A DNA stretch of 64,000 bases from positions 83,046,862 to 83,110,861 of the forward strand of contig NC_080584.1 in the NCBI RefSeq assembly GCF_029962835.1. The letters are read 5' to 3'. The stretch's first letter is position 1; the number at the start of each line of letters is the position of its first letter. The notes under the pieces were generated by a model. That model saw only the letters and a program-made list of their open reading frames with translations, had not been told where the DNA came from and did no database searches. Positions 1 to 64,000 of the stretch are shown in pieces. The stretch comes from Magnolia sinica. Taxonomy: Eukaryota; Streptophyta; Magnoliopsida; Magnoliales; Magnoliaceae. The translations under genes and the position numbers were made by a program.

Positions 1-1066
<1,066 letters not shown>

Positions 1067-1076
1067 ATTGTTCAAG

Positions 1077-1088
<12 letters not shown>

Positions 1089-1140
<52 letters not shown>
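1089..1140. repeat. (CA)n microsatellite
   Basis: About 26 CA units preceded by a short AT run. It starts shortly after block T copy 0 ends, close to the point where homology with the other copies is lost. Confidence 0.95.
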
Positions 1141-1142
<2 letters not shown>

Positions 1143-1796
1143 ATCACTATGAAGCTGAGAGTCTGTCGTGTAAATGTGTGATCAAACAACAAAAAATGTC
1201 ACACATGAGGAAAACATTTTTTTCCATAGTAGAAAATAGAATTCCCCCAATCCAAACAGGCTTATTGAATTGAATTATTAACACATAGTTCAATGGAGCA
1301 TCCAAGCGCAGCTGTAACAACAACCTCCATATTCAAAAAGAGGTTCTCAAACATATATCATGCAAATTCAAAGTTTGAATTGCTAACAACAATACTTTCA
1401 CAGAAAAATTCACCATTTCCATTTTATTTTTATTTTTTTGAAGAATATTCACCCGTTCCATTTACAAAGGAAAGTATTAAACTAAACCACTTGTTAAAAC
1501 ACAATAGAGCTAGCAAAACAGATTCATAAAGATTAAAAAAAAAACAAATCACTCACCACCCCTCTCTTTTGTACAATCACAAAGCAATCCATTAGCCCAT
1601 TCAAGCCTAGAAAAAACATATAACAATGTGTTAATGCAAGCATGCCACATCTATTTTGTTATTCAAACTATATTAACAAAATAAGATGGTAAGAGAATCG
1701 CAGGTGAATCGGTTTACCATGTATCTGTCTTGGCAGTTGTTCTGCGCCTGTTGATCTATCTCTGCCACTTGAACATGATGATACTCCGCAAGCTTC
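1141..1796. other. Unassigned AT-rich intergenic stretch
   Basis: No exon-like reading frame, repeat end or RNA gene was recognised here. Confidence 0.5.
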
Positions 1797-1905
1797 TGAA
1801 GTGTGCCTATAGGTGGTGAAATCCCACTACGGCATGAGTGTGGGGTTGCGGGTGCATGGTTTGGTGTGGGGTGCATGTGTAACAAAAACAAAATTAAAAC
1901 AGAAA
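1797..1905 (+). mobile_element. Truncated SINE-like repeat
   Basis: The core (about 1807-1850) matches the 3' half of the SINE-like elements at 39,503 and 55,903: the GGTGGTGAAATCCCACTA word followed by a GTG-rich tail and an A-rich end. The tRNA-like 5' half with the B-box is not recognisable here, so this is a 5'-truncated or diverged relative. Confidence 0.45.
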
Positions 1906-2299
1906 AAAACTCTGCTTTTAAACTTTTAAAACATCAGGTCAATGGAATCTTGGATGACAGAATGCCAAACTTGATGCATGAAGAGGCATTTTACAATGCT
2001 CATTTGTACAAATACGGCCCATGGTTCAGTGATTGAGAGAGATTACGAACCCCACCATCAATAGCCCATGCACCAACAATGGCTTAGATGGAAAGAAAAA
2101 AAAAAATCATAACAAGAAACTGTAGCAATGGGTTGCTATCCCACATTAGGAAAGGAAAAAACAATTTATATCTAGAAGATGAATTTCGTGTTTTTTTTTT
2201 TTTAATTTTTTGGGAAACCATTGGTGTGAGGGATGCAGTATTGGCGGCTTGGATTATCAACCGTATAGAATTTTGGAAACCGTGAAATGATCGATGAAT

Positions 2300-2319
2300 T
2301 CTCTCTCTCAAAACCCTAG

Positions 2320-2362
<43 letters not shown>

Positions 2363-2447
2363 CCCTCGGCCCTCTGCTACAACATCAGGTATCTCCCTCT
2401 CCGGTTGATCTACAGCACATCAAGGGGCATTCTGCTGCAACATCAGG

Positions 2448-2515
<68 letters not shown>

Positions 2516-2665
2516 CAATTTGGGCATTTTTTGGCATTTTTTGGCATTTTTTAATCCTTCAAGTAGCATTGTGCAATGATTTATGTATTGGGAATTTTTG
2601 AGTTTCGAATCCCTAATTAGGGATTTGTAGTGTCGATTCCCTAATTGTGCATTATAGATTCAAAA
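2300..2665 (+). repeat. CT-rich leader repeat, related to 12.93-13.12 kb
   Basis: It contains an AAAACCCTAGTC word, two (CT)n tracts (2322-2360, 2450-2510), a TCGGCCCTCTGCTA word, a duplicated CTGCAACATCAGGTATCTC-like segment, and AATCCCTAATTAGGGATTT palindromes near 2610. The same words occur in the same order at 12,935-13,115 downstream of a CACTA end, so this is probably a detached internal piece of that transposon family. No coding frame beyond CT-derived Ser/Leu repeats is present. Confidence 0.6.
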
Positions 2666-3282
2666 CCTATGGTATTCCTTGTTGTCTTTTTTTTTTCTTC
2701 TTTTTTAAACCAAGGGTGTTGTGCTGCATTTATTATGATGTTTTGATTGATCTCATGCCTTTATCTTCACCTAGAATCGGATCATGTAGGATTGTGGCAT
2801 GCTTCACTTTCAGTATTTCACAGCTGCAAATAGCTGCATCAATACCCTGTTTTCAGTGGAATCCATGCTCTGTTTTTGGTAACCAAGCTGTTAATCAATG
2901 TATGATTGCTGGTCCTTAGGTTCTAACCACCTTTTATTATTATTCACCGTCAGCCTCAATCGCTGTCTGTAATCGATAACGATTCCAGTGCTTGACACTG
3001 TTGGGTAACAATGCGTAGATTGTTTTTGACGGCTTTGTATTTGGTGTTAGCGCATTGATTACTTGCTTGTCATGGGCTGTTTGTTTTGGTTGTGGGCCTG
3101 TGGCATGATTGGTTGTATGGATTATTTTTTGGCATTAGAGATACATGTTAGTGCATCAATCATTGATATCTTACGGGCCAAAGACCATCTCTAGACACTA
3201 GGTTTGTGATGTACATGAACCCACTTTGGACCCTTTAGCAGTTTTGCCAACAAACATCATGTGAAGAATTAACTAGTAAGGA
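2666..3282. other. Unassigned intergenic stretch
   Basis: Nothing recognisable on either strand between the CT-rich repeat and the solo LTR. Confidence 0.5.
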
Positions 3283-3287
3283 GTAGT

Positions 3288-4508
3288 TGATGCAGGACAT
3301 GGAAAATTAAATATGATATGCTAGATTTCAGGCTTAGATCACACCAATTCAGAAACAATCACACAAATTCCATATCCCACATGAAAATCCAAACATTCAA
3401 TTAAAGGGGAATCTATGCGGGTCCAAGCCGACACAGGCTAGGACTGGACCAATAAAAATTATAAACCAAACGATATCAAAGGGAAATAAAATCAACTACT
3501 CATGCATAAAAATTAGTCCCTAATCCAAGGGATTCCCTAATTTCAATTCAAGGAACCCTAAGGTGATAAAAAGAGGCAAATCAATTAGGGATCATGTAAT
3601 CTAGGGTTAGGATTCATGAAAAATGGCTATGAGAGGATAAAAGAGGATAAAAACCTGAGCTAAAAGATGATCCCGCGTGTGGACAGCAACAATGGCCCAG
3701 ACGGACGTGCGTATAATCTCGGCCGCACGTGTGTGGGGCCCACTATTCAGAAAAAAGGCCACCTTGGCCCTGGTCGGCCAGGGATGGACTCCAAAACTCC
3801 CAAATCTCAGCTCGATCCGATGTACGGTTTGTGTGTGGTGCTCCGTCGAAGTTTCAGCTCGCCTGGGGGTCGAAATCTGGAAACCTGCTGTAATGAAGAA
3901 ATCTGATGCAACAAAAGGACAAATTCGAAGTACGGATGGTGAGGGAAGATGAAAAAAAAGGTGACGGAAGATGGGGGTGAATGGAGATCGATGTGGCTTC
4001 GCACCACGGTAGTTAGCCCTTCGAAAAGGGAGGGCTTCGCACCCACTTTTGAATTCTTCCACAACTCACGAAGAGAGCAGAAAAATAAAGCAGGAATTTT
4101 TTTTATTAACTTCAATGAATGAAAAGAACTACAAGGGGTGCCTATTTATAGGGAGAACCCTATACCCAAAAACTCGCACCATGTGCGACACCTATTACTT
4201 GGCGATGAAGTAAACTAAAATAAAAACCAAACGAGGAAATCTAAAACGTTCATGATGTTCTAAATAATAACAATAAGCAAAACATAAAATATAAAACCAA
4301 TCTGACGAATGGGCCACGATCATGAGATCCCATGGTGGGCTTTTCTTGACTATCGGGCCACTTTTCTGAACCAAAACTTGACTTTTAGCTAGGAGGCCCT
4401 CCCTGGACGTCGTCATCGAGGCAGATCGATGGTGGGGTCCTCCATCTACGTACGTACGTGCGTAGGAGTGGCGGCGTGAGTGCGCGTGTGCGCGTGATGT
4501 CCCCATCA
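3288..4508. mobile_element. Solo LTR of an LTR retrotransposon (1.2 kb)
   Basis: The segment begins TGATG and ends CATCA, and is bordered on both sides by the 5-bp word GTAGT (3283-3287 and 4509-4513), as expected for a target-site duplication. A TATA-like CTATTTATAG lies near 4143. No internal region or second LTR is found next to it, so it is best read as a solo LTR fossil left by LTR-LTR recombination. The superfamily cannot be decided without coding sequence. Open frames inside it are not genes. Confidence 0.65.
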
Positions 4509-4513
4509 GTAGT

Positions 4514-5087
4514 CTTCCCCACCTGACTCCTTTGTTTTGTGATTCGGGCGTGAGCAACTATAATGGATTATCTCCTCCCGAGCTGTCTTTTGTATGATTC
4601 TTGCTAAGGCCGGTCCACTCGTCATGTAGGCTAGTGCATGAGTATGAGAAGAATTAACTAAATTTAAAAGCAGACATGTGAAGAATGCTTGATACATGTG
4701 TGGCCCACCTGATGTGCATTTCCGTTTGGGTATTTCTGCTCATGTATGTTTGGACTGACTCCTTTATTAACCCTTGCTTGTGATGTCTTCATCTGGAGCT
4801 ACTTCCACACTGGGAGAGCCTACTGCTTCAATAGGCAATTCTGGGAAGACCCAACTTGCATACAGATGATCTGAGCATTCTCTTGTACAGACCAAGTTGA
4901 CATCACTGACAGTAGCTACATAGGAAAAGGCATGTAAATATGCTAGGAGCCAATCATAGCCTCTTTGAGGTTGAATGATTGTGAAACTATAAAACTAGCT
5001 GCATAGTTTTTCATTTTGTCATTATTGTCTTGCCTACACTTCTGTTTTATCCATTTGGGTTTTAAGCAAAAACTTTAATACCATCAG
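4514..5087. other. Unassigned intergenic stretch
   Basis: No exon, repeat end or RNA gene recognised. It leads into the acidic exon-like segment at 5088. Confidence 0.4.
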
Positions 5088-5147
5088 GAAGAAGCTAAAG
5101 ACAAAGAAGAAGAGGAATACGAAGAAGAATCTGAAGAAGAAACTGAG
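5088..5147 (+). pseudogene. Exon-like acidic segment of unidentified gene
   Basis: Sixty bases preceded by CAG and followed by GTCAGT translate in one frame to 20 residues, 13 of them Glu, with Lys, Asp and one Tyr. The polypyrimidine-poor upstream sequence is a weak acceptor. The composition fits a charged linker of a nuclear or chaperone-type protein, but it is too biased to assign a family. It is the first in a row of + strand gene fragments reaching to 20.7 kb, so it may be another captured exon. A chance GAA-rich stretch is the alternative. Confidence 0.3.
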
Positions 5148-7394
5148 GTCAGTGGGATGTCGATCTGATTATTGCTTCTTTGTGCTTTTCTGTCTCTTCT
5201 TACTTTGGGAATCTTATGTTACAACTTGACAATTTCATTTTGCACCACTTAGCTGTCATTATCTGTATTCACTTCTTTCTTTTATGTAATTGTGCCTGAT
5301 GTTTGGCAGAAAAAGAAAGGCACGCAGGGTGTTATTGAGATCGAAAATCCTAATTTGTAAAACCAAAGAATTTGAAAGTGAGAGACGTTTTGGATATATC
5401 CTCCTAATTGTTGTACAGTGGGAAAAGTTTAGCATTTTGACATCTGGAAGCTTATTAGATAGTATGAAATTTGTCATTTAATGATTCTGCTAGAATTTTT
5501 CTGAATGCATTGGCTAAATTTATTGGTGTGTGGGGCTGAATATGTCTGTAGAGAAGGCCTTCTTCCTCTCATGTGGAATGTCTGAATAGATCATTGCTGC
5601 TCATAATATCTGTATTATATTCTACTTATGATTATATCACAAGGAATGGAAGCTTCTTCACCTCAAAATTTTCTTCAGTGTATGTCAATAACACCAAGTC
5701 CACTAGCACCTTAAAATAATTGCTCACAGACAGCTAACTTTTTTCCATGTGATCACCAATGGGGAAGAGTTTCTTCAAAAAATGCTCTCCAATTGATGGT
5801 ATTTAGTATGATATCATATTTCAATTCTTATTTCACAACCCATTCTAGAAGGTAACCCAGAAAATTATGCTGATCGATAACTCAAGTGGGCCACACCATA
5901 GGCAAATGTGGGAATGGAGATGTCTGCCCTTGAAATCTTCCAGAGGCGCAATGTGATGTTTATATGACATCTAACATGTTCATAAGGTTACATGGATGAT
6001 GAAGAGAAAAACTAAATACATACTCTATCCAAGAAGTCGGTTGGGTCCTAGGAAGATTCAATGGTGTTTGTTCTATTCTGTTGTTCCCAGTAGTGTGGTC
6101 CACTTGAGATTTGGATGGCCCTGATTTTCTGGTTTACCTCCTAAAATGGTCTGTATCAGGTGATAGATGGATTGGATTTCAAATATACATCATGGTGGGT
6201 ACATGGTACATTCCCTCTGAGTAGGGAGGAGTGGAGACGTCTCTTTAACATGGGTGAACTATGGAACACCGTAATTTTGGAGTGCTACTCACATGGGACC
6301 AAAATCAGTAGGACTCTGCATCATGTCATTTTATTCCTGAATTGTTCTGCTGACTGATATATAAGATTAGAATGGTATTGTATCATATCAAATGATAGTT
6401 AACCCATGCTTCAAGGTCGGGACTTATCTGCCACTTTGACATAGTAGACTACAACATCCATCCCCCAGATGCACATGCATTAATACAACACTAGCTCATG
6501 AAAAATGTGTTTCATTCACAATCAAACTGGGTCCCCATCACTCTTCAAGGACAGGTGATGGCTTCCATTGACATGGCCCAACATAAACATTGCACTTGAG
6601 TCATGTTAAACCATAAGATTACATATATGCGTGTTTATTCCACTAACAATGGGGAAATTATACATAGAGAGATGGGATGTCCAGGGAGAAATTTGTGGAG
6701 ATCAGTTAAGAGATACAATTTTAAATTTTTTTTTCTTTTTTAAAGAAATGTCTTAATCTAAAAGATTACCTTATTCACTTACATAACCAGTCAAAAATAT
6801 AACTTTGGCTCCCCCCTTTACTGTGTTGTGTGGATTAGAAGAGATAGTGAACTCACTATTTTGGATATCTTGTGAGATGGTGGTTGCTTGGACTTTAGCT
6901 TATGGTACTTGTGATGTTTTGAAGAACTGGATGTTGAAAGATATGAGATTGGCAATTTACTATAGCAGTTTGCTACCTCATCCATGACCATGCCTTTGAA
7001 TATTAGAGCTGTAGATGCTTTGGAGTCTATGGTTTTAATATTACATGTTTGGTAATGAGTGGATGCATGTGAGGAGCTGCAAAGGGGCACTATCACTTAT
7101 CAAGGCTTTGCAGGGAAAGCTTGAGGGACTATAACTTTGGTGCTGCAAGTCAGGCTTGTTGGATTTTATTCTTTCACTATTTTTTTAATCTTACATTTAC
7201 TATTGGTTATGCTTGTAGATGTATGGAATACTTGATGATCACTCTTGGTTATGTTGTTCTTGGCTTGTCTTGTTGCCCATGATTGTAGCTGCTTAGGTTC
7301 ATGGGAATGTGTTATTGTTCTTACTGTATTCCTTGTCATTGCCTTCAACTGGAAGCTATCTTTGCAACATTGATCTGTTGATTTCTCTGAATTG
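5148..7394. other. Intergenic stretch with traces of dispersed GTGGGCC repeat
   Basis: Around 5880-6360 there are words of the dispersed non-coding family seen at 23.6 kb and 30.7 kb (CAAGTGGGCCACACCA, CCTAAAATGGTCTG). The rest holds only short chance frames. No gene is recognised. Confidence 0.4.
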
Positions 7395-7670
7395 TGTTAT
7401 GCAGCTCGGTATGCTCATGTTCCCGGGTTGAAAGTGCTGACTCCATACTCATCAGAAGACGCTCGGGGCTTTTTAAAAGCTGTTATTAGAGATCCTGATC
7501 CTGTAGTTTTTCTTGAAAACGAGTTGCTATATGTAGCTTTTTGAATGTGGAACTATTTGTCATGTGAAACTTGAAGTATTTATCTGATTAACATTGATTT
7601 TGGAGAGTCTTTCCCTGTTTCAGCGGAAGCTCTTGATTCCAGTTTCTGCCTTCCAATAGGAAAAGCTAAG
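7395..7670 (+). pseudogene. Pyruvate dehydrogenase E1 beta, two-exon fragment
   Basis: The first exon (7395-7532) translates without a stop to 46 residues, from [20 protein letters not shown] to [10 protein letters not shown]. This is the transketolase-type pyrimidine-binding region of the E1 beta subunit, which works with E1 alpha in the mitochondrial or plastid complex making acetyl-CoA. The second (7602-7670) reads GESFPVSAEALDSSFCLPIG then KAK and is followed by GTATGA. The two are in register with the family and separated by a short intron starting GTAGCT, but no AG lies directly before exon 2. The usual Trp after CYAA is Arg. The protein is normally about 350-400 residues; only about 69 are here and no other exons were seen nearby. 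I infer a dead DNA-copied fragment that kept its intron, not a retrocopy. Confidence 0.85.
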
Positions 7671-8854
7671 GTATGATTTTTTTTGTAATGCATCACACGT
7701 TATCTGCAAATTTAATTTTTTCTTTAAGTTCCTCATCACACGGTACTCATATTATTGACTCCTTAACTAATGCTTGGCAGTGATTGCTTGATCTTTCTTT
7801 TCTTTTCATATCATGGTGGGTTGTTCTGCTTTGTAATCCTTGTTGTCTATTGAACTTCCTTTTAAGCCAGATTTCAGAGATGCATAGGTTCAGTGGCATA
7901 CTAGTCTGTTGGTGTTTCAAGAACTGGTTTTCCCCTAAAATGATAAATTACTCGAACCTGAAATTTCAAATCATTGGTTCTGATAAACAAGGCTACAAGC
8001 CAGATTAATCAGTTTTATGTGGAGTCTAAGCCTCCAATTTGTTAGGGTTGAGGAGACTCAGATCATTTGCTTCATTGTTTCCATTACTTTTCTATGTTTG
8101 GAATTTTTTTTTCTGCTTTTCTGTCACTTATTTTGATTTTTTTTTTTTTTTTTTCTGGCTATGCATGCATCATGGATCTGATTTTGGACAGTCTGGATTA
8201 GCATACAGGCACCCCATTCTTCTATCAGATGATATTATCTTATCTATGTTGTTGAGGAAATTTTCTTCAACTTTAGACTGATTATTTCCTGTAGGATGTG
8301 TAGGAACCTTTTCTTCTTTTATTTCTTTCATTGAGGACATGCTAATTACTGTTTGGGACTTCAGAATGCAGCCTTGCTTGAGTTTTGGGCAAGTGAATAT
8401 TAAGAGAGACTGCACACATGCACCTTTGAGATTAGCAACCCTGCTAGTTTTACTAGTATTAATTAGGACACATTAATAGGGGTATGTTCTCTTCCTTGTT
8501 TGGAGAGGAGGAACTGCGTGTTTTCATGGGTATTTTGGTCAAATTCCATATGTGGGGTGTTACAGTGGGTCTATATTCAGAGACACCTCTGGCCCAACTG
8601 ATGAGTTGACATTCTGGATTTTTGATAGAATCTATTTTTCAGCCTTATTCGTTCCTTAGTGGGCTCTGAGATGGACATCATGGCCTCACAGAAAAGAGAT
8701 GGTTAATAGCACTGTAATTCAGGGTGTGTTTGAGAATGTGAAAATTGATAGACCCAAATTTATTTCCATGCAGAACTGAATTCTGAAACTATGGTCAAGT
8801 TCTCATGCACAGGTTAACTATTATGAGATCTTTATGAGATTTCCAAAGAGAGGT
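7671..8854. other. Unassigned AT-rich intergenic stretch
   Basis: No exon with family resemblance was recognised. Short frames near 7784 and 8039 are T-rich and look random. Confidence 0.4.
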
Positions 8855-9103
8855 AGATTTCTTTAGAACAACAGCCCGTTTGGTAGAAGAGGTAACACCT
8901 CTAGCCGTGCTCTCTGAGCAGTAGCTCCTTTGGAGCCCGCTTTCACGTCGACTCAAGGGCCGTAGTGTGGAAATACCAGATCTGCCCGTTCAGTTTAAAA
9001 GTGAGACGTAGTGTTTTTTGTTTTTGTTTGTTAATCTTAGTTTATGCTTATACCTATGAAGGCACTTAATGTAATGGATTTGATATTGAATTTGGTATGC
9101 TTA
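8855..9103 (+). repeat. Dispersed repeat B, copy 1
   Basis: About 250 bp nearly matching 16,573-16,820 in the same orientation. Shared words include TTTAGAACAACAGCC, GTTTGGTAGAAGAGGTAACA, TTTCACGTCGAC, ACCAGATCTGCCCGTT and TATACCTATGAAGGCA. Its first 35 bases also recur, truncated, in both units of the 173-bp tandem repeat at 9210-9555. No terminal repeats or coding frame were identified. Confidence 0.75.
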
Positions 9104-9209
9104 TAGGAGTTGAGGCTAGGGGCTTTATATTCATCAATCTCTTTCACAAATAATTGATCTTGCTTAATTTATTTTTGAGAATTTTATAGATAATTACCTC
9201 CTTAATATA

Positions 9210-9555
9210 GATTGGAAAATATACTCAAAGAGAGTTTGATTTCTTTAGAACAACAGCCCGTTTGGTAGAAGAGTTTGATTTCTAGGTGACTAAGAGCTGC
9301 AACAACTGCTTCACATCTTCAGGTACTTGTTGAAGAAGTGCATTATGGATTAAAAAATGGTTTTTTGACACAAATCATGTATGATTGGAAAATATACTCA
9401 AAGAGAGTTTGATTTCTTTAGAACAACAGCCCGTTTGGTAGAAGAGTTTGATTTCTAGGTGACTAAGAGCTGCAACAACTGCTTCACATCTTCAGGTACT
9501 TGTTGAAGAAGTGCATTATCGATTAAAAAATGGTTTTTTGACACAAATCATGTAT
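9210..9555 (+). repeat. 173-bp tandem duplication (two units)
   Basis: The word ATTGGAAAATATACTC occurs at 9211 and 9384, and everything between repeats almost perfectly (units 9210-9382 and 9383-9555). Each unit includes a truncated start of repeat B and the segment leading into the NDR-kinase-like exon. Only the second unit continues into the recognisable kinase codons. Confidence 0.85.
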
Positions 9556-9612
9556 GAAATGCTCATCGGTTATCCACCATTTTACTCTAATGAATCAATG
9601 TCAACATGTTAA
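9496..9612 (+). pseudogene. NDR/tricornered-type AGC kinase, exon fragment
   Basis: From 9550 the frame reads MYEMLIGYPPFYSNESMSTC before a stop at 9610-9612. This is the conserved kinase subdomain IX-X region of plant NDR kinases (MYEML.GYPPFYSD.P), which are cytosolic Ser/Thr kinases acting with MOB proteins in growth and cytokinesis. Upstream bases (from about 9496) weakly resemble the preceding codons of the same exon, and that part is duplicated in tandem. Only about 20 residues are convincing out of a protein of about 550. Another AGC-family kinase is possible. Confidence 0.6.
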
Positions 9613-10532
9613 AGTGAAAAATGTGTATTGAAATCATTCATTTTTGGTGAAACTGTTAAAGTTTCCTGCACTATTAGTTCATTGACAAGACCTTCATTTA
9701 GAATTTGAAGAAGTCTACTACCATTTGAGGTGCTTTCCTATGATCCTTGCAGGGATAGTTGCAGCACTGAAACTAGTTGGCAGAACCCTGGTTGAGCACA
9801 CTTTCTTTATTTCTTGGTGCAAGCAAGGTGCTCTCATGTTTCCTTTATGGTGACTTGTTAGTGAAATAGAATTGGTGAAGACCTTTCTTGTGAACTATAA
9901 ATTCAAACTTGTCACTCATCTTGTCACGCGAATCATGAATCTGCTCACCAGTAGGACCCTTCACCTAATAATTTTGCACAATTGTGGGATCAAAACAGTG
10001 GTGGTATAAATCAAACAAATGTAGATGAGAAAAAATAAACGTTGGCCCCCTAAAAGAAAATTTGATTCCGTTAACCAAGTGCTTTTTTATTGGTAATATC
10101 CTGTATTTTTAAGAAACTGACTCAGTTATTATTGCCAATACAATCTACTTTCTATGAGATAGCATGATCACTCCCAACGGACGGTTCACCACACAAAAAA
10201 GGATCTGCCTGTCCATGAGTGATTGTAAGTCTTGGGCTGAACTATCTATTGGTATATTTATTTGGTAGTGCATAATAGCTAGTGACAAAAGCTAGGGATG
10301 GCAATACATTGGTCAGGGCTTGGGCTCCTAAACTTGGCTCAAGGACCCATTGGCATGCTCCAATCATCAAGTGGGTCATGGTTATACAAAAGGTATGAAT
10401 GATTTAAAGATACTTGAAATTGATCTGTCTGATCATCAGTGTAAGTCAGTGGGCCTACCTTTTTCATTTTTCTTTGTTTTTCTCATATGGGTCCTTTTCA
10501 ATTTTCTCTAATGTTGGTGGGTTTGGATGCAG
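9613..10532. other. Unassigned intergenic stretch
   Basis: Nothing recognised. It separates the NDR-type and WNK fragments. Confidence 0.4.
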
Positions 10533-11062
10533 GTACAGAGCCTTTGATGAATATGAAGGGATTGAGGTGGCATGGAACCAGGTGAAGCTGTATGACTTCT
10601 TATAGAGCCCTGAAGATCTAGAGAGGCTTTACTGTGAAATCCATCTCGTCAAGACCTTGAAACATAAGAACATCATGAAATTGTACACCTCTTGGGTTGA
10701 TACTGCTAACAGAAACATCAATTTCATCACTGAGATGTTCACCTCAGGCACCCTCAGACAGTAAGTTTTCTTGTTGTCGTTGTTGTTGTTGTTGTGTTTT
10801 TTTTTTGTTTTGTTTTGTTTTTTTTTTTTATGAATTTTAAATTTTGAGGTTGGGTTGGATCGGATTGGTTTTGGGTGGTGGTAGGTATAGGCAAAAGCAC
10901 AAGAGGGTGAACATAAGGGCAGTGAAGTATTGGTGTAGGCAGATCTTGAAAGGGCTTCTTTATCTCCATAGCCATGACCCACCTGTCATCCACGGAGATC
11001 TCAAGTGTGACAACATTTTCGTCAATGCTAATCAAGGTGAGGTCAAGATCGGAGAATTTTAA
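10533..11062 (+). pseudogene. WNK kinase fragment, two exons
   Basis: Exon 1 (10533-10760, acceptor CAG, donor GTAAGT) reads YRAFDEYEGIEVAWNQVKLY, then, after a break, [20 protein letters not shown] to MFTSGTLRQ. Exon 2 (10885-11062) reads [20 protein letters not shown] to [20 protein letters not shown] and stops. This is the N-lobe and early catalytic loop of a plant WNK (with-no-lysine) Ser/Thr kinase. The TAG at 10603-10605 replaces a Gln codon. The catalytic HRD is HGD, and the sequence ends before the DLG activation segment. The intron between the exons is kept, so the copy was made from DNA. Whole WNKs have 550-700 residues; about a quarter of the kinase domain is here. Non-functional. 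Confidence 0.9.
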
Positions 11063-11106
11063 ATTACAACAGATTTGTAAGTTAATAAGGTTTATAAAAT
11101 ACCAAT
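11061..11106 (+). repeat. 46-bp direct repeat, left copy
   Basis: AAATTACAACAGATTTGTAA followed by GTTAATAAGGTTTATAAAATACC recurs at 12,344-12,388 with a one-base gap. It begins exactly where WNK homology ends. The word ATTGAACATTGG follows it here and precedes the right copy. Confidence 0.85.
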
Positions 11107-11312
11107 TGAACATTGGCCTGTTTATCCTGTTTTCAGATGGTTCCTTTTTGTTCAATATTATCTCTTGGGCCTGGAATTATAATTAAAAAAACTCAGTTGT
11201 GCATTCTTCCTCTGCTTAACCCGAGTTAGATTTGTGCAAGACTTTGTTCTTTTTCGATATGCTAGCTTGTGATTATTACGGCATCTCTAATTGAGGTGTT
11301 TTGGATGTGCAG

Positions 11313-11390
11313 GTTGAAAGCATAGTTTTGAGTATTATTTCCATGCTTTCAGGTCCTAATGATGAATTTCCTGCAAACATTGAAGCCGCA
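11313..11390 (+). pseudogene. Ubiquitin-conjugating E2 (UBC7/13/14 type), one exon
   Basis: Twenty-six codons flanked by TGCAG and GTAAGT read VESIVLSIISMLSGPNDEFP then ANIEAA. This matches the C-terminal half of the UBC fold in the plant UBC7/13/14 (UBE2G-like) group, which acts in ubiquitin transfer including ER-associated degradation. There is no stop and both splice sites are intact, but the active-site Cys exon and the last exon (starting KEWR) were not found within several kb. It sits 250 bp after an unrelated WNK fragment, so it is a relocated single exon rather than part of a gene. Confidence 0.8.
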
Positions 11391-12343
11391 GTAAGTAAAA
11401 ATTCGCAATTCATCCATTTTCTTTGCTTACTCGTTTGTTCATGACGGTCAAATAGGGTGGTATTGGAATTTCATAAATTCGAATGGAACAGAATGACCTT
11501 TGCCTGAATGTCTTTACTGTTGTTTCTTTCCTTTGAAGAAACGGGCCGACTCACCATTTCTAGCTGGTTTGACATTCCATTCTCTGTTCTCCTCAATGAG
11601 GACCAGGATTTCCACACTCTCCAAACATAGCACTGTTTACAATTTAGAAGAGTTGTTTAAATAGGACCAAGTTGCCATATATGCTCTTTTCCAAAACTGC
11701 CTTAGCCTTCTAGGTTGATGCTATCAAATTTTTTATTTTTCACTAGTTGTTTGCCTTTGTGTTTTATCAAGGGAGCTGTATTTACACACCAACCCTTGTA
11801 TATCCATTTTTGGCAGTATAGTCCTTCAACCAGAGTAGAAAATGGGGAGATGAAATTCATGGGTTGCCATTTTGAAATATAAAATTTTCTGCTGTTCAGA
11901 AATCTTAGGTAATGATTATTAGTATCCCCAGTCCGTGATCATGCATTTCTTGTTTGATGTATATTATTCAATGTTTGGGCAAGGGATTGTGAAGTAAGTT
12001 TGGGTTTTCAAATTGTTCAAGTGAGGCCCATGGTTCAGGGATCCAAATAGTTTAGTTGATGTGTGGCCCATGCACAAAAAATCTCCCCAGTTGGAAGATT
12101 CCAGCTATCAAACATCTGGACCTCGGCCTCTTTCTGTATATTTGGCCTTCTTTCAGCTTTTAATGTAACGCTGTGTGTATTTTCTTCTCTATTTGTTGCC
12201 ACCTATTGAAGATGAGTTCCCCATCTGGACATTCTCTGGTGCATGGGTCATCCACAGTGAGGTCCAAAATATCAACTGTCTTTTTTTTTTTTTTTTAATT
12301 ATTATTGAACATTGGTCGTGGAACAACTGTCATTATGTCTGAT
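11391..12343. other. Unassigned intergenic stretch
   Basis: No family resemblance seen. It lies between the E2 exon and the right copy of the 46-bp direct repeat. Confidence 0.4.
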
Positions 12344-12388
12344 AAATTACAACAGATTTGTAAGTTAATAAGTTTATAAAATACCAAT
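12344..12388 (+). repeat. 46-bp direct repeat, right copy
   Basis: Partner of 11,061-11,106. Together they bracket 1.2 kb containing the E2 exon. Confidence 0.85.
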
Positions 12389-12529
12389 GATTCAACTACA
12401 TATGTTTTTACTTTCTAAGTAATACGTGAATCAGTTTATTATTCTCTAATTGTATTAATTAATAGTTAAAAGACCTATCTAGTTGTGGCACTAGTTTCAT
12501 TGTTGCCATAACATATTATGTTTTGACCA

Positions 12530-12674
12530 CACTACAAGAAAACGTAGCTTAGCCGACGGACGGGGCTACCCTTTGCCGGTGGCCAATTTTAACAACCGCG
12601 GGCAAAGGGTCCCTATAAAAAGAAAAAGAAAAAAACCCTATCTCATTTTCCGTTCTTTCATCTCCAGCCACGCA

Positions 12675-12714
<40 letters not shown>

Positions 12715-13120
12715 CTCTCCCTCTCCACTCACTCAAGCTCTCCCTCTCTACTCGCTCTTCCTCCCTCTCCCTCTCACGTGCTCTCCCTCTCCCTCTCCCT
12801 CTCTCACGCTCTCCCTCTCCCTCTCTCACGCTCTCCCTCTCCCTCTCTCTGCCTCTCCATCTCCCTCTCCCTCTCCGCTCGCTCTGTCTCACTCTCCCTC
12901 TGCCTCTCACTCTCTCTATCCCTATCTCTCTCTCTCAAAACCCTAGTCCTCTCTCTCTCTCTATCTCCTCGGCCCTCTACTGCAATTCGGCCTTCTGCTG
13001 TTCGTGAATCTCAGATTCTCAAGTATGATGTAAGGCTTTTCTGCAATTTAGAATACCTCTTGGGCATATGCATTGACAAATCCCTAATTAGGGATTTGCA
13101 TTGTCGAATCCCTTTTTAGG
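12530..13120 (+). mobile_element. CACTA transposon left end with CT-rich leader
   Basis: It starts CACTACAAGAAAACGTAGC, the classic CACTA (En/Spm) terminus, followed by TTAGCCGACGG and GCCGGTGGCC subterminal words. The inverse of the right end of the MITE at 22,658 shows the same pattern. A TATA-like CCCTATAAAAAG (about 12,611) precedes a 300-bp CT-rich tract, AAAACCCTAGTCC and a TCGGCCCTCTACTGC word shared with 2.3-2.6 kb, then AATCCCTAATTAGGGATTT near 13,080. No matching right end was found within several kb downstream, so the element is truncated or its right end has decayed. No transposase exon is recognised. Confidence 0.65.
12679..12712. repeat. (CT)n tract inside the CACTA end
   Basis: Pure CT units followed by about 250 bp of imperfect CT and CCCTCT repeats. 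Confidence 0.9.
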
Positions 13121-13896
13121 GATTGCTGCTGTTTATTTCATTCACTATCCATTTGTTTGTCATTGATCTAACGATCGTGATCTTCCCAAGTACATTTGCC
13201 CACTTGTACTAACTGATGGTAGAGGAGGACACTAGGGGTCCTACTACAGTGGGCCCCCCGATGAACCTTGCCATCCAGTTTTTGGCCTATGATGGACGAC
13301 CAAAAATAGGATATAACCAACTGTCCATATGCAACTCCTTGAAATCCACTGATTGGATGGCTTGGTTTTTTTGATGGAGGTGATGATTGGCGCAATCACC
13401 CATCCATGGTAGAACCCACCAGATGGTTGATCTGGATCCTCAAAAGTGGGCCCCAGCCAACTGAAATTAGCAGCATAGTATAATGTTGCATTTCTAATCA
13501 TATCATAAGATGTTTAAGCATTTAGTATAATTTCTGGTAAGATCATAATGCTTATATGCTATGGTGATTCTATTACCTCTGCCTTTCTTGTTCTAAATTC
13601 TCTGTATAAATCTCTATTGCATAAATCTCCCATTTCATAGATTTATATCCTCCGATGATGTCCATTCACAGCCTTCTTTATTTGCCTTTCCTTCTCTATT
13701 ATGTTGAGCCTCCATAATTTTTCCCACCTCCATTGGATAATAATTTGACTTAAGCATCACTGTTTGGTTATTTGCAAACAATGAAATACAACTTCAATCA
13801 CATATTGTTCAAGCCAAAGACGTTTCAGGAATTACTCTTGGATAAGGTAATACAGCTTTCCCTCTTTTCAAATGGTGAAATTTGAAGGAACATTTA
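13121..13896. other. Intergenic stretch with dispersed GTGGGCCCC words
   Basis: Around 13,240-13,460 the text has GTGGGCCCC, CCATCC and TTGGATGG words typical of the dispersed family at 23.6 and 30.7 kb. No element ends were defined. Confidence 0.35.
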
Positions 13897-14120
13897 GGTC
13901 CTATTTGGATGCCTAAAAATGAGTTCATCATTATATATTAGAGATCTTGATCTCTAAACTTAATTACTGTTGACATGAACTCACTATGTATTAGAGGTAA
14001 TGATTTTTGCTTATTAAGATTATATTCAATCATTTCCCTTAGAAAGATGCTCTCTAATACATAATTACGATTAACTAAAATGATATGAACTCATTTTTAG
14101 GTGTCTACTGAACAGGCCCC
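13897..14120. mobile_element. MITE with about 30-bp terminal inverted repeats
   Basis: The left end, CCTATTTGGATGCCTAAAAA then TGAGTTCA, is mirrored at the right end as TGAACTCATTTTTAGGTG then an eroded TCTACTGAACAGGCCCC. The interior is AT-rich with TCTCTAATACATAATTA-type words and no coding frame. TAG borders both sides, compatible with a 3-bp target duplication as in PIF/Harbinger-type MITEs. A hAT origin is possible because the outermost bases have decayed. Confidence 0.65.
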
Positions 14121-16572
14121 TAGCTGATTGTCCTACACAAGGTTTGAAATGGCCATATCGGGTATTATATCCTTCACCATTAATATGGGGATGTATGCCC
14201 CATACGGTCTATATAGGTGTCTTGTTCATATGGTTCTGGACAATACCAGCATGTATCAGGTGATATATACTAGTTTCAGATGATACTTTAGACCGTAAAG
14301 AGTGGTTTCCTTTATTTAGAATTACTGCAAGGACACTTATCAAATGGTTATTCGTTTGGGTTAGTTATATCATCAAAGCCATTTTCAACTGAAATATAAG
14401 TTGCTTGTAGCTATTAAAATGTGAGTTACTTCTCCTGATATTACTTTTGGCCTTTGATTTCTTGTTGTTGATACACACCAATTGCCACATTTCATATAAC
14501 AAAAAATTTGGGTTTTTCATGGATGTGGATAAAATGGCAGCTATTGGCCGTGATGCACACGGTCGGTCCCACCACAAACATGCCCTTCTCTAGTAGCATT
14601 TTAGATAGACTCAAGTTAAGCCGTCACAATCAGGATTGAACTTTAGGTGAGTCATAGGTCAAAAATTTACAATGGACCGGTGCCTTTGATTTGGATGGTT
14701 TGAATTGGAGATACACTCATGGCAGTTCACACATATTTCAACCGTTGATTGCATTTGATCATTGATTAATATCTACTAACCTTTAGTCTTCTCTCATGAG
14801 AAAGACAGATGTAGAAAACATGGCAGCAATTAATCATTCGTTGAAATGTGAGCAGGTCGAAAAGGGTCACTCTCTTTCAAGAGTTCTATGCTCTTCTCGT
14901 GCAATGCCAGAGGGTTCACATTCAGATAGAAATGATTTCAATGGGTACTTAGATCCATGGATATCCGAAATGTCCGACCCAATTTAACCGTGAGCTAGAT
15001 TTTGGGCGTGATTGATTAACTGGGTGGGATTCGAGTCCATGTATTTTGCCCGACTACAAATCGGGTTCGGCGTCTAATTGGGCTAATCAAATGAAAGTGG
15101 TAACCTTTAGGCTTAAGGTGGTCCTGGGAAGATATGGGGCCCGCATTGTGTATTTATCACATCCAACCTACCCATCTGATGTGTCCCCTCCGGTTACCTT
15201 AATCACAAAAATCAGCTGGATCCGCAATACCAATGTTAAACAGTCATTGCAATAACATTTCATTGAAGTGAATGTTTATGTCATCTTTACATCTTCATGT
15301 CATGGTGTGCATATTTGGTGTTTTGGTGGTGAAATTTGTGTTCATGGACACATAAGATCTATGTATTGAAATAAATTCAATGGTGGTCCATTGATCAACG
15401 TAAAGTGAAACCTTCCATTAAATACAAAAATAAAAATAAAAATGAGTTAGCAATGACCATCATCACATATTTTGTTATAGTTGTAATTGAATTGATTTTG
15501 TTTAATCAATTTAGCTATGAAAAAATAGTGAAAGAAATGCATATGGACCAAAATCAGCAGTATATTTTACAACGAAGGGAGAAATATTAGTGCTATATAA
15601 GTGTAAAATAAAGAAGGGAAAAAAAAAAAAGGAAAAGCTGCTATGCATAGGAATGTAGACCGTGCCTGCCTCTTTTGGGGAGAACAACTTCATGTGCATG
15701 ATTGATTGATGGGGGACCACGCCTAACTCCAAAATAGAAGGCATGCCACAATACCATGCTAGAGTACTTAGCATTTACAGTTTATTCAAAGTTGTTCTAT
15801 ATGAGAATAAATGAATGAGTTAGGAATAGATAAGAGGGCTAAGATTTAGGATCATTTTAGGTTTACATTTAGATATTTAAAGTTTTTTTATGGGCATGTC
15901 TTTGGGACACGATCTATTCTATGTTATTGCTGGATTAAAAGACCACAAAAATTTCATCTCCATTAGGAGTTTGATTTTACATTTTTTATGTTAGATAAGA
16001 GGGCTAAGATTTAGTATCATTTTTTTTATGGACATTTTACATTTTACTTGTTAGTGTTGAATGCTACCACTTTAAGATGCCTTTGTTTTTTTAGTGAAAG
16101 TCTTGTGGAACAGGTAATTCACTCTTCTTCTTTTTTTTGTTTTCTTTCTTTTTTCAGGAGTGTTTTAGTTTTACAGAAAGAAGAGAAAGGTTAAGAATAG
16201 GTAATTCACCTTTAAGCAGCTTACTGTTTGCTATGGTTGCATCCTTCTTTTTTTTTTCTTTTTTTTTCTTTTTTTTTTGTTGATTCTAATTTTTTTGTAG
16301 TTGATTTGGATTTTTCAGGACATGGATGGATATAATTTGTGCTCGGATTTTGATTATTTTGTAGTTATTTGGATTTTTTTTTCTACTTTTCTGTCGCTTA
16401 TTTTGATTATTTTGTAATATGTAGTAGATATTATTAGATTAATTTATCAAAATAAAATTTGTTTATTCAGTTTAAACACATTTTGTTATTAGTTAGCTAG
16501 ATGATGAATGTCAATTATGATTGATTATGGAATTGTTTAAGTATAGGACAATCAGTTACCCATTATGGGATT
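14121..16572. other. AT-rich intergenic stretch without recognised genes
   Basis: It contains T-rich runs (16,130-16,290) and dispersed GTGGGTCC/GGGGCCC words near 14,560 and 15,135. Short frames show no family resemblance. Confidence 0.4.
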
Positions 16573-16820
16573 GATTTCTTTAGAACAACAGCCAGTTTGG
16601 TAGAAGAGGTAACACCTCTAGCCGTGCTCTCTGAGCAGTATCTCATTTGGAGTCCCCTTTCACGTCGACCCAAGGGTCTTAGCATGGAACTACCAGATCT
16701 GCCCGTTGAGTCTAAAAGAGAGATGCATTGTTTTTTGTTTTTGTTTGTTAGTCTTATTTTATGCTTATACCTATGAAGGCATTTAATTTAATAGATTTGA
16801 TATTGAATTTGGTATGCTTA
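16573..16820 (+). repeat. Dispersed repeat B, copy 2
   Basis: Same orientation and extent as 8855-9103, with scattered substitutions. The final part, GATTTGATATTGAATTTG, is repeated once more within the next 50 bases. Confidence 0.75.
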
Positions 16821-16944
16821 CAAGTTAAGTTGCAAGTTATTAATTTAATGGATTTGATATTGAATTTGTTATTAGTTAGTTAGATGATGAATGTCAATTA
16901 CGATTGATTATGAAATTGTTTAAGTATAGGACAATCAGTTGGCC

Positions 16945-17011
16945 ATTTGAGAATTTCTATGTGGCCAAGCATAGATATAATGTGCTTTTGGAGGCATAGA
17001 AATTCTCAAAT
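16945..17011. repeat. Short inverted repeat (17-bp arms)
   Basis: ATTTGAGAATTTCTATG (from 16,945) is exactly inverted at 16,995-17,011 with a 33-bp loop. It may be the remnant of a small foldback element. Confidence 0.7.
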
Positions 17012-18143
17012 TGTCCCACGTTTGGACAATTTTATTTAGGTCATATCAAAGGATGGCTACTACACAAGCACGTATATTATACATCAGTTAACTACCTTAA
17101 AATACGTAGTCTTATCCGGACCATATAGATATAGGGGATATAACCATTCGGTGCATCATTTTGCACTAAAAGAAGGTTTTTCTTACCCTCCAGAAAGCCC
17201 CGTTGCAAATAGTGACCCATTGATGTTAGGAAACTGATCACCGGATCCTATCTGAATATCTAGCCGCCTAAAAGAGCTCCTACACTGATGCTTCATTCGA
17301 GAAATTTCATTTGGCAATCTAGTTGTTGTTTGTATCACTGTCAAATCTCAAGATGAGTATTTATTTCTTTCCTCCAACAATTTCAAAACCAATGATAAAA
17401 GCTTAAAAGGAAAAAAGAAATTGCAAATGAAAGAGAACTGTTACAGCAATGTTCACCATTTAATTTCTCAAGTTGCATTTGGATGACCAAGTAAACTGAA
17501 TTGCAAATCTGTCAACCAAACAAGTTTTTCTCGTTATTATAAATCTGTCAACCAAACGGCATGTTTACAGGTTTCCGGATTTGTGACTCTCAATTTTCAA
17601 GATGAACTAAGATGAACTGATTGTGAGTTCTCAGGGAACAAAACTCTACATGTTGCAGCATGAAAGTATAACTGATTGCCAGCTATGAAACAAATATCGA
17701 CATGAACATGTGCATCAACATGGCTGAACATGTCTGGGAACATTTTAAAACTTTTTTTTTCAAAAAAGTGAAAATTTTCTTATTTTTTAATACTGTTTTT
17801 GGATATTTCATACAAGAAATGTTCTATTTACTTTTTATATAATTAAATACATTTCAGCAGACATGTCTTGACTAATAAGACAGCAAGCCCACTTATTTTA
17901 TATACATATATGGGAATGCAACATATTTGTATTTGTGGTTACATGTACTTCATGTGAACCAAGCAAAGCTCCTGGGATTAACATCATGCCAAACTCTTCA
18001 ATGCAAGTTCCAGCTCATAGATAAGCAAACATGTATTGGAAACACAAGTCAAAATAAACTAACATTGCCCGCCAATGAACAGGAATTTTCTGAATTAAAC
18101 ATAATGGAGTAATCATTACAAATGAGAACTGCTCTTTGGCAGA
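17012..18143. other. Unassigned AT-rich intergenic stretch
   Basis: No exon, RNA gene or repeat end recognised. Confidence 0.4.
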
Positions 18144-18197
18144 TTTGTGCTAGTAAAAGTATGAAATACAATATACAGGTCACCTAGAACTTCAATT
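18144..18197 (+). repeat. 54-bp direct repeat, left copy
   Basis: TTTGTGCTAGTAAAAGTATG and the following 34 bases recur at 19,898-19,951 with one difference. The pair brackets 1.7 kb that includes the synergin-like fragment. Confidence 0.85.
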
Positions 18198-18821
18198 TGT
18201 ATAGAGTAGTCCCATTGCGCTCTAGCATGCCAAACAATGTCTAGGTAAAAGAGAACATGGCAGTGAATGGGTTACCTCCCAGTCCCAATTGCTTAATGGG
18301 TCCCATAAATGAGACCTAGATGTATTAACATTGGGTTGGATTCATCAGGTACCCATTGACAGCCACATACTAGGTGCAAAAACTCTCTTGATTGTACTCA
18401 TGTCTGGTCTTCTCTAAGCCCAACCATGAAGATGTTTGCATAGGTCCCTTTGGCGAGCAATCTCAATTCGCAGACCCCAGCACTGATTTCTGAGTAGGAA
18501 GCTTCTTCAGCCATTGGATGAGGGAAACCCATTTGGATGTAGATGCTATTGTCCTTGTACATCTATTTGTATCCAATTATCTACTTCAGTAGTGATGCGA
18601 TATTGTTTTCCTCAAAAAACTTGCAGTTCTTATACATTAAACTTCAAACCCATGCCAAATGAAATTTCATTGTATATACAATGCCTGGTTTTATCCACAA
18701 CTTCCAACTCCAATCAAATTGGATAAAGAAAACCTATTTGTTGCTTTCAAGAGCTCTTTGTAAGAAACCTTTAAATGGGGGCATCGAGAGAAGACGTGCT
18801 TTTAGTGTTGGGATGTACTCT

Positions 18822-18962
18822 GGTTTAGTGCTGGGATGTACTCTTAAGTAGCTCTTGCTTCATCCTTGGTTATTTCTGGTTTAGTGCTGGGATGTACTCT
18901 TAACTAGCTCTTGCTTCATCCTTGATTATTCCCAGTTTAGTGCTGGGATGTACTCTTAACTC
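18822..18962 (+). repeat. 56-bp minisatellite, about 2.5 units
   Basis: The units start GTTTAGTGCTGGGATGTACT and continue CTTAA.TAGCTCTTGCTTCATCC. Two full units and one partial unit lie head to tail, with a further partial start at 18,808. Confidence 0.85.
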
Positions 18963-19090
18963 TTCACATTTTAAAAAAAAAAATGTACCACCTACTTTTT
19001 ATTTACTACTGAAGTTTGCCTGTAGTCTTGTGGCACATGCATTGTAAGAACGCTAGCTATATTTGATAATTCAGTAATTTTTAGTTGCAG

Positions 19091-19728
19091 GGCATTGAAG
19101 AAATATTGGAGCATAGTCAAGGAACCACTCCATATACTTTTAGCAATGGAAAACCGGATTATGGTGATATGTTTAACGCCCAAGAGGGGTTTTTTCATGG
19201 ACTCACCACCTCTGTTTCAATGGCATCAATTCTGGTTGGAGCAGTGCTTTTAGTGATCTTATTTCAGAGCTGTACAGTCAAGCTGAGCAGATATCCACTG
19301 TAAATTCTACTCGACAACCCATTGCAAATGAATTTAGTTCAACTCAGTTGGGCCTGAATTCAGATTTAGTAAATGGTGATGATGATTTGGATGAAAATGA
19401 CTGGGAATTCAAGGATGCCTTCTCAGAAGGCACAGTTGGAAATGGGAATCCTGAATTTGAGATTGTAGATGCACATCAAAACTTTTCTGCTGAACTAAAG
19501 CTAAAGAATTTTGTAGGTTTCTACTCTAGATTGAAAGACGAAGCACGATTTTTCATACTTGACCATCATGATGATCTCAAGGTGAGTCCAAATTCATTGT
19601 TAAGATCTATCTTTATCATTTCATAGAGCTGAAAGAAATTGAATGGTGGTAGGTGTTAGAAAGCCAAGAAGGATGCTGCTCTTTCTAGTGATGAAGTAAA
19701 GGTTATGGCCTTTGATGAGGAAATTCAG
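19091..19728 (+). pseudogene. Synergin-gamma-like protein, two-exon fragment
   Basis: Exon 1 (19091-19581) is bounded by TTGCAG and GTGAG. It first reads GIEEILEHSQGTTPYTFSNG to GLTTSVSMAS. After a change of frame near 19,225 it reads SDLISELYSQAEQISTVNST to YSRLKDEARFFILDHHDDLK. Exon 2 (19653-19728) reads AKKDAALSSDEVKVMAFDEE then IQ, with donor GTGTGT. I recognise this as the acidic WEFKDAFSE plus YSRLK...AA(L)S region of a plant protein often labelled synergin-gamma-like or dentin-sialophosphoprotein-like, whose role (membrane traffic) is uncertain. The frame change and the missing rest of the gene make it a pseudogene fragment. The family name is less certain than the exon structure. Confidence 0.55.
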
Positions 19729-19770
19729 GTGTGTAGTTTCATCAAATTAGCTTGGTCTTTTCCTTTGGAA

Positions 19771-19776
<6 letters not shown>

Positions 19777-19804
<28 letters not shown>
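19777..19804. repeat. (TG)n microsatellite
   Basis: About 14 TG units in the intron-like sequence after the synergin-like fragment. Confidence 0.95.
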
Positions 19805-19807
<3 letters not shown>

Positions 19808-19897
19808 CGACATGTTTGCCTGTGTCCTATATGTTCCAGTTCACTTTTGGGGGTGTGGTATTTCTTCCTTAGGATGCTTCAGTTTAGTAATTCCAGG

Positions 19898-19951
19898 TTT
19901 GTGCTAGTAAAAGTATGAAATACAATATACAGGTTACCTAGAACTTCAATT
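19898..19951 (+). repeat. 54-bp direct repeat, right copy
   Basis: Partner of 18,144-18,197. Confidence 0.85.
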
Positions 19952-20308
19952 ATTTTACTTGGGCTAATGATGGTTAATCATCTACATTGTTGGAGCTATT
20001 TCTGTAGCCTACTTGTGCTGCTGTCTTCAATGTCACCTAGTTGTCGTATACCCGGTTGTTTAGTACATAAGGCTGTGATCTGGAGTTGAGTATCAGTTGT
20101 TTACTAATGGGATCTATTTTGGGTAGGATACAGATTAAAAGGTTGTGAATTAAATGAGTTTCTGTTAGGAAGCATAGTGCTAGTATTTTAAGTCAGATAT
20201 GGACCAGAATCGGTTCCCAGAGTTATCTGTGTACATCATCCAACTGGATTCAATTAGCTTGAGGAGAGGCTCCTAATCTGCTTTAATTTGACATTTGTTC
20301 CGTTTCAG

Positions 20309-20670
20309 GCTTTCAGCCAAAGGAGATATATGTGGATGATGAGGCCAAGTTGACCCTGCATTGTCTCATACAGGTACTGGATGTTTCTGAAATGTGCATT
20401 GAGTTCTCTTATTACCTTCTGTTTTCTTGTCTTTTTGTTAATTGCTCCGCACTTCTTTTCTGACCATTTTATTAATTTTCTGAAGCACTGCATTAAACTG
20501 AGCGAGTTGGAGAAAAAACGCAAGTTGAATGACCTCCTAGATGCATCGGATTTTAATTAAGTCGTTATTTTCGTTAAAAGTGGGAGCAGAGCAGCTGAGC
20601 TGAACAAGCTACTCGTGGAGTGTAATTTCCCATCTATCTGCATCCATTCTGGAATGTCCCAGGAGGAAAG
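20309..20670 (+). pseudogene. DEAD-box RNA helicase UAP56/SUB2, two-exon fragment
   Basis: Exon 1 (20309-20373; CAG before, GTACTG after) reads FQPKEIYVDDEAKLTLHCLI then Q. Exon 2 (20486-20670) reads HCIKLSELEKKRKLNDLLDA, SDFN, a stop, then [20 protein letters not shown] to HSGMSQEE. This is the linker and start of the second RecA domain of UAP56 (plant RH15/RH56), the nuclear mRNA splicing and export helicase. TAA at 20558-20560 replaces a Gln codon. The next expected exon (the RYKGFKEG region) is absent. Introns are kept. About 80 of about 430 residues remain, so it is a non-functional DNA-copied fragment. Confidence 0.9.
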
Positions 20671-21509
20671 GTTGGTAAACGTCTTTGGGCTACACATTGA
20701 TTTGCTTGCAAGTGCTTTATTTTGTACCTGCGCAGGTCCTCACATTTTCTCTGATTTGGAAGGTCAACACTTTGTTCAGTTGCACTGTTGTAGTGAATTG
20801 TAATAATGAGTTCAATCAAGTGCAAATTGACTAAATTGCAATTACCTTAGTATTCTGTGGCGGTCTGAGTTAACTCTGTGGTTCACATGCAGTTTCCAAG
20901 TGCCCGCACATCATCAATCACACTTGGACAGAGTATTAAAGCATTTCTCTTGCTACAATACATCCCAATGCATGACAATAGGTGCACGGGACTTTCACCG
21001 TTGGATAGGAGTCCCTTTGAATGACCCAAGCCATTTATGTGGTGGGCCTCACAATCGATAAGGATACCTAAAAATAATCTCACATTTAAATATTTCATCT
21101 CTATGATTGTTTAAAGATTAAAGAGACTTGGCATTTGTAAAGAAAAAGAGCAAGATGATCAAAGGGTTAAAATAGTTCAATTTTAATTTTTAATTTTTAT
21201 CTTCATTAATATTCAGGCCCATCATAAAAACACTTTAGTTCATTGAAAGATGACCCAGGTTGCTTAGATGAGCCACACAATATGAAATCATGTAATTTTA
21301 TGCCCAAAATATCCAAAAGCATCTGATGGGGATTACTTAGAGTTTTGAAATGACTTGAAATTTAGTACAACCCCTTTTTCATGTGAGACACACATAATGG
21401 ATGCATTATGTCTCAACAACATCTAACTAGGAAGGTTTCAATGGGTGGGCATCCACTCTTACCTATTGTCTATAGTGTGACCCACCTAATGTATGGATTG
21501 GCCTGAACA
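20671..21509. other. Unassigned intergenic stretch
   Basis: Scattered dispersed-repeat words such as GGTGGGCCTCACAATC near 21,040. No gene recognised. Confidence 0.4.
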
Positions 21510-21738
21510 CCACAGATAACTAGAGTGAATGCCCACCCATTTAAACCTTTCTCATTGTTTGGAGGCCCAATTGAGATGTGGTTCAAACATCTAACTCTTA
21601 GATGGTGGGCCGTGGGCCTGATTTCTAGGCCCATGGCCCACCATCTAAGAGTTAGATGTTTGAACCACATCTCAATTGGGCCTATAAACAATGAGAAAGG
21701 TTTAAATGGGTGGGCATTCACTCTAGTTATCTGTGGTG
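21510..21738. repeat. Long near-perfect hairpin, 110-bp arms
   Basis: The left arm (21,510-21,619) starts CACCACAGATAACTAGAGTG and the right arm (21,627-21,738) ends with its inverse. The mismatches are few and the loop is 7 bases. Both strands therefore encode the same short frame, which is not a gene. The structure fits a foldback MITE. If transcribed it would give a long double-stranded stem able to feed small-RNA production. Confidence 0.9.
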
Positions 21739-21988
21739 TGGCTTGCTTAAGTCACAGATTAGCCTAATTTTTAGGCCCATGGCTCACCATGGAAAGGTAT
21801 ATCTAATTGATAGTGTGAATGTCCATCACATGTTACTGTGAAGCTCATGATGCTCAACCTTGTGGGAAGTTCTCATAAAGTCAACCTCATAGAACGTTTT
21901 TTTCCATACATGTGTGTTTTTATTTATCCTTAAATTATTTGCTCAACAAATTGAATTGATTAATACAAGTTGATTTTCGATGACGATG
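21739..21988. other. Flank of the hairpin
   Basis: It contains GGCCCATGGCTCACCATGG near 21,775, echoing the hairpin centre. Nothing else recognised. Confidence 0.35.
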
Positions 21989-21991
21989 GCA

Positions 21992-22453
21992 CACTACAAC
22001 AAAAGAGGCCTTTAGCCACAGTTCAAAACTGTAACTAAAAAGGATAAAACTGAAGCTAAAGCTTTTAGCCTCATATTGGATTATATTTTCTCTATTTACT
22101 ATGCTAGACTGAGTTACTAATGCAGATTTGGAAGTTTGAGAAATGTTCCAATGCTCTCAGAGCACTGTCTATACTGAAATGTAATGAGAGTAGCTTTTGG
22201 ACATTTTTTGCCCACCTGCATCAAGCTGATCCTTCATCATTGATGGCAACCTTTGACTGACAGAATATCTGCTTGAGTTATATCCAGTAAAATCCACATT
22301 TACATATCAGAGTTCTGATAACGAACACTAGATGCTTCTAAACGAAGATAGATGGTCGATTGAGAGAGGGAAAAGGAGAAATAGAGAGAGAGGGTCGATT
22401 GAGAAAGGGATAGTAGAGGTGGAGATGGCGATGGCTGTCGCTGCATCTAAAGG

Positions 22454-22494
<41 letters not shown>

Positions 22495-22658
22495 GACGGA
22501 GAGAGAGTTAGAGAGAGAGCGTCGGGAGAGGGGAGAAAAAAGGGTTAGGGCTTTTGATACGTACGGTATTTATACCCGATCACTGACAGACGCCCCATTT
22601 TAATTAGCGCCGGTAAACTAGCCACGCATATCGTCGGCTAAGCTTGCTTTTGTTGTAA
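21992..22658 (-). mobile_element. CACTA-type MITE, 667 bp
   Basis: The left end is CACTACAACAAAAGAGGCC. The right end, inverted, is TTACAACAAAAGCAAGC then TTAGCCGACG, the same subterminal word as the CACTA end at 12,530. GCA borders both sides (21,989-21,991 and 22,659-22,661), a 3-bp target duplication as expected. Read on the minus strand, the right end has GGGTATAAATACC about 85 bp in, followed by AGCCCTAACCC and a CT-rich tract, a promoter-and-leader look shared with 12.6-12.95 kb. No transposase is present, so it is non-autonomous. Confidence 0.75.
22456..22490. repeat. (GA)n tract in the CACTA MITE
   Basis: Pure GA units; on the minus strand this is the CT-rich leader. Confidence 0.9.
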
Positions 22659-22661
22659 GCA

Positions 22662-23119
22662 TCAAGCCCATTCGAGCAGATTGGAAACTACTACTCTACC
22701 AGGTTTCTTCCCCAATATACTGGACGGAAAGTTATCTTACACCCTTATGCTACATTGGTGGATGTAGTTGCATTTAGTTGGGAAATGCCCCACGCACATG
22801 TGGGCTTAGGAAACCTCACCCCACAACTTATCCCTTGGTTCAATAATCAGGTCAGATACAAATCAAGTAAGCCAATAGTATATGGATAGAATGGGTAGTG
22901 AGCACTTAGCATACATGTATGGCACGTTTGATGAGAAGATGTTCTGAATTTTGTGCAAGGGAAGCTATATAGTGGCCCTCACTGGATGAGCAAGCAAATA
23001 GAATCTAGGACCCTCTATGGACTCGTTCATCTTACCTGTGTGCCACATTGGCACATGTGGGAGGCACTTATGTGACTGTGCTAGACATGCGTGTGGGATA
23101 AAGGATAGAAAAAAGTGAT
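22662..23119. other. Unassigned intergenic stretch
   Basis: Nothing recognised between the CACTA MITE and the LINE. Confidence 0.4.
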
Positions 23120-23136
23120 AAAACAAATACAATTTC

Positions 23137-23410
23137 TTTTTCTTTTTTCTTTTTTGAAACGATTAATTTATTCCGAAAAGGCTAGGGGCCGAAAAAGCAG
23201 AAAACATAGAAACAAAAGAGAGAGAGTGAAAAATTATATACAAGCAGTTCAGCCAACAGAGAGCTGAGACAATGCTAAGGAGTCAGCAACCCAATCCTTC
23301 ACACGATCAGCGGCTGGCTTGCAGACCTTTGATACATTACAGGACCTACTACTGAAGCACTGCTGGTTCCTTTCGGACCATACTGACCTCAAGTAGAGGA
23401 CCATATTGAA
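23137..23410 (-). mobile_element. LINE 3' end, 5'-truncated insertion
   Basis: Read on the minus strand, the segment ends with AATAAATTAATCGTTTC and an A-rich tail of about 20 bases. Its start gives a frame like the C-terminus of plant L1 ORF2 (WSERNQQCF, RVKDWVADSLALSQLS). It is bordered by a 17-bp target duplication with one mismatch, AAAACAAATACAATTTC at 23,120-23,136 and AAAACAAATGCAATTTC at 23,411-23,427. This is a typical 5'-truncated LINE insertion. Length is 274 bp against about 5-6 kb for a full element. Confidence 0.8.
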
Positions 23411-23559
23411 AAAACAAATGCAATTTCAGCTTCCCAAAAGAAAGAAAACACATTTCCATGTCCTCAAGTAGAGGATTCAGAGATTATCATTGTAAGCCTT
23501 AGTTTAGATGTAATATAAACCAAAAATCACCATTATTTGATTACCTGACGATCAGAGGA

Positions 23560-23960
23560 AGCGCTGGTGTAGGTATGTGTCGTGAAAAGACTAGCGCGAG
23601 ATCATTTTAGAGCATTATCCAAAAAATGAATCATATCCAAAGATGACCCCACCACAAATAGTAGCGAGGATAATGATTTTCACCGCTAAAAAATCCATAG
23701 GGCCCACCATAACATTTTTTTTCCATCCAATCTATTCATAAGGTCACAAAGACTGAATGAAGAAGAAAAACAAATTTCATATTGATTCAAAACTTTTGTG
23801 ACCCCTAAAAGGGTTTCAATGGTAGAAGTTCAATCCCACATTGCTTTTTGCAGTGCGGTTCACTTGATAGTTAGATATGTCTTACTTTTCATCTCAAGCC
23901 TTAAGACTAACTCACAAAATAGATGAACGGTTTGGATTTAACACATATCTCATGATTAGG
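23560..23960 (+). repeat. Dispersed non-coding repeat (GTGGGCC family)
   Basis: It shares landmarks in order with 30,690-31,150 and 32,360-32,700: GAGATCATTTTA, CCATCCAA(T/C)CTATTC.TAAGGTCA, GAATGAAGAAGAAAAACAAAT, CTTTTGTGACCCC, a TTTCAATGGTAGAAGTTCAA word and GATGAACGGTTTGGA. It is the interior of the Mutator-like MITE family described at 30.6 kb; its ends are not clear here. Confidence 0.55.
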
Positions 23961-24167
23961 CCCACAGAACTTGCTGACATCAATACACCAGTTACACCAA
24001 GCCAATCCGCTTCCCCGATAAATCTCTACCACTCTGATAGTGGAAGCGGTTTGGCCGGTGTACCACAAACCAATTATATAGTCACAAATCTTAATGAATA
24101 GGCATAGCCAAAAAGCAATAGAGATAAGCATTGACATAATTAGCAAACTACCCAATGAAGTCCTTTA

Positions 24168-24410
24168 TTACATCATTTCCTTCATGCCAATAAACTGAAA
24201 ATACAATGGTAGCATATGTATACCTACTTGCATAAAAAGCTTCTCTAGAAGAGGACATCGACAGTTTTTGAAGAAGCTATAGATGATGTCTAGATAGTTA
24301 TCACCAAACAAATTCATCCTCATCATCACCGGCATCCTCATCATCACAGGCATCCTCATCAAAATATTTAGGTACCTGAGCATTAGATGATGATGATGAT
24401 CCCTTTTCAA
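24168..24410 (-). pseudogene. Possible LRR piece of the F-box/FBD fragment
   Basis: The minus-strand frame contains LFGDNYLDIIYSFFKNCRCP followed by LLEKLFMQ, resembling an LRR of F-box/FBD proteins. It is preceded by a low-complexity stretch made of three ATGATGAGGATGCC-like units. In family members LRRs precede the FBD, whereas here the piece follows it, so it is either rearranged or a second partial copy. Confidence 0.35.
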
Positions 24411-24437
24411 GGTGGTAAAATTTGGTATGCATTGGGG

Positions 24438-24808
24438 CTAAAGGACCATCATCATCTGAATAGATAACGATGAGTTTGCTAACACCAATACTTGATTTTG
24501 AAGAAGATCCAGTGGTGTCTGGACAGTTGTAGACTCTGCAGCAGAATCATTCTTCATGTTTGGGACGCCTTGCTTAGGAGCTACCAAAACCAGAGACTCT
24601 AGTCGAATAGCATTACCCAGAAAAAACTTCACCAACTCCATTTCAATCTTGATACCTCTAAAATCCTTGATTTTGATCACTTTCATATGATCAATAATCT
24701 CTGGAGTGTCTGGCAGTATCTGGATTTCTGAGGGATCCTTAAAAAATTGATGTATGTACCTTTTTTTAGTTTCCTCTAATATCTCAATCAGCTCTAAAGA
24801 ACCTTGAT
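24438..24808 (-). pseudogene. F-box/FBD/LRR-type protein, FBD-region fragment
   Basis: From an acceptor-like CGCAG at 24,809-24,813 the minus strand reads QGSLELIEILEETKKRYIHQ, FFKDPSEIQILPDTPEIIDH, MKVIKIKDFRGIKIEMELVK and FFLGNAIRLESLVLVAPKQG before a stop at 24,438. The VIKIKDFRG..IEMELVKFFLGNA segment is the FBD domain found in plant F-box/LRR proteins, substrate receptors of SCF ubiquitin ligases. No F-box lies upstream in the 250 bp before the LTR at 25,056. The frame downstream (24,410-24,168) has a FFKNCRCPLLEKLF word like an LRR of the same family but out of the usual order. Most likely a rearranged partial copy. Confidence 0.65.
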
Positions 24809-24813
24809 CTGCG

Positions 24814-25050
24814 TATATAATACAAAATATACAAAAAAAATAAAAGGTTAGTCATTTAATGGATGGTAACAAATTAATTTTAGATTGGTAGTATTATCGT
24901 ATACATTATAAGACATGTTTCGTAGATGCCTAGTAATAAGTTCATCCCAGTTTATTTAACATTATTTATGTATAAGAAATCTTGACTTGTCTCATATATA
25001 ATAACTTAGTAATAATATATCAGAGGTCCATTATTAACTAAAATAAGATG
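24814..25050. other. AT-rich flank
   Basis: Nothing recognised. Confidence 0.4.
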
Positions 25051-25055
25051 AAATT

Positions 25056-28000
25056 TGTAACACCCTGATCCTCATAACCCGAGGATGATCGCTCATGTAC
25101 GAGAACCCGAGGGTTACGTCATAAAGTGAACTACCATACATCTAATTAATAGCAAATTTCATAACATCAAGAAAGGTAACTGCTGTATAAACTAATAAAA
25201 AAGTTCAACATATGTAAATGGAAGAAAAAAAATATATAAAAGTGAGATCCCTCAGTAGGGGAGTTTTAATTACAATCCTCAAATGAAAACAAGACAAAGA
25301 TAAAGTCTAAAACATGAAGGTAAGTAGATCCTATGATATTAGTTGAGCTCCAACAGCTCAACCATATCAGCATATAGGTCCTCCTCACCATATTCCTCTT
25401 CAGCTACCCCAGGAGTCCCATCATAGATGCCACCCTCTGCCATCAAACTTGTGTCTATTTGGTACAACCGCACGACTGGGTGAGTGAAAACTCAGTGGGA
25501 ATTTCCCTCAAAGATTCAGATATATCATGTCATTCCAATATAGTTTAAACTAGCATATTCAATTCATAAGACAATAATAATCATGTATACATATGCATGA
25601 ATGTATGAATGTACGCTCAAGTCGCAGATCTGGGGATGCATATCCAGCTGTCAAAAGAAAAGGTCGCCCACGGTAGATAGACTACCTGGAAAAGACCATG
25701 AAGGTGAGTGCGCCCAAGGATATCTGACCTCCTGGAAAAATACACGGGGTACGCCCGAGGAGGTTCTAAACTCGGAAAAGCCTCATGTAAAGAGAGAGCA
25801 GCCCATAGTGGTACAAATGCACATATTGTGAGAGTTTAACTGAAGTGATAGGACCTTTAGTAAACATGGTAGAATCTGGCTTACATTGAGCACCCGGTAA
25901 AGCTCATATGTCATGCGTGGATGTCATGCACCATGCTATTAGATTTAGCAAAATAGTTCTTTAAATCACAGACATAATCAAATCATGTGGTTCTTGGTAA
26001 AATATTAAGCATCAAACTTGAGTTTGACATGGATCCTTATAATTCCTCTAGGTCCAAGTGAGGGCCCATAAATGTGACATATTAGATGTGATTAAATTAT
26101 TAGTGAGTTTATTCTACATTCCTCATGAAAGATAACATCTCACACATAATCTAGATTTGTAACATGGAATGAAATGAAATATCATAATTCTTGTCCTTAC
26201 CAGTAGGACTATGTCCAACATCAAGCAATTTAAAATAACATAGAGAATGCAAGGCTAAATCCTAATCACATAGTTAATAAATATAGGACTTGAGTAATAG
26301 AAAATAATGTATTAACTCATGTTCATCACGACAAAATAGGAATAAAAGAATTAGATTACTATTCACATTATTCTTAAAATTTCTTGCACATTAGATTCAA
26401 ACTAAAATGGGTCTAGCATATATGAGTAATGGGGCAATTTTACCATTTGAATGGAAACAAGATTCCTTACCTCCTATTACAACTAGAAGAAGTATATATG
26501 TAATTAAGCAATTCCAAATGTGGCATAAGGAGTATAATACAAACTCCTATAAGATGAATTAGAGCAACAAGGTTTAAACATTCACTCATGATTATCAATA
26601 TCGATTAAAGATTAAAAGGAGCAAAATCAACATTTACACAATTATAGTGTCTCTACACTTTAGGCTTAAATCTATCTTAGAATTCAATGAAATGAGGAAG
26701 CAATGTGGGAAATTCCTCACCTTGAATGAATGTTCCTCTTGATTTGAACCTTAGGTGAGTTTATGAGTTCCTAAATCAAAGTAATGAAAATCAAATTCTA
26801 TTCTAGTTCATGTATGGGCTATGGGTGATTTGAGATTGCCTTCACTTACTTGATTTTAGATTGATTGAAGGGAAGTATCCTTCGAGGAGGACAGTTGTAA
26901 ACAGCACCTAAATAAGGCATTGCAAGATTCCAGTGACTTACTACCGAATCAACTCGGTCGGGATTCTCAACTAACAAACTAGTTGAGCTTAGAATTTCAG
27001 AAAACTACAAGTTGGGGTATTTGATTACTGGTTTTCTGGATTTGTAGTGGCACTTCAGATTTTCCAGTAAAGGGTAAGCCCTGTTCATGCGACTGCAGCG
27101 AGTTATTACTGAGTCGACTCAGTTGGGTATTTATAAAACTGACTCGCTAATGAGTTCGGTGTAAAATCATGGCAGATATGGATGGGATCACATTACCTGC
27201 GCTGGAGTTGACCTTGCTTGACGGCACAACGAAGGTCAGATTCTGACCGGTCCGAGTCGAATCCGAGAGCTGTGACTCGGCGTTCGACTGAGTTACACGA
27301 AGGAGGCTGGTTCGGGACTCCTTTTCAAATCTAGCTGAGTCGGAGATCCGGTACATGGATAGTTTTAGTGGGGGATGAGATGAGAGAGGGCAGGGGAGTT
27401 GAGTCAGTGGGTTTAGCAGCTCACCTGAGTCGACTCGTCGAGTCAATCCAGCGATCTCAAAACTTCTCTAAGTCGACCGGGTGACGGGTTCAAATCACGG
27501 AGTGAAGTAGGGCTGTTGGAGTAGAAGAAGCTTCCTCTCTCTCTCTCTCTCACCTTCTTCTTCTCAGCAAATGGTTGGGTCAGGGTCTGCCACTGACACG
27601 CTCACATGAGCGGCTGAGTCGATATGCAATGACTCGCCTCAAACTCAGCTTCAAAGCTTGTCTGGGAAATGTTCTGTCATGGGGAAGATGTGAGTGATGG
27701 TTTATAGTCGAGCTGGTCAGGTTCTATCCAACCCCCACCGCACCAGATGCGGCGCCTCACACTCTCACCACCAACTCTCTCTTTCTTTCTCTCTCTTTTC
27801 TTTTCTGATTCTTCGCCCTAAAACCCCGCTATTTATAGCCGTTTCTATTTCTGGGTCCTTCCACAACTAATCCGCACCGTAGAAAACCCATCATCAGGGT
27901 CCTCCCATTCCACTGATCTTGTCCGATCGGGGAAGATGACCCGCTGATCATGGTGTTTTTACAGTGGTCGGGTGATTCGGTGATCTGGGACGTTTAAAAG

Positions 28001-28956
28001 GTTCGGATGATGCCCAAAAGGCATGTGTGGTCCATCTAACGGTGTTGATTAGGCCGAAAACCATTGCGCCGTTTCAATTTCTCGTTATTATCTCGGTTGC
28101 TAGGAGAGATATTTTGGTAACCCTATCTTATACGTCCCAGATTACTCGAGCGAACCTTCTAGAAACCGGAGAAGGGTGGAGATCGTGCCAGCCCGAAATG
28201 GAAGTTATTCTTCCGTCTTTTTCCGGATAGGTGGCTGTTTCCGGAAATGGTAGGTATGACGAGGCCTCTGTTGTGTGCGTGGGTGGCGTCCGACGTGGAT
28301 TCCTGCATTCGGAGAGAGGGCTCTTGGCGCCACGCTGGGTGGAGTGGGTGATCGTGCCCATGCACGAGCTTTATTGAGCGAAATCCGGACGTGGTTAGGG
28401 TCGGTGGGACCGTTTGTTGGAGATGAACGGTTTGGATTTCGAATTTGGTAACAGATGGTGGGTCATCTCGGTTACAGACGGATGTGTCCGTTTGAATTTA
28501 CGTCGGGCGGGAGAAACGGAGGAATGTAATTCCTTTCTTTTTTTTTTGAGCTTCATCGGGTCAAAGAGAGTTTGACCCGATATCTGATCCCGTGTTCGGC
28601 GGGTGTACACGGTATGTGTACACGCGGGGATAAAAATGGGGCCCACGCGATGATCTGCGCAATCTACACCGTCCATTATTCTTCGCAGGCCTATGAAACG
28701 TTCTGGAATGATGGTTAGTCCGATTTGTAGCTTTTAGGGGCATATTTGGAGATTTATTCGACATAAGTGTTGGTTATTTTGAGCTGACGGTTGCCTTAAA
28801 TTCCAATACGTGTTTTAGTAGTTATGAGGTGTGTTGATGCATGGTAGAGCTCTCTCATTGTTGGAGTTTTACTATTGTGTTTTGTGAAGTCGGCAACGGA
28901 ATGGTTGATTTTGTCTGTGAGTTAAAGTTTAGGATTTAAAAATACCGGTAGTTACA
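25056..28956. mobile_element. Putative 3.9 kb solo LTR, Ty3/gypsy (Tekay/Del-like)
   Basis: It begins TGTAACACCCTGATCC and ends GTAGTTACA, giving the TGTAAC...GTTACA short inverted ends usual for large Tekay/Del LTRs. AAATT lies before it and (A)AATT after it, a slightly eroded target duplication. The interior has a TATA-like GCTATTTATAGCC near 27,828 and no gag or pol resemblance. No partner LTR is seen in the window. I infer a solo LTR fossil. The right boundary is less certain than the left. All short open frames inside it are shadows. Confidence 0.5.
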
Positions 28957-29159
28957 AATTTGTTTTTAGCTGTTTAGTAAATTATCTTTCTTAAAGTAAT
29001 TGATTATAAATTTTTACCTAAAAGTAAATTTGGTATTATACAAAATAAATAGGGTAAATTTTTCAAATTAACAAAAATAAATAAATAAATGTAAAGAAAG
29101 CTATTAACCAACTCATCTTTTTCATCGAAACATATTAAATTTTTATTCACATTTGGGTG
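28957..29159. other. AT-rich flank
   Basis: Nothing recognised. Confidence 0.4.
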
Positions 29160-29167
29160 ATGTAGTT

Positions 29168-29984
29168 TAGAGTTGGGCATCGGACTGAGTCGGATCAAAT
29201 TGGGTCCGACTCAAACCGATCCGAAATCTACATGGCCTGACCCAAACTCAATCTGATCAGGAACCGAGTCTGGGTCACCTAACTCGAACCGATCCAAAAC
29301 CTACATGGGCTGATCCGATCCGAGTCCGACTCGGTCAGGAAAACCGAGTCGGATCGGATTGGGCACAGTTCAGATCGGTCTAGATTTAAAAATAAAATAA
29401 AATAAAATTTAAAAATAAAATTAAAAAATTTTCTACCGGATGAATGGAGAATGTAGAAATTAAAAATAAAAATAAAAAATTCTACCTAATGAATGGAGAA
29501 TGGAGATGCTAAAGTTGGATCGGGATTGATAGACAGATTCAGATCGGGACCAGGATCGGGAGTGGTGTGTCGGGATGCGGAGTGGAGTCTGAAGACTTTG
29601 AACTGGCTGGATCGGGAACGAGATCTGTTGCGTTCGGGTAGAAACGAGGCGAGAGGTATTTGGGGATTTAGGGTTTGGTGCGGCAAGCGTTCGGGTGCTG
29701 GTATAGAGGATAGGGTAAAAACATAAAAGAGTAATGTAAAAAACTATATGTGTGTGTGTGTGTGTGTTAGGGTAAAATAGTAAATGCATACTTACTAATA
29801 GATCCGGTCCGAATCGGATCCAATTAGATTGGATTCCAAATCGGATTGGTCCGGATTGATATTGATCTGAACTCGATCCGATAAACGGTCAGATCTGCTC
29901 AATCCTACTTGAACCACACCGATCCAGGCCTTCGAATTGGATCCGGTTAGATCAACCGAATCGGGTCCAAAATACCCAGCTCTA
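29168..29984. mobile_element. hAT-type non-autonomous element, 817 bp
   Basis: The ends are TAGAGTTGGGCATCGGA and, inverted, TAGAGCTGGGTATTTTGGA, the hAT-style TAGAG.TGGG terminus. ATGTAGTT (29,160-29,167) and ATCTAGTT (29,985-29,992) form an 8-bp target duplication with one mismatch, the hAT size. Both subterminal regions (29,180-29,380 and 29,800-29,960) are dense in direct and inverted GATCCGA/TCGGATC words. The middle is AT-rich with a (TG)n tract at about 29,749-29,767. No transposase is present. Confidence 0.75.
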
Positions 29985-29992
29985 ATCTAGTT

Positions 29993-30620
29993 CTTTACAT
30001 CGACCTATTTATAGAATTCAAGAATACCAAGGATAAAAGAGTCAATTGAGAGGTTTATAGGACAATTACACGTGTCTCTTGATGAATGATAAAGATCTTT
30101 TAAAAATTAATAAAAATAGGTGAGTGGAAGTAGGTGAGTTGTCACAGGTTGATGAAGCATTTAAAATGCATGATTACTTTTATCAAAGTAGGTAAGGAAA
30201 GTAAAAGCAAGCAAAATATTCAGTATGAGTAAAATCATTCTCTCTTTTTTCTTCCTTTTTTTAACCTGTAAAAGTAGTAACATTATAAATTAACACTAGC
30301 AACTTAATTTAAATAATGAAGTACCTCATGTATGAGGGCCACAATTCTAAGACCATTGATTATGTGTGTCACCAGAACAATTAGACCATCTTGGCCATCA
30401 GTTCATGGCATGCAACTTGACATCTAAAAAAGGCGAGCAAATAATGAAAATGGTTTACGTTTTTAAGGCAAACATTGCACGGACCGTTGGACTAAAATTA
30501 GATGGTCGTTGTGGTTTTTGGGCCATGGTCCAATCACCAAGTGGTTCTCCAACCTAACACCTTACCTGCCAAATTTGGACCTTCCATCATCTTCTTTCCA
30601 TCTGTCCATGGATGTCCGTT
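29993..30620. other. Unassigned intergenic stretch
   Basis: Nothing recognised before the Mutator-like MITE. Confidence 0.4.
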
Positions 30621-30624
30621 ACCC

Positions 30625-31250
30625 GACATGGATTGCGTCCTACCGCCACCTGTAAGTGTTTTATCCACGCCGTTCATCGCTTTTCTCAGATCATTTTAAG
30701 GTATAATAATAATAATTAGGAAGGTCCACAGCTCCAATGGACCACACCAAAGGACGTTGCGGTGATAATGATACCTACCGTTGAAACCTTTCTAAGGGTC
30801 ACCGTGATGTGTTTTTTTACCATCCAACCTATTCGTAAGGTCATGTAGACGTGGATGAAGTGAAAAAACAAATATCAGCTTGATCCGAAACTTCTCCGGC
30901 TCCCAAAAAGTTTTTAACTTGTTGTTCAATCCACACTTTGTGGTCCACTTAAGACCTGTACCTTCCTCATTTTTTGGCTCATACCTTAAAATTATGCTAG
31001 ACAAACTATGAACGGCATGTATAAAACACTTACATCTCCCAAGAAGTTTTTAACTATGGATGTTCAATCCACACTTTGTGGTGCACTTAAGACCTGTACC
31101 TTCCTCATTTTTTGGCTCATACCTTAATTAAATTTACGTGAGACAAACTATGAACGGCGTGGATAAAACACTTACATCACATGGGCACCACAGAGCCCTG
31201 CTTGGACGGATTACTGTCCGGGCCGAGGGCCAGGGTAGACGCAATCCGCG
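30625..31250. mobile_element. Mutator-like MITE with perfect 27-bp inner inverted repeats
   Basis: Starting TGTAAGTGTTTTATCCACGC, a 27-bp word at 30,651-30,677 is exactly inverted at 31,150-31,176. Outside it, GGATTGCGTC.TACC at about 30,630 is mirrored at about 31,225-31,240, the same terminal word as the element at 32,306. Imperfect CCGTTACCC/CCGTTGCCA words may be a 9-bp target duplication. Internally, a segment of about 125 bp (the TTTTTAACT...TTCAATCCACACTTTGTGGT region) is repeated in tandem. The interior is the dispersed GTGGGCC family. No transposase is present. Confidence 0.6.
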
Positions 31251-32305
31251 TCCGGCCGTTGCCACCATGTTGTGCCAATTTGGCCATACGATGGAACCAT
31301 GATTTAGACGGCTTGGATTGATTACATCCACATTAGTGAAAGCTCAACAAGCCCAACCAGGCAAATGAAACGAAACTCTCTTCCCCGAAATTCAGCATGC
31401 AAAACAAGTGGAGGGAGTGTCCATCCAGTGCCACTCGATGATGTGGGGCCCACCTAATCTTATATAGGCCTAGGGTTCTCGCTTGATCGCAACGGTACGC
31501 TGCTATTTCATGTCACGAACTGTTTAGATGTTGTATCTTCACCGACTGATCCTCTTTGCATGGAATTGATCCAACGTTTGGGATGGATTCTCACCATCAT
31601 GGCCCACCGGATGAGTGTCTTTGATCGGAAAATGGGGCCCACATCACTGGACGGGGAAGATGGAGTCATCACCCATAGCAAGTTTTTATCGACGGTGTAT
31701 TCCGACGATCTGAGTCGTCTGGATGGACCGGATGGGTCCCCTGACGGTTGTGGGGCCCACTAATCCCATCGCAGCGCACCCGAATGCAAATACTTGTGAG
31801 AAATTCCGCCACGACTTTTTCTCGTGCGGAGGGTAGATCTTTTCAGGAAGTAGGTGGTCGGCCGTTGCTGCCCTAGATAGTACATTCAGGATGGTGACAT
31901 GAATCCCCAGCAACGGCCCGGATCACGCCAGCTCGCACCACCTGAAGAGGAAAGCATCTTTCCTCCTTTCGTCAAGCCACAGAAAACGTCCTTTCCGGGA
32001 TGCTGAACGGAGGGCTGGGATGGGTCAAGGTGGATGGCTAAGATGGAAAGGGAGGAGGGTGCGCGGATTGCCAGCCTGGCAAGAAGAAACGGAGTTCCGT
32101 TTTCGAGTCGCACGCACACCTCTGCTTGGGCCGAAGATCGCGTGCATGAATACGTGTGATATCACGCGAAAAGGATTAGGTTTTGGTTGGAGGCATCCTC
32201 CGGTCAAGATGGACGGTCCCGATCAATCATATGGGACATGATGATGGACCCCAGTTCGTACCATCGAACGCTGTCCGTTCAAACGGCGTTTAGTAGGAAG
32301 ATGAG

Positions 32306-32778
32306 GAAGCAGATTGCGTACTCAGTAATCTCTATGGGGCCGCCATGATTTATATATTCAATCCACTCCTTATATCCATTTTAACATATAATTTTAAGTC
32401 TTAAGACCAAAAATGAAGTACATACAAAGCTCAACCATTGAAAATTTTCTTGGGGTCCACAGAAGTTTTGGATCAATCTAATATCCGTGTTTTCCTTTCA
32501 TCCATATCTTTGTGATCTTATGAACAGGTTGTATGAAAAACAAACATCACTGTAGACCCTTAGAAAGGTTTCAACTGTAGAAATTATTATTCCCAATGTT
32601 TCCTGTTCTATGGTCCGTTTGAGCATTGGAAATGATTCAATTTTGGTCTCAACCATTAAAATGTACTTGAAAAATGGATGGACGGTGTGTATAAACCAAA
32701 TCCATCCACAATGGGCCCAACATAGTTTACTCGGTACGATAAAAGCGTACTGAGTAACTCAGTACGCAATCCGATTTC
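32306..32778. mobile_element. Mutator-like MITE, 473 bp, 10-bp target duplication
   Basis: The ends GAAGCAGATTGCGTACT and, inverted, GAAATCGGATTGCGTACT sit directly inside the 10-bp direct repeat GGAAGATGAG (32,296-32,305 and 32,779-32,788). A 9-11 bp duplication is typical of Mutator-like elements. The interior carries the dispersed family words (CTTATGAACAGGTTGTATGA, AGAAAGGTTTCAACTG, ATGGATGGACGG). The equivalent element in copy 2 spans about 48,043-48,575 with more diverged flanks. Confidence 0.75.
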
Positions 32779-33268
32779 GGAAGATGAGAGGGATCCTTTA
32801 TGAGAAAATACCGGGTCAACAATTGGTTAACCCTAATCAGGATTAGGTGCACAGCGGGTTTACTCCCATTGAGTGCACACACATAATAGTTTTGGGGCCC
32901 AAAGTAATGCTTAGAGAAATCCACTCCGTCCATGATGCTCCATGGGTCCAACTGGGTCATCTAACTGGAGATGAGGTAGATCCAAAGCTTAGGTGGGCCC
33001 CACAACCTGTTTTGTGTGATAAATAGCATTTTATAACAACCTAATGGCTGGATTTCTTCTGATCTTGATCCATTCCTATCAGAAATGTCCTAAGGTCTAA
33101 AGGCTATCCCCATAGTGATTATTAGTGGTTTTTAAAGCCCACGTAGTGAGGTCTTCCAATCTTAGCTTGTGTGTCAATGTCAGCTTGATTTTATAGTTAA
33201 TGAATAGTGGATTTGGAGATTAAAGCCCCACTAATGATGTTTCCCAAGATCCATACTGTCCAGGAGGT

Positions 33269-34450
33269 TCTATGGGTTAACTTCTGTCAATTTTTTTCTA
33301 AAATGAATAAAATGACCATCAATTAATAAGGTTGCATTTGGGGTCATTAAGTACAAGGAAACAGAGTTAAATGGTGGGAATCAAAGGTAACTGCATAAAA
33401 TAAGTATGTTTGGAGAGTAGTACGAAGGCAGCGTATGTATGATCAATTTACCATATTTTCATACGTTTCACGTTCCTTCCCAAAAGCTTTGTTTCCAAAT
33501 CTTATTACCAACATTTATCATAGATAACGCCAGCATTAAAATCAACACTATGATTGCTCCAAGAATTGTTGGGCCCCACTATCATGTTTATGTGAAATCA
33601 ACTCCAATCAATAAGTGTGTTCCATTAATTTAACCATAGAGCCCAAAAATTAGTTCAATGTGTGATTCAGGTGAGCCATACCAAGAAATAAGTTGAGAGA
33701 GAAACACTCACACTTGACTTTTTTCAAGGCCCACCGTGATGATTATATGAATCTACTCCAACTTCTAGATACAAAGCTAAAATGTAGATATATAGACGAA
33801 AAATATCACGCCCATTCATATGGGCCACATGAAAAAAAATAATTTATGGATGAGGGCTACTATTTTGGTTCTTATGGCCCTCTTGAATCATTGAGTAATT
33901 TGACATTTGGGCCCTACCACTCAAATTAAGTGACACACTCAGTCGTTGGGTGGATTTTACATAAACATCAAGATGGCCATGTCCGAAACTCTCGAGAAAG
34001 AAATGATAGATGATCTCGCTTGCTGATCACTAGGCCTCTATCATAGTCGGTTTTGATCAAACCAATGAATGGTCTAGATTAATCTTGATTGTAATCGATT
34101 TAAAACAGCTAGAGGGGAAAATTCTGTTACAGAGGAAGCTTCCGATTTTTAAACTGAGTTTTGCGTACACTCCCGGCTCAGTTGTTTGCAGACGCATATC
34201 GATTGCCGAAATCCTGTGGAGTCCGCACTGTGATGTGCTTTTGAACGATCCACTGCGTTCATCACTTTTGCAAGTTTACGTTTGGAAGCTCTGGTGGGCC
34301 ACAGTAGAAGAAAGTTTGAGCATGAACTTTCCTTCCATTGAAACCATCCTAGAACCTGCTTGATGAACGATTCATATCGTCAACATATATGATGGTGGGC
34401 CCACACATAAAAAATTTACACATGTGGATAAGATAAGCTTCATACATATT
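33269..34450. other. Non-coding part of the duplicated unit
   Basis: Several GGCCCAC-type words. A 92-codon frame at 34,085-34,363 is also open in copy 2 (50,506-50,784), but it has no family resemblance and its conservation follows from the DNA duplication. Confidence 0.4.
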
Positions 34451-35622
34451 ATTATCTGTTGCAGCTAATCAAGAGTGGCATTTATATCAATTAGATGTTT
34501 AAAAAATAACTTTGTGCATGAAGATGTTCACGAGGAAGTACATATGAAACTACCTCATGGACGCCTCAAGAAGGGAGCACTGTATAGTATGCAAATTAAA
34601 TAAAGTAATTTGTAGGCTTAAACAATCACCAAGAGCTTGGTTTGAAAATTATAAAGCCTGCCAATGCCAAGTCAACCGCAATGTTTGGCTTTTTAAATAA
34701 ATAGGAAAGCCTATGTAAGATATCGGACAGTATCAATGACTGGTTAGATAACTCATGTACCTCACTATTACCCGTCTAGACATTTCTCAAGTCGTTTCTT
34801 TTGGTTAGTCAGTTTATGCTTAAGCCATCATCCATCTACGTGAAGCTTTAATTAAATTCTCTTATACCTAAAGGGTTCTCCTAGAAAAAGAGCCCTAATA
34901 AAGTGCAATGAGAATTTAAAGATTAAGAGCTACTACGATGTTGATTGGGTATGTTGTCTTCTTGATAGAAGGTCTTCAACTTGTATGTGTACCTTTGTTG
35001 GTGCTAACTTAGTTATTTGGAAATGTAAAAAAAATAAATTGTTATTGCTCAATCAAGTGTAAAAGCATGATACAGATCAATGGCCTCAACCACGTATGAG
35101 CATGTTTGGATAAAAGCTTTATTTAAAGACTCCAAGTTTCATGATGAAAATCCTATTGATCTATTTTGTGACAACCAGGCAACTATTCATATTGTGATTA
35201 ATCCTGTATTTCATGAATGAACAAAACACATTGAAATAGATTACAATTTTGTCAGAGAGAAGGTTCTAACCAAGGTGATTTCTACTCTATTTATACAAAT
35301 TGAGGACCAACTAGTAGACTGCTTCACAAAAGAAATTGAAAAACTAAAGTTACAAAGCTTGTTGCACAAGTTGGGTGTCATCGACATCTCAACACCATCT
35401 TGAGGGTGAGTGTTGAAGGCTATTCTAGAAGTTGTGTTTTGTCAGTTATTAGGACTCTCTCTTGTAAATAGTTGTGTCATACACAACTTCTTTTCTCTCT
35501 CACTAGAAGTTGTGTTATAACACAACTTTCTTACTCCTCTCAACTGCTATAAATATATTTTAATGTATTCATAATCAAATTAATAAAAAGAAATTATAAA
35601 TATCTCTCATACCTAGTTTTCA
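34451..35622 (+). mobile_element. Ty1/copia fossil: degraded RT-RNase H and 3' LTR (copy 1)
   Basis: Translated pieces resemble copia reverse transcriptase (LHEDVHEEVHMKLPHG, RLKQSPRAWFENY) and RNase H (SPRKRALIKCN, LFCDNQATIHIVINPVF-like). A polypurine TTGAGGGTGAG then precedes an LTR of about 212 bp (35,411-35,622, TGTTGAAGGC...TTTTCA) with a TATA-like TATAAATA. Gag, protease, integrase and the 5' LTR are absent. It is broken with many lesions. Because the same remnant sits in copy 2, it predates the segmental duplication. Confidence 0.85.
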
Positions 35623-35799
35623 CAGATTGGATCTATTTTTAAGTTAATGATCTTAAAAAATAATGGTGTAACAAGCTACCAAACACTCATGGGAAGGACA
35701 AAAGATGCCAAGCGATCAACACCATAGGCTGTAATAGGTCATCTCCACCGTACACGTGTCAAGAAGCATATCTTTCGGGGTACAACGAAGAAGGGGAAA

Positions 35800-36037
35800 C
35801 AACTACGGATTAAAACCGTAGCTAATATTACCGTAGTCACCGTTCGTAGCACGTCCGTAGTAATAGGTCGCAACGATTTGGCTTCGGAATAGATAGTTAC
35901 TGATTAAATTCGTAGCTATACTTTCAGTACCTCAAAATACATATAGCTGCGGGTTATATTTGTAGCTAAAACTAGAACTAGAGTACCAAGAGTTACGGTT
36001 CCAGATATAGAGCTACCGTTATTAGCCGTAGCTGTTG
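35800..36037. mobile_element. Small CACTA-like MITE (copy 1)
   Basis: The left end CAACTACGGATTAAAACCG and the inverted right end CAACAGCTACGGCTAATAACG are imperfect inverted repeats. CCGTAGC/GCTACGG words recur in both orientations through 240 bp, as in CACTA subterminal regions. The outermost CACTA bases have decayed, so the superfamily call is tentative. The copy-2 equivalent is about 52,226-52,461. Confidence 0.45.
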
Positions 36038-36827
36038 TCTATATTAAAAAAAAGAAATTTTAATAATGGTATTTCTTACCATTGTAGTACCCTGATAGAA
36101 ATTATAATAATAATATCTGACAATAACCAAATTTACTTAGAGATCTCTGGTATCTACCTTCTTTCTCAAATAAGCGCCTACTACATGATAAAAGATCATT
36201 GAATTTCATGCTTAACTCTATTGAACTCAAATTTCAAGTTTTCATCTAATCACAATCACATGTTAAGGCATCACCTGGTCAAGATTTTGGACTGGCTCGA
36301 CGGGATTGATGAGCTCAGCAGGATTCACAGCCTTTGATATAGCAGCCTTCACCAAAGCAGAATAATAACTGAGTTCCTATCAAAGTCGCACCTCTCCTGT
36401 GCAGGCACCGTGCAACATAAGTTTTTGCTTGAATTTATCCTCGCAATTCACAATTGAATCAAATCTTCAGTAATTGAATGCAGAACTCAAAATAACTAAC
36501 ACTAGGAAAGAATACAATGATTTTCTAATATCATCAATATATTTTTCTCCACACTTATTGTCAAAAGAACTGGATTTCCCTTCACATTCTATTCAGGTTA
36601 ACAGGCCCCTAATGTTGAGAGCATATCTGGTGTGAGAAAATAGTCCATGTCATGTATATTAAATACTGTCCTCAAAAGAAAGGAAGCAATGCACGGAAAC
36701 AGCTGGAAGATACTGTAAAGTTGACCGGCCTTAAGCATGTAACCACAAGCCTTTTCAAAATAGAAGGGGTATCAAGTTCACACATGCATCCCAAACTTCC
36801 TAAATTAAACAATTAACTTCTGACGGG

Positions 36828-36829
<2 letters not shown>

Positions 36830-36905
<76 letters not shown>
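36830..36905. repeat. (AT)n microsatellite, 76 bp (copy 1)
   Basis: Pure AT dinucleotides just beyond the last callose synthase exon. It lies at the same place and has about the same length in copy 2. Confidence 0.95.
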
Positions 36906-36907
<2 letters not shown>

Positions 36908-36943
36908 AGGAATTGATGAGAGTTTGACATCTAGAGAACTCAT

Positions 36944-38431
36944 GAGAATGAAAGCATATTACGAACTTTAGGTGCTGGTGGCATAACCACGAACAAAGAA
37001 TTTGAGAAGAAAGAAATTCGCCTTCAGGCTTCTAGGTTGGATGGTACATCCATTGCAGATTCCTTCACAGTGAGCAACAGATATAGCCTTCTGATCTGGA
37101 ACAAGGAAAATAATCAGCAAGCCACTATTAGAAGACCAGAACTTCTCATTATATCAGCTTGCTTACCTTCTCTTTCCAGGCTTCTGATTCAGGTGTGGAA
37201 ATTTGATTGCTCCAGAGGATGCAAATAACTAATATTGTTGATCAAGAGGTGTCATCCCTTCATACCTTCCATAAGGACCACCACCATGGCTTGAATCCAA
37301 AAGGCTGCCCAAGAAAAATGTAGAACAACATTAAAACATCAACTAATAAATTAGCATTTTATGAAAGAATCAAATTGAAAATGCTTCCCCTGGAAAACTG
37401 TTCCTCCATTATGTCTCTAGTCACAACCTCCAGCATGTCTTGAAATAGAATGATGACCCGATCCCTTTCTTCAGGTTTATTGTCCAACTGAAATGATTAA
37501 ACAAAGATTTGGCTTTTATAGATTACACAACCAAGCTCGTTTGTGGCAGTAATGAAATATGAAACATTTCAGATAGGAACCAAATATTTAACCAGCTTAA
37601 CAAAATGGTCATAGAGGCTACGGAGACCGCTCATCTTTAATTCACTTATTAGGGTGTCATTGGCTATATGTTTCTCAACTTCAGAAAATATATCATTTAT
37701 GACCCTGAAATGTAAGTGAAACCATGGACAAGAATTATCAGGAAATGCAACTGTAGTGAAATAATAATCCCACCAAAAGGAGAAAAAAAAAAAGAAAAAA
37801 GAAAAAGGCAAAGCAGGTAGACCCCATTCTATATCTGTAAAAAAATGAATTATTAGATCATTTGTATTTAAAACATTCCTTAATCTTTTTCACGTGGCCC
37901 ATCAACTGAGTGCTTGATAATGTTTCTAAATGATGCATAGCATTCACGAACAACACAATACATGTAATTGTCTGCATTGATTCTCTTTTTGAGCTCATGG
38001 TCCTTACCATTGCTATCTTTCGCCATATCCAATGCAATTGGAATCTAATAGCAAATACAGCATAGCATGTGAGCATAGGATTCAGTTTTTTCAGTACTAA
38101 ATCAAACAAGCAATACAAACCTTGCTGGCAAGCAGGAAAGGAGACCATTGGATAAGGTCCAAATCACGATCAGCACAATATGGAACTAGCAACAAGTCCA
38201 TTTCCCTGAAATTTTGGATGAGCTTATTACATTTTTTGACATGATAAATGAGGGCAATAAGAAATTAAGAAATAATACTTGATGAATCTCCTTGACATAA
38301 TTAGCTCCAGGAGTCAATATTTCAAGCTCCAATTACCTGTTACTTATTAAATCTTCCTCTCTAAAACTACTAATAATTTTGTTCCACAGTTGGGCAAATT
38401 TCACAGCCTGCTTCTCTTTATTAGGTGGGAT
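36944..38431 (-). pseudogene. Callose synthase (GSL/CalS) fragment, seven exons, copy 1
   Basis: Minus-strand exons: 38431-38337 ([20 protein letters not shown]), 38205-38121 (EMDLLLVPYCADRDLDLIQW), 38044-~37885 (IPIALDMAKDSNGKDHELKK), 37704-37581 (VINDIFSEVEKHIANDTLIS), 37488-37390 (LDNKPEERDRVIILFQDMLE), 37304-37167 (LLDSSHGGGPYGRYEGMTPL) and 37095-36944 (IRRLYLLLTVKESAMDVPSN). This is the cytosolic loop before the catalytic part of the plasma-membrane beta-1,3-glucan synthase. Introns are kept. The TAG at 37229-37231 is shared with copy 2. Private lesions are TGA at 37024-37026 and lost GT donors after the fifth (GG) and seventh (AT) exons. The third exon lacks a GT donor in both copies. 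Whole proteins have about 1,900 residues; about 280 are here. A clear pseudogene. Confidence 0.93.
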
Positions 38432-38541
38432 CTGAAATAACAAATTCATGTCCATGTAATTTCAAAGTTGATAATTCACTCAGTACACTAGTAGGACATA
38501 ATGCATGAAAAATCTAAAGCAGTAACTCAAGTAAAAACAAG

Positions 38542-38765
38542 TTAAAAGTAAACAATAACAAAAATACTCACCATTGGGGCATGAACTGGAGTTGGTTCAG
38601 TGCCAAGATCAAACGTGTTGGTAGTTTTTGATTTCTGGGGAAATGCAAGCATTGACTGCACGAAAAATCCATATTTTCCATTATTTTCAGGCCAAACTCT
38701 CATTCCCTGGGATAGCCAATCTAGAAGAAGCAGAGGCTTTGCTTCCAATAGTCAGAATTGACATA
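38542..38765 (-). pseudogene. Possible further callose synthase exon, strongly decayed
   Basis: The minus-strand text around 38,650 contains an AVNACISPEIK-like word recalling the AFNACLIPEEK segment that precedes the first clear exon in callose synthases. A longer frame here (starting MEAKPLLLLDWLSQGM) is open in both copies but has no recognised relative. The assignment rests on one short word and the position. Confidence 0.25.
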
Positions 38766-39502
38766 AATACTAAATGCACTCATTAGATGGTCCCCACTTA
38801 CATGTTGAATTAGACCATCAGTTGTCCATTGACTTCAACATTGTGGCCCACCTAATGAGTAGATCATCTTGACTTTGATGCAAGGTGATCTTTATGATGG
38901 GCCAGGGTACAGATCTGCTGTACTAAGTAGCATGTTGATTAGAAAGATAGAGATGCATGACAGGTTAGCATATCTCAGCTTGTAGGGGATTAGTTCTATA
39001 GAAAATCAGTCAGGTCAACTTATCAGTGGATCACATTGGACTATTGAATGTGAACTACTGAATGTTTTTAATAAAATCCGTCTTCTTTTTGTTCAATAAT
39101 ACCACTCTTCATAGTGAGTTTTATGGGTCCAACACCCATAAGCTCCCCGTATATTGTTTTGTGATGTACAGCGGGCCGTAGACCTATTCCTAATGTAGAT
39201 GAACCGAAGGAAGCTCAAATAGAAGCAGACATAATCCATCAGATTTGGGCCTAGTCCTACGTGAGGCATGGCATAACTAGGCCCCAAGCAACTTACCAGA
39301 ATGTCCAACAGAACCAAAGCCTTAATCGCCCAAAAGCAAATCTAACACAACCATTAATAATAATAATAATGAAATAAGTAACAAACAGAAAGAAATTCAT
39401 CCAGTAGGCCTCTTGATCAGCATTTCATCTCCATAAACAAGCCTATAATCCGTTTCATGCATTCGAGTCAGGAATTCGGCGAAAATCGGTGCCGAATGGA
39501 TC
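38766..39502. other. Non-coding part of the duplicated unit
   Basis: It has GTGGCCCACCTAATGAGTAG-type words. No gene recognised. Confidence 0.4.
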
Positions 39503-39675
39503 CTTACTCTTGCTCCGGTGGTAAACTCTTCAGGAGTTTCAACACCCGGTCAGGGGTTCGAGTATCCATAGGTGGTGAAATCCCACTATGGCGTGAGTGT
39601 GTGGGGGTGTGTGTGTGCTAAAAATAAAAATTAAAAATTAAAAAATTAAAAAATTAAAAAATAAAAATAAAAAAC
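39503..39675 (+). mobile_element. tRNA-derived SINE-like element (copy 1)
   Basis: CTCCGGTGGTAAACTCTTC resembles a pol III A-box region and GGGGTTCGAGT (39,554-39,564) a B-box. These are followed by GGTGGTGAAATCCCACTATG, a GTG-rich stretch and an A-rich tail with repeated AAAAATT units. The same element is in copy 2 (55,903-56,078), and a truncated relative is at 1,797. No clear target duplication was found. Confidence 0.5.
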
Positions 39676-40452
39676 CGGGAACTTTGGTAGAAAGAAGCCT
39701 TTTCAACCATTATCTGACACTGACTACTTTCTTCATACACGTGTATTATAAAATTATCATACATGTTCTTGTCTTTCACATGTATAGTAACACAACCAAT
39801 ATAAAATTTTCAGTTTCTCTTGAATCTCTCTCCTGCTCTTAAATCATAACCTTGACCAAGCTATTTTGGTTATGCTTTGCATTTCGTATTTTTTCCAATC
39901 AATTCACATTTCTATGTGTAAATGTTTTGTTCATTTGTCTTGCACTCATGCTGTCTGATCTCTATATGCTTTTTAGGCTTTCTGCAGATAGTCATGACAA
40001 GCATTTTAATGGTTATTCATTGACTTTTTTAGTTCTTGGAAATGAACCTGGAAGATGAAGCTGAGGAAGATGGTGCCAATGTTGATCTTGACTCACGAAG
40101 GAAGGGGAAGTGTGTTGTTCCATAAACATCTACAAGCCAAGTGAGTTTGGATTTCTTTTTTCATTGATTCAGTATCTCTTGGATTGCTTTATCTGGATTA
40201 GACTACTGTTTTTTTTTTTGGATTGCTGCTTAAGGTATATTTTTCTTTTCTTTTTCTTTTTCTGTTACCTATTTGAGCTAACTTTATTATTGGTTGGTTT
40301 TTGTCCTTCACAATTAGCTTTTCTTTGTCGAGTTTTATATGTTGTATTGAGATCATGTTTCAAATTAATGAGATTTTTCCCACCATTTTGTTATGATTTC
40401 TTTAGCTAATTGATGACACGTATGGATTGAGCAATTTTCTTACCTTGTACAG

Positions 40453-40536
40453 AAATTAACGGACCTGTCGAATGCACCTAGCGCCAGATTGATCGATGGC
40501 ATCTTGCTCACAAAATTTGACACTATTGACAACAAG
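40453..40536 (+). pseudogene. SRP receptor alpha subunit, one exon (copy 1)
   Basis: Twenty-eight codons between a TACAG acceptor and a GTATTT donor read KLTDLSNAPSARLIDGILLT then KFDTIDNK. This is part of the GTPase (NG) domain of the SRP receptor alpha subunit, with the TKFD (G4-type) guanine-specificity motif. The protein docks the signal recognition particle at the ER. The exon itself is undamaged, but the preceding (GNDAVDQL) and following (GAALSMVY) exons are not found in the adjoining kilobase. An acidic exon-like piece upstream (40,040-40,125, [20 protein letters not shown]) is of unknown origin. Present three times in the window. Confidence 0.85.
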
Positions 40537-41633
40537 GTATTTCATTGTAGATTTTAATCAATCTCGACCTCTTTTTTTTGTTTTGTTTTTTATTCTCTTC
40601 CTTTGTATATTTTCTCGCGGTCATTTTGGGCTTCTGCATTTTGGAATTTTTGGGGGTGTCCTTTTTTAACAAGATGCTAGATGTACAATGCTAGATCCTT
40701 CACTTGAATTGTACAAGTAGCGGTGGGCATGGCATTGTTCTTCTTGATTTGTAGATGAGGGGTTATGGACATAAATCATCTTTTATTGAAAGCAAATCTC
40801 TTTCATGGTAAGGGACCTTTCTTGTTTCAAAGTTTGTCTAAGGATGTTCATGATGTTTGCTTATTTCATGACTTTGGAAATGCCTTGTATAGATTAGCTT
40901 ATGGGTTAGATGGATCCAAATTCCATTGTTCCAATTTATCTCCTGTTTAGGAAGGCCTTTGCTTAATATCCCTACCATAAGATGATCCTGATTTTCTTGT
41001 TGGGCTTCATGTGGAGTTTTTTTTATAAATTGTAACACTCGAGGAACCATTTGGGACCCTCTTCAATCAGATGATGTTTGTTGGAGCATAATTTGAGTAG
41101 GTATGGAGTCTGTTCTGGTCTTTTTCAAACAGTTTTTGTACAGTTCAACTACAAGGAAAACCTCTACTGTTTCAGTCTAGGAAAAATTAAAATAAAAAGC
41201 AAATGTCTAGGTTGCATTTGGATGCTCAATTGAATTGATTTGCAATAGTTTGATTCAAGGAAGCGGAAGGAAGTGGAAATGACTGAATTGGGCTAGTCAA
41301 TTTGCAATTTAGAACATCTTCATGATGTGGAGTGTTGACCAAATTGTTACCATTTTTTTTCATATATTGGACTCCAAGACCATCAGATGTATGGGCATGC
41401 AGGAATATTGGCAATTGGATGCCCCATGAATGTCCCAGCAAACATGTGCCATTTTGGTTTGGCACTGCTGGCACTTATTTGTGTAGTGTGTGTGAAGACC
41501 AGTCATCTTCAAAAAGACTATTTGTTGTTCTCTGTTCCTTTCAGCGGCCAAAATTGAAATGGACACAAACCAATTTTATGCATCTGCTCCTTTGGGCTTG
41601 AGTTAGACACTGGACAGGGGCTTATGTGGGCCC

Positions 41634-42186
41634 TATTATATTTTGTTTTAAAATAATATTAAAATTTGAATTTTCAAATTTTCGGTGATTTTCCTCCACA
41701 TTTGAAAAGTTTTGGTACTTTTGTGTTGTGGGTTTTGTCCCACATCGGATTTGAAAAGGTAAACTATCTTGTATATAAGATAGTCTTTTTGTCTAAGGCT
41801 TGAGCCCCTTTCAGGGGGCATGTGAATTTGGTCTGTGGGGAGCTATGCCAATAGCTCTACTATATGCCATTGACCATACACGCGCGGGCGCCGAGCCGAG
41901 TCTGTGTCCGTTTCCGTGTCCGCGGGCGCGGGTGCGGGTACGGTGTGTGTGTACTCGCGTGGGTGTGTGTATGGGTACTCGCAAGACTGTATGTGCGGGA
42001 GTGTACTGGCACTTGCACTTTTTCGTTTTAAACCAGAGAGATGCGTCCCTTCTAGTTGGTCGCCTCTGTTGGGTTTAAACCCAACTGACCTAACCTTTTG
42101 TAAAGGGTGCTTATGCACCACTGAGTCCATATAAAGATTACCGATTCCAATTTTAAAAACGAAATTATTATCTCTCTTATAAAACT
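41634..42186 (+). mobile_element. Truncated copia LTR at a chimeric junction
   Basis: It matches the first ~553 bp of the LTR at 58,031, inserted at the same base of the same GGGCCC target, then stops inside the LTR at CTTATAAAACT. It continues directly into a second SRP-receptor block (42,187 onward). No internal region follows. A fossil LTR piece with about two thirds of the LTR length. Confidence 0.9.
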
Positions 42187-43518
42187 TTGTCCTTCACAAT
42201 TAGCTTTTCTTTGCCAAGTTTTATATGTTGTATTGAGATCATGTTTCAAATTAATGAGATTTTTCCCACCATTTTGTTATGATTTCTTTAGCTAATTGAT
42301 GACACGTATGGATTGAGCAATTTTCTTACCTTTTACAGAAATTAACGGACCTGTCGAATGCACCTAGCGCCAGATTGATCGATGGCATCTTGCTCACAAA
42401 ATTTGATACTATTGACAACAAGGTATTTCATTGTAGATTTTAATCAATCTCGACCTTTTTTTTTGTTTTGTTTTTTATTCTCTTCCTTTGTATATTTTCT
42501 CGCGGTCATTTTGGGCTTCTGCATTTTGGAATTTTTGGGGGTGTCCTTTTTTAACAGGTGCTAGATGTACAATGCTAGATCCTTCACTTGAATTGTACAA
42601 GTAGTGGTGGGCATGGCATTGTTCTTCTTGATTTGTAGATGAGGGGTTATGGACATAAATCATCTTTTATTGAAAGCAAATCTCTTTCATGGTAAGGGAC
42701 CTTTCTTGTTTCAAAGTTTGTCTAAGGATGTTCATGATGTTTGCTTATTTCACGACTTTGGAAATGCCTTGTTTAGATTAGCTTATGGGTTAGATGGATC
42801 CAAATTCCATTGTTCCAATTTATCTCCTGTTTAGGAAGGCCTTTGCTTAATATCCCTACCATAAGATGATCCTGGTTTTCTTGTTGGGCTTCATGTAGAG
42901 TTTTTTTTATAAATTGTAACACTCGAGGAACCATTTGGGACCCTCTTCAATCAGATGATGTTTGTTGGAGCATAATTTGAGTAGGTATGGAGTCTGTTCT
43001 GGTCTTTTTCAAACAGTTTTTGTACAGTTCAACTACAAGGAAAACCTCTACTGTTTCAGTCTAGGAAAAATTAAAATAAAAAGCAAATGTCTAGGTTGCA
43101 TTTGGATGCTCAATTGAATTGATTTGCAATAGTTTGATTCAAGGAAGCGGAAGGAAGTGGAAATGACTGAATTGGGCTAGTCAATTTGCAATTTAGAACA
43201 TCTTCATGATGTGGAGTGTTGACCAAATTGTTACCATTTTTTTTTCATATATTGGACTCCAAGACCATCAGATGTATAGGCATGCAGGAATATTGGCAAT
43301 TGGATGCCCCATGAATGTCCCAGCAAACATGTGCCATTTTGGTTTGGCACTGCTGGGACTTATTTGTGTAGTGTGTGTGAAGACCAGTCATCTTCAAAAA
43401 GACTATTTGCTGTTCTGTTCCTTTCAGCGGCCAAATTTGAAATGGACACAAACCAATTTTATGCATCTGCTCCTTTGGGCTTGAGTTACACACTGGACAG
43501 GGGCTTATGTGGGCCCTT
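42187..43518. repeat. Second SRP-receptor block, ending in an empty target site
   Basis: It repeats 40,300-41,633 and 56,700-58,030. At several diagnostic positions (for example TTTGCCAAGTT at 42,212, CCTTTTACAG at 42,329, GCTGGGACTT at 43,350) it agrees with copy 2 rather than with its neighbour in copy 1. It runs through ATGTGGGCCCTTCATGTGG into block T without any LTR. Confidence 0.9.
42339..42422 (+). pseudogene. SRP receptor alpha exon (second copy in unit 1)
   Basis: Same 28 codons as 40,453-40,536 with intact splice sites. It belongs to the re-duplicated block behind the truncated LTR. Confidence 0.85.
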
Positions 43519-43911
43519 CATGTGGTGTGGATGCCGCTATGCTTAAATGTGAGTGTGGGCTTAGAACGCTTTCCTCGTCTGTCAAACACTCTGCTGAAAC
43601 AGAGTTTTGACACTATACTAGCCTGATTGGCTTGAACGTGATATTAGTGGTAGCTATCAACTAAGAAATGTGTTTAAAAAATGTAAATACAGCAAGTCAG
43701 GATGACATTGAAATAACAATGTTTTAAAAAAAAAAAAAAATCTAAAACCATCAACTAACAAATGGGGAAAAATGTAAATACAAGAAGTCATGATCACATT
43801 GAAATTTGTTTTTATCCCAAAAAAAATAAAAAATAAAAATGGAATTATAATCACTAGGTTGGTGCCCGGGCCTGTGTCTAGTGGCATGATTCTGTGTGAG
43901 TGTTTTTTCTT

Positions 43912-43975
<64 letters not shown>

Positions 43976-44740
43976 GAAAAGATGCTGGCATTGAAAAATG
44001 GATGTTATGGCAAGTGCGAAAAGATGGTCGACTTGAAATTAATGTAGTTGCAAATTTGGGAGCCCACACAATTTTATGAATGCTTTGAAAATCTTTGTTT
44101 GGTTCATGAAACAAAGTTAGGTCTGACTTAATGGTTCTTTGGATGTAATCATAGTTACTCCTTTATTGATTATTAGCCACTTGACCCCAACTGAGCTGAT
44201 TCTTACAAAACCAGCTATAGTTATTCATACACCAAAATCGCTAATTAGGAACTACAGCGATTTTGATGCGTCCAGCATTCGGACTCTTGTGAGGTCAGGT
44301 TTTCCTGATCCAATAAGGTTGGTGTTGGTCCATTTTCCATCACAGATTGAGGCAATGAATGCCTTCCGGGTGAAAAATAGAAGCTTTTGTCTCCATAATC
44401 CCATTTCGATGTGGGTCCTTCAGTAAATAAATCCGCCTTTCTGGATTTTTACTAGTTGGGCATTTTCTCAGGGCAATGACCGCAAATCATGTATGTTTTT
44501 AAGGCCTACCGGTGGGCCAGATTGTGCATTCTTATTTGCCAAGCTTCTTTCAGGAACATAGTTGTAGTTGCAAATGTAATTTACAAATTATTATTTCTAT
44601 AGTGCTTTTCTGGTTTTCCATATGGAAAGACGACGATATGTCCATTGTCTTGTGATTTTTCTTGGCAGAAACCTTAGCTATAACAAATTGTTGGACCAAT
44701 TCCGCTCACCTTTGATAACTTGGCAAAATCTCAATTCATG
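43519..44740. repeat. Block T, copy 1
   Basis: Nearly identical to 62,818-64,000 and more distantly like 1-1066. It includes a (CT)n tract at 43,915-43,972. A frame of 95 codons at 44,139-44,426 is open in all three copies (93 codons in copy 0), but it contains no known motif and may be chance. Confidence 0.9.
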
Positions 44741-44746
44741 TAAGCA

Positions 44747-45098
44747 ACCTTGTTTCTCAAAAAAGAATTTCATACAGCAGATCTCTATGATAAGTGTTAC
44801 AGTGCTATTAGAAACAACTGCTTAATTACAACAACTTCAGAGTCCGTAGCCAACATTATTTATCTGACAAAAGAAAGGTCTTTTGATGCTCTCTTTAATA
44901 CCAGTGAATATTCTTTTTGTCCAGATTTCCACGTGGAAATTTTATAACGATCTTAGACTTTCACTGATTATTTTACTGCAATTTTACATGCACAAGATTC
45001 CTGCAGGAAAGCACCTGATGGAGCTTGTTGCAGTTGATTGGTTCAAAGACGTGAAACGAATGGACCATGTTGCAATGCGTCACGGCTGTGCAGTCCAA
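44747..45098 (+). pseudogene. Two exon-like segments of an unidentified gene
   Basis: The first (about 44,752-44,947) reads KEFHTADLYDKCYSAIRNNC, LITTTSESVANIIYLTKERS and FDALFNTSEYSFCPDFHVEI before a stop. The second (45,007-45,098), between CTGCAG and GTAAAT, reads KHLMELVAVDWFKDVKRMDH then VAMRHGCAVQ. Both have protein-like composition, and the second has good splice borders. I do not recognise the family. A smaller exon-like piece (NLSYNKLLDQFRSPLITWQN) follows TTGGCAG at 44,670. Together they may be a fragment of one host gene, as elsewhere in the window. Confidence 0.45.
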
Positions 45099-45515
45099 GT
45101 AAATCTAGTGATCCTCTCTTTAGTGCCATTTTTTACTATCATATGCTCACAAATTATGTGAAATCAGCATGATAAATGATTTCTCTGATGGTTTCAGATC
45201 TAAAGGGTGTTTAAAAGCTAAAGCAGCAGGGTGGAACATAGTAGTAGCAGAGTCACTAATATGATAAACCTCAATAAAAGTCAGTGTAACTGTTTGATGC
45301 ACTCTCAATGTCTGTAGGGATTCAAGTGATGCCTGACATAAATTAGTTCTATCTTTAACATTTTATTTCTCCATGGGCATATTAGAGAGAACTTAAGCTT
45401 GAAGAGTTTCCATGAAGGTTGGTTTGTCAATAAGTGGGCACAAGAACTCACTACTGAATATTTTTTGCTTGTTCATGCATCCTAAATTTAGTTGCAGTGT
45501 TTGGTTTGTTTGTTT

Positions 45516-45516
<1 letters not shown>

Positions 45517-45567
<51 letters not shown>
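45517..45567. repeat. Poly(T) tract, 51 bp
   Basis: Uninterrupted T run preceded by TTGTTTGTTTG. It could be the reversed tail of a retroposon, but no body was recognised. Sequencing length error is likely. Confidence 0.9.
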
Positions 45568-45568
<1 letters not shown>

Positions 45569-46874
45569 AAGAATTCATTTGAAAACCACCGTTATCAAAA
45601 ATGAATATTTAGAACACTGTTCAAGCCAGCAAGCTGTTGACGCAAGTATTGTCATTTTCATTTTTTTTAGGAATGTGAAAAGTAGAATAGGTTCATAAAA
45701 ATAAATAAATAAATAAGGAAGAAGAAGAAGAAGAAGAAGAATAGGTTCATGAGTATCCCTAGCCCTAAGAAACTGGAATATAAGAAGTAGAATAGGCTCT
45801 TCTTTTCTGTTTATCTTATAATTTTTAAAATAAAGTTTTTGCTGGAGGAGTAGGAAGTGTTTGGCAGTCTAAAAGAAAATAAACATAGAAACCCAAGTAG
45901 ATACTACTTACACCTGTCTCTTAAAATAAAATCAATAATGCTGAATGCTTGGGAAAAAATGATAGGTTTACTCAGTTCCTAACCATCTTTTCTTGCAGCC
46001 CATAGCTGTATGCTTGAAACCATATGATTGTGTGGATTATGATATTTACTCTATTTCTCAGTGTGTTTTGCTGATGTAGGTTGCATTCAACCCACATGCA
46101 CTGCTCAACATTGTTTGTGAGCCATACTAAAAGGGTTCTTGTCTCCAAGATCTCTTGTTCAGAAATTCCCTTACTGCTTTTCCCCACTTTTCTATTATAA
46201 TGGTATTTTCTCTTCAAAAAAGCATTGCTTGTGATATGTGGGGATCTGACATTCCTCATAACATGCAGATCCTCATGGTCTATGAATTTTGATTGTACTA
46301 AATCCACATGAAGGAAGCATTGCTTGAGAATCCCCTTTTATTTCTTAATTTTCGTGGGATTTTCCCGAGTATAACCCAAGAACAGTCCTGATATTTAAAA
46401 ATCCTTCAGTGACTGAGAACTGACTGAGAAGGGAATTTCACTTCGGAACCAATGAGTATTGCTTCAGAATTTTTTGGATGCGGCTGTACTCACATGTCAT
46501 GAACACTTAACAGAATTTCCTGCTGCGGATGCCTTAATAGCATCAAAAGTTGAAAATTACAATGCCAGCTGCTTGAGCTACAAATGTCTTGCAAGCATAC
46601 ACTAAGGGCATGTTTAGATGCACGGAAAATGGAACTTGTTTTAGACGGATGACAACAGGGCTGTTCGGTTACGTGGATTCTACACAATAATCATTATATT
46701 ATGCATTGCCAGAATTCTCTGGCATGAGACAAGGTGACAGTTGTTTAATAAATTATGAGGATTCCACTTGCTATCCAGACAGGCACTCCAAATGTTTAGC
46801 ATTCACAGTCGCAAGAAAAGTTAAGGAGATAGCGACTTCTGTCAAAGTATATATGATAATGATATATATGTGAA
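45568..46874. other. Unassigned intergenic stretch
   Basis: A (GAA)n run near 45,720 and no recognisable gene. Confidence 0.4.
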
Positions 46875-47092
46875 CTTGTTGATAGTAGGCTATGTAACTT
46901 GCCTAGCTCCCTCTTCCGTTCTGATTTTACAACAAGAGAGAGAGTTAGACAAGTTACAAAGACTATTAATCTTACTAATCTTACTCGGTAGACTTGTTGA
47001 TAGTAGGCTTTTTAACTTGCCTGACTCCGTCTTTTCTCGTGATTTTACAAGAAAAGAGAGAGTTAGACAAGTTACAAAGACTATTAATCTTA
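46875..47092 (+). repeat. 118-bp tandem duplication with internal inverted repeat
   Basis: CTTGTTGATAGTAGGCT occurs at 46,875 and 46,993, and the sequence up to AGACTATTAATCTTA repeats. Each unit holds an imperfect hairpin pairing AACTTGCCT..CTCC with GAGAGTTAGACAAGTT. The second unit ends about 85 bp before the left edge of segmental copy 2. Confidence 0.85.
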
Positions 47093-48042
47093 GTCTCTCA
47101 CCCGCTCCCGCTACCTCCGATTCTCACGCTCCCTCTCTCACTCTCTTCCTGATTCTTTGCGTTAATCCCGAGGGGCCTTATATAGGCCTAGGGTTCTCGC
47201 TCGATCGCAACCGTACGCTGCTATTTCATGCCACGAACTGTTTAGATGTTGTGGCTTCACCCTCTGATCCTCTTTACATCTCACTGATCCAACGTTTGAG
47301 ATAGATTCTCACCATCATGGCCCACTGAATGAGTGTTTTTGATCGGAAAATGGGGCCCACATCATCATGGTGGGTTTCCCGACTGGACGGAGAAGATGGA
47401 ATCATCACCCATGACAAGTTTTTATCGACGGTGTATTCCGACGATCTGAGTCGTCTGGATGGACCGGATGGGTCCCCTCACCGTTGTGGGGCCCACTAAT
47501 CCCATCGCAGCTCACCCGAATGCAAATACTCGCGAGAAATTCCACCGTGGCTTTTTCTCGTGCGGAGGGTAGATCTTTTCGGAAGTAGGTGGCCGGCCGT
47601 TGCTGCCATAGATAGGACGTCCAGGATGGTGACATGAATCCCCAGCAACGGCCCGGATGGCTCCAGCTCGCACCACCCGAAGAGGAAAGCATCTTTCCTC
47701 CTTTCGTCAAGCCACGGAAAACGTCCTTTCGGGATGCTGAACGGAGGGCTGGGATGGGTCAAGGTGGATGGCTAAGATGGAAAGGGAGGAGGATGCGCGG
47801 ATTGCCAGCCTGGCAAGAAGAAACGGAGTTCCGTTTTTGAGTCGCACGCACACCTCTGCTTGGGCCGAAGATCGCGTGCATGAACACGTGTGATATCACG
47901 CGAAAAGGATTAGGTTTTGGTTGGAGGCATCCTCCGGTCACGATGGACGGTCCCGATCAATCCTATGGGACATGATGATGGACCCCAGTTCGTACGATCG
48001 AACGCTGTCCGTTCAAACAGCAGCATTCGTTGGTCGGAAGAG

Positions 48043-48575
48043 GAAGAGGAAGCGGATTGCGTACTGAGTTAGCGTACGGAGTAAACTCTGTGGGGCCCTC
48101 CATGATTTATATATTCAATCCACTCCTTACATCCATTTTAAAAGATAATTTTAAGTCTAATACCAAAAATGAAGTATATAAAAATCTCAAGTGGGCCACA
48201 CCACAGGAAACAGTGTGAATTGAATATCATCCGTTGAAATTTTATTGGGGTCCACAGAAGTTTTGGATCAATCTGATATTCTTTTTTTTATTTTATGCAT
48301 ATCTTTGTAATCTCATGAATAGGTTGTATGACTAATAAACATCACTGTAGACCGTAGAAAAGTTTCAACGGCGGAAATTATTATTCCCAATGTTTCCTGT
48401 TCTATGGTCCGTTTGAGCATTGGAAATGATTCAATTTTGGTCTCAACCATTAAAATGTACTTGAAAAATGGATGGACGGCGTGGATAGACCACATCCATC
48501 CACAATGGGCCCAACATAGTTTACTCGATACGATAAAAGCGTACTGAGTAACTCAGTACGCAATCCGATTTCGGT
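48043..48575. mobile_element. Mutator-like MITE (copy 2)
   Basis: Equivalent of 32,306-32,778. The left end GAAGCGGATTGCGTACTGAG matches the inverted right end better than in copy 1. The flanking duplication has diverged (GGAAGAGGAA versus GGTAGATGAG). Confidence 0.65.
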
Positions 48576-49063
48576 AGATGAGAGGGTTCCTTTATGAGAA
48601 AATATCGGGTCAACGATTGGTTGACCCTAATTCAGGATTAGGTGCACAGCGGGTGTACTCCCATTGAGTGCACACACATAATAGTTTTACGGCCCAAAGT
48701 GATGTTTAGAGAAATCCACTCCATCCATGATGTTCCATGGGTCCAACTGGGTCGTCTGACCAGAGATGAGGTAGATCCAAAGCTTAGGTGGGCCTCGTGA
48801 GATGTTTTGTGTGATAAAATGGCATTTTATAATGACCTATTGGCTGGATTTCTTCTGATCTTGATCCATTCCTATCAGAAATGTCCTAAGGTCTAAAGGC
48901 TATCCCCATAGTGATTATTAGTGGGTTTTAAAGCCCATGTAGTGAGTTCTTCCAATCTTAGCTTGTGTGTCACTCTCAGCTTGATTTTAGAGTTAATGAA
49001 CAGTGGATTTGGAGATTGGAGCCTCACTAATGATGTTTCCCAAGATCCATACTGTCCAGGAGG

Positions 49064-49733
49064 TTTAGGGTTTAGGGTTTAGGGTTCCTTAGGGTTTTTA
49101 AGGCGTAAGTGTAAATTTAGCCTCTTAAATTAACGGTCAAATTGGCCTTCAATTGGAGGAGTGTCCACGAGCTTCTCTACAAGGATCATTGATGAGATTA
49201 TTCGATTAAAGTGAAACAAATGATCCTTCAATGTGAATGCATAGGTTGGCCCTCAGATCGATGGTTAGTTCATGTAGCTTATTGTTAGAATGTTTCTAAG
49301 TAATCAATTTATGGTCCTTGGATCTCTTAGAGAAGTCTAAATGGAATTGATCTACCCGATCCAAAATTAAATGGTTGTATTAATATGAATAGTAACATGC
49401 AGTTGAGAAAGGCAGATTATAAATGATTAGACAATGTGTAATATTTCCACACACATACGTACTTAGATGGTAACACCTGAGTATCAAGGGTATGGGGTGT
49501 TACAGTGAGGCCGTCCATCTTTAGTGGCGGAGGATTGCATATTTTCTATATATAATTTTATTTTTATTTTTTAAGAGAGAGATGAGGAATAGAGAAATCA
49601 CCCTTCAACGGCCCTGACCTAAGGTTAATCTTGGCCCGGATTTTGAACTGTTTTGGGTCGGGCCGTCGGGCTAGCAAAATTCAAAATCCTGATTTTGCAG
49701 GTTCGAGCTCCACCCATTGACACATTTATCTAT
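49064..49733. other. Copy-2-specific 670-bp segment starting with telomere heptamers
   Basis: Three perfect TTTAGGG units (49,064-49,084) open a segment that has no counterpart in copy 1, where about 10 other bases stand. The segment also contains a GGTAACACC...GGGGTGTTACA pair (49,470-49,506) recalling Tekay/Del LTR ends, and a GCAGGTTCGAGCTCC word near 49,718. No coding frame is present. It may be a patchwork inserted during break repair in copy 2, or sequence lost from copy 1. Confidence 0.75.
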
Positions 49734-50870
49734 AACTTCTGTCAATTTTTTTCTAAAATGATTAAAATGTCCATCAATTAATAAGGTTGCATTTGGGGTC
49801 ATTAAGCATAAGGAAACAGAGTTAAATGGTGGGAATCAAAGGTAAATGCATAAAATAAGTATGTTTGGAGAGTAGTACCAAGGTAGTGTATGTATGATCA
49901 ATTTACCATATTTTCATGCGTTTCAAGTTCCTTCCCAAAATCTTTGTTTCCAAATTCTATTACCAACATTTATCTATCATGGATAACGCCAGCATTAAAA
50001 TCAACACTATGATTGCTCGGCCCACTATCTTTGTCCCATAAATTTAACCATAGAGCCCAAAAATTAGTTCAATGTGTGATTCAGGTGGGCCATACCAAGA
50101 AATAAGTTGGGAGAGACACTCACACTTGATTTTTTTTCAAGGCCCACCGTGATGATTATGTGAATCTACACCAACTTTTAGATACAAAGCTAAAATGTAG
50201 ATATATAGACGAAAAAAATCAGGCCCATCCTCGATTCATATGGGCCACATGAAAGAAAATAATTTAAGGATGAGGGCTACTATTTTGGTTCTTATGGCCC
50301 ACTTGAATAACGGAGTAATTTGACATTTGGGTCCTACGGCTCGAATTAAGTAACATACTTGGTTGTTGGGTTGGATTTTACATAAACATCAAGATGGCCA
50401 TGTCCGAAACTCTCAAGAAAGAAATGATAGATAATCTCGCACGCTGAACACTAGGCCTCTATTATAGTCGGTTTTGATCAAACCAATGAATGGTCTAGAT
50501 TAATCTTGATTGTAATCGATTTAAAACATCTAGAGGGAAAAAATCTGTTACAGGGGAAGCTTCCGATTTTTAAACTGACTTTTGCGTGCACTCCCGGTTC
50601 AGTTGTTTGCAGACGCATGTCGATTGCCGAAATCCTATGGGGTCCGCACTGTGATGTGCTTTCGAACAATCCACTGCGTTCATCACTTTTGCAAGTTTAC
50701 GTTTCGAAGCTCAGGTGGGCCACAGTAGAAGAAAGTTTGAGCATGAACTTTCCTACCATTGAAACCATCCTAGAACCTGCTTGATGAACGATTCATATCG
50801 TCAACATGCATGATGGTGGGCCCACACATAAAAAATTTACACATGTGGATAAGATGAGCTTCATACACAT

Positions 50871-52041
50871 TATTATCTGTTGCAGCTAATCAAGAGGGGC
50901 ATTTATATCAATTAGATGTTTAAAAAATAACTTTTTGCATGAAGATGTTCATAAGGAAGTACATGTGAAACTACATCATGGACGCCTCAAGAAGGGGGGC
51001 ACTGTATAGTATGCAAATTAAATAAAATAATTTATAGGTTTAAACAATTACCAAGAGCTTGGTTTGAAAATTATAAAGCCTGCCAATACAAAGCAACTGC
51101 AATGTTTGGCTTTTTAAATAAATAGGAAAGCCTATGTAAGATATCGGACAGTATCAATGACTGGTTAGATAACTCATGTACCTCACTATTACCCGTCTAG
51201 ACATTTCTCAAGTCGTTTCTTTTGGTTAGTCAGTTTATGCTTAAGCCATCATCCATCTACATGAAGCTTGAATTAAATTCTCTTATACCTAAAGGGTTCT
51301 CCTAGAAAAAGAGCCCTAATAAAGTGCAATGAGAATTTAAAGATTAAGAGCTACTACGATGTTGATTGGGTATGTTGTCTTCTTGATAGAAGGTCTACAA
51401 CTTGTATGTGTACCTTTGTTGGTGCTTACTTAGTTACTTGGAAATGTAAAAAAAATAAATTGTTACTGCTCAATCAAGTGTAAAAGCATGATACGGATCA
51501 ATGGCCTCAACCACGTATGAGCTTGTTTGGATAAAAGCTTTATTTAAAGACACCAAGTTTCATGATGAAAATCCTATTGATCTATTTTGTGACAACCAAA
51601 CAACTATTCATATTGTGATTAATCCTGTATTTCATGAACGAACAAAACACATTGAAATAGATTACAATTTTGTCAAAGAGAAGGTTCTAACCAAGGTGAT
51701 TTCTACTCTATTTATACAAATTGAGGACCAACTAGTAGACTGCTTCACAAAAGCAATTGAAAAACTAAAGTTACAAAGCTTGTTGCACAAGTTGGGTGTC
51801 ATCGACATCTCAACACCATCTTGAGGGAGAGTGTTGAAGGCTATTCTAGAAGTTGTGTTTTGTCAGTTATTAGGACTCTCTTGTAAATAGTTGCGTCACA
51901 CACAACTTCTCTTCTCTCTCACTAGAAGTTGTGTTATAACACAACTTTCTTACTCCTCTTAACTGCTATAAATATATTTTAATGTATTCATAATCAAATT
52001 AATAAAAAGAAATTATAAATATCTCTCATACCTAGTTTTCA
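50871..52041 (+). mobile_element. Ty1/copia fossil: degraded RT-RNase H and 3' LTR (copy 2)
   Basis: Copy-2 partner of 34,451-35,622. The RNase H part (51,501-51,824) reads LFCDNQTTIHIVINPVFHER and similar copia motifs up to LLHKLGVIDI. The LTR is 51,832-52,041. The 5' parts and 5' LTR are absent. Broken, with fewer lesions than copy 1 in the RNase H part. Confidence 0.85.
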
Positions 52042-52225
52042 CTTATTGGATCGATTTTTAAGTTAATGATCTTAAAAAATAATGGTGTAACAAGCTACCA
52101 AACACTCATGGGAAGGACAAAAGATGCCAAGCGGTCAACACCATAGGCTGTAATAGGTCATCTCCACCGTACACGTGCCAAGAAGCATATCATTCGGGGT
52201 ACAATGAATACGAAAAGGGAAAAAA

Positions 52226-52461
52226 ACTACGAATTAAATCCATAGCTGATATCACCATGGCCACCGTTCGTAGCACGTCCGTAACAATAGGTCGCAAAGA
52301 TTTGGCTTCGGAATAGATAGTTACTGATTAAATTCGTAGCTATTCTTTCAGTACCTCAAAATACATATAGCTACGAGTTATATTTGTAGCTAAAACTAGA
52401 GCTAGAGTAGCAAGAGTAACGGTTCCAGATAAAGAGCTACCGTTATTAGCCGTAGCTATTG
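52226..52461. mobile_element. Small CACTA-like MITE (copy 2)
   Basis: Partner of 35,800-36,037, with the same inverted GCTACGG/CCGTAGC words. Confidence 0.4.
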
Positions 52462-53251
52462 TCTATATTAAAAAAAAGAAATTTTAATAATGGTATTTCT
52501 TACCATTGTAGTACCCTGATAGAAATTATAATAATAATATCTGACAATAACCAATTTTACTTAGAGATCTCTGGTATCTACCTTCTTTCTCAAATAAGCG
52601 CCTACTACATGATAAAAGATCATTGAATTTCATGCTTAACTCTATTGAACTCAAATTTCAAGTTTTCATCTAATCACAATCACATGATAAGGCATCACCT
52701 GGTCAAGATTTTGGACTCGCTCGACGGGATTGATGGGCTCAGCAGGATTCACAGCCTTTGATATAGCAGCCTTCACCAAAGCAAAATAATAACTGAGTTC
52801 CTATCAAAGTCGCACCTCACCTGTGCAGGCACCGTGCAACATAAATTTTTGCTTGAATTTATCCTCGCAATTCACAATTGAATCAAATCTTCAGTAATTG
52901 AATGCATAACTCAAAATAACTAACACTAGGAAAGAATACAATGATTTTCTAATATCATCAATATATTTTTCTGCACACTTATTGTCAAAAGAACTGGATT
53001 TCCCTTCACATTCTATTCAGGTTAACAGGCCCCTAATGTTGAGAGCATATCTGGTGTGAGAAAATAGTCTGTGTCATGTATATTAAATACTGTCATCAAA
53101 AGAAAGCAAGCAATGCACGGAAACAGCTGGAAGATACTGTAAAGTTGACCGGCCTTAAGCATGTAACCACAAGCCTTTTCAAAATAGAAGGGGTATCAAG
53201 TTCACACATGCATCCCAAACTTCCTAAATTAAACAATTAACTTCTGACGGG

Positions 53252-53253
<2 letters not shown>

Positions 53254-53329
<76 letters not shown>
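53254..53329. repeat. (AT)n microsatellite, 76 bp (copy 2)
   Basis: Same position and about the same length as in copy 1. Confidence 0.95.
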
Positions 53330-53331
<2 letters not shown>

Positions 53332-53367
53332 AGGAATTGATGAGAGTTTGACATCTAGAGAACTCAC

Positions 53368-54843
53368 GAGAATGAAAGCATATTATGAACTTTAGGTGCT
53401 GGTGGCATATCCACGAACAAAGAATTTGAGAAGAAAGAAATTCGCCTTCGGGCTTCTAGGTTGGATGGTACATCCATTGCAGATTCCTTCACAGTGAGCA
53501 ACAGATATAGCCTTCTGATCTCGAACAAGGAAAATAATCAGCAAGCCACTATTAGAAGACCAGAACTTCTCATTATATCAGCTTGCTTACCTTCTCTTTC
53601 CAGGCTTCTGATTCAGGTGTGGAAATTTGATTGCTCCAGAGGATGCAAATAACTAATATTGTTGATCAAGAGTTGTCATCCCTTCATACCTTCCGTAAGG
53701 ACCACCACCATGGCTTGAATCCAAAAGGCTGCCCAAGAAAAATGTAGAACAACATTAAAACATCAACTAATAAATTAGCATTTTATGAAAGAATCAAATT
53801 GAAAATGCTTCACCTGGAAAACTGTTCCTCCATTATGTCTCTAGTCACAACCTCCAGCATGTCTTGGAATAGAATGATGACCCGATCCCTTTCTTCAGGT
53901 TTATTGTCCAACTGAAATGATTAAACAAAGATTTGGCTTTTATAGATTACACAACCAAGCTCGTTTGTGGCAGCAATGAAATATGAAACATTTCAGATAT
54001 GAACCAAATATTTAACCAGCTTAACAAAATGGTCATAGAGGCTACGGAAACCGCTCATCTATAATTCACTTATTAGGGTGTCATTGGCTATATGTTTCTC
54101 AACTTCAGAAAATATATCATTTATGACCCTGAAATGTAAGTGAAACCATGGACAAGAATTATCAGGAAATGCAACTGTAGTGAAATAATAATCCCACCAA
54201 AAGGAGAAAAAAAAAAAAGGCAGAGCAAGTAGACCCCATTGTATATCTGTTAAAAAATGAATTATTAGATCATTTGTAATTAAAACATTCCTTAATCTTT
54301 TTCACGTGGCCCATCAACTGAGTGCTTGATAATGTTTCTAAATGATGCATAGCACTCATGAACAACACAATACATGTAATTGTCTGCATTGATTCTCTTT
54401 TTGAGCTCATGGTCCTTACCATTGCTATCTTTCGCCATATCCAATGCAATTGGAATCTAATAGCAAATACAGCATAGCATGTGAGCATAGGATTCAGTTT
54501 TTTCAGTACTAAATCAAACAAGCAATACAAACCTTGCTGGCAAGCAGGAAAGGAGACCATTGGATAAGGTCCAAATCACGATCAGCACAATATGGAACTA
54601 GCAACAAGTCCATTTCCCTGAAATTTTGAATGAGCTTATTACATTTTTTGACATGATAAATGAGGGCAATAAGAAATTAAGAAATAATACTTGATGAATC
54701 TCCTTGACATAATTAGCTCCAGGAGTCAATATTTCAAGCTCCAATTACCTATTACTTATTAAATCTTCCTCTCTAAAACTACTAATAATTTTGTTCCACA
54801 GTTGGGCAAATTTCACAGCCTGCTTCTCTTTATTAGATGGGAT
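53368..54843 (-). pseudogene. Callose synthase (GSL/CalS) fragment, seven exons, copy 2
   Basis: Same exon set as copy 1. This copy keeps the Arg codon in LEARRRISFF that copy 1 has lost, keeps the GT donors after the fifth and seventh exons, and reads VDMPPAPKV, closer to the family's MDMPTAPKV. It shares the TAG in the sixth exon (53653-53655) and has its own TAG at 54059-54061 in the fourth exon, in place of the Lys of SELKMSG. It is therefore also dead but is the better-preserved copy. Flanking callose synthase exons were not found on either side. Confidence 0.93.
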
Positions 54844-54903
54844 CTGAAATAACAAATTCACGTCCATGTAATTTCAAAGTTGATAATTCCCTCAATACAC
54901 TAG

Positions 54904-55165
54904 TAGAACATACTTCAAGAAAAATCTAAAGCAGTAACTCAAGCAAAAACAAATTAAAAGTAAATAATAATAAAAAATACTCACCATTGGGGCATGAACT
55001 GGAGTTGGTTCAGTGCCAAGATCAAACGTGTTGGTAGTTTTTGATTTCTGGGGAAATGCAGGCATTGACTGCACGAAAAATCCATATTTTCCATTATTTT
55101 CAGGCCAAACTCTCATTCCCTGGGATAGCCAATCTAGAAGAAGCAGAGGCTTTGCTTCCAATAGT
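54904..55165 (-). pseudogene. Possible further callose synthase exon, copy 2
   Basis: Counterpart of 38,542-38,765, with the same weak AxNACISPEIK-like word. Same uncertainty. Confidence 0.22.
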
Positions 55166-55902
55166 CAGAATTGACATAAATACTAAATGCACTCATTAGA
55201 TGGTCCCCACTTACATGTTGAATTAGACTATCGGTTGTCCATTGACTTCAACATTGTGGCCCACCTAATGAGTAGATCATCTTGACTTTGATGCAAGGTG
55301 ATCTTTATGATGGGCCAGGGTACAGATCTGCTGTACTAAGTAGCATGTTGGTTAGAAAGATAGAGATGCATGACAGGTTAGCATATCTCAGATTGTAGGG
55401 GATTAGTTCTATAGAAAATCAGTCAGTTCGACTCATCAGTGGATCACATTGGCCTATTGAATGTGAACTACTGAATGTTTTTAATAAAATCCATCTTATT
55501 TTTGTTCAATAATACCACTCTTCATAGTGAGTTTTATGGATCCAACACCCATAAGCTCCCCGTATATTGTTTTGTGATGTACAGCGGGCCGTAGACCTAT
55601 TCCTAATGTAGATGAACCGAAGGAAGCTCAAATAGAAGCAGACATAATCCATCAGATTTGGGCCTAGTCCTACGTGAGGCATGGCATAACTAGGCCCCAA
55701 GCAACTTAACCAGAATGTCCAACAGAACCAAAGCCTTAATCGCCCAAAAGCAAATCTAACGCAACCATTAATAATAATAATAATAATGAAATAAGTAACA
55801 AACAGAAAGAAATTCAACCAGTAGGCCTCTTGATCAGCATTTCATCTCCATACACAAGCCTATAATCCGTTTCATGCATTCAAGTCAGGAATTCGGCGAA
55901 AA

Positions 55903-56078
55903 TCGGTGCCGTATGGATCCTTACTCTTGCTCCGGTGGTAGACTCTTCAGGAGTTTCAACACCCGGTCAGGGGTTTGAGTATCCATAGGTGGTGACATCC
56001 CACTATGGCGTGAGTGTGTGGGGGTGTGTGTGTGTGTTAAAAATAAAAATAAAAAAATAAAAAATAAAAATAAAAAAC
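55903..56078 (+). mobile_element. tRNA-derived SINE-like element (copy 2)
   Basis: Partner of 39,503-39,675. The B-box-like word here is GGGGTTTGAGT, and the A-rich tail has a different length. Confidence 0.5.
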
Positions 56079-56850
56079 CGGGAACTTTGGTAGAAAGAAG
56101 CCTTTTCAACCATTATCTGACACTGACTACTTTCTTCATACACGTGTATTATAAAATTATCATACATGTTCTTGTCTTTCACATGTATAGTAACACAACC
56201 AATATAAAATTTTCAGCTTCTCTTGAATCTCTCTCCTGCTCTTACATCATAACCTTGACCAAGCTATTTTGGTTATGCTTTGCATTTCGTATTTTTTCCA
56301 ATCAATTCGCATTTCTATGTGTAAATGTTTTGTTCATTTGTCTTGCACTCATGCTGTCTGATCTCTATATGCTTTTTAGGCTTTCCGTAGATAGTCATGA
56401 CAAGCATTTTAATGGTTATTCATTGACTTTTTTAGTTCTTGGAAATGAACTTGGAAGATGAAGCTGAGGAAGATGGTGCCAATGTTGATCTTGACTCACG
56501 AAGGAAGGGGAAGTGTGTTGTTCCATAAACATCTACAAGCCAAGTGAGTTTGGATTTCTTTTTTCATTGATTCAGTATCTCTTGGATTGCTTTATCTGGA
56601 TTATACTACTGTTTTTTTTTTTTGGATTGCTGCTTAAGTTATATTTTTCTTTTCTTTTTCTGTTACCTATTTGAGCTAACTTTATTATTGGTTGGTTTTT
56701 GTCCTTCACAATTAGCTTTTCTTTGCCAAGTTTTATATGTTGTATTGAGATCATGTTTCAAATTAATGAGATTTTTCCCACCATTTTGTTATGATTTCTT
56801 TAGCTAATTGATGACACGTATGGATTGAGCAATTTTCTTACCTTTTACAG

Positions 56851-56934
56851 AAATTAACGGACCTGTCGAATGCACCTAGCGCCAGATTGATCGATGGCAT
56901 CTTGCTCACAAAATTTGATACTATTGACAACAAG
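56851..56934 (+). pseudogene. SRP receptor alpha exon (copy 2)
   Basis: The same 28 codons with intact acceptor (TTTTACAG) and donor (GTATTT). No neighbouring SRP-receptor exons are present. The acidic exon-like piece lies upstream at about 56,440-56,525. Confidence 0.85.
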
Positions 56935-58030
56935 GTATTTCATTGTAGATTTTAATCAATCTCGACCTTTTTTTTTGTTTTGTTTTTTATTCTCTTCCTT
57001 TGTATATTTTCTCGCGGTCATTTTGGGCTTCTGCATTTTGGAATTTTTGGGGGTGTCCTTTTTTAACAAGGTGCTAGATGTACAATGCTAGATCCTTCAC
57101 TTGAATTGTACAAGTAGCGGTGGGCATGGCATTGTTCTTCTTGATTTGTAGATGAGGGGTCATGGACATAAATCATCTTTTATTGAAAGCAAATCTCTTT
57201 CATGGTAAGGGACCTTTCTTGTTTCAAAGTTTGTCTAAGGATGTTCATGATGTTTGCTTATTTCATGACTTTGGAAATGCCTTGTATAGATTAGCTTATG
57301 GGTTAGATGGATCCAAATTCCATTGTTCCAATTTATCTCCTGTTTAGGAAGGCCTTTGCTTAATATCCCTACCATAAGATGATCCTGATTTTCTTGTTGG
57401 GCTTCATGTAGAGTTTTTTTTATAAATTGTAACACTCGAGGAACCATTTGGGACCCTCTTCAATCAGATGATGTTTGTTGGAGCATAATTTGAGTAGGTA
57501 TGGAGTCTGTTCTGGTCTTTTTCAAACAGTTTTTGTACAGTTCAACTACAAGGAAAACCTCTACTGTTTCAGTCTAGGAAAAATTAAAATAAAAAGCAAA
57601 TGTCTAGGTTGCATTTGGATGCTCAATTGAATTGATTTGCAATAGTTTGATTCAAGGAAGCGGAAGGAAGTGGAAAAGACTGAATTGGACTAGTCAATTT
57701 GCAATTTAGAACATCTTCATGATGTGGAGTGTTGAACAAATTGTTACCATTTTTTTTTCATATATTGGACTCCAAGACCATCAGATGTATGGGCATGCAG
57801 GAATATTGGCAATTGGATGCCCCATGAATGTCCCAGCAAACATGTGCCATTTTGGTTTGGCACTGCTGGGACTTATTTGTGTAGTGTGTGTGAAGACCAG
57901 TCATCTTCAAAAAGCTATTTGTTGTTCTCTGTTCCTTTCAGCGGCCAAAATTGAAATGGACACTAACCAATTTTATGCATCTGCTCCTTTGGGCTTGAGT
58001 TACACACTGGACAAGGGCTTATGTGGGCCC

Positions 58031-58915
58031 TGTTATATTTTGTTTTAAAATAATATTAAAATTTGAATTTTCAAATTTTCGGTGATTTCCCTCCACATTT
58101 GAAAAGCTTTGGTACTTTTGTGTTGTGGGTTTTATCCCACATCGGATTTGAAAAGGTAAACTATCTTGTATATAAGATAGTCTTTTTGCCTAGGGCTTGA
58201 GCCCCTTTCAGGAGGCATGTGAATTTGGTCCTGTGGGGGGAGCTATGCCAATAGCTCTAATATATGCCATTGACCATACACGCGCGTGCGCCGAGCCGAG
58301 TCTGTGTCCGTTTCCGTGTCCGCGGGCGCGGGTGCGGGTACGGTGTGTGTGTACTCGCGTGGGTGTGTGTATGGGTACTCGCAAGACTGTATGTGCGGGA
58401 GTGTACTGGCACTTGCACTTTTTCGTTTTAAACCAGAGAGATGCGTCCCTTCTAGTTGGTCGCCTCTGTTGGGTTTAAACCCAACGGACCTAACCTTTTG
58501 TAAAGGGTGCTTATGCACCACTTCGGAGTCCATATAAAGATTACCGATTCCAATTTTAAAAAACGAAATTATTATCTCTCTTATAAAACTCTCTCTGATA
58601 CAATTTTAAGAATTTTACTGAGTTCATCGCTGAGTCAACTCAACACTTTCGGATTAAACTACAAGTGGTTCGAGCCCGTGTACAGTGAGTGCACCGCTAG
58701 GACCGGGTCATAGTCGTTGTATCGTAGAGGTCGATTGCTCTGGAAACATGTTGCACTCGAGACGCTGTCCAAGGGGAGCAAATTCGATTTCAAGCTGAGT
58801 GACTCAGTCACGCCTCGACTCAATTCAATAAGTTCTTCTTTCTCAAAATTTATTTTCCTTTTTTTTTTGTTCTCGATTTTTAATAGTCTATTTAATTCAA
58901 CCAAATATTCCAACA
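58031..58915 (+). repeat. 5' LTR of the copia element (885 bp)
   Basis: TATATAAG near 58,169 sits inside an imperfect palindrome (CTATCTTGTATATAAGATAG) and is the likely TATA box of the LTR promoter. A GC-rich tract with GTGTCCG/GGGTGCGGG units spans about 58,280-58,385. Confidence 0.93.
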
Positions 58916-58917
58916 AT

Positions 58918-60144
58918 CTTGAAATCGAATTTGCTCCCCTTTTTATTTATTTATTATTTTTTTATATAAACCGTTTCATATTATATAGCAACCAGAGATC
59001 CAAACATGACATTTTGACCCTATAACATGACATTAAAGGACACACTTGATGTATCTAACAGATATTAAGCATCAAAAATTTTGGTTCATGCAAAAGTTCA
59101 ATAATAGACAGAACTAGAGGATAGACATTAGAATAATCCTAACCGTACAGAACTTTGGAGATGAAAATAGAAATGAGAAAATCTTTTATTTTCTCTTTAA
59201 AATCTTAGGGCCTTGAAGCCATTAGATCCCCCCCACATTCACAATTGTCATTCATTCTCACAACGTTACAAATCCGAAATCTGGGTCGGGATTTATACAT
59301 ACAAACAACAACAACAACAACAAGCCCAAGATGAATAGTTTGGATCATCATGTGTGTTTGGCATAAGCAAGCAACGACTTGAGGGAGGATGACTAGCAAG
59401 GTTTATAACATAAAATAATCATGATGTTCTTTACTTCTGATTTGCACATGTATAATAATGTTCGTGTGTATAGTACCATCATTGGTTCACATGGTTCCCA
59501 TCATTTATATTTTAAAGATTCTATGTGAAAGTGGCTTTCCTTTGTTTATGCATGCATGGTGGTTGAAAAAGTTCCTAGTACTTGTGTCCCACCCTGATAT
59601 CCTAGTTTTATATACATCGCAGATCAATCCTCATTGTACATAAATGGTGAATATTAGTGGATACCTACTTGGTGTGACACCACATATGACTTGATCTTAT
59701 TGTGTGTGATAGACTGGCATTGTCAATGACATAAACATAAAAACAATCAATAGGCTATAGCATCAGTGCATAACTTTAAGCCTTTTAGATGATTTGCACA
59801 GGTGGTCCAAAAAATATGTATAGCAAATATGTATAAGATCCTAACTATAAGATGGTATATGATGGTTCCAGATTATATGGGTTGATCTTTATTGTTCAGG
59901 GATGTTAAGATCAGTATATATCCTACTTAGCCGGTGCATACGTTCACTTTTGTACATGTGGTCCAAAGAACTTACATAATAAGTATCTATAAGATCTTGA
60001 CTATTATATGAGATATGACAATTCTAGATTATATGAGTCATGGCCCACAAATCGGGTTGGTGTGGTTTCATTTTGGGCTATTCCAACCAAATAAATGCAA
60101 CCGTAATTCTTAAATAGTTTTCCAAACCAAAATTCGATTTCAAG
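58918..60144. other. Segment replacing the 5' internal region, 15-bp inverted ends
   Basis: CTTGAAATCGAATTT at 58,918-58,932 is exactly inverted at 60,130-60,144. A longer inverse of the left end also occurs inside the LTR (58,773-58,795). The 1.2 kb between is AT-rich and shows no gag or protease resemblance. It may be a nested insertion or filler at the place where the 5' half of the internal region was lost. Confidence 0.5.
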
Positions 60145-61350
60145 AAAATATATATGGAACAACCTGAGGGTTATAAGATATCAGGAAAAGAAAATAAAGT
60201 ATGTAAACTAATTAAATCATTATATGATTTAAAACAGGCTCCTAAACAATGGCATGAAAAGTTTGATGGTGTTTTAAAATCAAATAGTTATCATATAAAT
60301 GATGTAGATAGATGTGTATATAATAAAATTTCTGGAAATGATTATGTTATTATATGCCTTTATGTTGATGACATACTTATTTTTGGAACTAATATTAAAT
60401 TAGTTAATACAGCTAAGAAATTCTTGTCATCTAAGTTTGACATGAAAGACTTAGGAGAGGCTAGTGTTATCTTGGGTATTGAAGTAACCAGAAAAAATTG
60501 TGTTATTATATTATCTCAATCTCATCACATTGAGAAGATATTGAGAAAGTTTAACCATTTTGACTGTTTACCTGTCAGTACTCCTTATGATTATAGTGTG
60601 ACTCTCATGAAGAATACAGAAAATAGCGTGTCTCAATTGGAGTATTCCAGAATAATTGGTGGCCTTATGTATCTAACAAACTGCACTAGACCAGACATAG
60701 CTTTTGCAGTAGGAAGGCTAAGTAGATATACACATAACCCTGGAAAAAAGCATTGGAATGCTTTGTCTAGGATTTTGAGATACCTAAAAGGCAGTATAGC
60801 CTATGGTTTACATTATAATGGTTTTCCTGCTGTATTAGAAGGATACAGTGATGCTAACTGGATTAGTGATTCAGATGAGACAAAATCCACGAGTGGATAT
60901 GTCTTCACTTTAGGTGGAGGAGGAGTCTCTTGGAAGTCTACCAAGCAGACATGTATCGCTCGGTCTACTATGGAATCCGAGTTTATTGCCTTAGAAAAGG
61001 CTGGATCAGAAGCCTAGTGGCTTAGAAATCTCTTAACTGATATACCATTGTGGCCAAAGCCTGTATCGGCCGTATCTATTCATTGTGACTGTCAAGCAGC
61101 TATATCGAAAGCAAAGAGTAAAATATATAATGGAAAGAACAGGCATATTAGACTCAGACACAACATAGTGAAACATATGTTGCGTGATGGAGTCATATCT
61201 ATTGACTTTGTGAGGTCAGAAAAGAATCTAGCAAATCCTCTTACTAAAGGACTATCTAAAAGGTTAGTCAATGATACATCGAAGGGAATGGGGCTGAGCC
61301 TAATATATGAGCTGCCAGTGTCGGCAACCCAACTTATACAAGTGGAGATC
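60145..61350 (+). pseudogene. Copia pol remnant: reverse transcriptase and RNase H
   Basis: Reads in order [25 protein letters not shown], the RT catalytic [23 protein letters not shown], then RNase H with [31 protein letters not shown] and NRHIRLRHNIVKHML, and a tail with NPLTKGL. These are standard Ty1/copia motifs. The upstream domains are absent. Treated as a fossil; it is not a host gene. Confidence 0.92.
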
Positions 61351-61857
61351 TCATGAGATAGGTTTAATGTGTAAACAACAAGACACGAGATAGGCGATTG
61401 CACTGAGTTGTATGAGCCCCTTCTATGGTGTACAGTGCGAGCAGCAACGCAGAAGGATGAGTTGTTAGAACTCTTAATGAATCCATAACCATATATTTGA
61501 TGGTGTATACAGTTGCTGCATACACTTGATAGAATTCACCTATATGGGTGTGGAGGTGGAGGCCGCTTCCTATGAGAATCTAGGCGAATTCTCTAGAGTA
61601 CTCATGAAATCCAGGTAATGGTGTATAGCCGAAACGCACCGAACCGCAGAATCACTTACAGAGGAAGAGTTGTGTAAGTGGCATGTACTTGCGATCTACA
61701 TTAAAAGGATTCAGATTAAAGACTATGGTGTCACCTGATTCCTGTAGACATGTCTTGCTTACTCTAATGTCGGTTCAAGTCTATGGTGACACCGGCACCA
61801 TTGCACAACTATTACGCTTTAATCCAAAAGAGTTTTATTTTAAAACATGTGGGGGAT

Positions 61858-62817
61858 TGTTATATTTTGTTTTAAAATAATATTAAAATTTGAATTTTCA
61901 AATTTTCGGTGATTTCCCTCCACATTTGAAAAGCTTTGGTACTTTTGTGTTGTGGGTTTTGTCCCACATCGGATTTGAAAAGGTAAACTATCTTGTATAT
62001 AAGATAGTCTTTTTGCCTAGGGCTTGAGCTCCTTTCAGGGGGCATGTGAATTTGGTCCTGTGGGGGGGTTATGTCAATAGCTCTAATCTATACCATTGAC
62101 CACACACGCGCGCGCGCGCTGAGCCAAGCCGAGCCGAGTCCGAGTCCGTGCCCGTGTCCGCGTGCGCGACGCGACGCGACGCACACGACGGGATGGGACG
62201 GGCTGGGCGTGGGCGTGGGCGCGGGCGCGGATGCGGGTACGGGTACGGGTACGGTGTGTGTGTGTACTCACATGGGTACTCGTAGGACTGTATGTGCGGG
62301 AGTGTACTCGCACTTGCGCTTTTTCATTTTAAACCAGAGAAATGCGTCCCTTCCGGTTGGTCGCCTCTGTTGGGTTTAAACCCAACGGACCTAACCTTTT
62401 GTAAAGGGTGCTTATGCACCACTTCAGAGTCCATATAAAGATTACCGATTCCAATTTTAAAAAACGAAATTATTATCTCTCTTATAAAACTCTCTCTGAT
62501 ACAATTTTAAGAATTTTACTGAGTTCATCGCTGAGTCAACTGAGCACTTTCGGATTAAACTGCAAGTGGTTTGAGCCCGTGTACAGTGAGTGCACCGCTG
62601 GGACCAGGTCATAGTCGTTGTATCCTGGAGGTCGATTGCTCTGGAAACCTATTGCACTTGGGACGCTGTCCAAGGGGAGCAAATTCGATTTCAAGCCGAG
62701 TGACTCAGTCACGCCTCGACTCAATTCAATAAGTTCTTCATTCTCAAAATTTATTTTCCTTTTTTTTTAGGTTTTCGATTTTTAATAGTCTATTTAATTC
62801 AACCAAATATTCCAACA
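61858..62817 (+). repeat. 3' LTR of the copia element (960 bp)
   Basis: Longer than the 5' LTR by about 75 bp, mostly in the GC-rich tract at 62,105-62,275, where (CG)n, GACGC, GGGAC and GGGTAC units are expanded. Confidence 0.93.
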
Positions 62818-64000
62818 GGCCCTTCGTGTGGTGTGGATGCCGCTATGCTTAAATGTGAGTGTGGGCTTAGAAAGCTTTCCTCGTCTGTCAAACACTCTGC
62901 GGAAACAGAGTTTTGACACTATACCAGCCTGATTGGCATGAACGTGATATTAGTGGTAGCTATCGACTAAGAAATGTGTTTAAAAAATGTAAATACAACA
63001 AGTCAGGATGACATTGAAATAACAATGGGTTTTAAAAAAAAAAAAATCTAAAACCATCAACTAACAAATGGGGAAAAATGTAAATACAAGAAGTCATGAT
63101 CACATTGAAATTTGTTTTTATCCAAAAAAAAAAATGGAATTATAATCACTAGGTTGGTGCCTGGGCCTGTGTCTAGTGGCATGATTCTGTGTGGGTGTTT
63201 TTTCTTAACTTCTCTCATTCTATGTGGCATTCTCTCTCTCTCTCTCACTCTCTCTCTGATGAAAAGATGCTGGCATTGAAAAATGGAAGTTATGGCAAGT
63301 GCGAAAAGATGGTCGACTTGAAATTAATGTAGTTGCAAATTTGGGAGCCCACTCAATTGTATGAATGCTTTGAAAATCTTTGTTTGGTTCATGAAACAAA
63401 GTTAGGTCTGACTTAAAGGTTCTTTGGATGTAATCATAGTTACTCCTTTATTGATTATTAGCCACTTGACCCCAACTGAGCTGATTCTTACAAAACCAGC
63501 TATAGTTATTCATACACCAAAATCGCTAATTAGGAACTACAGCTATTTTGATGCGTCCAGCATTCGGACTCTTGTGAGGTCAGGTTTTCCTGATCCAATA
63601 AGGTTGGTGTTGGTCCATTTTCCATCACAGATTGAGGCAATGAATGCCTTCCGGGTGAAAAATAGAAGCTTTTGTCTCCATAATCCCATTTCGATGTGGG
63701 TCCTTCAGTAAATAAATCCGCCTTTCTGGATTTTTACTAGTTGGGCATTTTCTCAGGGCAATGACCGCAAATCATGTATGTTTTTAAGGCCTACCGGTGG
63801 GCCAGATTGTGCATTCTTATTTGCCAAGCTTCTTTCAGGAACATAGTTGTAGTTGCAAATGTAATTTACAATTTATTATTTCTATAGTGCTTTTCTGGTT
63901 TTCCATATGGAAAGATGACGATATGTCCATTGTCTTGTGATTTTTCTTGGCAGAAACCTTAGCTATAACAAATTGTTGGACCAATTCCACTTACCTTTGA
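62818..64000. repeat. Block T, copy 2 (runs off the window)
   Basis: Starts with the 3' target duplication GGCCC and matches 43,514-44,700 closely throughout, including the 170 bp missing from copy 0. At the right edge it reaches the exon-like TTGGCAG segment also seen at 44,670. Confidence 0.92.

Follow-up and report, generated by a model that had tools for sequence, protein, structure and literature searches.

A row of host gene fragments in Magnolia sinica, probably carried by two adjoining CACTA elements

Introduction

Several groups of plant CACTA (En/Spm) transposons have been described that carry pieces of host genes, and are summarised here from excerpts of the respective reports. In Arabidopsis, Pack-CACTA elements are non-autonomous, have CACTACAA ends and carry coding DNA, while the Pack-CACTAs of maize were described as drawing their cargo from the most distinct loci (PMC8903248). 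The capture model proposed in the same excerpt for Pack-TYPE elements includes nearby insertions of the same direction. For the Tpn1 family of Ipomoea nil, 339 copies with an average of 7,081 bp were counted; here, the interior of hundreds of non-autonomous CACTA copies was replaced by captured host genic DNA, and chimeric transcripts were reported (PMC5105172). Tgm-Express1 of soybean is one CACTA element of 5.7 kb in which introns and exons from five unrelated genes are found (PMC1947982). Its cargo would appear to read in one direction, since the introns marked in the excerpt fit GT/AG. In Chenopodium, the excerpt places gene fragments in the 5' region of CACTA elements, upstream of the transposase, and names a CACTA transposase of Magnolia ashei as well (PMC8978399).

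Gene capture by CACTA elements is thus known, while the route by which fragments are acquired and the role of their direction are an open question in the field. This paper deals with a row of host gene fragments in a 64-kb stretch of Magnolia sinica DNA, referred to as the window. Relatives were searched for in the same 1.84-Gb Magnolia sinica assembly, and loci are given below by their C numbers. The row is best explained, with a probability of roughly 0.84, as the cargo of two adjoining CACTA elements of the same direction, E1 and E2, which belong to a large family (Table 1).

Table 1. Positions of the elements, blocks and gene fragments in the window
Feature	Position	Strand	Remarks
Element E1, CACTA relative without 5' tip	2299-12529	+	partly colinear with the C5, C11 and C8 CACTA copies
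E1 cargo, in order: PDAP1, RETICULATA-side block, PDH E1-beta, module M, NDR, and putatively WNK and UBC	within 2299-12529	+
E1 5' leader, CT-rich start, broken by insertion 3288-4507	2299-5003	+	common to C5, C11 and C8
PDAP1-like capture (28-kDa heat/acid-stable phosphoprotein): two C-terminal exons, intron, 3' flank	5004-5834	+
Segment matching C1:1476803-1477818(-) piecewise	5835-6812	+	6597-6812 also in C5, C11 and C8
RETICULATA-side block	6804-7286	+	relatives continue toward a weak RETICULATA match under the cut-off
PDH E1-beta segment, two exons with introns	7287-8101	+	PDB and Pfam
Module M, first copy	8717-9273	+	repeated at many loci
NDR-kinase fragment	9445-9622	+	translation; YEMLIGYPPFYSNESMSTC near 9549-9606
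WNK kinase fragment, two exons	10255-11055	+	gene-like loci match 10453-11055
UBC7-type E2 fragment	11060-11793	+	match at 11262-11474, E 3.6e-4
Element E2, CACTA element with its 5' terminus, carrying M, an inverted CRINKLY4-like block, synergin and UAP56	12530-20855	+
E2 CACTA 5' terminus CACTACAAGAAAACGTAGCTTAGCCGAC	12530-12557	+	exact CACTACAAGAAAA at 12530
309-bp stretch, probably an insertion	14996-15304	.	absent from three relatives (C16, C10, C12:48.97 Mb)
Module M, second copy	16356-17032	+
Block X with CRINKLY4-like fragment	17273-18554	-	inverted relative to other copies
Block S: synergin-gamma-like (19080-19740) and UAP56 (20483-20677)	18666-20855	+
Small CACTA-like element of its own, with CACTACAACAAAAG... 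ends flanked by GCA; one of the ends is damaged (read by eye)	21992-22661	-	neighbour outside E2

The Gene Fragments and Their Source Loci

The six fragments named for 5088-20670 in the first-pass annotation (PDH E1-beta, NDR, WNK, UBC, synergin-gamma and UAP56) are all present on the + strand, NDR and synergin being recognised by translation only, and none of the fragments in the array is a complete gene. However, the exons at 5088-5360, which had been read as PDH, are what we take to be the C-terminal end of a gene for a PDAP1-like phosphoprotein, and the array reaches further to the left, to about 2299. The PDAP1-like piece has sharp edges and is 92% identical to a locus at C3:123.43 Mb which contains further exons of the gene and is its parent. 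At the joint 5834/5835, unrelated sequences meet at base resolution without filler.

The window parts from the relatives of the RETICULATA-side block after 7286, and the PDH segment at the edge of this block is an example of a layered change. Within the segment, 7392-7535 matches PDB 3exe_B with an E-value of 5.8e-12 and Pfam Transket_pyr with 2.3e-4, the latter below Pfam's curated cut-off, while the second exon at 7624-7670 was read by eye. The likely source locus is C3:5845057-5848441(-), matching 7394-8101. This locus may itself be damaged, because one TGA is present in the matched Transketolase_C stretch. One parent gene and one likely source were found, both on C3.

A 175-bp direct repeat (9210-9384/9383-9557) adjoins the NDR fragment, and the NDR segment matches DNA of the C5 element at 80%, although an exact search found no NDR kinase motif there. 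The WNK exons (10495-10770 and 10886-11071) contain in-frame stops and match WNK1 with E-values of 5e-7 and 1.7e-15; on the WNK side, 10255-10647 is a genomic repeat of 14 copies. At C13:34.989-35.005 Mb, copies of both WNK and UBC occur on one strand. For UAP56, the PDB match is strong (E 1.6e-14) and the Pfam Helicase_C match reaches only E 0.0089. Introns are retained in the PDAP1, PDH and WNK pieces, which rules out retrocopies and bears out the earlier view that the fragments derive from genomic DNA.

CACTA Termini and Related Copies

The CACTA 5' terminus pattern has 534 matches in the genome and none in the control. At the E2 5' end the terminus is exact; matches beginning at 12529-12531 were identified at seven other genome loci, and the E2 5' part is colinear at three loci. 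The right edge of E2 was set at 20855, where the sequence in common with other copies ends. For E1, the leader homology begins at about 2299; in five other copies of the leader, a listed CACTA 5' terminus precedes the main match by 146-342 bp, and the own 5' tip of E1 was not found in the window. The insertion in the leader is absent from the C5, C11 and C8 copies. A search of the whole 64-kb window that allowed up to two mismatches gave no 3' CACTA terminus of E1 or E2, so that a target duplication is not seen there.

The C5 copy is complete, with 19,199 bp, CACTACAAGAAAA at both ends and a 3-bp GCA/GCA target duplication, and contains host gene fragments inside its CACTA ends. The PDAP1 motif and the NDR-segment match occur in it in window order, together with Myb (over the Pfam cut-off) and a weak RETICULATA match, both in sense, and a nested LINE. 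GCCGRC or its reverse complement occurs twice in the first and three times in the last 300 bp of this copy versus five times in the 18,599 bp of its interior, and once in E2; subterminal repeats are few overall. The C8 copy spans about 62 kb, its 3' tip being a predicted one. A pattern built from the 3' end of the C5 copy gave 75 sites, exact only in C5, none of which was recognised as the end of another copy of block S, and by eye and motif no 3' terminus was identified in the 3.2 kb past the S block at C12:43.46 Mb.

Transpos_assoc (PF13963) was detected with an E-value of 2.8e-16 in one of 12 sense frames of the C8 and C11 stretches. A motif search showed it to lie 6 kb inside the C11 copy, counted from the 5' end and on the same strand, with M-like sequence upstream of it. 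By Pfam, no CACTA transposase domain was identified in the + strand stretch of the window or in the scanned C5 sense frames, and no Transposase_21 in the scanned stretches of the window, C5, C8/C11, C2 and C12:43.46 Mb. On both strands of the stretches scanned on C2, at C12:43.46 Mb and in two parts of the C8 copy, no Pfam family was found.

Block S is present, whole or in large part, at 20 or more other loci with 91-95% identity, and Helicase_C is also found in sense in the C3 copy of this block. Among the 100 of 534 ends that were listed, a same-strand CACTA 5' end precedes at least seven of 20 S loci at a distance of 1.6-2.8 kb; the other 13 have no terminus among these 100 ends and are not yet tied to CACTA. 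The synergin and PDAP1 modules are linked to CACTA 5' ends. The WNK/UBC stretch, seen inside no other CACTA copy, would belong to E1, the tie of the WNK module to a CACTA unit being one of position only. Capture by a DNA transposon, as expected in the first-pass annotation, is thus supported by CACTA termini and by cargo shared with CACTA-ended copies, among them copies with a common boundary and part of the same set of fragments. The suggestion of several elements was also right, since E1 and E2 are two adjacent elements rather than one.

Alternative Explanations

Same-strand cargo with introns is compatible with Helitrons, and on this argument it had been proposed that one large Helitron, or nested ones, gathered the fragments in its own sense. 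The Helitron-end check did not sustain this: a perfect hairpin followed by CTRRT occurs at no site on the + strand of 1001-23000 (0.1 expected from 20 Markov controls), a CTRR end is present at none of the eight right-hand module edges among those listed, and the copies are accounted for by the CACTA ends that were found instead. Pfam revealed no Helitron Rep or helicase domain on either strand, which a non-autonomous copy would lack anyway. A Helitron origin is therefore very improbable. Least credible of all is an origin without any transposon, from leftovers of complete genes or from simple segmental duplications; introns are kept and source loci exist, as such an origin would predict, but unrelated gene fragments abut at base resolution and the same mosaic recurs at CACTA-ended loci. 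A Pack-MULE was rejected, the only inverted pair of at least 60 nt in 1-23000 being a 113-nt palindrome at 21507-21739 which does not flank the array.

It had also been considered that each fragment lies in its own bounded repeat, the array then being a chance pile-up of insertions. At the level of modules this holds in part, since they do recur separately, with WNK at 14 loci, synergin and UAP56 together in block S at 20 loci or more and PDAP1 on C5, C11 and C8. However, order is shared between loci: PDAP1, the RETICULATA-side block and the NDR segment follow each other in C5, the RETICULATA-side edge, PDH and M in C18 (C18:48424484-48426474(-) matches 7189-9139 at 89%), and M, X and S occur together in C3. 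Moreover, the PDAP1 copies and at least seven S copies each follow a CACTA 5' end of the same strand, which makes a pile-up quite improbable. Somewhat less remote, though still unlikely, is a variant of the two-element reading, in which E1 and E2 form one composite with decayed inner ends that is mobile as a unit. Both are adjacent and have the same direction, at C17:50.076-50.080 Mb a WNK copy precedes a same-strand CACTA 5' end by about 3.3 kb, and joint mobilisation of same-direction neighbours was proposed for Pack-TYPE elements, as excerpted (PMC8903248). Against this, the 5' terminus of E2 is intact, and no locus was seen with both full cargos.

Orientation of the Cargo and Possible Route of Capture

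Pfam at an E-value of 0.01 identified Transket_pyr, Pkinase/PK_Tyr_Ser-Thr and Helicase_C on the + strand of 3001-21602 and no family on the opposite strand of 2301-21990; likewise, no family was found in antisense in the last 6.7 kb of the C5 copy. All five oriented Pfam matches (PDH, WNK and UAP56 in the window, RETICULATA and Myb in C5) are in sense, as expected by chance in about 1 in 32 cases, with three of them (PDH, UAP56, RETICULATA) under the Pfam cut-offs and PDH and UAP56 firm in PDB searches. For ten captured genes (PDAP1, PDH, NDR, WNK, UBC, synergin, UAP56, RETICULATA, Myb and a CRINKLY4-like gene), the sense direction is seen either in the window or in another copy, a count which depends in part on fragments recognised by eye and in which copies of one capture are not independent.

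The earlier statement that all fragments lie on the same strand is valid for the six named ones, but not for the piece on the - strand within block X, presumably CRINKLY4-like, which was identified by eye. On its strand, no Pfam family was found in the scanned relative, and a PDB search of the strand opposite to the CRINKLY4-like reading in a block X relative gave only chance-level AMSH matches. At all nine other loci showing both blocks, X is opposite in strand to the adjacent S block; its antisense position in the window therefore probably reflects a local inversion.

For the two CACTA elements, we suppose that fragments were copied from genomic DNA during the repair of gaps left by excision, or alternatively that neighbouring elements were mobilised jointly and lost their inner ends. 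A transposase encoded elsewhere would have moved the elements, and later recombination among copies would have mixed the modules. The sense orientation would be maintained by transcription from the 5' side of the element, in that sense fragments could be spliced through while antisense ones would obstruct the element or lead to its silencing. As a tentative proposal, which we consider possible but rather doubtful, capture or retention by these CACTA elements would depend on polarity: only pieces in the element's direction of transcription would be gained or survive, making the elements long splice-through exon collectors, with the antisense CRINKLY4-like piece as a local inversion. Because its termini number in the hundreds, its source genes can be identified, its joints are sharp and its changes are layered, the Magnolia sinica family would allow captures to be counted by order and direction.

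Comparison with Known Systems

With host gene fragments inside CACTA ends and captured DNA that stems from genomic parent genes and keeps its introns, the locus can be placed with the gene-capturing CACTA elements of the Pack-CACTA or Tpn1-like kind, already known; the point that stands out is the uniform sense orientation. The following comparisons refer to the excerpts cited. Like Pack-CACTAs, the Magnolia elements combine CACTACAA ends, coding DNA cargo and same-direction neighbours in non-autonomous elements (PMC8903248), but they are long (19 kb for the complete C5 copy, about 62 kb for C8) and hold many fragments. Captured host genic DNA in CACTA copies is shared with Tpn1 (PMC5105172), the Magnolia case being known from genomic sequence alone; an average copy there has 7,081 bp, versus 19,199 bp for the complete C5 copy. 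Whereas Tgm-Express1 is a single element, the Magnolia modules are found at tens of loci in varied combinations. As in Chenopodium, fragments lie 5' of the transposase-associated domain in the C11 copy, although the Chenopodium elements described in the excerpt hold one or two short fragments each (PMC8978399).

Two probable neighbouring CACTA elements

The array of host-gene fragments is best explained by two adjacent CACTA (En/Spm) elements of the same direction, E1 (from about 2299 to 12529) and E2 (12530-20855), which carry the fragments as cargo. This reading is directly supported by CACTA ends, common mosaics, genomic source loci and sharp joints, and a probability of about 0.84 is given to it, slightly lowered because the NDR motif was not found in the related copy on contig C5. 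The window corresponds to C12:83046862-83110861.

For the fragments, frames of the + strand were searched with stops replaced by the letter X, while the NDR, synergin-gamma-like and PDAP1-like pieces were identified from translation. On the opposite strand of 2301-21990, no Pfam family was detected at E 0.01.

Coordinates of gene fragments in the window and of leader copies elsewhere in the genome
Feature	Position	Strand	Basis
PDH E1-beta	7392-7535	+	search of translated frames
WNK	10495-10770 and 10886-11071	+	search of translated frames
UBC7-type E2	11262-11474	+	search of translated frames
UAP56	20483-20677	+	search of translated frames
Leader copies with upstream CACTA 5' end	C5:73.05, C13:32.90, C13:33.04, C7:16.62, C5:104.09 Mb		100 listed ends

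CACTA ends and family size

An exact CACTA 5' terminus, CACTACAAGAAAA, was identified at 12530, which is also the start point of matches at seven other loci, and the related copies on C5, C11, C8 and C2 open with a closely similar sequence. The C5 copy is complete, with 19,199 bp, a 3' end in ...GGATGGTTTTCTTGTAGTG and GCA at either flank; it contains a nested LINE, with domain matches to RVT_1, RVT_3, zf-RVT, DUF4283 and RRM_1. In the 1.84 Gb genome (C1-C19 are apparently chromosome-sized, 74-142 Mb among the contigs measured), the 5' pattern gave 270+264 matches at up to two mismatches, and the reversed control gave 0. Locations were listed for the first 100 matches, on which the pairing of termini with loci rests.

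A related copy of about 62 kb with repeated internal units lies at C8:57811181 to about 57873100, its 3' tip being placed by likeness to the C5 copy; here, the segment of the PDAP1 tail and RETICULATA side occurs four times, spaced 10-16 kb. In the window, a small CACTA-like element in minus direction is present at 21992-22661, with a CT/GA-rich tract, GCA on both sides and one damaged end.

E1 and the sources of its cargo

Four stretches of E1 (2323-3287, 4508-5761, 6597-6812 and 6804-7286) run colinear with the copies on C5 and C11, and some of this also with C8; the K2P divergence from these copies is 0.02-0.07 substitutions per site. Several copies share the leader from about 2299 onwards. 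In five other leader copies, a CACTA 5' end from among the 100 listed precedes the main leader match by 146-342 bp, so the 5' tip of E1 is missing. The relatives are devoid of 3288-4507, and C5, C11 and C8 also of 5762-6596. One part of the latter matches the PDAP1 parent (to 5834) and the other a C1 segment, so that it was probably lost by these three relatives. The NDR segment (9445-9622) has an 80% match to the C5 copy, in which the NDR motif was not found by exact search.

The PDAP1 piece (5004-5834) shows 92% identity to a locus at C3:123.43 Mb; additional exons of a PDAP1-like gene lie there, up to about 123.450 Mb. Both joints are sharp; at 5003/5004 a few bases (TAG) are common to element and parent, and at 5834/5835 no common bases are evident. 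In C5, C11 and C8, block 6804-7286 extends toward a RETICULATA match. The C5 copy gave this match in sense at E 0.0018, under the cut-off; among twelve sense frames from C8/C11, two also gave it, the better one at E 0.0048. After 7286, the window departs from these copies and continues as the PDH segment, an arrangement also present at C18:48.42 Mb. The PDH pieces match C3:5846899-5848441(-) at 90-95%, adjoining a Transketolase_C exon at C3:5845057(-); by sequence, this locus with its neighbouring exon is the likely source, and the stretch may be a damaged copy, with one TGA present. In the WNK piece, 10453-11055 has counterparts at C13:7.34 Mb (92%) and at C4:61.92 Mb (90%). Positions 10255-10647 form a WNK-exon-bearing 14-copy repeat (14 loci, 95-97%), and most copies end at 10646-10647, within the exon. 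At C13:34.99-35.01 Mb, WNK and UBC copies lie on one strand, 15 kb apart.

E2 and its blocks

Two stretches of E2, 12831/12843-14995 and 15305-16106, have colinear counterparts (87-94%) at three loci, C16:57.95, C10:33.69 and C12:48.97 Mb, all of which are devoid of 14996-15304. Module M follows (16356-17032; also at 8717-9273). An open frame in M, starting IDFFRTTASLVEEVTPLAVLSEQYLIW (16562-16720), matched no Pfam family among the frames scanned; it could represent either a gene of the element or an exon that was captured. On C3, a CACTA 5' end (979737, -; one mismatch against the pattern) is followed by M, then X and then S.

Block S (18666-20855), with synergin and UAP56, was identified whole or in large part at at least 20 other loci (91-95%; 40 candidates scored), and two further loci contain only its first 100-180 bases. 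A CACTA terminus lies 1.6-2.8 kb upstream on the same strand in 7 of the 20, among the 100 listed termini; the other 13 have none among these 100. Compared to the C3 copy, block X (17273-18554) is an internal module inverted between two order-keeping blocks. Because X is opposite to S in 9/9 other loci with both adjacent, whereas the two share a strand in the window, the window copy probably underwent a local inversion of X. In the C3 copy, translation of X gives an ectodomain piece in sense, which we take to be CRINKLY4-like.

Transposase and other structures

Transpos_assoc was identified in one of twelve sense frames of three C8 stretches and one C11 stretch (E 2.8e-16); their twelve antisense frames gave no family. 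In the C11 copy, a motif search located the domain 6 kb downstream of the 5' end on the same strand, preceded by M-like sequence. Another twelve sense and twelve antisense frames, taken from C2, from C12:43.46 Mb and from two additional C8 stretches, yielded nothing.

The window also contains a large tandem duplication (31459-44715 and 47177-58590; offset about 16.4 kb; 96% identity over 8.9 kb); additional incomplete copies lie at 62818-64000, at 1-1051 and in the upstream flank. A near-perfect palindrome (21507-21739; 113-nt arms, 97% complementary, 7 nt spacer) may be a foldback element.

Mechanism and comparison to known elements

Cargo could have been acquired via gap repair or joint mobilisation of neighbouring elements, with modules exchanged between copies and an outside transposase moving the elements. 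The sense orientation might reflect direction-dependent capture, or loss of antisense cargo that blocked element transcription.

No study of gene-capturing CACTA elements in Magnolia was present among ten of 185 matching literature titles. In the source portions available from a narrow open-access search, the direction of neighbouring elements is addressed and that of CACTA cargo is not. Pack-CACTA and Tpn1-type elements are already known. A precedent is Tgm-Express1, in which five gene fragments are spliced into chimeric transcripts (PMC1947982).
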